From a virus: 25,640 nucleotides of DNA. Made by a program: the position numbers and the translations under genes. The notes under the pieces are model-generated. The model ran no database searches, had not been told where the DNA came from, and saw only the letters and a program-made list of their open reading frames with translations. Positions within the stretch are counted from its first letter, which is position 1; every line of letters begins with the position of its first letter. Of this stretch, positions 1 through 25,640 are shown piece by piece. The stretch spans positions 1 through 25,640 of IMG/VR virus record IMGVR_UViG_3300006112_000049; one strand, 5' to 3'.

Positions 1-550
1 CGCCTTGGCGTGGATCAACCCATACGTATTTTTCTGGCACGTCTTTGCCATATTTGTTGACACGCTGGCCTATGGCACGTTGAGCAATGGGACCCATGAT
101 TTCATAGGTGATAGTATTGTCAATATATTTGCGGAACATGACATGGCACTTTTGTCCAGCTGCGGCCCATTCTTTGTCAGGATGTGGAAATATGTTGCAT
201 TGAAATTGCGTCACAGGAATCTGTCCACGTATTTCTTCAGGCTGTGGTGGAGTTGCACGTAAGGGTTCCAAGGGCACAATATCATTTTTGTCCACATAGG
301 GATTTTCATTGCCCAGCACAGCAGCAGGTGGCATTTTGCCATTCAAGGTGTCTAAGGCAATTTGATACTTGACCTTGTTTGAGCGTCCTTTGAGATTTAA
401 CACTACACCTGTTTGATCAAATACAAACTTTTGTAGTTCGCCTGCTGTGGGAAAGTCACTCATGAGACCTTCTAAGTCAAAGCCTAGGTCTTGTGGTTCT
501 TGTTTGTCCGCTGCGAATGCAGGTTGGAGAGGTTGTGTTTCACGTTTCAT
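1..550 (-). CDS. Hypothetical virion-region protein, 3' end outside window
   Basis: The minus frame is open from an ATG at 550-548 to the left edge, giving 183 codons without a stop, so the gene is 3'-truncated by the window. AGGAA lies about 6 nt upstream of the ATG. The protein begins MKRETQPLQP. The first 60 residues are polar and acidic. Later parts have a well-folded composition rich in Trp, Tyr and Cys (QFQCNIFPHPDKEW, then KYIDNTITYEIMGPIAQRA). I do not recognise a family. A weak terminator hairpin separates it from the small-protein cluster upstream, so it may start its own translation unit. A head or tail accessory role would fit the location but is only a guess. Confidence 0.8.
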   Translation of the reverse strand, partial: MKRETQPLQPAFAADKQEPQDLGFDLEGLMSDFPTAGELQKFVFDQTGVVLNLKGRSNKVKYQIALDTLNGKMPPAAVLGNENPYVDKNDIVPLEPLRATPPQPEEIRGQIPVTQFQCNIFPHPDKEWAAAGQKCHVMFRKYIDNTITYEIMGPIAQRAIGQRVNKYGKDVPEKYVWVDPRQG

Positions 551-561
551 TTCAGTTCCTT

Positions 562-594
562 AAAATTAAATATGTGGCTGTTAGGTACAGCCAC
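562..594 (-). terminator. Weak Rho-independent terminator candidate
   Basis: Arms GTGGCTG (574-580) and CAGCCAC (588-594) give a 7-bp stem with a 7-nt loop. On the minus strand the hairpin is followed by the T-rich run ATATTTAATTTT. It lies between the gene ending at 612 and the ATG at 550. The T-tract is interrupted, so termination may be partial. Confidence 0.4.
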
Positions 595-611
595 TGGACC
601 TTTACTACGGA

Positions 612-965
612 TTAATCTTTGTACTTGTTCTTGCGTGCTGCAAAACGACGTACTTGACTATTAGAGTCAATGGCACCTGAACCTGCGACTTCATGTTCGC
701 CTGGATTGGCTTCTAGTTCCGCGGCACGATGACCAAATGCACGTTCAATCATATCTGCTAGTGGAGCACGTTCTGCTTTGGCATCCAAGAAGCGGCCACG
801 CTTGGCCTTGTGTGCGCCTTCCATACCCACGCGTGGTCCTTGTGCTACATTGACATTGTCACGTGCATGTGGGTTACGACTAAAACGTGTACGCTCATCT
901 GGTGTATCTCTACGGTCAGATTCAGCTTCTTTTAAAATACGTACTTTACCTGTGTATTCTTTCAT
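612..965 (-). CDS. Small basic phage protein, unknown function
   Basis: 117 residues starting MKEYTGKVRILKEAES, rich in Arg, Lys, Glu and Ala, with no Cys and a basic tail ending ARKNKYKD. An AAGG lies about 10 nt upstream of the ATG. There is no signal peptide, membrane segment or recognisable motif. It is the last of a tightly packed run of small charged proteins. The composition suggests a largely disordered protein that may bind nucleic acid or the virion. I do not recognise the family. Confidence 0.75.
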   Translation of the reverse strand: MKEYTGKVRILKEAESDRRDTPDERTRFSRNPHARDNVNVAQGPRVGMEGAHKAKRGRFLDAKAERAPLADMIERAFGHRAAELEANPGEHEVAGSGAIDSNSQVRRFAARKNKYKD

Positions 966-976
966 TTTTGTTTGCC

Positions 977-1168
977 TTATTTCTTATGGTGAAACGACTT
1001 TAAGGTCTCTGCAAGGTGAGCACGACGAGCTTCAACGCCACCCTTACGCTCTGCGGCCTTAAGCTTCTTCTCTGGAATCTTCTCTCCAGCTGGAACGTGT
1101 AGTTCTTTGTGTAGGATACCAGGATGCTTGACGGCGCCCGCGATCCATTGTTTGCCTTTGGTGATCAT
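977..1168 (-). CDS. Small KHPG-type phage protein
   Basis: 63 residues starting MITKGKQWIAGAVKHPG, then LHKELHVPAGEKIPEKKL and LAETLKSFHHKK at the end. From memory, this pattern (a W-I-x-G-A-x-KHPG opening, a GEKIP.KKL centre and a LAETL end) recurs in very small basic proteins of many tailed phages, often near virion genes. Their function is unknown. The length is typical. It has no Cys and no membrane segment. The gene lies 11 nt upstream of the 117-aa gene and 9 nt after the 116-aa gene, in one apparent operon. Confidence 0.8.
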   Translation of the reverse strand: MITKGKQWIAGAVKHPGILHKELHVPAGEKIPEKKLKAAERKGGVEARRAHLAETLKSFHHKK

Positions 1169-1177
1169 ATGAGTTCC

Positions 1178-1528
1178 TTATGCTACTGGTGTAATATGTA
1201 CTGTAGCTGTACCTGTAACAGCATTGGCCGCTACTGTGATATTGCTGTCAAATGTACCTGGCACGCCAACTTGAATAATCTTACTAGAGTTATTCTGAAC
1301 GGTAACGCCAGATTGTGCGGCACCTGCTGAAGGTACTGTGGCTGTTACTGTGCCAGCTGTTAATGACCAGTTGACAAACACATCATTAGTAGTGTCTAAA
1401 TTTTCAACAAGAATACTGGCAATGTTGTTAGAACCAGCGGTAACATAAGTCTGTGCTGACGTTGTAGAGGCCGCTATGGCAAAGGTTGGTCCCAATGGAA
1501 AAACGTTTGTGCTTGTACTTAATGACAT
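1178..1528 (-). CDS. Beta-rich virion-type protein, unknown
   Basis: 116 residues, dominated by Thr, Val, Ala, Ser, Asn and Gly (starts MSLSTSTNVFPLGPTF; ends TGTATVHITPVA). It has almost no Lys or Arg, alternating hydrophobic/polar stretches and no Cys, as expected for a small all-beta sandwich. The ATG (1528-1526) overlaps the stop of the upstream gene by one base (TAATG). The composition is like small capsid decoration or fibre-linked beta proteins and differs sharply from its charged neighbours. No specific family is recognised; the decoration role is an inference. Confidence 0.75.
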   Translation of the reverse strand: MSLSTSTNVFPLGPTFAIAASTTSAQTYVTAGSNNIASILVENLDTTNDVFVNWSLTAGTVTATVPSAGAAQSGVTVQNNSSKIIQVGVPGTFDSNITVAANAVTGTATVHITPVA

Positions 1529-1926
1529 TATTTGATAGCCTTTGTAATGTAGATCTTGTCAGGATTGGCCACATGTGGTACCTTGTTGTAACCAGATTCA
1601 ATGGGATGACCTTGTGCGGCAGTAGCGATACTATAACGTTCAGGATCCTTTGTTGCGCTTGGACCAATAGACTCCATACGGTCTGCGTGGCAATCTGATT
1701 CATTGCCCTTGAACGTTTTGTGACCATAATTCTCTTTGGCTACAAGGCCTGAATGGTTACCTGCATAGCGATGTGTTTTTTCACTACGGTTAACGCCGTC
1801 GCCCATTTGGCCGTTGAATGCAAAGTCTGCACCATCGCCTGTTTGTACACGGCTCTTGCTGTGACTTGTGCCTTCATTTGGTTTCATTGTGTTCGTGGCC
1901 TTGCGACCTAGTGTTGTATTTTTCAT
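1528..1926 (-). CDS. Polar small phage protein, unknown
   Basis: 132 residues, starting MKNTTLGRKATNTMKPNEG, strongly polar with many Gly, Asn, Lys and His and a single Cys in NESDCHADRM. It is probably largely disordered in its first 70 residues. The start is separated by one base from the stop of the upstream gene, and its stop shares a base with the next start, which indicates translational coupling. No family is recognised. Its style matches the other small soluble proteins of this cluster. Confidence 0.75.
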   Translation of the reverse strand: MKNTTLGRKATNTMKPNEGTSHSKSRVQTGDGADFAFNGQMGDGVNRSEKTHRYAGNHSGLVAKENYGHKTFKGNESDCHADRMESIGPSATKDPERYSIATAAQGHPIESGYNKVPHVANPDKIYITKAIK

Positions 1927-1927
1927 A

Positions 1928-2224
1928 TTACATCATACCCTTCATTTTGCGTACTGCATGGTGATCGTCTTCATGAGCACGACCGTCTGTGTGTTTGATA
2001 TTTTTAGGATGACTATGGCGAGTCTGCATGGCAGGATGGCTCAAGTCATCACATTCTGTACAGGCTGTGTCTGCTGCGGCTTCATGTGCTTCTGCCATGC
2101 GTGCTCCCGCAACACGTGTAGGGCCAGGACGGCTACGTTCAGCACGTTCTTGCTCACTACCTTGTTTCATTACCATACTAGTTGGGTTAAGGTTGTACGT
2201 ACCTTTTAACGGTTTAGCGGTCAT
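1928..2224 (-). CDS. His-rich small phage protein, unknown
   Basis: 98 residues, starting MTAKPLKGTYNLNPTSMV. It carries a CTEC motif near residue 58, followed by a His-rich half with eight His in all, many in the form RHSHPKNIKH and HEDDHHAV. The Cys-x-x-Cys plus clustered His could bind metal, but spacing is irregular and no known zinc fold is apparent. Its ATG overlaps the preceding stop by one base (TAATG at 2224). Function unknown. Confidence 0.75.
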   Translation of the reverse strand: MTAKPLKGTYNLNPTSMVMKQGSEQERAERSRPGPTRVAGARMAEAHEAAADTACTECDDLSHPAMQTRHSHPKNIKHTDGRAHEDDHHAVRKMKGMM

Positions 2225-2520
2225 TATAGCTTGTGTCCTTTTTCTGTTGCATCTTCTGCACTCTCAGGTGCATGTTGACTTTTGTGTGCTGCGGTGCTCA
2301 TGCCCATGATGGTAGTTGGGCGTACTTCATCTGTGACCACATGAGCATGATAATGATCACTACGTTTGCTACTATGATCAGAGTGATGTGGATGCTTCTT
2401 AGCTTCACGTTTGGTAGCATAAGCAATAGCAACTGACTGTGCTTCAGGCTTGCCAGCGGCACGTTCTTTAGCAATGTTCTCGCCAAACGCTTTCTTACTC
2501 GCTGAATGAATTAGTGGCAT
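2224..2520 (-). CDS. MPLIHSASKKAFGENI-type small phage protein
   Basis: 98 residues. The first 40 match a pattern I associate with a widespread small phage protein: MPL..S.SKKAF..NI..E..AGKP..QSVAIAYA.KR. In most relatives the protein is little longer than this. Here it has a His-rich tail of about 55 residues (HPHHSDHSS, SDHYHAHV, AHKSQHAP). Function is unknown. The start overlaps the upstream endonuclease-like gene by 26 nt. The N-terminal family match is fairly sure; the His tail is unexplained. Confidence 0.8.
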   Translation of the reverse strand: MPLIHSASKKAFGENIAKERAAGKPEAQSVAIAYATKREAKKHPHHSDHSSKRSDHYHAHVVTDEVRPTTIMGMSTAAHKSQHAPESAEDATEKGHKL

Positions 2521-2797
2521 TTTGTGGGCCTCTTTCTAAATAATCATCTATAACTTCTTTATAACGCTCTACCCATCCCAAACGAGTATTACATTGTTGG
2601 CAAAGTATCCCTCTATAGGTTCCTGGTATCTTATGATCAATAACCATCTTCTTTGCCTTTGCTCCACATATTTCACAACCATATGTAGAACGTAAATAAT
2701 CTGCTTCTGCTATTGTTAAACCATAAAACCTTTTTAAGTCAGACTTCTTTTGGTTTAATCTTTTCTGTGGGCTCAATGTCCCATTATTCCTTGCCAT
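2495..2797 (-). CDS. Endonuclease VII-like (HNH/His-Me finger) nuclease
   Basis: 100 residues from ATG 2797. An in-frame TTG at 2806 is the alternative start. Zinc and active-site features of the T4 endonuclease VII-type fold are visible: CEIC at 41-44, the IDHKIPGTYRGILC block with D54-H55, then C66-x-x-C69-N70 and LGW. In the family these enzymes cut branched DNA or act as free-standing homing-type nucleases. About 100 residues is normal for the minimal domain. A CTAAATA motif lies 19 nt upstream of the ATG, but no good Shine-Dalgarno is present. A Holliday-resolvase role in clearing DNA before packaging is possible but unproven. Confidence 0.8.
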   Translation of the reverse strand: MARNNGTLSPQKRLNQKKSDLKRFYGLTIAEADYLRSTYGCEICGAKAKKMVIDHKIPGTYRGILCQQCNTRLGWVERYKEVIDDYLERGPQNATNSFSE

Positions 2798-2816
2798 AAC
2801 AATCAATCTATAAGTT

Positions 2817-2823
2817 TATTTAG
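2817..2823 (-). promoter_or_regulatory. CTAAATA late-promoter-like motif for the endoVII-like gene
   Basis: Reads CTAAATA on the minus strand, in the 33-nt gap between two genes and 19 nt before the ATG at 2797. It is one of a recurring set of motifs in this window that resemble the T4-type late promoter TATAAATA. Confidence 0.4.
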
Positions 2824-2830
2824 CTGATGT

Positions 2831-3151
2831 TTAACCATTGGCCAGGCCTGGAAACGATCGTACTCGTGGCGCGGCTTGCGTAGGGTTCAAGCGTTCTATG
2901 GCACGGTCACCAAATTGTCCTGTCGCCGTCTTGCCCACCACTACCTCATGATAGTGGCGACTGGCCTCTGCACGGTGTTTAGAATGTGGTGCATAATCAT
3001 CTATACTGTGCCTAGCCTGGCCACGGTTTCTCTCCACAGGCTCAGGAGACTCTACGAAACTCGTACCAGATTTGGGATTGGCTGTGCTGGTGCCTGAGGG
3101 CTTGTGCGTTGTGGCTTGTGTCTCTCTCAATGGTTTCGTTTGCATAGTCAT
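2831..3151 (-). CDS. Polar small phage protein, unknown
   Basis: 106 residues, starting MTMQTKPLRETQATTH, low complexity and polar in the first half, with a basic His-containing stretch (HSKHRAEASRHYHEV) and ending RVRSFPGLANG. AGGA lies about 9 nt before the ATG. No membrane segment, Cys or known motif. It starts two bases after the stop of the upstream 96-aa gene, so probably shares its mRNA. Likely a soluble, partly disordered phage protein. Confidence 0.75.
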   Translation of the reverse strand: MTMQTKPLRETQATTHKPSGTSTANPKSGTSFVESPEPVERNRGQARHSIDDYAPHSKHRAEASRHYHEVVVGKTATGQFGDRAIERLNPTQAAPRVRSFPGLANG

Positions 3152-3153
3152 AG

Positions 3154-3444
3154 TTACGGTCCTGGCGCCACAGGCGCAATGTTGCCAGGTATTTGATTAC
3201 TCTGTGCAACTGGACTTGTAGGAGCCACAGCACCTGACGCAAACGTGCTCTGACCTTGCACAGGATTCAAACTCCCATTTTGTGGTGTTTGTGGTTGTAC
3301 GGGATTGGGTTGCCCAAATGCATTACCAAATTGGCCTATGGTGTTTTGGGTGGGCGTAGGCACCATACCTTGTTGGCTCACAGCGCCTGACACATTGGCT
3401 TCGCCTAGGCCTGGATTGGCTCCTGTTAGTTTACCTTGGCTCAT
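3154..3444 (-). CDS. Pro/Gln/Gly-rich low-complexity protein
   Basis: 96 residues of low-complexity sequence (starts MSQGKLTGANPGLGEANV) dominated by Pro, Gln, Asn, Gly, Ser and Thr, ending NIAPVAPGP. It has no charged clusters. It resembles in composition the linker parts of the larger virion proteins at 11680-16524. The ATG overlaps the stop of the TerS-like gene by four bases (ATGA), which suggests translational coupling. Function unknown; probably disordered. Confidence 0.7.
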   Translation of the reverse strand: MSQGKLTGANPGLGEANVSGAVSQQGMVPTPTQNTIGQFGNAFGQPNPVQPQTPQNGSLNPVQGQSTFASGAVAPTSPVAQSNQIPGNIAPVAPGP

Positions 3445-3830
3445 GAGGGCCGCTCCTGGGTATTCAAAGCTAGGAGGGCTTGAGCAAAAGCTTCAGCCTT
3501 GGCAGCGGCCGTGTCTTCTGATTCTGTGACTTCTACTGCTGTGCGATCTGAGACCACCTTACCAAGGATCATGCGTTCATATTCTAGTCTAGTCTTATGA
3601 TCACCATTATGCACAGCGTCTACATAGCCTTCTGCCAGCATGACTTCAAAAGGTTTACCTGATTCCTGTTCAATGGCTTCTACCAAGGTTCTGGCGGTTA
3701 TGAGAGCCGTAGAGCCCTTGGGTCTGCCTGCACCAGGTCTTGCACCGCCACGTGAAGGTGCTTTGATCTTGTAACGGCCTTGGCTTAAAGCGTCTGCGGA
3801 GGCGTTGATGATGGCGTTGGTTGTTGTCAT
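3441..3830 (-). CDS. Putative small terminase / DNA-packaging protein
   Basis: 129 residues. Residues 27-40 contain GGARPGAGRPKGS, a basic motif often seen near the N-terminus of phage proteins annotated as small terminase subunits or terminase-associated proteins. It is followed by a helical region with KPFEVMLAEGYVDAV, similar to the P-x-E-V-M-L segment of those proteins, and an Ala/Glu-rich helix. In that role it would recognise phage DNA for the large terminase. No large terminase is in the window, so the call rests on motif style only. The ATG at 3830 lies 6 nt after a CTAAATA motif and has no Shine-Dalgarno. Confidence 0.5.
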   Translation of the reverse strand: MTTTNAIINASADALSQGRYKIKAPSRGGARPGAGRPKGSTALITARTLVEAIEQESGKPFEVMLAEGYVDAVHNGDHKTRLEYERMILGKVVSDRTAVEVTESEDTAAAKAEAFAQALLALNTQERPS

Positions 3831-3836
3831 ATAATT

Positions 3837-3843
3837 TATTTAG
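3837..3843 (-). promoter_or_regulatory. CTAAATA motif 6 nt before the TerS-like start
   Basis: Minus-strand CTAAATA ends 6 nt before ATG 3830-3828. By the geometry of T4 late promoters, RNA would begin at about the start codon, giving a leaderless or nearly leaderless mRNA. No Shine-Dalgarno is visible. Confidence 0.4.
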
Positions 3844-3886
3844 CGTGTGAGGCAAACTGAATCCATTTCCGTGAGCGGTAGGCGGC

Positions 3887-4060
3887 CTACTGATCTTGCG
3901 GTTCTAATTCCTTGGCCAAAAGTTCTAATTCTTTAGCAGCACGTAGAATACGCTGTGCATCCCTAACTCTATAGCGTGGTCTAACGTAAAGCAAATTAAC
4001 CACTTTGGCCTGTGCTCTTACTACGAGTTCTATGTCTTGTTCAAGAGCGGCCTGTGTCAT
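3887..4060 (-). CDS. Small helical protein, unknown
   Basis: 57 residues from ATG 4060 (MTQAALEQDIELVVRAQAK), chosen because GAGG lies 7 nt upstream. An in-frame TTG at 4099 lacks that support and would overlap the upstream gene. The protein is strongly helical with Leu/Ala/Arg heptad-like spacing (RILRAAKELELLAKELE near the end), so a short coiled coil is likely. It lies 11 nt after the 57-aa gene ending at 4072. Function unknown. Confidence 0.7.
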   Translation of the reverse strand: MTQAALEQDIELVVRAQAKVVNLLYVRPRYRVRDAQRILRAAKELELLAKELEPQDQ

Positions 4061-4071
4061 TCTGCGGCCTC

Positions 4072-4245
4072 TTATCTTAAACCAAGTTGTTGACGGCAAT
4101 CATATATGATTGAGTTTTCTGCTTGTAATTGCATCATTATTTGATCGCATTTAACATCATCAAACTTTGCACGAGCACGTTCAATACGCTTAACAAGTGT
4201 TTCACGACGTTTAATGGCCAAATTCATAATATGTTTGTAATTCAT
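4072..4245 (-). CDS. Small basic helical protein, unknown
   Basis: 57 residues, starting MNYKHIMNLAIKRRETL, ending YDCRQQLGLR, stop TAA at 4074-4072. A strong AGGAG lies 8 nt upstream of the ATG at 4245. Basic in the first half (KRRETLVKRIERARAKF), with two Cys. The reading frame, the good ribosome binding site and the tight spacing to the next gene (11 nt) support a real gene. It is the first gene after the terminator at 4346-4376 and probably opens a transcription unit. Function unknown. Confidence 0.7.
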   Translation of the reverse strand: MNYKHIMNLAIKRRETLVKRIERARAKFDDVKCDQIMMQLQAENSIIYDCRQQLGLR

Positions 4246-4277
4246 TTCAATAACTCCTTTTGTTTAACTATACAACT

Positions 4278-4283
4278 ATTATA
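4278..4283 (-). promoter_or_regulatory. TATAAT -10-like box
   Basis: Minus-strand TATAAT lies 32 nt upstream of ATG 4245 and just downstream of a terminator, where a promoter for the 4245-to-left genes would be expected. At 17-bp spacing the -35 position reads CAGACC, a poor match. Candidate only. Confidence 0.3.
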
Positions 4284-4345
4284 CATTAATGGGATTTTAT
4301 GGTCTGTGGCTTTTAGACAACGTTGTTTTTACGCAACACGCAGCC

Positions 4346-4376
4346 AAAAAGAAAGGCCAACACCATGTTGACCTTT
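4346..4376 (-). terminator. Rho-independent terminator
   Basis: Minus-strand hairpin with AAAGG-t-CAACA pairing TGTTG-g-CCTTT, i.e. two 5-bp stems with one mismatch, a 3-nt loop, then CTTTTT. It lies 50 nt after the stop of the gene at 4427-4636. A second, larger inverted repeat (CCCCTG 4380-4385 with CAGGGG 4414-4419) lies between that stop and this hairpin. The 181-nt stretch 4246-4426 contains these elements and the TATAAT box and no gene. Confidence 0.75.
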
Positions 4377-4426
4377 CCGCCCCTGATTGTAACCAAACCG
4401 TTTTATGTGTTTGCAGGGGTTACAGC

Positions 4427-4636
4427 CTAATCCGTCTTATTATACATGTTTGCCAGACCTGTGTCAACCTGTGTGGTAGCACGTGTTCTTTTGGCCATGC
4501 GTTGTCCTGTACGTAGATTCCAAGTTTCACGGTTGGTCTGGCGATTCACGTAGTCTGCCGTCACAATTTCACGGCCATCCTGCAGGCGAATTCTGTCAGG
4601 CTGTTCAAGTTTAGGTGGATATTCATGTCTGCCCAT
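4427..4636 (-). CDS. Small basic protein, unknown
   Basis: 69 residues, starting MGRHEYPPKLEQPDRIRLQD. The centre (REIVTADYVNRQTNRETWNL) followed by RTGQRMAKRTRATTQ looks like a compact beta/loop protein with a basic end. The ATG at 4636 has no properly spaced Shine-Dalgarno: AAGG lies only 2 nt upstream, inside the gap after a CTAAATA motif. The last gene before the terminator at 4346-4376. No family recognised. Confidence 0.65.
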   Translation of the reverse strand: MGRHEYPPKLEQPDRIRLQDGREIVTADYVNRQTNRETWNLRTGQRMAKRTRATTQVDTGLANMYNKTD

Positions 4637-4641
4637 AGCCT

Positions 4642-4648
4642 TATTTAG
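4642..4648 (-). promoter_or_regulatory. CTAAATA motif 5 nt before start
   Basis: Minus-strand CTAAATA ends exactly 5 nt before ATG 4636. If it acts like a T4 late promoter (about -13 to -6), the A of the ATG would be +1, a leaderless mRNA. Confidence 0.4.
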
Positions 4649-4649
4649 G

Positions 4650-4859
4650 CTATATTAGAGTTCTGGTCAACCTATTTGAGTCAATGGGTATCGCGACCCA
4701 GTTATCTACACAACAGGCAATTAGGGCTATGTTGGGGTGATCCGCTGGCACATAATAGGTGGCAAGTGCACCACGCACCGCGGTGCCTGTGGGCCAGACC
4801 AATCCGTCCAGGTTGGGGTGTTGAATCAAATCCTCATCAGTCAGTTGTAAATATCTCAT
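4650..4859 (-). CDS. Small protein, unknown
   Basis: 69 residues from ATG 4859 (MRYLQLTDEDLIQHPNLDGL), ending NRLTRTLI. AGGA lies 4 nt upstream, and the start overlaps the upstream gene by 23 nt. Two earlier in-frame starts (4907, 4946) would overlap by 71-110 nt and give a Pro/Gly-rich N-terminus that looks less protein-like. It has an acidic first helix, then a compact region with a CC pair (IALIACCVDNW). Function unknown; start uncertain. Confidence 0.6.
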   Translation of the reverse strand: MRYLQLTDEDLIQHPNLDGLVWPTGTAVRGALATYYVPADHPNIALIACCVDNWVAIPIDSNRLTRTLI

Positions 4860-5265
4860 CAAATCCTGTGTCGCTTGAGGGCCTGGGCCAGGTCTGTCCT
4901 GGGGCATTACGTATATCCCAACCATGTAGCTTGTTGTACATTTCACGCATGCTCATGATTGCGGCCCAAGCATAACGTTTAGTATCCCGTTTATCTAGCG
5001 CACGGTTACCACCCTTGTCCAGGGCCGCACGTGCATTTAGAAGTGTGGTTCTGTGATAGTCTTGGGCTATGTCTGGATTGGTTTTGACAGCATGGTCTAC
5101 GATCGTTAACATGTCTTCCCAGTCTTCATTGCTCCAGGCATGCAAGTATGGATCCCATATTGCACGGTTGTTGATGTCTATGGGCTGTTGTGTGTCAATG
5201 ATAATTGAATCCAACACCACTGCGATTTCTTCCCATAATTGGGCACCTCTAACAGGATTTGCCAT
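4837..5265 (-). CDS. Helical soluble protein, unknown
   Basis: 142 residues, starting MANPVRGAQLWEEIAVVL, rich in Asp, Asn, Trp and His. The middle reads SNEDWEDMLTIVDHAVK and DKRDTKRYAWAAIMSMRE, suggesting an alpha-helical fold. AAGGAG lies about 9 nt before the ATG, an excellent ribosome binding site. An ATAAATA motif lies 22 nt upstream. No Cys, signal peptide or membrane span. I do not recognise the family. Confidence 0.75.
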   Translation of the reverse strand: MANPVRGAQLWEEIAVVLDSIIIDTQQPIDINNRAIWDPYLHAWSNEDWEDMLTIVDHAVKTNPDIAQDYHRTTLLNARAALDKGGNRALDKRDTKRYAWAAIMSMREMYNKLHGWDIRNAPGQTWPRPSSDTGFDEIFTTD

Positions 5266-5287
5266 TTTAATTACTCCTTAATGTGTT

Positions 5288-5294
5288 TATTTAT
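5288..5294 (-). promoter_or_regulatory. GATAAATA late-promoter-like motif
   Basis: Minus strand reads GATAAATA, one base from the T4 late consensus TATAAATA, 22 nt upstream of ATG 5265 with AAGGAG between. This is the closest T4-like match in the window. Confidence 0.45.
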
Positions 5295-5297
5295 CTA

Positions 5298-5609
5298 TTA
5301 TAACATCAATTGGCTACGCATTACAACTCCTACTTGATTCCAATGCGTGATCAAGTGATCCAATAACCAAATTTTTTGTTTATGTGTGAGCCGTTCAGTT
5401 TCGCGATAAAAGTCACCAATACCCATAAAGATCCCAACAACCTGGCCAGGTACTTGATGTTCTTTGCCAATACCTCTAAGAAATATTTCAGCCACACGAG
5501 CCCATTGATCATCTGTGTAACTATCTACTATATAACCCAATTGCATGGGCGTAAGTTGTGCTTTGTCATAAGACAACGATTCTATTACGTCTACAGTTCT
5601 CATTTCCAT
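5298..5609 (-). CDS. Small helical protein, unknown
   Basis: 103 residues, starting MEMRTVDVIESLSYDKAQL, mixed hydrophobic and acidic, with aromatic-rich helices (YTDDQWARVAEIFLRGIG; THKQKIWLLDHLITHW). AAGGA lies about 7 nt before the ATG. A second in-frame ATG at 5603 would also work. Its start is preceded by a 7-bp hairpin (5624-5640) and a row of further structures, so translation could be controlled by RNA folding. No family recognised. Confidence 0.75.
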   Translation of the reverse strand: MEMRTVDVIESLSYDKAQLTPMQLGYIVDSYTDDQWARVAEIFLRGIGKEHQVPGQVVGIFMGIGDFYRETERLTHKQKIWLLDHLITHWNQVGVVMRSQLML

Positions 5610-5623
5610 TCCTTATCTATAAG

Positions 5624-5640
5624 AGGTCTTTACAAGACCT
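5624..5640. promoter_or_regulatory. Perfect hairpin next to a ribosome binding site
   Basis: AGGTCTT (5624-5630) and AAGACCT (5634-5640), a 7-bp perfect stem with a TAC loop. It ends 14 nt before ATG 5609, just upstream of the AAGGA site. Within the next bases CTTA and TAAG could also pair over the ribosome binding site. No T-tract follows, so it is not a terminator. Confidence 0.5.
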
Positions 5641-5693
5641 ATCACTATAATAAACAACCTCTACTTCGTAGAAGTTGTGATTTATTATGTGAT
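5641..5693. repeat. 53-nt imperfect inverted repeat
   Basis: Abuts the previous hairpin. Pairs are ATCAC with GTGAT, ATAATAAA with TTTATTAT, CAAC with GTTG, and CTAC with GTAG around a TTC loop: about 21 bp with small bulges. There is no T-tract on either side. Confidence 0.6.
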
Positions 5694-5722
5694 TGTTAAC
5701 ACAACAAATTTTAATTACTCTT

Positions 5723-5788
5723 GGGCTTGAGATCGTAAGACAGCAAAATAGATCGCAACCTATTTGAATCTTACAAGTTCTCAAGCTC
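5723..5788. repeat. 66-nt nested three-stem inverted repeat
   Basis: Outer stem GGGCTTGAGA (5723-5732) with TCTCAAGCTC (5779-5788), 10 bp including one G-T pair. Middle stem GTAAGA (5735-5740) with TCTTAC (5769-5774). Inner stem AAATAG (5746-5751) with CTATTT (5760-5765) and an 8-nt loop. About 22 pairs in all. No T-tract follows on either strand. The 269-nt stretch 5610-5878 holds four such structures and no gene that I can support. Confidence 0.6.
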
Positions 5789-5835
5789 AAAAGCCTTCTT
5801 GGGCCCCTTCACTTCAGAGATACACAGATTATTGC

Positions 5836-5867
5836 TTGAGAGACCTTTGCCTATAGTATACTCTCAA
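5836..5867. repeat. 7-bp inverted repeat after a stop codon
   Basis: TTGAGAG (5836-5842) and CTCTCAA (5861-5867) with an 18-nt loop, starting 12 nt after the stop of the 145-aa gene on the minus strand. No T-tract. Confidence 0.4.
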
Positions 5868-5878
5868 CCCACACTTTG

Positions 5879-6316
5879 TTAGAAGTATGGGCAATCCACA
5901 GCACACTCATTGTTCACAGTCCGCGTATCTAAACTGTGTGAGCGGAGCCCTTTCGCTTCACTATTATGACTCCGTTTTAATTGTTCGTTGCGTAATGCCT
6001 TGATCAGTTGCCTTTGTTCAGTCTTGAGTTGTTCTCTGTTGTTTACGGTTAATACTATGTGTTCAAACTTGGCCAGGGTCCGTGGTCTTATAAACTGTCG
6101 TTTGCCATAGGTATATCCCCATTGAGCACCCCAAGTGGCCTGTTCGCTCATGGTCATTAATGTCCAAAATTCATCACGAATACGAATCAACAAAATGATA
6201 TCATCAATGCAAGGATGTGCATCTAGGTCTGCGGATGTAATACCACGCTGTTTGAGCCAGTCAACCATTTTCCAATGTTGATTGCGTTGTTGATATGTTA
6301 AGTATTCGTTTGTCAT
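5879..6316 (-). CDS. Unknown 145-aa protein
   Basis: 145 residues, starting MTNEYLTYQQRNQHWKMVDW. Residues 10-90 are helical and aromatic-rich (EFWTLMTMSEQATWGAQWGY); the last third is polar and basic (TEQRQLIKALRNEQLKR). The ATG at 6316 has only a GAG-type ribosome binding site, and the bases directly before it form the 3' arm of a nested hairpin, so initiation may be controlled by RNA structure. A CTAAATA motif 111 nt upstream would give a leader of about 105 nt. Function unknown. Confidence 0.75.
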   Translation of the reverse strand: MTNEYLTYQQRNQHWKMVDWLKQRGITSADLDAHPCIDDIILLIRIRDEFWTLMTMSEQATWGAQWGYTYGKRQFIRPRTLAKFEHIVLTVNNREQLKTEQRQLIKALRNEQLKRSHNSEAKGLRSHSLDTRTVNNECAVDCPYF

Positions 6317-6321
6317 AATCT

Positions 6322-6405
6322 CGTTGTAATGTTTTAGGATGATTTGGATTTACCGCACCTGCCAAATCAGCAGTCCTGGCCCTTACAACGCTCACATTGC
6401 GTGAG
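6322..6405 (-). promoter_or_regulatory. Structured 5' leader abutting a start codon
   Basis: Outer arms CGTTGTAA (6322-6329) and TTACAACG (6383-6390), 8 bp. Inside are AGGA (6337-6340) with TCCT (6374-6377) and GATTTGG (6341-6347) with CCAAATC (6362-6368). Directly next to it is a 5-bp hairpin, CTCAC (6391-6395) with GTGAG (6401-6405). On the minus strand the structure ends 5 nt before ATG 6316. No gene is seen in 6317-6446. Confidence 0.5.
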
Positions 6406-6427
6406 TGAATTCTTTGCTGTGCTAAAG

Positions 6428-6434
6428 TATTTAG
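6428..6434 (-). promoter_or_regulatory. CTAAATA motif upstream of structured leader
   Basis: Minus-strand CTAAATA within the longer TATACTAAATAC, in the gap after the 64-aa gene and 111 nt upstream of ATG 6316. It would start RNA just before the structured leader. Confidence 0.4.
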
Positions 6435-6446
6435 TATAACTGAAAA

Positions 6447-6641
6447 TTATACCTGTGTAAAGGCTTCCGTTTGATCAATTTGTCCATAATCAGTATGTTC
6501 ACGTAAAAATTGTTCTTCTGATTCGCTTACAATACCGTAGTTGATCAACTTGCTTTGTATCTGTCTCACAGTCGCACGTACATTGGCTGATTTTTTGATG
6601 CCAGCGATGGTGGTTTTGAACGGATCTGATATGGTTTTCAT
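6447..6641 (-). CDS. Small protein, unknown
   Basis: 64 residues from ATG 6641 (MKTISDPFKTTIAGIKKSAN), ending DQTEAFTQV. An in-frame GTG at 6668 lies inside a palindrome and is less likely. No Shine-Dalgarno precedes either start. The ATG lies 5 nt after TTAAATA, so a leaderless mRNA is possible. The protein has a basic N-terminal helix and acidic C-terminal half. Function unknown. Confidence 0.6.
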   Translation of the reverse strand: MKTISDPFKTTIAGIKKSANVRATVRQIQSKLINYGIVSESEEQFLREHTDYGQIDQTEAFTQV

Positions 6642-6646
6642 GTATA

Positions 6647-6653
6647 TATTTAA
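6647..6653 (-). promoter_or_regulatory. TTAAATA motif 5 nt before start
   Basis: Minus-strand TTAAATA ends 5 nt before ATG 6641, the same geometry as at 4642-4648. The T4-like promoter model would put +1 on the start codon. Confidence 0.35.
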
Positions 6654-6662
6654 CTGATTTGA

Positions 6663-6674
6663 CGCCACGTGGCG
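6663..6674. promoter_or_regulatory. 12-bp perfect palindrome CGCCACGTGGCG
   Basis: A GC-rich perfect palindrome in an AT-rich gap, 9 bp upstream of the TTAAATA motif. Relative to the possible +1 at 6641 it spans about -33 to -22, a typical operator position. The next flanking pair mismatches and the one after (G/C) pairs again. Confidence 0.45.
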
Positions 6675-6691
6675 CCTAGATTAAATACTCA

Positions 6692-6796
6692 GTAGCAGAT
6701 GTTAACGGCACAGCCAAGGATGTCATCGCCCAGAATTTTTGCCGTTTCATACGGGCAGATTGGGGAATCTCCAAATGACCAAATTGGGTCTGCTAC
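6692..6796. repeat. 105-nt three-way-junction-like inverted repeat
   Basis: Closing arms GTAGCAGA (6692-6699) and TCTGCTAC (6789-6796), 8 bp. Inside are AACGGCA (6704-6710) with TGCCGTT (6740-6746), 7 bp, and AGATT with AATCT around GGGG (6757-6770). The right closing arm overlaps the stop codon of the 79-aa gene. The gap 6642-6792 has no gene I can support. Confidence 0.5.
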
Positions 6797-7032
6797 CCCA
6801 CCAAAGGACGTCCTTGTGCGTCTGACAGGACAGGACGCGTCATGTGTGCTTCTCGCATGGCTATAGCCTGTTGTGCCAAAACTTTATATTCTTCTGTAAT
6901 CTCACCTGATCTAATAAATCCACGCAGGATCATGTTGACCAAACTAAAGATATCTTGCTCTGTCTGACCTTCAGATTCCAAGGCCAAGACCACATCTTCT
7001 AATACATGTACCAAACTCTTGTGTTCACTCAT
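6793..7032 (-). CDS. Small helical protein coupled to methyltransferase
   Basis: 79 residues from ATG 7032 (MSEHKSLVHVLEDVVLALES), chosen because AGGAG lies 9 nt upstream and the start overlaps the methyltransferase stop in ATGAGTGA (8 nt). An earlier ATG at 7065 would overlap by 41 nt. Acidic N-terminal half, hydrophobic helix FSLVNMILRGFI, ending GRPLVG. Overlap suggests joint translation with the methyltransferase. Function unknown; no known restriction or methylase-partner fold is apparent. Confidence 0.7.
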   Translation of the reverse strand: MSEHKSLVHVLEDVVLALESEGQTEQDIFSLVNMILRGFIRSGEITEEYKVLAQQAIAMREAHMTRPVLSDAQGRPLVG

Positions 7033-7855
7033 ATTCAAATACTCCTGGTAAATGCGTGTGTCCATACCACGCGGCTATTCTCTTGTTGGCTATCGCTACA
7101 TACTTGGGATCTAATTCAATGCCTGTGTAAGCATAATCCAATTCTACTGCGGCACAGCCTGTAGATCCTGAACCTGCAAATGGATCCAGCACATGTCCAC
7201 CTGCAGGTGTTACTAATTTTATAAGATACTTCATTAATTCAATGGGTTTGACCGTAGGATGATTGTTGCCTTGTGCTCGTTGATCCAGGGCCACAGCATA
7301 GCGTTTTTTGGTCACAGGATCAAATGCACCCTGTGCTTGACCATACACAGACGCAGGCATGATCAAGCCTACATGTCTTTCTTGTGCGGTCACACGTGGA
7401 GCATAAAAATATTTTTCATAGCCCGCAATATCACCCACAACGTTTGATGGCAAACGTCCCATGTGTCGTGATGATTCAAGATCCAATTTGATCTGTTTGC
7501 CTGGGCGACGAGCCATGCAAATGGGTTCATGTGCAGGACGCAAGGATTGATTGCTTTTGGGAAATCCATTACTTTGTATCCACATGATCTGATCACGTAT
7601 TTCAAAGCCTGCTTGTTCTACGGTAATGGCCAAATGATGATAAGTTCTGGCATGGCCAAAAGCCAAGATATATCCACCAGGTTTAAGCACACGCAGGCAT
7701 TCTTGGTAAGTTTCTAAAGCACCCGTATTGGCATCCCAGGCCTTGCCCAAAAAGTCAATGCCGTAGGGTGGATCTGTTACTATGCTGTCAAAGTGGTTCG
7801 TGGGAAATGTGCGTAAGACATCAATGTTGTTGCCTTCAATTACTTTATAATTCAT
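7025..7855 (-). CDS. DNA methyltransferase, beta-class (N6-adenine or N4-cytosine)
   Basis: 276 residues. Catalytic motif IV DPPY at 28-31 precedes the target-recognition region, and the S-adenosylmethionine motif I DPFAGSG is at 224-230, followed by GIELD. This order (IV, recognition, I) defines the beta class. NNHPTVKPIELMKY (197-210) is the usual motif X. It transfers a methyl group to adenine N6 or cytosine N4. The length is usual for a single-subunit phage methylase. AGGAA lies about 6 nt before the ATG. No restriction enzyme is nearby, so it is an orphan that may protect phage DNA or tune expression. Its upstream gap contains a terminator. Confidence 0.92.
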   Translation of the reverse strand: MNYKVIEGNNIDVLRTFPTNHFDSIVTDPPYGIDFLGKAWDANTGALETYQECLRVLKPGGYILAFGHARTYHHLAITVEQAGFEIRDQIMWIQSNGFPKSNQSLRPAHEPICMARRPGKQIKLDLESSRHMGRLPSNVVGDIAGYEKYFYAPRVTAQERHVGLIMPASVYGQAQGAFDPVTKKRYAVALDQRAQGNNHPTVKPIELMKYLIKLVTPAGGHVLDPFAGSGSTGCAAVELDYAYTGIELDPKYVAIANKRIAAWYGHTHLPGVFEYE

Positions 7856-7868
7856 TTCAGTTCCATTT

Positions 7869-7909
7869 AATAAAAGGAAGCCCAGGAATCAATGACAGAA
7901 CCTGGGCTT
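7869..7909 (-). terminator. Rho-independent terminator
   Basis: AAGCCCAGG (7878-7886) and CCTGGGCTT (7901-7909), a perfect 9-bp GC-rich stem with a 14-nt loop, followed on the minus strand by CCTTTTATT. It stops transcription from the HNH gene, or attenuates RNA entering the methyltransferase gene, whose ATG is at 7855. Confidence 0.7.
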
Positions 7910-7914
7910 GAGGA

Positions 7915-7979
7915 GTGCAGCGGCTATATTAAGGAAATTCACCAATGGCATTAGGAGAATTAAAGTTTGACCGCCGCAC
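7915..7979. repeat. 65-nt inverted repeat between HNH and methylase genes
   Basis: Arms GTGCAGCGG (7915-7923) and CCGCCGCAC (7971-7979), 8 of 9 paired, with AATTC (7937-7940 region) and GAATT (7957-7961) inside. On the plus strand the loop contains AAGGA and the 12-codon ORF MALGELKFDRRT (7945-7983), which may be a relic or chance. The stretch 7910-7983 has no gene I can support. Confidence 0.4.
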
Positions 7980-7983
7980 ATGA

Positions 7984-8595
7984 TTATTTAGTTGCTTTCT
8001 TTTTGCGTCCAGGTTTTAACTTGACCATTCCTGCAGGACAAGGTAACCAACGATAACCATGTCTAAATGCATAACGCATGGCACAGGCACGTTTCATATT
8101 CATGCCATAACGATCAACAATGGCGTCAGATGAACTGGTTCTAACCCATTGTATGTCGTCTATAGTATATTTGTAGTGTCTGTTGTGTTGCTGATGATCA
8201 TAGGCGCCACGTGCAACGCCTGCGGGCCAACCTGATTTGATACCGTCACGCATCATGGCATCTAATTTTTCACGCTGTGTGCCTTCCGTTAAATGCGCAG
8301 GATTTACGCACAGCTTGTTATGGCAAGTATGATTGATGTTGCGTAGAGTGGGTAAACGTTGATTGGCAATCATCCAGGCCAGGCGATGTGTGGTCATCAT
8401 GCCACCTTGACCCTTGGCAGGTGCACCTGTTGTAGCATCTACACCTTTGAATCCAATAAAACCATAACCAATATTGCTGGTAATTCCTGTCCATTCAGTA
8501 CAACCTGATGGCATGATCCGCTGATTGCGATAGAACAAATCTAAGTTTACATAGCGATCTACCACAAGATCTACCAATTTAATATTACGACCCAT
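7984..8595 (-). CDS. HNH endonuclease
   Basis: 203 residues from ATG 8595 (MGRNIKLVDLVVDRYVNLD), chosen because AAGGA lies about 7 nt upstream. Upstream in-frame codons extend into the divergent gene and are not real. HNH_3-type core: H70-R-L-A-W, N88-H89-T-C91, then C96-VNPAH101-L. It carries an N-terminal region of about 65 residues and a C-terminal basic part ending KPGRKKKATK that probably binds DNA. Such genes are usually free-standing homing nucleases, though some act in packaging. Next to an orphan methylase it could be a mobile pair member, but no restriction system is shown. Confidence 0.88.
   Translation of the reverse strand: MGRNIKLVDLVVDRYVNLDLFYRNQRIMPSGCTEWTGITSNIGYGFIGFKGVDATTGAPAKGQGGMMTTHRLAWMIANQRLPTLRNINHTCHNKLCVNPAHLTEGTQREKLDAMMRDGIKSGWPAGVARGAYDHQQHNRHYKYTIDDIQWVRTSSSDAIVDRYGMNMKRACAMRYAFRHGYRWLPCPAGMVKLKPGRKKKATK
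7985..7991 (-). promoter_or_regulatory. CTAAATA overlapping the HNH gene end
   Basis: Minus-strand CTAAATA overlaps the HNH stop codon (TAA at 7986-7984). If a promoter, it would give the methyltransferase a leader of about 125 nt that includes the inverted repeat and terminator hairpin, making that terminator an attenuator. It may be chance, as a lysine/stop context easily produces this word. Confidence 0.25.
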
Positions 8596-8624
8596 TTGTG
8601 ATTCCTTAAAATATTGATTATAAT

Positions 8625-8640
8625 TATTTAGTACTAAATA
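8625..8640. promoter_or_regulatory. Divergent CTAAATA promoter palindrome
   Basis: TATTTAGTACTAAATA, a 16-bp perfect palindrome. It carries one CTAAATA facing left (29 nt before ATG 8595) and one facing right (22 nt before ATG 8663), each followed by a Shine-Dalgarno site. It is the only point in the window where transcription diverges. Confidence 0.5.
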
Positions 8641-8662
8641 TATTATATAGGAACTGAATTCA

Positions 8663-9178
8663 ATGGAAAAGTATAAAATATCCCAAAATGACGCCTGGGC
8701 CTGGCGCAAGGCAGGACACAAAGATGTAGAAGACATTTTGGATTTGGTGGCACAAAATTATCAAGACGAAATCAATGGCATACTTGTGCCCAATCGCACA
8801 CGTATGGCTTATCACCTGCATAAGTCAATACTTCAACAAACATTTGAACCGCATCAAGTATTAATCACCCTAGCAAGAGACAAAACAACAAACAAACTAT
8901 TAGCCTGGGCTTGGTTAGAGCGTGGCAAGTATACCGTGTATGCTATGGAAGAACTGGCCACGGCAGAATTTATACACGTGGATTTATCAGCAACTCAAAG
9001 ACAACGTATAACATTGATAGCACAGACATTAGAACAATGGACGGAGTGGTGTCACGCATGGCGCATACCTGTTCTAACCAGCAGTAGCATTAGAGCAGAT
9101 CAACAGGCATTCATGCGCCTGCATGAGCAGTTTGGTTTTCAAGTTAGAGGCAGTATTGCCTACAAGAGGATTGTATGA
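8663..9178 (+). CDS. GNAT-like acetyltransferase-type protein
   Basis: 171 residues, starting MEKYKISQNDAWAWRKAGH. AGGA lies 12 nt before the ATG. Order of elements resembles the GNAT fold: a first helix (DILDLVAQNYQDEINGILV), strand VLITLARDKTTNKLLAWAWL, strand AEFIHVDLSA, a long helix, then SIRADQQAFMRLHEQFGF and a final strand. The C-terminal HEQFGFQ.RG pattern is typical of GNATs. The acetyl-CoA motif Q/R-x-x-G-x-G/A is not clear, so activity is uncertain. Such genes occur in marine phage genomes with unknown targets. First gene of the plus-strand island; overlaps the next gene by four bases (ATGA). Confidence 0.55.
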   Translation: MEKYKISQNDAWAWRKAGHKDVEDILDLVAQNYQDEINGILVPNRTRMAYHLHKSILQQTFEPHQVLITLARDKTTNKLLAWAWLERGKYTVYAMEELATAEFIHVDLSATQRQRITLIAQTLEQWTEWCHAWRIPVLTSSSIRADQQAFMRLHEQFGFQVRGSIAYKRIV

Positions 9179-9498
9179 GTACGTGGCTTAGTGGAGTTAT
9201 TGGTCAAGGTATTGCGGCAAACATTGGAGCCGCAGGATGTTATGGCAGTAATCAACATGCCGCACAGCAACAAGCTATGATGGCCCAACAAGCGTATGGA
9301 TTACAAAATATGAGTCAAGGACAAATGGCAGCATCACCAAGTGGTTTTGGACAAGGCGGGTTTGGACAAATGTTTGAACCTGTTAAGTATATGATTGATG
9401 GTAAGTCAATGTCATTTGAGGAGTTTGTCAACACAATCTATCCAGCGGATTGTGCTGAAAAGACAATGTTAATTTTAAGATTAAAAAGAGAGGATTAA
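9175..9498 (+). CDS. Unknown protein, Gln/Gly-rich N-terminal half
   Basis: 107 residues, starting MSTWLSGVIGQGIAANIGA. The first 60 residues are low complexity (Gln, Ala, Gly, Met); the rest is folded-looking and acidic (MIDGKSMSFEEFVNTIYP, ADCAEKTMLILRLKRED). The second half resembles small phage structural or assembly modules, but no family is recognised. The start overlaps the GNAT-like stop in ATGA; its TAA directly abuts the next ATG. Confidence 0.65.
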   Translation: MSTWLSGVIGQGIAANIGAAGCYGSNQHAAQQQAMMAQQAYGLQNMSQGQMAASPSGFGQGGFGQMFEPVKYMIDGKSMSFEEFVNTIYPADCAEKTMLILRLKRED

Positions 9499-9597
9499 AT
9501 GGATCCAGCTATTGTATTTTTAATTTTAATGGCAACATTAATGAGTCCATTTATTTTAATGGGCATAGTAATGATAATAGAAGCAATTAAACACTAA
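9499..9597 (+). CDS. 32-aa single-span membrane peptide
   Basis: Begins at the base after the previous stop, with GAGG 5 nt upstream. Reads MDPAIVFLILMATLMSPFI then a second hydrophobic stretch and the short polar end EAIKH. Nearly all 25 central residues are hydrophobic, giving one membrane span, possibly two short ones with Pro at the break. Too short for a usual holin, but a small membrane effector or spanin-like partner is possible. Its position between two coupled genes in an overlapping operon supports it being real. Confidence 0.55.
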   Translation: MDPAIVFLILMATLMSPFILMGIVMIIEAIKH

Positions 9598-9607
9598 GGA
9601 GATGTAA

Positions 9608-9871
9608 ATGATTCAAGCAGCAAATAAATTTTACGTAATTGAAGCCTTAGGGCGTAGCAAAGAAACAGCAGGTGGTATTATTATTCAAAACACAGATGAA
9701 ACAGAATTGGCACAGATTGTCAGCATTGGACCTGACATAGACAAGAATCCAATTCCTGTGGGCAGTCGTGTTGCTGTTAATTGGAGTAGTGTGGTCAAAC
9801 TAAAAGTTGGCAGAAAAGAATGTTTTGTCATACATGCTGATCATGTATTGGGTGTAGTCAAAGATGATTGA
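9608..9871 (+). CDS. GroES-like co-chaperonin
   Basis: 87 residues, close to the 90-100 of GroES. The mobile-loop GGIII (22-26) matches the GroES G-G-I-V-L tripeptide that contacts GroEL. IVSIGP (37-42), VGSRVAV (51-57) and VIHADHVLGVV (near the end) match the GroES barrel strands. It would cap host GroEL for folding phage proteins, as T4 gp31 does. AAGGAG lies 7 nt upstream. No GroEL is in the window, so host GroEL must be its partner. Second half of the plus-strand island; overlaps the next start in ATGATTGA. Confidence 0.85.
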   Translation: MIQAANKFYVIEALGRSKETAGGIIIQNTDETELAQIVSIGPDIDKNPIPVGSRVAVNWSSVVKLKVGRKECFVIHADHVLGVVKDD

Positions 9872-10022
9872 TCTACAAGACATACGCATTACTACAGATC
9901 CAGATTATCCTGACAAAGTAGAAATTGAAATGTTGGAAAACGGAGTTGGTGTAGAAGGTGGTCAATTTGATTTAGGCCTTTTTATCCAGGCCATCAAACA
10001 ATTTTACCACGCCAACTATTAA
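9864..10022 (+). CDS. 52-aa acidic protein, unknown
   Basis: Reads MIDLQDIRITTDPDYPDKVE onward and ends AIKQFYHANY. The ATG overlaps the GroES-like stop by eight bases (ATGATTGA), the same arrangement as at 7025-7032, supporting translational coupling. The composition is that of a small folded protein (strand IRITTDPD, helix FIQAIKQFY). It ends with TAA at 10020-10022, overlapping the opposite-strand gene's stop. Function unknown. Confidence 0.65.
   Translation: MIDLQDIRITTDPDYPDKVEIEMLENGVGVEGGQFDLGLFIQAIKQFYHANY
9966..10005. terminator. Weak, possibly bidirectional terminator
   Basis: TTTGAT (9966-9971) with ATCAAA (9993-9998) and GGCC (9975-9978) with GGCC (9989-9992), followed on the plus strand by CAATTTT. 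It lies inside the end of the 52-aa gene, where transcription from both sides converges. The stem has an unpaired TTA, so efficiency is doubtful. Confidence 0.3.
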
Positions 10023-10195
10023 TCTGGATCGTATACTTCGCCCTGTATGGCGTACTTGATTTCAATTAAAAGACGTTCCATGTTGGTCAAACGCTGTTCA
10101 ATAGCATTGATTTTTTCAAGTACGCCATCAAAACGTTTGTCGCATTCGCGTATGTGATCTTCTAAACGATATAATTCAACCAATTTACCCACCAC
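10019..10195 (-). CDS. Small coiled-coil protein, unknown
   Basis: 58 residues from GTG 10195 (read M-V-G-K-L-V-E-L-Y), chosen because GAGG lies 5 nt upstream and the start overlaps the Dps stop. Upstream ATGs in this frame lie deep within the Dps gene and have no ribosome binding site. The body is a heptad-like helix (ECDKRFDGVLEKINAIEQRL, MERLLIEIKYAIQG). It may be a partner of the Dps-like protein, but that is inference. Its stop overlaps the plus-strand gene's stop by four bases. Confidence 0.55.
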   Translation of the reverse strand: MVGKLVELYRLEDHIRECDKRFDGVLEKINAIEQRLTNMERLLIEIKYAIQGEVYDPD

Positions 10196-10667
10196 GGCGT
10201 CCTCTGTCAGTATGACGTCCTTCAATTTCCAATGTGGCTTCAATCTTCCAACAGAAGGTGGCAATCCGTTGAATATGATCAGCGGCCATATTGCACACAT
10301 CTGGATAGTTGGCCTCTTGGCCTGCTTCGTCCATTTCATGATACACATCAATCATGGCATACAGGTTATCTAAAGTATCCATTAGGAGACCATCTGCATC
10401 CATGGCAGGCATGGTGTCTTGTATAGCACTTAAGGTTAGGATCATGTCAATGGTTTCTGGCACACGACCAACACCACAGGCCTGAATCTCTTCACCCAGC
10501 ACATCAATGTTCTTTTCCAAGTATTCATAAATTCTTTGTAGTAGTTTGTGGTCACTGACAAAGTTGCGTCCACGTATGTTCATGTGGCTGGCATGAGCAC
10601 GTTGATATGCCACAAAGTTTGAAGCATATACTCGTTCTAATACATCATGTAAATTTTTAAGACTCAT
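10185..10667 (-). CDS. Dps-like miniferritin (ferroxidase)
   Basis: 160 residues, the usual Dps length. H28, H40, D55 and E59 match the spacing (12, 15, 4) of the E. coli Dps ferroxidase residues H51, H63, D78 and E82. They lie in HASHMNIRGRNFVSDHKLL then NIDVLGEEIQACG. The C-terminal helix (DVCNMAADHIQRIATFCWKI) fits the family. Dps forms 12-mers that bind DNA, oxidise Fe2+ with peroxide and store iron. The start is the ATG overlapping the previous stop in ATGA, so it is translated with the ejection-type protein. A phage version could guard injected DNA, sequester iron or travel in the virion; none is proven. Basic tail GRHTDRGRRGG may bind DNA. Confidence 0.85.
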   Translation of the reverse strand: MSLKNLHDVLERVYASNFVAYQRAHASHMNIRGRNFVSDHKLLQRIYEYLEKNIDVLGEEIQACGVGRVPETIDMILTLSAIQDTMPAMDADGLLMDTLDNLYAMIDVYHEMDEAGQEANYPDVCNMAADHIQRIATFCWKIEATLEIEGRHTDRGRRGG

Positions 10668-11680
10668 TGTTGATTACCTATCATGTTATATTGGTGTGCC
10701 ATTGCCCGCATACGGTCAATAAAATTAGTTGAAGTAGGAGCGGCCATTGGACTTTGTCCTCCAGCAATTTGATTTAATCTTTCAGGACCACCATATAAAT
10801 TTATGGTTGCCGCATCACCTGACGCTAAAACATTAGCCGCTTCTTGTGGTTGCAGTTGATATTGTGCACCTGCGGTATGTTGTACATTGCGGAATGCCTG
10901 TTGTGCAATACCACCTTGACCAGCTGCCAAGCGTTTGCCTAGTTCTGCGGCCTGTGCATATTGTGCGGCATCATAGGCATTCATTGCTAGACCAGCTGGA
11001 CCTAAAACTTTACCTGCACCACGTAAAACTGGACCTAAGATTCTAGAAGCTGCACCAGGAATTTCTCCTGCTTGACTTTTTAAAACATTTAAGGCAGCCA
11101 ATGCATCTGCATCATTGGCTAGATATTCTGGTAATTTATAAGTTTCTAAAGCAACTTTTCCACCTTTAGATTTAACAATTTCTCCAAGTGCATTAAGATC
11201 CTCTGGTTTTAATTTTCCAGCAATGGTATTGAATGCAGATGAACTTGCTTCTGGTACAGCACCAGCAACTTGACGACCTTGTTGTAGACTTTCTTTTGCT
11301 GCATTATATACATTGTACAAACCTTTACCAGTTTGAACACTAGCATATGGAGGTGGTATTCCAAAATGCATTGCACCAACATCAATCAATGCTGTAGCTG
11401 GATTTTTTACATAACCACCCAAGGCACCTTTACCAGCTTCAACTAATGGAGTAAGTGTCTGTCCAATAGCTTGTGGATTAATGCCAGTAGGTCCTGGCAC
11501 AGCAAACTGAGGCATTGGAGTTTGTTCTGGTATTTTGTTTATAGTTTGTTTTGTGGTTTTATTTTCACCCAAGAAGGCATCAGGATCAAATCCTTTTGCT
11601 GGTTCATTCTTAATGGTCTTTTCTTCTACAGGTGTAGATGTTTTACCTTCTAGGAATGCATCTGGATCAAAATCACTCAT
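10664..11680 (-). CDS. Putative internal virion / ejection protein
   Basis: 338 residues. The N-terminus has two copies of a DFDPDAFLEG-type motif (about residues 3-12 and 30-39), a feature I associate with internal virion or ejection proteins of short-tailed phages. After a Pro-rich linker follows an Ala/Gly-rich, helical and partly hydrophobic region with GAGKVLGPAGLAMNAYDAAQ. The ATG overlaps the stop of the transglycosylase gene by one base (TAATG). Probably part of the set of proteins expelled with the DNA. Function is inferred from context and motif only. Confidence 0.6.
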   Translation of the reverse strand: MSDFDPDAFLEGKTSTPVEEKTIKNEPAKGFDPDAFLGENKTTKQTINKIPEQTPMPQFAVPGPTGINPQAIGQTLTPLVEAGKGALGGYVKNPATALIDVGAMHFGIPPPYASVQTGKGLYNVYNAAKESLQQGRQVAGAVPEASSSAFNTIAGKLKPEDLNALGEIVKSKGGKVALETYKLPEYLANDADALAALNVLKSQAGEIPGAASRILGPVLRGAGKVLGPAGLAMNAYDAAQYAQAAELGKRLAAGQGGIAQQAFRNVQHTAGAQYQLQPQEAANVLASGDAATINLYGGPERLNQIAGGQSPMAAPTSTNFIDRMRAMAHQYNMIGNQQ

Positions 11681-14166
11681 TAGCTTACACCTAATTTAGC
11701 AAGTATTTGTGGACTACGTTTGTCTTCTGGATGACTCTTTGCCCATTCATATGCGGCCTTCTTATGTTCTTCATCTTGGTCACCAAGCATGTATTTTGGT
11801 TCTGGAGCTTCACCAGCCATTTGACGTTGGCGATTGATACCACGCTTGATTGTGTCAGTAAGGATCTGTGCATTGCGTTTAAATTCTGTTTCGCTAATAC
11901 CAGGATCACTCAAGGCAGCGCGAGCTTTGGTTGCCGCGGCACCTTCTTTGTCACTGATAGCACCACCACCTTTTAATCCGCTGAAAGCATCCAAAAACTC
12001 TTGTCCCATCAACTGATCATATTTGGCTTTCCAGTTACGTGCTTCTGTACCTGGCAATTGTAAATAACCTGTTACGCCTTTTAGACCAACGTTGGTTTCA
12101 AAGCCAGGATGGTTAATAACATCATTGACCGTGTTAAGCATTTGGTCAGCTTGTGCTTGTGTATTAGGTAATGCTTCTTTGATTTTAGCAACATCAGCCG
12201 CATGTTTGGCCAATTCTTCATCATAGGCTTTTTTGCGTGAAGCAAATGCCGCTGGCGGTTCATTAGCAAATGGCACAGGAGGAGCGCCAACACCTGGAAT
12301 ACCAGGATATGGACTTGGAACAGTACCAGCTTGTGGTGTAGGACCTGTTTTTACTTGTGCAGGAGCCGCTTGTGGTGCTTGACCTGGAACAACTGGACCT
12401 GACACTGGAGCAGGTTGTGGTGCCGCTTGTGGAACTACCGCACCACCAGATGTAGGCGTTGCTGTAGGCACTGGTTGTCCACCAGTAACAGGAGCTTGAT
12501 TAGGCGCTGCTGTCATTGGAGCCTGACTATTGATCACTTGTGGTAATGAATAGTTTGTACCATTCTCAGCATTGAATTTGGCCAAGAAATTGGCTTGTTC
12601 TTGCAATGGTTTATTAAGAAGATCATTACGCAAGGTCTGTAACTGTATAATATTTTTCGTCGCTACGTCTGAACCAATTCCGTATGCACGTAAATTGGCA
12701 CTTGAACCAGAATATACTTTACCCTGATTGTCAACTAAGCGTGGACCAAATGGCGTTGTTTGTTCATAATAAATTTCACCAGTAGTAACGTCTTGCATCT
12801 TACCAGTGTGCTGTGTAACACCTTTCATATTTAAGGTGTTGATTAGGTCTTTGCTAGACAATTCACCTTCTGAATTATAACCTTTTACAGGAGCTCCTTG
12901 ACCATTGTATTTGACCCAAGCTGGTTTGCCATCAACTATGGTTTGACCCCACATGTCACCTGCGCCAAGTTTTTGTTGTTCATTTTTGGCTAGGTCAGTT
13001 AAACCTAAACGATGAAACAAATAGGCTTTTAAATAGCTACCTTCTTCGCCTTCTTCTTTAAGAGCACGTTGCATGCCAGCACCGCCGTTGGCAACAATTT
13101 GTTGCACTTTCTTTTCAGCTTCTGCTTGCATTTTATTTTTTTCTAACTGCGTAGCGTGTTCATCAGCATAGGCACGTTTGGTAGCAGGATCAATCAAATG
13201 ATCACCTGCGTAGGTACCTTGACCTAAAGCACTTACATCGCCTGAATTTAATACAATGTGATGTACTGCTTGTTCTTCTGGAGTCATACCAACATCACTG
13301 CTTGGAATACCAGCAATGATAGGACCAATTTTTTTAGTTGTTTTTTCACCAGCTGGCATTACTTTAGCAAGGTAATCTTGTGTTTCTTTTGGAATGTAAT
13401 CTTTCCATGTGCCACCGCGTTGATCAGCGGTCTGCATGGCACGTTCAATTGTGCCAGGGCCTGCATTATAAGCGGCCGCGGCCTTTTCTGGATCTTGACC
13501 AAAATGATTATACATACCTTCAAAGTAGCGTTGACCAAACAACATGTTACCTTGTGGTGTAGCCAATTCTTGTGGAGTAGCAGGAGCTACACCATAGCCT
13601 GGTTGTGCCGCTGTGGTAGGCATGACCTGTGCTATACCAACAGCGCCTTTGGGACTGGTCACAATGGTACCATCTGGATTAAATTGTTGACCACCTGATT
13701 CAGCTTGAATCATACGACCAAATGTACCTTGTGGTGCTTGTGGTGGTGTGTATGGTTGTGGTGCAACAGGAGCAGTTGCTTGTGGCATTTGAGCAGGAGC
13801 ATTAGAAACCTGTGTGGCATTTTGAAATGGTTGCATGCCTGGCACTGGTTGTGGTGCAGGTTGCGGTGTCTGATTTGCCATGGCAGTTTGATAACTGACA
13901 GGCATTGTAGGAGCAATAGGTTGTACAGCAGTCTGTGGTGTTGTAGCCTGTGGCTGACTATTGGTGCCAACGGTTTGTTTATGTGTAACCTCAGCACTAC
14001 CATCTTGATTGTAGTTGATAGTGGTTGATTGTGGTTGCACGTTGGCCTGTGGATTATTGGTGTTGGCACCCAATTGTTGTCCAAAATAGTTGGCAAGAAA
14101 ATCGCCAGTGCTTGCGGCTGGGTTACTGCCCATTTGGTTGCCTATGTATGAAGTTAAAATTCCCAT
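11680..14166 (-). CDS. Ejection-type protein with lytic transglycosylase domain
   Basis: 828 residues. A Pro/Gln-rich head (to about 147) leads to an SLT domain at about 148-270: catalytic E156 in QAESGGQ, KGAVGIAQVMP (173-183), AAYNAGPGTIERA (231-243) and the KDYIPKETQDYLAKV end. This fold cleaves glycan strands in peptidoglycan and is used by tail or internal virion proteins to pierce the cell wall during DNA injection. A middle of unknown fold, a Pro-rich linker (about 560-640) and a helical C-terminal region with LKGGGAISDKEGAAATKARA follow. Such size and layout match internal virion proteins. AAGGAT lies about 6 nt before the ATG. Confidence 0.85.
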   Translation of the reverse strand: MGILTSYIGNQMGSNPAASTGDFLANYFGQQLGANTNNPQANVQPQSTTINYNQDGSAEVTHKQTVGTNSQPQATTPQTAVQPIAPTMPVSYQTAMANQTPQPAPQPVPGMQPFQNATQVSNAPAQMPQATAPVAPQPYTPPQAPQGTFGRMIQAESGGQQFNPDGTIVTSPKGAVGIAQVMPTTAAQPGYGVAPATPQELATPQGNMLFGQRYFEGMYNHFGQDPEKAAAAYNAGPGTIERAMQTADQRGGTWKDYIPKETQDYLAKVMPAGEKTTKKIGPIIAGIPSSDVGMTPEEQAVHHIVLNSGDVSALGQGTYAGDHLIDPATKRAYADEHATQLEKNKMQAEAEKKVQQIVANGGAGMQRALKEEGEEGSYLKAYLFHRLGLTDLAKNEQQKLGAGDMWGQTIVDGKPAWVKYNGQGAPVKGYNSEGELSSKDLINTLNMKGVTQHTGKMQDVTTGEIYYEQTTPFGPRLVDNQGKVYSGSSANLRAYGIGSDVATKNIIQLQTLRNDLLNKPLQEQANFLAKFNAENGTNYSLPQVINSQAPMTAAPNQAPVTGGQPVPTATPTSGGAVVPQAAPQPAPVSGPVVPGQAPQAAPAQVKTGPTPQAGTVPSPYPGIPGVGAPPVPFANEPPAAFASRKKAYDEELAKHAADVAKIKEALPNTQAQADQMLNTVNDVINHPGFETNVGLKGVTGYLQLPGTEARNWKAKYDQLMGQEFLDAFSGLKGGGAISDKEGAAATKARAALSDPGISETEFKRNAQILTDTIKRGINRQRQMAGEAPEPKYMLGDQDEEHKKAAYEWAKSHPEDKRSPQILAKLGVS

Positions 14167-14175
14167 TCTGGATCC

Positions 14176-14922
14176 TTATAGCGTAATGCCAGCGTTGGTT
14201 GAGTTACCTTGTTGACCAGTTGATGTAGTAGAACCAATGGTGCCACTAAATTGTGGATTGGCCTGTTGTGTACCAGCAACGCCACCATATAAATTGGCCA
14301 ATTGTTGTAGGTAACTCAATGGTGCTTGACTTGCTGTTAGACCTGCTTGTGCACCTGTTAGGCCAAGTTGTCCACCTTGTAAACCCAATGAACCAAGGCC
14401 TTGACCTGCTGTCAGTTGTTGGTTGGTGATGTTGTTTAACACTGAGCCAACTGCCTGCTGTTGATTCAACATGTTTTGGCCTGCCAATTGTTGACCTGCC
14501 AAGGCAGCACGGCTTGAACCAATTTGTCCAGCGCCACCAAAGCCTGCATTTTGTGCCGCTATGTTTTGTGCATATTGTTGTTGTGCAGGAATTAGCGCAG
14601 CATTAATTTCAGCTTGTTGATAGGCAGGGCTTGAAATATTGCTTAATGCATTGATACCAGAACTATAAGCACCAGCACCACCTTGTCCTAAATTTTGTGA
14701 TAAGGCATTGCCTGTTTGTGCTAAATTAGTGGCAGCTTGATTTACTCCACCTGCACTTTGATTATACAAATCAGTAGCAGAACCTAACACAGAACCAAGA
14801 CCTTGTGCAGCCTGTGTGCCTAATTGGGCTTGATTACCTATGTATTGTCCTTGTGTGCCACTGATTACGGGGCTGGTAGTAGTGGTCCCACTGCTACTTG
14901 TTTTACCCTGATTATAACTCAT
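14176..14922 (-). CDS. Putative DNA ejection (gp7-like) protein
   Basis: 248 residues, starting MSYNQGKTSSSGTTTTS, rich in Gln, Ala, Gly, Asn and Leu. A repetitive helical middle and the GAGQIGSSRAALAGQQL block resemble DNA-transfer proteins of P22-like phages, which commonly show G-G-S-R-Q-A-type motifs. AAGGAT lies about 8 nt before the ATG and TTAAATA 23 nt upstream. Its position directly before the transglycosylase protein supports an ejection role. Family assignment is tentative. Confidence 0.5.
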   Translation of the reverse strand: MSYNQGKTSSSGTTTTSPVISGTQGQYIGNQAQLGTQAAQGLGSVLGSATDLYNQSAGGVNQAATNLAQTGNALSQNLGQGGAGAYSSGINALSNISSPAYQQAEINAALIPAQQQYAQNIAAQNAGFGGAGQIGSSRAALAGQQLAGQNMLNQQQAVGSVLNNITNQQLTAGQGLGSLGLQGGQLGLTGAQAGLTASQAPLSYLQQLANLYGGVAGTQQANPQFSGTIGSTTSTGQQGNSTNAGITL

Positions 14923-14945
14923 ATTGCTTATCCTTGTCTATTATG

Positions 14946-14952
14946 TATTTAA
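14946..14952 (-). promoter_or_regulatory. TTAAATA late-promoter-like motif
   Basis: Minus-strand TTAAATA in the 35-nt gap before ATG 14922, with AAGGAT between. It could drive the ejection-protein genes and, through coupling, the Dps gene. Confidence 0.35.
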
Positions 14953-14957
14953 CTATA

Positions 14958-15689
14958 TTACCAATCGCCGCCAAAGTCACCGCCAAAATCGCTACTAAAA
15001 TCAAATTGGCTTGTATCAAACGTTGGTTCTATAGGTTGTATATTAAAATCGCCTGAGCCTGTAAAATCTCCACCACCACCCAGACCTAATGTGTTTAAAT
15101 CTAAATTGTTGCCTGATGTGTCTGTAATGCTACCTGATGTTAGATCAACAGGATTATATCCCAGCTCTGCATTGGTTGGTCCCATTTGTTCTGTGCTTGG
15201 CGGAGTTGTAAATTGAGTTGCAGAATTTGGACCACCAAACAAACTTTTGCTCATTGTGGTACCTGTGGAGCCAACCAATTGACTGGCCAATGAACCAGGG
15301 GCAAATCCAGAACTTGATGCAGGTGCGGCTGTGCGTGGTGCAGATGTAGCATAAGTAGGTTGTGCCGCAGGAGCAGTATAAGTAGGTTGTGCCGCAGGAG
15401 CAGTATAAGTAGGTTGTGCCGCAGGTTGTGCCGCAGGTTGAGATGTTCCACCAAATATATTGCTAACACCTTGTGCAATAGTATTACCAATACCTTGTGT
15501 TGTTTGACTTATTGGATTTTGTTGTGGTTGGTTATATACTTGTTGTTGTGGTTGACTATAAGATGGCATTGAAGATGTAGATTGATTACTTGGTGTACCA
15601 AATAAAAAATCCATCAATTCATTTTCAAATGAATTTGATCCTGAACTTGATGTTCCTGTTGATGATCCGCCGCTTTTGCCTTGACTCAT
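14958..15689 (-). CDS. Low-complexity virion-region protein
   Basis: 243 residues, starting MSQGKSGGSSTGTSSSG, mostly Ser, Gln, Pro, Thr, Ala and Gly, with a hydrophobic patch ELMDFLFGTPS. Residues near the middle hold three 9-residue tandem copies of AAQPTYTAP. The end is Asp/Phe-rich (TSQFDFSSDFGGDFGGDW), a distinctive acidic tail. GGAC lies near the start. No family is recognised; its place between tail and ejection genes suggests a virion scaffold or linker protein. Confidence 0.65.
   Translation of the reverse strand: MSQGKSGGSSTGTSSSGSNSFENELMDFLFGTPSNQSTSSMPSYSQPQQQVYNQPQQNPISQTTQGIGNTIAQGVSNIFGGTSQPAAQPAAQPTYTAPAAQPTYTAPAAQPTYATSAPRTAAPASSSGFAPGSLASQLVGSTGTTMSKSLFGGPNSATQFTTPPSTEQMGPTNAELGYNPVDLTSGSITDTSGNNLDLNTLGLGGGGDFTGSGDFNIQPIEPTFDTSQFDFSSDFGGDFGGDW
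15355..15435. repeat. 27-bp tandem repeat, three copies
   Basis: Unit GTAGGTTGTGCCGCAGGAGC plus AGTATAA begins at 15355, 15382 and 15409. The third copy diverges after its first 16 bases into a 12-base GTTGTGCCGCAG repeat. It encodes the AAQPTYTAP repeats of the minus-strand gene. Near-identical at DNA level, so likely recent and slippage-prone. Confidence 0.85.
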
Positions 15690-15690
15690 T

Positions 15691-16524
15691 TTATTGTCCT
15701 TGTGGTGCCACTGGCGTTAAATTGGTAGGATTAATTGTTTGTATAGATGTAGGACCAACCAATTTACCAAGATTGGTTGTTGGACCTGATACAGGAGCAC
15801 TACTTGCACCCATCGCATATCCTGGATTAATACCAGGTGCAGTCAGTTTGTTAAATTGTAAATTGCCAGGTGCAATAGTTGCGGCCTGTGCAGGCGCAGC
15901 ACTTGAACTACTGCTACTAGATTTATTACTTAATAAATTTGATAATAAAGCACCAACCCCAGCACCTGCGGCTAACATACCCAATGTTCCCAATAAACCG
16001 CTACTGCTGCCATTGTTATTTGTATTAGTTGATCCACCCAACAAACTACCTAATAGGCCTTTATTTTGTGTTCCAGTTTGTGTTCCACCTTGTTGCTGAA
16101 TAGTTTGTTGGGCGGCTTGTTGTGCAGCCTGTTGTGCAGCCGCTGTGGTAGCAGGTGTAGATGGTATTGGATTACCATATTGATCATATCCACCACTTTG
16201 ATTTTGTGTCACAACATTGCCGTTGTGATCCACGGTAACAAGGTTACCATTGGCATCTGTAGTGGTTGTGGTATCTGTTGGAGTATATTGATATGGACCT
16301 GCTTGCCCAATCACGTTGCCATTGCTGTCAACCAATTGACCTTTGCTGTCATAGGTCACTGATTGGCCAGTTGAATCAACTTGATTGCCATTGATATCAC
16401 TATAGCCAGTTGGTGAACCTGGGTCAGGGTACACACCTGTATCAGTGCTAGGTGTATAACTATAATCTGGTGCTATTGGAGTAGTATCACCCCAATAACT
16501 GCCGCTATCTAAATTTTCATCCAT
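15691..16524 (-). CDS. Repetitive virion-region protein with hydrophobic segment
   Basis: 277 residues, starting MDENLDSGSYWGDTTP. Residues about 45-115 contain several D-x-N-G-N repeats (DSNGNVIG, DANGNLV, DHNGNVV), suggesting short beta turns, possibly calcium-binding. A Gln/Ala-rich stretch (TAAAQQAAQQAAQQT) and a Gly/Leu hydrophobic segment (LLGTLGMLAAGAGVGALLS) follow, then a Ser run. The hydrophobic segment could span a membrane during ejection. A TTAAATA lies 21 nt upstream; the ribosome binding site is weak (GAAAGA). No family recognised. Confidence 0.6.
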   Translation of the reverse strand: MDENLDSGSYWGDTTPIAPDYSYTPSTDTGVYPDPGSPTGYSDINGNQVDSTGQSVTYDSKGQLVDSNGNVIGQAGPYQYTPTDTTTTTDANGNLVTVDHNGNVVTQNQSGGYDQYGNPIPSTPATTAAAQQAAQQAAQQTIQQQGGTQTGTQNKGLLGSLLGGSTNTNNNGSSSGLLGTLGMLAAGAGVGALLSNLLSNKSSSSSSSAAPAQAATIAPGNLQFNKLTAPGINPGYAMGASSAPVSGPTTNLGKLVGPTSIQTINPTNLTPVAPQGQ

Positions 16525-16545
16525 AATTGTGTCTTTCGCTATCTA

Positions 16546-16552
16546 TATTTAA
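16546..16552 (-). promoter_or_regulatory. TTAAATA late-promoter-like motif
   Basis: Minus-strand TTAAATA in the 32-nt gap before ATG 16524, at 21 nt from the start codon, close to the spacing seen at 14946 and 5288. Confidence 0.35.
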
Positions 16553-16556
16553 CCCT

Positions 16557-16817
16557 TTATAACCAAGTGGGTTTGGTTGGCCACGCAATGTTATTTGGAA
16601 AGGTTGATTGTTGCGGTACATCCAATAACGCCTGTCTATATGCGGCTAATTCTTGTTGTTGTTCTGCAGTCAATGCGGCATAACGTATAGGATTTATTGT
16701 ATCTACATTGTCTTTTAACAATTGATCACGAGCATTTCTTGCGCCATCTTCTAATCCAATACGATTAACAGGAGTAGGTAATACGATAGTACTAAAATCA
16801 GGATTATTAATTATCAT
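16557..16817 (-). CDS. Small tail-assembly-type protein
   Basis: 86 residues, starting MIINNPDFSTIVLPTPVN. The region from residue 24 (GARNARDQLLKDNVDTIN) to the C-terminus shows a pattern familiar in small phage tail-fibre assembly proteins: AAYRQALLDVPQQSTFP, then a W-P-x-P-x-W type end (IAWPTKPTWL). In that family the segment is near the C-terminus and the protein helps fibre folding or attachment. Position directly after a fibre gene fits. Family is tentative. AAGAGAT lies upstream of the ATG. Confidence 0.7.
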   Translation of the reverse strand: MIINNPDFSTIVLPTPVNRIGLEDGARNARDQLLKDNVDTINPIRYAALTAEQQQELAAYRQALLDVPQQSTFPNNIAWPTKPTWL

Positions 16818-16818
16818 A

Positions 16819-18390
16819 TTATCTCTTATAATTTGTAACCGTTACACCATAGGTACCAAGTGTAACATTTGATTGTATAGGTTTTACATTGCTGGTTTGA
16901 CTAATGTATGCACCCCAAAGCCAGTAATAACCCACATTAGTAGGACTTGTAATAGTAAAAACATCAACAATAGAAACTGCTGACAATCTTACTGGTAGCA
17001 ATGTTTGCGTTGTTTGTGCATAGGTAGCATTAAATTGTTGACTAGCTGGTGTGGTTATAAATGTTTGACTAATAGGAGTAAAATTAATACCATCAGTAGT
17101 ACGATATAATTCAGCATACATTTGTGGTACACCAAATATGCCATTGGTATTGGTAACTCCAGAAACATCAAGATATCCGCTAATAACATTAGTAACTATT
17201 GATGTAGTTGCTTGTACAACACCACCAGCTGGAATTAAATTTCCAGTAAGATAATTATAATAAGATCCATCATAACTACCAAAACTTACAATAGGATTAT
17301 TAATAACATAACCGCTATTATTAACTGCGCCTGTAGTAGTTGCAGAGTTAAGTTGCATTGTGCTGGTTGCAACGGTATTGGCATTTAGATTGGCACTGGT
17401 AATCAAACCAGCTACCGTTAGATTGCCACCAATAACAGCATTGTTGCCAATAACCAAATTATTACCAATAACACCATTGTTACCAATTGTAATGTTGCCA
17501 CCAAAATAAGCATCACCTACATTACTGGTCATCCAAAAACCATAACCTGAATTTACACCTGGAGTAACACCATAACTGGTGATGGTGCTGGTTATTGTAG
17601 TATTGGCGGTAATCAAGTTACCTGTAATTGTTCCTGGAACAATCAAATTACCAGTAATAGTATTTTGTGCTACCAAGTTGCCTGTAATAGTATTAAGGGC
17701 AATCAATGATCCTGTCAAGGTCTGGCTTTGAACTAAATTGCCAGTAATTGTGCTTAATGCTATTTGTGCGTTGGTCAGTGTGCGTGAAGCAATTTGTAAT
17801 GCTGTGATTGCTTGATCTTGGATATTGGTGCCAATGATGGTATTGGCCGCAATTGCCACATTGGTTACCGCACCTGGTTGTATGCTATTGGCCACCACAA
17901 TGCTGTTGGCCAAGTTTTGTAAAAAAATTGGTTGGTCATCTATGACAGGAGTATAATAAATGCTAGGTGCTACCGTGGCAACTGCAAAATAAACTTTACC
18001 ACCGCCTAGGTTGGTATGATATAAACCTTTGGTAGTACCAAATCCACCTGCTACCTGCACCCATTGATAATCAACTGGATTATTACTAATACTACCATCT
18101 GTGGTATTGTGTGTGCCATAATATGTGGCCATTGTGCTGTTGCTGGTAAATCCTGTACCACCAGTGCTGCTGTTGGCATATTTGATGTTTACATAATCAT
18201 ACAAATAACTCAAGGTACCCACAGAGTTACTTGACAACGCACCTGTGTTAGAGTTAACGGTTACCACATTACCAGCCTGTGCAATAATAGCATTGGCTGA
18301 TAAGTTAGGAGGTAAATTAGCCAAAAGATAATTTACACTTGATATTACATCACCATAACTGGTATTGGTATCTAATGCAAAATTTGACAT
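16819..18390 (-). CDS. Putative tail fibre protein with ITGNLV repeats
   Basis: 523 residues from ATG 18390 (MSNFALDTNTSYGDVISSVN), which overlaps the upstream stop as TAATG, matching other junctions here. The longer ORF to 18444 is less likely. A receptor-like N-terminal region is followed by about five NTITGNL-type repeats and IGNN hexapeptide-like repeats (VIGNNLVIGNNAVIGGNL), which suggests a beta-helical shaft. The end has a beta-rich head. Likely a fibre or tailspike attached to the tail; receptor unknown. Confidence 0.7.
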   Translation of the reverse strand: MSNFALDTNTSYGDVISSVNYLLANLPPNLSANAIIAQAGNVVTVNSNTGALSSNSVGTLSYLYDYVNIKYANSSTGGTGFTSNSTMATYYGTHNTTDGSISNNPVDYQWVQVAGGFGTTKGLYHTNLGGGKVYFAVATVAPSIYYTPVIDDQPIFLQNLANSIVVANSIQPGAVTNVAIAANTIIGTNIQDQAITALQIASRTLTNAQIALSTITGNLVQSQTLTGSLIALNTITGNLVAQNTITGNLIVPGTITGNLITANTTITSTITSYGVTPGVNSGYGFWMTSNVGDAYFGGNITIGNNGVIGNNLVIGNNAVIGGNLTVAGLITSANLNANTVATSTMQLNSATTTGAVNNSGYVINNPIVSFGSYDGSYYNYLTGNLIPAGGVVQATTSIVTNVISGYLDVSGVTNTNGIFGVPQMYAELYRTTDGINFTPISQTFITTPASQQFNATYAQTTQTLLPVRLSAVSIVDVFTITSPTNVGYYWLWGAYISQTSNVKPIQSNVTLGTYGVTVTNYKR

Positions 18391-20024
18391 TAATGAGTAT
18401 CCTGAACAACCGTTACTTGCCAGTTGGCCGCTGATAATTGCCAACTGCTTACATTACTGGTAGTTCCAACCTGTATACTAACCACACGTGCTTCATTCTG
18501 ATCAATCTGCACCCATGGATTACTTGTTTGTATTGGCATGGTCACATTGGCATTGTATGTTGCAGTATTGGCCACGCAGTCTGCTCCGCCTACAGCAATG
18601 GTAACATTGCCCGTGCCATATACTTCTGGCAACACACGATGCACCAACACACTTGCTGAATATGGTTGACCAAAACTAATATTGTCACGTTCAAATAGGC
18701 TTGTGATTGCACCACCGCCAATAAAACTTGTGCCAACGTCTTTTTGTACTAATTGCGAATTAATACTATAGGTACTATACACAACACCGCGTGTGGCCAG
18801 ATTAAATTGTCCACCAAACACACGTGGTGCTTCAGTGGCCATAGTTGCTGCGGCAACCTGACGTGGTGGATTCCAAATTTGTAAATCATAACGATATGAC
18901 AACATTTGGTTACAAGTACCTGTTGAATTTAAATCTGGGTAATAGATCTCAATCTGATATTTTTCAGTATTGTTAATCATAAAAATCTGATTGGTATAGT
19001 TGGCATTTAAATTGTTATAAAAATAATTTTTGATCTTTTGATCGCCCAATGGAGTAAATGTACCACCATTAAACATCCAAATATCTCTGGCATCTACACC
19101 ATAGGCCACAGAGTCAACCACAGCCCAGCAGTTTTCATTTATAAGTCCACGACCTTGGCTGACAATCTTGATACCAAATACAGGTGCATAACTTGACTGA
19201 TATGCAATAGGTGACATGACCACGGTGTCCCAATAACTGCATATATAAAAGTTACCATTTAAACTAAAACCATCAATAGCTGGACCACGCACTGGTATGG
19301 CCAATTCGTTGGCCACGTTGTTGATGGTTGGTACCCAGGTTGTTGGACCTGAGTTGACGCCAAAGTTTTGACTCCAGCGTATGGTGGTTGGTAAATTTTG
19401 TACGGTGCCAGGCGTTGGTGAAACCACACCTGGAGCTACCACACCTGTTAGATTTCCTGCTACCAATAATGATCCCAGGTTAGGACTATTGTACACACGT
19501 AAAAAGCCTGCTGTTAGACTTGAATACAAAGGAACAATATTTCCAAAAATATCATAACTGACATCATAGTTCCAAATATAGTTGTCTGGTGCATTGTCAT
19601 ACAATCTGATCTGATTCCATTGACCAGGTTCAAAATACATAGGAGGATTGGTTTGATCGTTTAAAAATACCACGGCGCCACACCAACTGGCTGTAATAAC
19701 GGTATTGACACTATATCCTGTAAATGTGCCAACGCTGGGTGTAATATTGGTAATACCAGCGGTGTCAATTGCGTACCATTTACCTTGACTGGTAGCAACA
19801 ATAAACCAATAGTTATTATTGACATCAAAGCCAGATGTAACAAATATTGGATTGCCAGGAATACTGCTTAGTATTCCCACTTCGCCTAGAACACTTTTAA
19901 CTGATCTTACATCAGTTTCTATGTTTTGACCCACATTATATTCATTGGCTCCTAATGCACTGGATGGTACATCAGGAGTGAATGTCATGTTGGTAAAAGG
20001 CGTTTTAACCGTTTGCATTGCCAT
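18390..20024 (-). CDS. Tail accessory protein, P22 gp10-like
   Basis: 544 residues, starting MAMQTVKTPFTNMTFTPDVP. Beta-rich with repeated aromatic/Gly strands (NYWFIVATSQGKWYAIDT, AGFLRVYNSP, DIWMFNGGTFTPLGDQKIK, RYDLQIWNPP), consistent with a beta-propeller such as P22 gp10, the packaged-DNA stabilisation / tail-hub protein. Such proteins form the hexameric nozzle that closes the portal after packaging. AAGGAT lies about 6 nt before the ATG. Placement with fibre genes fits; an alternative is a generic tail-tube protein. Assignment is by fold-like features, not by search. Confidence 0.55.
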   Translation of the reverse strand: MAMQTVKTPFTNMTFTPDVPSSALGANEYNVGQNIETDVRSVKSVLGEVGILSSIPGNPIFVTSGFDVNNNYWFIVATSQGKWYAIDTAGITNITPSVGTFTGYSVNTVITASWCGAVVFLNDQTNPPMYFEPGQWNQIRLYDNAPDNYIWNYDVSYDIFGNIVPLYSSLTAGFLRVYNSPNLGSLLVAGNLTGVVAPGVVSPTPGTVQNLPTTIRWSQNFGVNSGPTTWVPTINNVANELAIPVRGPAIDGFSLNGNFYICSYWDTVVMSPIAYQSSYAPVFGIKIVSQGRGLINENCWAVVDSVAYGVDARDIWMFNGGTFTPLGDQKIKNYFYNNLNANYTNQIFMINNTEKYQIEIYYPDLNSTGTCNQMLSYRYDLQIWNPPRQVAAATMATEAPRVFGGQFNLATRGVVYSTYSINSQLVQKDVGTSFIGGGAITSLFERDNISFGQPYSASVLVHRVLPEVYGTGNVTIAVGGADCVANTATYNANVTMPIQTSNPWVQIDQNEARVVSIQVGTTSNVSSWQLSAANWQVTVVQDTH

Positions 20025-20033
20025 AATTTATCC

Positions 20034-23000
20034 TTATGCTACTTTAGTGCCTGGACTACTTACCCATGACCATTGATTGTTGGTTGTGTCCCAATAGGCC
20101 AAACTTCCTCCTGTTTGTCCACCAGTGCTGCCATTGCTGACTGCAACTATCTGACCTGCTACACCTGTTGCGGCCAATTGTGCAACGGTAAACACACCCA
20201 ACTGCATATAACCAGTTGTGGCAGTATTGTTGATTACGATATTACCATTGGTTTGTATTAAGGTAGAGCTGTCTTCGTTCAATACACTATAGGCTCGTTG
20301 TGCACCTGCTGATGCTGTACCAATGGTACCTGCCCAACCTGAAAATGTATGCAGGCCAATAGCGTTCAAACAGGTTAAACTTGAACTGAATGAAGCTACG
20401 CAACCACTAAACAAACGTGCATATTGAATGTTGGCTGTGGCTGTGCCGCCGTTGATGCTATTAAAAGTTATATTACTGAATGAACCAGTAGCATATAACA
20501 CGTTAGCCGTAGCGGCACCTGCAGGAACGACCTGAATACTTCCGCCCACACCAATCACGCTGGATACGTTACCAAATCCATTAATGGTTGTCTGTGGTCC
20601 AGCGGCACCTATGGTTGATGCACCTGCTGTGGCGGTATTAGCCACCATGGGTCCATAAGTTTGGCCAGACATAAACATGTCAAGATATTGACGGCTACCA
20701 TACACACGATCTTGCAGGGTAAACGCATTGCCAGTTTGTGGCCAAAAACCTGAATACAATACTGCACCAGTGGTTATTCTGTTTTGACTGGTTTGACCTG
20801 AACCAGTATAGCTCACGTTGGCAGATTGAACAAATCCAACAGCAATGCTATTTTGAGTTTGATTTGCAGTCTGTGAAGTTGGTGCTGCCAATACACCATT
20901 AACATAAACAGGTGCATAGGTAAATGTGTTGTTACTTAAACTGCCTTTGTAACTGCTACCAAGCGTTGGTGTGCTCAAAGGATAAGCATTGGCAAACACA
21001 CGTTGATTTACACTATCATATAACACTTTGCCTGCCAAATTGCCTGAGAATGATGAATATGAAACACCATTGGCCCAGAATACACCTGAGGTAGTAACAA
21101 TATTACCAAGATTTGCTGTAACACCAGTGGCACCAGAGGTCAAATAAGCTGCTACATTGGCATTGCCATAACTTGAAACAATACCAGTTAAAAATGCTCC
21201 ATTACCAACAAAATAACCACCAACACCATTGGTACCAATGGCAATAATATTACCACCAAAATAATTTATAGAATCATTTGATTGGGCACGTGCAGTTAAA
21301 TTACCTCCATTGACATTGGTATCAGACGCAATAGTAACAAATGCTACACCTGGGTTATAATTAGGTGATGTACTTGGAAGTAATTGAATAGTATCAGATT
21401 TTACTTGGAATTGGCTGGTAGGAACAAGTACTTCACTAGATCCTCCAATGAATACCTGCGTACCTTGTACTATGGTATTGGCCGCATAGGTACTACCTAA
21501 ACTTGCCGTGGTCAAATATGCTGCAACGTTAGTATTGCTATAGGTACTTGGTTGAGCAGGTAGGTTGACCAATTGGCTACCATCACCAACAAAATAATAA
21601 CCTGGTTTGACAATAATATTACCGTTATTAGCAATGACAGCATTTCCATTAGGATCGCCCCCAACAATATTTAGATAACCATTGATACCAACTTCAGTGG
21701 TATCACTGGTATCACCTAATACAATAATACCACCTGCTCCTGAACTTGCTTGAATATCTACGGAACCAACACCTGTAATTGTTGTAGCTCCAGCATTGTT
21801 ATAATTATATCCAGTAATGCTGGTTATATTGGGTTGTGCGGCAGTGGTTAAGGTACCTCCAACACTGGTAAAATATCCTGTGCCAGCAGGATAAAGGAAA
21901 CTGCCTATATCGCCTGTGTAGGTTGGCAAATAAGCGGCCACGTTGGCGTTGCCATAACTACCTGAACCACCACCTGTGTTGGTAATTGTAACTACACCTG
22001 TACCGCCTACAGGACTAATACTGATGCCTGTGCCAGCAATAATTTGGCTTACACCTGATGATCCACCTGCGGAATATGGAGCACCATTGGCCCAATAAAC
22101 ACCTGAGGTAGTAATCAAATTACCTGTTGTAGTTGTTCCAGTGGTATTGGTATTACCGCTGGTGGTTAAATTGGTAATTGTGGCATTGTTGCCATTCAAA
22201 TTACCAGTAACCGTTAGATTACCAAATTGCTGATTGTTTATAGGATTGGTAATGCTGGTTATAAAACGACCTTGTGCGCCATTATAACTGACATAACCAA
22301 CACGAGTTACATAACCTGTTGCTGGTGGATAATTTTGTAATACGCCTGGTGTAGTTGAACTTAGATATAAGCTATCACCAGCTTGATATGATACTAGTAA
22401 AATATTAGCCACTGTACCAGATGAAACCACATAACCATATGATCCAGCTGGAATAGCCTGATTAGCCACACCAGCTACTTGTGCTGATGCTAATGTATTG
22501 CCTTGAGCTAGAGCAATATTAGGCCAAGAACCAAATGCTCCATTGATATAAACAGGAGCACCTTGAACAATAGTTGATCCAGTATTGTTATAGGCTCTAA
22601 ATTGTGTTTCTTGACCAACATTAACTTCATTGTTGGTTACACTATTGTAGTATGATACACTATCTTGTATGCTGTCATACCACATTAGACCCTTGGCATA
22701 AGTGGGATTATTTGGAGTAGACAATGTTATAAATTGGCTAATGTTTACATTGGCTGCTTCAATATTGCCATTGTAGATTGGCAAATACGCGGCCACGTTG
22801 GCATTGCCATAGGTACTACCTGCAGTAATACCAGTTAGATAATATCCATTGCCTGTAAAATATTGTGTGGTACTAATGTTGGCTGTGCTGGTGATAACGT
22901 TTCCAACAATAAAATTAGCATTATTAAAAGTAATATATTTACTTTTGATATCAATATTACCTGTACCTATGGGATCACCATTTGAATGTGTAGACCAAAT

Positions 23001-25628
23001 GCTAACACTTGGTTCTCCTGAAGATCCACAACCATAAATTAAAACAGGACTACCACTAATTTCTGTTGATACTCCATTAGCAAATTGGGTACCTACAAAT
23101 ACAGAATCACCTGATGTTCCAATATTAATTCCACTACCAGCATTGTTAATTTGACCAGTTTGTAATGCACCATAGTTTGTAATACCATTAATAAACAAAG
23201 TAGAGTTGCTTGCTGCAATAGATCCTGGCGTAATTTTTACGCTTGTGCCTCCTGGTGTTCCAACCAATAGGTTTCCAGTAAGACTTGCGGCATTTCCAAG
23301 GAAATATGCAGTACTACCTTGACTACCAACATTACCTGCATAGGTTGGCAAATAAGTGGCCACATTGGAATTGCCATAATTGCTGGTACCAAATGTTATG
23401 TTGGCATAAGTTTCAAATGCACCTACATTGGCGTTTAAGGTATTCAATGCCACAGCTTGAGCAGCCGCATTAGCATTTAAATTACTGATAGTGGGATCTG
23501 TATTGCTGGCTAGGTAAGCGGCAACCTGTGTATTACCATAATTAATAGTTGTTAAAATGCTTACGCCATTGGCAAATAGATAATTGTTAGAATATACCTT
23601 GCCGCTGATAGTATTGTTGGAATACACATTTCCAATATTTGCAGCAGAACCAATAACCCAACCACCAACAGAAGAAAGTGCTTGTAAAACAATGTTACCT
23701 TGTGTAAGATTAATTCCCTGGCCAATTGTCGCATAATTTCCCAATGATGCATTACCAGATACTGATACCTGACTAGAAAAGGTTAATGTGCCAGTAGTAT
23801 TTGACACACCATTGGCATAGGTAAAGTAAGCGATTGCACCACTTGTCTGTGGATAAACGGTCAAAGTATTGGTGGTGCCTAGACTACTACCAATGTTTAA
23901 TATACCATACGATTGTGTAGCATTACCAAAAATATTAACACTGGCTGCATTGATAGTGTTGGTATAAGCAGGTAATAAACTGCTTAATGCTTGTTCAGAC
24001 CCATAACTGGTAAATTCATTTGTACTGGTATTGTAAAATGCCAAATTAAGACTGGTTAATCCTGTGCCAATTGAACGCACTGGACTTACAAAGAAACCAG
24101 AGGTACTTGGATTTAATGCGGCTTCACTGGCATTGAGTGCAATACTTTCAGATGCTTGGTTGGTTTGACCAGCATACTGACCAATAGCAACAGCACCACC
24201 ACCTTGATTAGTTTGGCCAGCGGCATAACCAATGGCAACAGAATATTCGCTTGATCCACTTTCTTGTGCAAAGGTACCAATAGCAACTGATTGTGATTGT
24301 ATTTGTCCGCCTGCTTGTTGTCCAATAGCAACTGCACTACCACCTCCGCTTACAGCGGCATTACCAGCACCTTGACCAATATAAACACTATTAGTGTTTA
24401 ATCCATTGCCTGCGTTTTCACCAATGCTTACGCCTGTGCCTGTTGGATATGCATTTGCACCAAGACCAATAATAACAGGATTAATGCTCTTTAATGCAGT
24501 AACCACATTGGCATTTATTCCACTAATAATGCTGTTAATTTCAGTTTGTTGTACAGCGGCATTACTAAACAATGTGTTGATTTGTGTTGCTTGTACAGCG
24601 GCATTGGCATTTAAATTACTGATTGTTGGATCAGTGTTGCCTGCTAGGTAAGCGGCTGTTGCTGCTTGATTAAAATAACCTGAGCCATTGGCAAAGAAAA
24701 ATCCATTACTATAAACATCTGCAGCCCATACGTTACCAGCAACACCCAACCCACCATACGTGATAATGGCACCTGTACCTGTGCTGGTACTTGGTGTTGT
24801 TGAGTTTGCTATGATTGTGGTTGTAACAATAGTATTGATATTGGTAAAGAATACATTGCCAGCAAGATTTAAATTACCAGAAACGGTTAAATTACCAGCA
24901 GACAAGTTACCTGTATAGGTACTTAAATAACCTGGCATGTAGGCCGCTACGTTAGAGTTGCCATAATTTGAACTGGCAAAAGGAGTACCATTTGACCAAA
25001 ATATGCCATTGCTTACAACAACATTAGCAGAATTTACACTACCAGCATTGTTGATATTGCCATAGTTGGTCAAACTGCCTTGGTTAATAATATTGTTTTG
25101 ATTGTTGATGGTACCTGTATAGATACTGCCTAACAAGTATGCAGCCAATTGTGTGTTGCCATACACTTCACTTTGTAGTATGGCTACGTTTGATATAATA
25201 CTGGCAATAGTAGGATCACCTGGCAAATAAGTTGCCACATTGCTAACGGTAACACTTTCTACGCGACCTTTGGCATCAACCGTAATAACAGGAATTAAAC
25301 TATTGGATCCATAGGTGCCTGCAGTAACAGCAGTATTGCTTAATGTGGTAGTAATACTATTGCCAACAAAACCAAAACCTGTAACGTCGCCTACCAATCG
25401 CAAAGAAAGATTACCACTTGGTCCGCCAACGTTGGATACAAAGGCCTCAACTTGGCTATAACCAGTTGCAGGATCCAATTGGAAATAAACCGTACCGTTG
25501 TTGCTTAACAAATCTAATAATTGTTGAGCATTACTGATGATTGGTGAAGCACCAGAATTGATATACAATCCTGGAGTATTAGCAACGGCTACGTTAGCGT
25601 TACCTGTAATTCCATACAAACCTGGCAT
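20034..25628 (-). CDS. Giant tail fibre protein, YadA-like and NVAAYL repeats
   Basis: 1864 residues, starting MPGLYGITGNANVAVANTPG. AAGGA lies 7 nt before the ATG. Residues about 100-130 hold VTAGTYGSNSLIPVITVDAK, a common marine phage fibre segment. Residues about 275-300 hold GTGAIITYGGLGVAGNVWA. A YadA-head-type region at about 398-505 has SVAIG/AVAIG repeats with x-AG turns. Throughout there are at least eight YGNxNVAAYLP-type modules with WANG.PY. The C-terminus contains LAYWDTTNNQWSWVS, typical of marine fibres. It probably forms a trimeric fibre that binds host surface. No chaperone domain is apparent. Repeats are a likely hotspot for recombination. Confidence 0.85.
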   Translation of the reverse strand: MPGLYGITGNANVAVANTPGLYINSGASPIISNAQQLLDLLSNNGTVYFQLDPATGYSQVEAFVSNVGGPSGNLSLRLVGDVTGFGFVGNSITTTLSNTAVTAGTYGSNSLIPVITVDAKGRVESVTVSNVATYLPGDPTIASIISNVAILQSEVYGNTQLAAYLLGSIYTGTINNQNNIINQGSLTNYGNINNAGSVNSANVVVSNGIFWSNGTPFASSNYGNSNVAAYMPGYLSTYTGNLSAGNLTVSGNLNLAGNVFFTNINTIVTTTIIANSTTPSTSTGTGAIITYGGLGVAGNVWAADVYSNGFFFANGSGYFNQAATAAYLAGNTDPTISNLNANAAVQATQINTLFSNAAVQQTEINSIISGINANVVTALKSINPVIIGLGANAYPTGTGVSIGENAGNGLNTNSVYIGQGAGNAAVSGGGSAVAIGQQAGGQIQSQSVAIGTFAQESGSSEYSVAIGYAAGQTNQGGGAVAIGQYAGQTNQASESIALNASEAALNPSTSGFFVSPVRSIGTGLTSLNLAFYNTSTNEFTSYGSEQALSSLLPAYTNTINAASVNIFGNATQSYGILNIGSSLGTTNTLTVYPQTSGAIAYFTYANGVSNTTGTLTFSSQVSVSGNASLGNYATIGQGINLTQGNIVLQALSSVGGWVIGSAANIGNVYSNNTISGKVYSNNYLFANGVSILTTINYGNTQVAAYLASNTDPTISNLNANAAAQAVALNTLNANVGAFETYANITFGTSNYGNSNVATYLPTYAGNVGSQGSTAYFLGNAASLTGNLLVGTPGGTSVKITPGSIAASNSTLFINGITNYGALQTGQINNAGSGINIGTSGDSVFVGTQFANGVSTEISGSPVLIYGCGSSGEPSVSIWSTHSNGDPIGTGNIDIKSKYITFNNANFIVGNVITSTANISTTQYFTGNGYYLTGITAGSTYGNANVAAYLPIYNGNIEAANVNISQFITLSTPNNPTYAKGLMWYDSIQDSVSYYNSVTNNEVNVGQETQFRAYNNTGSTIVQGAPVYINGAFGSWPNIALAQGNTLASAQVAGVANQAIPAGSYGYVVSSGTVANILLVSYQAGDSLYLSSTTPGVLQNYPPATGYVTRVGYVSYNGAQGRFITSITNPINNQQFGNLTVTGNLNGNNATITNLTTSGNTNTTGTTTTGNLITTSGVYWANGAPYSAGGSSGVSQIIAGTGISISPVGGTGVVTITNTGGGSGSYGNANVAAYLPTYTGDIGSFLYPAGTGYFTSVGGTLTTAAQPNITSITGYNYNNAGATTITGVGSVDIQASSGAGGIIVLGDTSDTTEVGINGYLNIVGGDPNGNAVIANNGNIIVKPGYYFVGDGSQLVNLPAQPSTYSNTNVAAYLTTASLGSTYAANTIVQGTQVFIGGSSEVLVPTSQFQVKSDTIQLLPSTSPNYNPGVAFVTIASDTNVNGGNLTARAQSNDSINYFGGNIIAIGTNGVGGYFVGNGAFLTGIVSSYGNANVAAYLTSGATGVTANLGNIVTTSGVFWANGVSYSSFSGNLAGKVLYDSVNQRVFANAYPLSTPTLGSSYKGSLSNNTFTYAPVYVNGVLAAPTSQTANQTQNSIAVGFVQSANVSYTGSGQTSQNRITTGAVLYSGFWPQTGNAFTLQDRVYGSRQYLDMFMSGQTYGPMVANTATAGASTIGAAGPQTTINGFGNVSSVIGVGGSIQVVPAGAATANVLYATGSFSNITFNSINGGTATANIQYARLFSGCVASFSSSLTCLNAIGLHTFSGWAGTIGTASAGAQRAYSVLNEDSSTLIQTNGNIVINNTATTGYMQLGVFTVAQLAATGVAGQIVAVSNGSTGGQTGGSLAYWDTTNNQWSWVSSPGTKVA

Positions 25629-25640
25629 ATTTTAATCCTT

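Follow-up and report, generated by a model that had tools for sequence, protein, structure and literature searches.

Late promoters of phage T4 (gp55/gp33/gp45) consist of a single AT-rich element located approximately one helical turn before the transcription start site (+1), with the first base of the element at -13 (PMC2988020). The gp36 sigma factor of phage phiEco32 likewise uses a one-element late promoter, tAATGTAtA, with transcription starting 6-8 bp downstream (PMC8948821). In T4 gene e, the late promoter lies inside a leader hairpin (PMC3014915). Zheng et al. (2011) described leaderless genes in which a TA-like signal precedes the start by about 10 bp (PMC3160421). Leaderless phage mRNAs as such are already known, and a paper on phage AR9 notes as an aside that leaderless transcripts are frequent in phages (PMC5312081). 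Leaderless late genes with T4-type promoters are unreported among the literature matches listed, which comprise titles and abstract openings with few subscription journals.

A promoter-like word close to three start codons

The DNA analysed here (the window, 25,640 nt) is positions 1 to 25,640 of IMG/VR record IMGVR_UViG_3300006112_000049, a genome fragment of a lake phage. Three of its genes, all on the minus strand, have a promoter-like word close to the start codon:

3837..3843, minus strand: CTAAATA promoter-like word, ending 6 nt before ATG 3830
3441..3830, minus strand: 129-aa gene, GGARPGAGRPKGS protein, start ATG 3830 without a Shine-Dalgarno (SD) sequence; predicted leaderless
4642..4648, minus strand: CTAAATA word, ending 5 nt before ATG 4636
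4427..4636, minus strand: 69-aa gene with no assigned function, start ATG 4636 without a properly spaced SD; predicted leaderless
6647..6653, minus strand: TTAAATA word, ending 5 nt before ATG 6641
6447..6641, minus strand: 64-aa gene with no assigned function, start ATG 6641 without an SD; predicted leaderless

The minus-strand sequences that directly precede these ATGs are cgCTAAATAaattat (3830, word-to-ATG gap 6 nt), gcCTAAATAaggct (4636, gap 5 nt) and cagTTAAATAtatac (6641, gap 5 nt), and reading them off bears out the preliminary description of a (C/T)TAAATA word at 6, 5 and 5 nt. The properly spaced SD that it had reported to be missing is indeed absent, as an SD 4-mer (AGGA, GGAG, GAGG or AAGG, scored for all window starts) is found at -16 to -4 in none of the three. 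An AAGG located just 2 nt from ATG 4636 is a poor SD because its spacing is too short. Each start thus has the sequence attributes of a leaderless gene, namely an AUG, no SD and an element approximately 10 bp upstream. TAAATA occurs 22 times on both strands of the window, and its expected number of chance occurrences 4-6 nt before a start is 0.039-0.048 (30-37 genes), compared to the three seen (Poisson P ~1e-5).

These sites share the TAAATA core and, apparently, the single-element layout of T4 late promoters, but the T4 consensus TATAAATA (-13 to -6) is not matched in the window, where GC, CC or GT precedes TAAATA at the three sites. As with the genes of Zheng et al., the position of the -10 element would put +1 on the start codon; however, their signal is a cellular sigma70-type TANNNT, whereas the word here is of the phage late type and occurs side by side with SD-led genes that carry it too.

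At 4636 the word overlaps the inverted repeat ATAGCCT-AAATA-AGGCTAT, which in a read-through RNA is predicted to sequester the first two bases (AU) of the start codon. We propose that a late start would remove the 5' arm of this hairpin and so free the start region. In T4 gene e a late start likewise takes away the 5' arm of a hairpin that masks the start region, but the e transcript retains a leader, including its ribosome binding site (PMC3014915). Hairpins near the 3830, 4636 and 6641 starts show no clear excess over shuffled sequences (z -0.86, -1.12 and +2.14, respectively).

The word might instead merely mark overlapping stop codons (TAA), with translation coupled to the upstream gene. 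Gene 4636 begins 13 nt after a TAG, and coupling there is therefore conceivable; by eye, the TAA of the word also resembles the stop of the preceding gene in several families, such as that of the MPLIKS proteins. However, the preceding listed ORFs end 56 nt (3830) and 151 nt (6641) upstream, and in some families a hairpin plus T-run, rather than a gene end, lies just upstream. We judge this explanation to be highly improbable.

The protein encoded at 3830 weakly matches a small terminase (E 0.058). Its predicted structure is weak (pLDDT 67), a PDB search with it gave no match below E 1.5, and a CACGGAA word is kept upstream among members of its family.

Six other window genes (ATG 2797, 5265, 8595, 8663, 14922 and 16524, with 8595 positioned by eye) have TAAATA 19-29 nt upstream, and therefore the word is not special to the three genes above:

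2817..2822, minus strand: TAAATA, 19 nt before ATG 2797, the start of a gene that is endonuclease VII-like and has no SD 4-mer
5288..5293, minus strand: TAAATA, 22 nt before the SD-led gene 5265; putative leadered use
8625..8640, no strand assigned: TATTTAGTACTAAATA palindrome, a divergent word pair before two SD-led genes, 29 nt from 8595 (minus strand) and 22 nt from 8663 (plus strand)
14946..14951, minus strand: TAAATA, 23 nt before the SD-led gene 14922
16546..16551, minus strand: TAAATA, 21 nt before gene 16524, without an SD 4-mer

Four of these six genes have an SD 4-mer. The earlier statement about ordinary SD sites at neighbouring genes holds only in part. Of 35 listed starts, 22 show an SD 4-mer, with the coordinates given for two of these (4858 and 8592) off by a few bases, and apart from 3830, 4636 and 6641 a further ten starts lack one.

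Spacing of the word among homologues and relatives

The close spacing is conserved. TAAATA is present 4-6 nt before the ATG in 39 of 52 distinct starts of 3830 homologues, at 5 nt in all three starts of 4636 homologues, and in five of six starts of 6641 homologues (four at 5 nt, one at 7 nt); for both 4636 and 6641, the homologue in relative L096 is an identical copy. Among seven control genes, a close TAAATA is found at just 2 of 129 homologue starts.

A distance survey of the window and 147 related loci (L003-L149) gave a bimodal distribution, with a sharp peak at 5 nt and a broad hill at 17-30 nt. Starts were picked as ATGs near the word, which for single genes biases the survey toward the leaderless hypothesis. 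The 5-nt peak comprises 97 records in 22 protein clusters (Poisson P 4e-11), compared to means of 4.4 clusters per spacing at 8-16 nt and 3.5 at 31-45 nt, and it retains 65 records in 21 clusters when the bait family is left out. Loci retrieved with the first bait (n=67) have a TAAATA peak of 15 at 5 nt and a peak of 19 at 1 nt for the control word ATAAAT. Those from the second bait (n=80) have 73 TAAATA at 5 nt versus 35 ATAAAT at 6 nt, where ATAAAT can overlap the TAAATA word, and 21 AATAAA at 3 nt. That control words also show isolated distance peaks counts against the leaderless reading.

The two spacing classes differ in their SD content. AGGA, GGAG or GAGG is present in 3/126 records of the 4-6 nt class versus 134/221 of the 17-30 nt class, or 2/29 versus 28/56 when protein clusters are counted; with AAGG included and redundancy removed, the counts are 4/76 at 5 nt versus 129/184 at 17-30 nt. 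The SD is nearly absent in the close class only.

In the non-coding DNA of ten genomes, TAAATA and its complement are the top-enriched hexamers (125 versus 46.9 expected), with 106 occurrences in 338 kb of coding DNA. Non-coding TATAAT (55 observed, 42.5 expected) and TTGACA (23 and 21.6) are hardly enriched. The flanking bases of the word are similar in the 5-nt and 17-30 nt classes, and base counts for 76 close sites revealed no strong column farther upstream of the kind expected for a -35 element, although the 3830 family has its conserved upstream CACGGAA word.

Phages encoding gp55 and the predicted position of the transcription start

The pelagiphage HTVC008M, which encodes gp55, has 14 TAAATA sites at 5 nt versus 4 in a backward control. 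Twelve of these 14 ATGs are annotated CDS starts, of which 11 have C or T before the ATG and five carry the full word TATAAATA. None of the ten plus-strand close starts has an SD, whereas one is present in 22 of 39 further plus-strand CDS hand-picked from the first 50 kb. Among 80 gp55-bearing viral contigs, 37 ORF starts have the word at 5 nt, and the runner-up spacing has 21. Two protein families supply 26 of 36 such TAAATA cases, the control word AATAAA reaches a peak of 28 at 15 nt, and these contigs are SD-poor overall, with an SD in only 17 of 83 cases even at 17-30 nt.

None of the 32 TATAAATA sites of T4 lies less than 13 nt from an ORF start, and P-SSM2, P-SSM4, S-ShM2, Cr30, phiN3, KVP40 and V07, three of them cyanophages, show no clear 5-nt excess over the backward control. 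A KVP40 site, TAAATAGTCGTATG, was rejected as a start, given that it is positioned inside the portal gene. For Mosig, six of ten sites in the stretch examined are annotated starts and four are not, with an eleventh site outside the stretch.

The base before the ATG is strongly biased. Among 76 non-redundant members of the 5-nt class it is T in 63 and C in 8 (pyrimidine in 71/76), and among non-redundant 5-nt cases from the gp55-bearing contigs it is T in 31 of 35. In ten genomes, the share of starts with T before the ATG is 25/26 for those led by the motif, 36/96 for the remaining SD-less ones and 61/234 for the SD-led ones.

Base A37 of the initiator tRNA can pair with a U at -1, which can aid initiation. 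The lack of an SD at 3830, 4636 and 6641, and the help that this U may itself give, would suit a word that acts as an AU-rich translation enhancer (an S1 site) in an SD-less leader transcribed from a promoter farther upstream. Such an enhancer does not readily account for a spacing of exactly 5 nt, for the recurrence of the identical word with like flanks at a distance of 17-30 nt from SD-led genes, or for the much lower share of T at SD-less starts that have no word. In addition, terminator-like hairpins lie directly upstream in 14 of 35 5-nt cases from gp55-bearing contigs (versus 10/83 at 17-30 nt), although the window family has them in no more than 6 of 76 cases. We therefore regard the enhancer explanation as improbable.

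We also consider it unlikely, if slightly less so, that the promoter is real but that +1 lies 1-4 nt before the ATG, giving a very short leader, or that a later ATG is the true start. Spacings of 4 nt and 6 nt are also found. Moreover, the -1/+1 step predicted for the leadered class lacks the pyrimidine/purine pattern (51/132 and 67/132), and T at -2 with A at -1 suggests that the start sites of this class may lie one base earlier. However, initiation at the base before the ATG is disfavoured in the 5-nt class because T predominates there, and the annotated starts of HTVC008M argue against a later ATG.

With these alternatives weighed, we judge it likely that TAAATA is the core of a gp55-like, single-element promoter of the T4 late type, which would yield leaderless mRNAs at 4-6 nt and mRNAs with a short, mostly SD-bearing leader at 17-30 nt. 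Given the T4 geometry, a spacing of 5 nt would cause RNA polymerase to initiate at the A of the ATG; the resulting mRNA would be leaderless and would be translated from its 5'-terminal AUG. The preliminary description had placed +1 on or next to the start codon, and the conserved spacing, the bimodal distances, the lack of an SD and the -1 pyrimidine, all of which can be read directly from the sequences, support this placement. A late-type promoter with +1 at the A of the ATG also fits the like flanks of the word in both classes and the recurrence in T4-like phages that encode gp55. From this evidence we infer the promoter role, the +1 position, translation from a 5' AUG and the factor that reads the word. 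Because the same exact spacing recurs in relatives and in T4-like SAR11 phages, this looks like a real, little-noticed phage route to late proteins without a ribosome-binding leader.

If true, this would be a new late-gene class whose promoter spacing sets +1 on the AUG, common to lake phages and T4-like SAR11 phages, and one promoter type would feed two translation modes within one infection. Late genes could directly adjoin upstream terminators, and word spacing would mark correct start codons. A testable question is whether infected cells shift toward leaderless (70S) initiation late in infection.

Candidate factors and gene content of the relatives

T4 late promoters are read by gp55, but no gp55 was found in the window family. 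The phrog_234 (gp55) profile detected T4 but none of 29 other records, which did not include the window, and our own gp55 HMM gave nothing better than E 0.7 in the window (a fragment) and relatives outside three controls, which were members of its training set. A Sigma70_r2 profile matched none of 27 relatives; T4 gp55 itself scores below the cut-off, and thus a divergent sigma factor might escape this search. The T7-like RNA polymerase profile PF00940 matched 0 of 28, a result that is unusable because no positive control gave a signal.

Among the families listed for 76 proteins picked from six relatives (25 of the 65 PHROG families and all 23 Pfam families), none belongs to the replication and transcription genes that a phage satellite would lack, and a helicase profile hit nothing but a methyltransferase gene (G019). 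Small phages often do not have a DNA polymerase (PMC9860041). Named phages include no close DNA relative of window positions 3000-15000, no homologue of the 3830 protein at E 1e-5, and no match for the protein of window positions 10185-10667. A capsid search of genome contigs for the host matched 30 stretches, none of which was confirmed.

Relatives of the window match the Pfam SU10 portal and capsid families, and SU10 is phiEco32-like. Phage phiEco32 resembles the window in its one-element late promoter as well as in these matches, but its word differs, and phiEco32-like phages encode their own sigma factor, whereas none was found in the window family. One speculative and rather doubtful possibility is that this family, without a late sigma of its own, relies on a gp55-type factor supplied by a co-infecting T4-like phage to read its genes, including the leaderless ones; it would therefore be a capsid-encoding, replication-poor dependent that has adopted a T4-like late promoter. 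A 239-aa protein is common to the relatives, and its predicted structure is weak (pLDDT 62).

Three start codons with a close TAAATA word

The preliminary description had proposed leaderless mRNAs for three minus-strand genes, named here by ATG position (3830, 129 aa; 4636, 69 aa; 6641, 64 aa), in which a TAAATA word preceded by C or T ends 6, 5 and 5 nt before the start codon. The words and their distances held up when the sequence was re-read, and the chance expectation for such close-word starts in the window is about 0.04-0.05. T4-type late promoters are known, as are leaderless genes, and it is their combination, not found in the open literature among the matches listed, that appears to be new here. 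In cellular genomes, a -10 element lying about 10 bp ahead of the start codon has served to infer leaderless genes (PMC3160421), and a remark in passing calls phage transcripts often leaderless (PMC5312081). Our whole case for leaderless late genes is built on sequence.

Conservation was judged by counting distinct homologue starts in which TAAATA lies 3-7 nt ahead of an in-frame ATG in 147 related loci (L003-L149), which were fetched with two window proteins as bait (for the second, the best 80 of 198). These counts take in copies identical to the window, such as L096 for all three genes. The word is kept in 39 of 52 starts for gene 3830 (28 at 5 nt, 7 at 6 and 4 at 4), in 3/3 for 4636, and in 5/6 for 6641 (4 at 5 nt, one at 7), with one further truncated 6641 homologue left out; the homologue without the word is in L095. 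Seven control genes gave 0/5, 0/4, 0/2, 0/36, 0/45, 2/30 and 0/7. The 5-nt spacing of both 4636 and 6641 is retained in L074, where the homologues are just 37 percent identical.

Two further features were observed near these starts. Gene 3830 has a conserved CACGGAA upstream, about 24 nt ahead of TAAATA (3837-3875 and L070-L079); in L095 and certain other distant relatives the gap is about 9 nt. At 6647-6687, a plus-strand TTAAATA opposes the promoter-like word of 6641, with a GGCGCC-ACGT-GGCGTC hairpin between them.

One word at two distances

When each TAAATA in the 147 loci is compared with each ATG that opens an ORF, the distances are bimodal: the counts peak sharply at 5 nt, flanked by shoulders at 4 and 6, drop at 8-16 nt and rise again to a broad hill at 17-30 nt. 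The peak is far stronger in the second-bait loci (73 records, best 80 of 198) than in the first-bait loci (15), where ATAAAT, a control word, gives 19 at 1 nt. The top control counts in the second-bait loci (best 80 of 198) are 35 for ATAAAT at 6 nt, a position that can overlap TAAATA, and 21 for AATAAA at 3 nt. After merging homologous proteins, 22 clusters occur at 5 nt versus means per spacing of 3.5 (31-45 nt) and 4.4 (8-16 nt), and 65 records in 21 clusters remain without the bait family.

A Shine-Dalgarno (SD) sequence accompanies 3 of 126 records at 4-6 nt versus 134 of 221 at 17-30 nt. The word has similar flanks in both classes (A at 4 before, G/C at 2 and 3 before, A/C immediately before), and therefore one element seems to serve both. 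A promoter fits better than a ribosome signal as the role of this shared element. Two back-to-back TAAATA words also form a perfect palindrome, TATTTAGTACTAAATA, at 8625-8640 between genes 8595 (minus strand) and 8663 (plus strand), and TAAATA likewise precedes both divergent genes in the relative G001 (L157, ~11522-11598).

In T4, the late promoter consists of a box of 8 bp with its first base at -13 (PMC2988020). TAAATA corresponds to the last six bases, at -11 to -6, so that in T4 geometry a 5-nt gap sets +1 on the A of ATG, where polymerase would start. Among 76 non-redundant 5-nt cases, ATG directly follows T in 63 and C in 8. Within ten genomes (the window and nine relatives), T precedes ATG in 25/26 motif-led starts, 36/96 other starts lacking an SD and 61/234 SD-led starts. 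A pyrimidine(-1)/purine(+1) initiator would produce such a preference. Counting against this reading, the step is not seen at the predicted position in the leadered (17-30 nt) class (pyrimidine 51/132, purine 67/132), in which T at -2 and A at -1 occur more often.

In a read-through RNA of 4636, the word would lie within a hairpin, AUAGCCU-AAAUA-AGGCUAU, whose stem includes the AU of AUG; a transcript beginning at AUG would lack the opposite arm. L073 retains the inverted repeat and L074 a somewhat shortened form of it, and the arrangement resembles the T4 gene e leader (PMC3014915). Because the hairpin does not stand out in folding energy (z -0.86), we offer this reading of 4636 only as a suggestion.

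Phages and contigs encoding gp55

The T4-like Pelagibacter phage HTVC008M, with an annotated gp55 (the T4 late-promoter factor), carries 14 TAAATA-N5-ATG sites versus 4 in the backward control. Twelve of the 14 are annotated CDS starts, including those of the DNA end protector, a head closure protein and baseplate genes, and C or T precedes ATG in 11 of these 12. On its plus strand, an SD 4-mer occurs in 0/10 close-word starts versus 22/39 other CDS chosen within its first 50 kb. The Pelagibacter phage Mosig, in which gp55 is present, has 11 sites versus 3; annotated starts account for 6/10 sites in the stretch read, the DNA end protector again among them. In T4, none of 32 TATAAATA sites lies less than 13 nt from an ORF start (ORFs of at least 40 aa).

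Sites at 5 nt and backward control in other genomes
T4: 10 and 5
P-SSM2: 6 and 6
Melnitz: 5 and 3
S-ShM2: 0 and 1
P-SSM4: 4 and 6
Cr30: 0 and 1
phiN3: 0 and 0
Moby: 3 and 0
KVP40: 2 and 2
V07: 4 and 3
MW202484: 2 and 0

A gp55-alignment scan of viral contigs (best 80 of 592 used) gave 37 ORF starts at 5 nt and, as the next highest count, 21 at 20 nt; AATAAA, a control word, reached 28 at 15 nt. For 35 non-redundant 5-nt cases in these best 80 contigs, T precedes ATG in 31 and an SD is present in 2, with SDs scarce there anyway (17/83 at 17-30 nt). The 5-nt cases form ten protein clusters, two of which hold 26 of 36 members. A terminator-like hairpin lies immediately upstream in 14/35 at 5 nt, compared with 10/83 (17-30 nt), 5/55 (31-45 nt) and 2/41 (7-16 nt) in the same contigs. 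Such hairpins are rarer in the window family (6/76 at 5 nt, 6/184 at 17-30 nt).

The window phage and possible readers of TAAATA

The window, a virus record of 25,640 bases, derives from a tailed phage with most genes on the minus strand. Of the genes listed here, the endonuclease VII-like and GroES-like ones have counterparts in T4.

Window genes with recognised likenesses
2495-2797: endonuclease VII-like gene
9608-9871: GroES-like gene
10185-10667: ferritin/Dps-like gene, from matches of a relative's protein

No near DNA match to window positions 3000-15000 was found among named phages. The nearest named genome found, MW202484.1 (Podoviridae sp. per its record), has one virion protein 51 percent identical, and its capsid and terminase share 62 and 52 percent identity with proteins of a relative. 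At 7955-9058 of this genome, a plus-strand capsid protein match coincides with a gene annotated as hypothetical on the minus strand, a likely misannotation.

TAAATA and its complement are the top enriched non-coding hexamers in the ten genomes (125 versus 46.9 expected), followed by SD words; TATAAT (55/42.5) and TTGACA (23/21.6) show hardly any enrichment. Among the nine relatives, six carry terminal repeats of 99-191 bases and are apparently complete at 34-39 kb (L156-L163, L169-L170, L173-L174), and no replication or transcription genes were recognised in them. A family scan of 76 proteins from six relatives (G001 36, G009 22, G019 9, G002 5, G003 2, G023 2; large tail genes mostly omitted) listed among its matches terminase, SU10-type portal and capsid, methyltransferases, HNH and homing endonucleases, glycosyltransferases, GroES and ferritin-like proteins. 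Polymerase, primase, helicase, integrase and sigma factor were absent from the 25 PHROG families listed, of 65 matched, and from all 23 Pfam families, and also from single scans of 20 proteins. The helicase profile phrog_16 matches T4 and HTVC008M, and among the six relatives only G019, weakly, inside a methyltransferase gene.

The word may be read by a sigma factor too divergent to detect, by a host factor, or by gp55 from a co-infecting T4-like phage. PHROG found gp55 in 0/29 records besides T4, a purpose-built HMM did not find it in the window or its relatives (22,444 open frames scanned, controls included), and Pfam found sigma region 2 in 0/27. Among named phages, the G003 glycosyltransferase matches just 54 records, of which 51 are Synechococcus phages; the best match (47.6 percent) is the large cyanophage ACG-2014f, whose sequenced members encode gp55. 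We regard supply of gp55 by co-infection as improbable.

One relative's contig (G021, L164-L166, 54.5 kb) holds two head-to-tail phage genome copies with a unit of about 33.2 kb and 74-87 percent identity across ten aligned pieces. Two-copy contigs may represent a tandem prophage, a concatemer or an assembly chimera; two 3830-homologue copies also occur on the contig of L145 and L148.

Follow-up and report, generated by a model that had tools for sequence, protein, structure and literature searches.

The dps locus and its gene neighbourhood

The dps gene lies on the minus strand of the virus record IMGVR_UViG_3300006112_000049, the whole of which (25,640 bases) was analysed and is called the window here. 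The ORF starts with ATG, fills exactly the region spanning 10,185–10,667 and encodes a 160-aa protein of the Dps miniferritin family, an assignment supported by family, fold and PDB matches. A sequence-only reading of the window had placed a Dps gene at this position without giving its strand, and the ORF was found to be real. Directly upstream on the same strand is the gene of a 338-aa Ala/Gly-rich protein (10,664–11,680), which has no family match and whose N-terminal part is swapped between relatives; its stop codon (TGA) and the ATG of dps overlap as ATGA at 10,664–10,667. Further upstream, again on the minus strand, are the gene of an 828-aa putative ejection protein with an SLT transglycosylase domain identified by family profiles (11,680–14,166), the C-terminal stretch of which resembles PHROG_2534, “released from the phage upon host infection,” and the gene of a 248-aa Gln/Ala/Gly-rich protein (14,176–14,922), which holds the same slot in all the relatives' loci that reach it. 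Downstream of dps, the minus strand carries a gene for a short predicted coiled-coil protein (10,019–10,210, start approximate), which is found in most of the relatives and is mostly 52–71 aa long. The gene of a GroES-like co-chaperonin on the plus strand (9,608–9,871; Cpn10 2.4e-6, PHROG_3188 8e-12) is convergent to dps and belongs to a conserved cassette. In most relatives, this GroES-like gene is accompanied by a gene in the GNAT slot (8,663–9,178 in the window), which itself has no significant family match. At 10,019–10,022, the stop codon of the coiled-coil gene overlaps that of a short ORF on the plus strand, and homologues of a short gene in the corresponding place occur among the relatives. 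Elsewhere in the window, a 1,864-aa putative fibre protein (20,034–25,628, minus strand) contains many repeats of a GNxNVAAYLP-like motif.

Wherever the contigs of the relatives reach, the order was found to be SLT gene, variable gene, dps, usually the coiled-coil gene and then the convergent GroES/GNAT cassette, with a recognisable coiled-coil or GroES-like gene being absent in some distant members. The gene directly before dps has several unrelated N-termini and codes for 204–362 aa among the relatives, and the distance from the upstream stop to dps varies between a 4-base overlap and a 12-base gap. This variable distance rules out a conserved ATGA coupling. Thus, the ATGA junction that the sequence-only reading had emphasised is present in the window but is a local feature, and dps is tied to its place and not to a partner. 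The placement of dps with ejection genes stood in so far as the gene lies in a virion gene block, although the gene directly upstream is without a family and the ejection-like domain is found one gene earlier. A promoter and terminator scan, which used consensus matches only and gave promoters below the shuffled expectation, showed no site separating dps from the upstream gene.

The window protein was matched by the NCBIfam Dps profile (9e-7) and by PHROG_3636, a family of phage Dps, which covered residues 2–146 of the 160 with an E of 3.2e-22. Its match to Pfam PF00210 Ferritin (7e-5) reached 23.2 bits and is therefore just below the gathering cut-off of 24.5 bits; five relatives exceed this cut-off, and all 24 aligned family members match Pfam Ferritin with E up to 0.01. 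Helicobacter NapA and other Dps proteins in the PDB were matched at 3e-7 with the single sequence and at 2e-10 with the profile. When the window protein was searched by tblastn against annotated phages, no match was obtained at E 0.01, and cultured phages were reached by the search only via a divergent relative (L017). The centre of the DpsL protein PA4880 is formed by ExxH motifs inside the four-helix bundle (E80/H83 and E162/H165; PMC11150526), and no such motifs for bacterioferritin-type ligands were found in helices B or D of the window sequence. No match to defence families was obtained for dps. The window gene encodes a Dps-type miniferritin. An assembly artefact, a chance ORF or a bacterial gene misjoined to a phage contig would be at odds with the same gene order seen in at least 15 distinct loci on separate metagenome contigs, with the signs of purifying selection described below and with the finding that scans of 84,980 species genomes with two peptide patterns (P0001 and L046) returned no bacterial or prophage relative; nothing spoke for such an origin, and its probability is considered negligible.

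Fold and ferroxidase centre of the predicted subunit

The AlphaFold monomer model made from 24 relatives had a pLDDT of 91.6 and a pTM of 0.87. Its helices span residues 3–30, 36–64, 73–79, 91–118 and 122–146, which gives four long helices and a short one (73–79) in the B–C loop, the latter being a hallmark of Dps according to the authors of the PA4880 study (PMC11150526). Subunits of Dps, Dpr, NapA and MrgA occupied the top PDB ranks in Foldseek, and the model agreed with B. subtilis MrgA (Foldseek TM 0.86/0.94, rmsd 1.3 Å) and with S. suis Dpr (VIA-align Z 22.1, rmsd 1.5 Å over 150 residues). The VIA-align Z values against Dps subunits were well above the stated background, helical bundles often giving middling Z values. 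The confidence fell at the C-terminal tail, where residues 153–160 had a pLDDT below 50. A model from 13 close relatives was badly packed (pLDDT 71.7, pTM 0.49), with a whole-chain rmsd near 18 Å to Dps, and was superseded by the 24-sequence model. The sequence-only reading had pointed to structure prediction as a check, and the monomer so obtained has the Dps fold and not a non-ferritin one.

The four ligands named in that reading, H28, H40, D55 and E59, were all found at the Dps spacing (12/27/31). They are encoded on the minus strand at 10,584–10,586, 10,548–10,550, 10,503–10,505 and 10,491–10,493, respectively, and correspond to H51, H63, D78 and E82 of E. coli Dps. The same spacings separate H37, H49, D64 and E68, which are the ligands in the iron-bound structure of P. 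aeruginosa Dps (PMC10002758). All the four residues are invariant in 24 phage sequences and 7 bacterial Dps. The alignment of the 24 phage sequences (A4), whose most distant members are 17–22% identical to the window protein, has only seven invariant columns and four of these are the ligands, for which the chance is about 1e-6 by a hypergeometric count.

The canonical Dps centre has five ligands, of which the fifth is D/E67 and belongs to site B (PMC6675082). In the tree alignment, the position of E. coli D67 is occupied by Q44 in the window protein (codon at 10,536–10,538, minus strand); K, Q, G or N is found there in 17 of 17 clade members, and D or E in 7/7 bacterial sequences and 7/8 other phage Dps. 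In addition, in place of the Trp that normally follows the first His (HWN), 16 of the 17 clade members have Met, Ile or Val; the window protein has Met. The description of the centre as intact was thus an overstatement because one canonical ligand and the neighbouring Trp are both replaced. In P. aeruginosa Dps, two irons are bound by the four-ligand set and the protein is active with H2O2 (PMC10002758), and Nostoc Dps4, which has Asn67 and no ligand there, yet oxidises Fe with O2, has gained two extra His (PMC6675082). As the former uses the same four ligands and the latter works without a ligand at 67, iron oxidation by the window Dps is plausible by analogy. The existence of active Dps without carboxylate 67 means that Q44 excludes the window protein from the canonical five-ligand subclass, not from Dps overall. 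With one canonical ligand and the centre-side Trp lost, its activity could therefore be low or altered.

The C-terminal end of the protein carries the basic tail RHTDRGRRGG (10,188–10,217, minus strand), which falls in the low-confidence end of the model and had been suggested to bind DNA. The tail is present, and a short basic C-tail is found in the window group, but a role for it as a DNA-binding device is not supported across the family. It is missing in L041–L045, a different extension is found in L046, and in L019 it is degenerate and neutral. Furthermore, the window Dps is acidic overall, with a pI of 4.9 and a net charge of about −11. Since the tail is missing or degenerate in distant relatives and the protein is acidic, DNA binding as a clade-wide trait appears unsupported.

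Conservation and proposed function of the phage Dps

The divergence of dps was compared among four contigs of ~36 kb. The identities between G001 and the three other contigs were 85, 72 and 61% for dps; 84, 79 and 79% for terminase; 84, 76 and 74% for portal; 84, 73 and 71% for the major head protein; and 53, 28 and 27% for GroES. Thus, dps was above GroES and most of the SLT gene and shows a slow divergence comparable to that of terminase, portal and capsid. The dN/dS of dps was mostly 0.04–0.16 where dS could be estimated and 0.23 in one pair, values that are rough because dS is high or saturated, and they indicate that the gene is under purifying selection. In one locus (L015:6001-6471), dps was 67% identical to that of the window and the flanks were 61–87% identical (SLT 78%, GNAT slot 87%). 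Several neighbouring genes are thus closer to the window than dps is, a pattern which suggests that dps alleles have been exchanged between related phages. In a tree of 17 clade, 7 bacterial and 8 other phage sequences, the window Dps clade, which comes from a group of uncultured phages, was monophyletic with 100/100 support and a long stem, and support for where it joins the bacterial and other phage Dps was low (40/74).

We propose, with a probability of roughly two in three, that dps encodes a ferroxidase cage which is made late, shields phage DNA from iron and peroxide and is possibly carried in virions. The Dps subunits would assemble into a 12-subunit cage, in which iron would be bound at each dimer interface by H28 and H40 from one subunit together with D55 and E59 from its partner, and the second iron site would be the one chiefly weakened by the missing fifth ligand (position 44). 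Fe(II) would be taken into the cage, oxidised with H2O2 or O2 and stored as Fe(III), and newly made phage DNA would then meet less Fenton chemistry. As its gene closes the virion block, Dps would be made late in infection, and some of it may exit in the virion.

A different emphasis would make Dps a virion cargo that goes into the head along with the ejection proteins and acts, in the virion or in the next host, by protecting the genome from iron-driven damage or by handling iron at entry. Such a role agrees with where dps lies in the relatives, namely directly behind the SLT ejection gene, and mass spectrometry found Dps in the CsCl-purified virions of two phages, Privateer (PMC7881722) and Lactobacillus brevis phage 521B (6 peptides, 48% coverage; PMC6563214); the Dps of SU10 was detected in a cruder PEG-only preparation (PMC4281155). 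Furthermore, among the viral structure matches are proteins named “Prohead protease” with stretches of Dps fold, described below. On the other hand, dps lies among replication genes in Privateer, GAP52, 7-11 and Aeromonas phage 4_4572, so that its position does not predict presence in the virion, and the place beside ejection genes does not show co-function because the gene immediately upstream changes among relatives while dps stays. An intact Dps cage measures ~9 nm and, if folded, could not pass the portal. The Dps in published virion preparations may also be contamination, given the size of the cages and the DNA binding of some Dps; no follow-up of the Dps found in purified virions was met in the literature searched. 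We therefore regard virion cargo as a tentative explanation, with the odds somewhat against it. Packaging of Dps in virions of the window clade, which by analogy gains support from the mass spectrometry of other phages' virion preparations, comes close to an even chance. The narrower proposal, in which a Dps with a modified four-ligand centre belongs to the ejection module, is packaged and is delivered with the genome as a virion-borne antioxidant against iron and peroxide at entry, is unlikely.

The role could instead be purely intracellular, with late Dps lowering free iron and peroxide in the dying host and having no function in the particle. Such host support was proposed by Benler 2021 for gut-phage Dps and catalases (PMC8008677) and by Kyrkou 2019 for L. 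plantarum phages, and YerA41 infection induces the host dps early, to a level that places it among the most induced genes (PMC7354516). It is a possible explanation to which we give a little less than half of our confidence, and it leaves unexplained both the fixed place of dps inside the virion block and the Dps in CsCl-purified virions of other phages. That the clade has lost the D/E67 ligand and the Trp might also indicate that the ferritin fold has been reused as a structural or DNA-binding part, with the ferroxidase activity reduced or gone. The retention of the other four ligands among the seven invariant columns argues against this reuse, and the net charge and the lack of a conserved basic tail argue against its DNA-binding form, and it is considered quite improbable. 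The late-made ferroxidase cage is the reading that we prefer. With a dps gene that lies in the ejection block and almost matches the head genes in conservation, the clade raises the testable question whether phages carry an iron-detoxifying cage of their own, and its lack of one canonical ligand provides a natural experiment on the role of that residue.

Relation to known Dps systems

Dps-like genes in phages had been thought rare in the sequence-only reading, and this could not be upheld. When tblastn was run with the GAP52 Dps, a relative was found in 137 annotated phage records, mostly phiEco32-like; PHROG_3636 exists as a family; and Dps genes have been reported in gut phages by Benler 2021 (PMC8008677) and in L. 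plantarum phages by Kyrkou 2019. Phage Dps is thus widespread, and it has been detected in purified virions of two unrelated phages. In public records, the Dps genes of phiEco32-like phages (e.g., MN508615 and OK148440) are often labelled “integrase” or “hypothetical protein.”

The PHROG_3636 phages include phiEco32, SU10, Cronobacter GAP52, Salmonella 7-11, Proteus Privateer and the Aeromonas LAh phages. Their Dps have the Dps fold and the four ligands in common with the window Dps, but they are 16–23% identical to it and keep both D at 67 and HWN. Their dps gene is in the replication region, as described above for Privateer, GAP52 and 7-11, whereas the window dps is in the virion block, and the window clade is separate from the PHROG_3636 phages with 100/100 support. 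The P. aeruginosa Dps PA0962 resembles the window model (VIA-align Z 21.0, rmsd 1.7 Å over 147 residues) and has the same ligand spacing, but it is about 18% identical, is encoded by a bacterial gene and has an interface Tyr network (PMC10002758). In Gratiaviridae, L. plantarum phages and Lb. brevis phage 521B, Dps is phage encoded as in the window, but these belong to other phage families, and the dps genes of the L. plantarum phages and LpeD are not in an ejection block, unlike the window dps.

A likeness was also found to Pfam DUF5856/PHROG_858. The hhalign comparison of A4 with a DUF5856 member gave a probability of 96.9 and an E of 1.8e-10, and DUF5856 was matched by 13 of the 24 A4 members. 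The member L020 (L020:6013-6372) differs from the window protein in having 120 aa, a deletion between the two His and no Ferritin-domain match. The motif YPDVCNMA and the ligand columns are shared with the window family, and from these alignments DUF5856/PHROG_858 looks like a shortened Dps relative. Among the BFVD entries, A0A6J7XDU5, A0A6J7WPK9 and A0A6J7WIS1 have Dps-fold stretches in 333–763-aa uncultured-phage proteins named “Prohead protease.” A fusion of Dps to a head-maturation protein is possible in these predicted structures, and no paper on a Dps-prohead protease fusion was found.

Since Dps genes are already known in other phages, the window dps is a variant and not a new system. 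What is particular here is the monophyletic Dps clade with its non-canonical centre and the fixed position of dps after the gene of an SLT-domain putative ejection protein.
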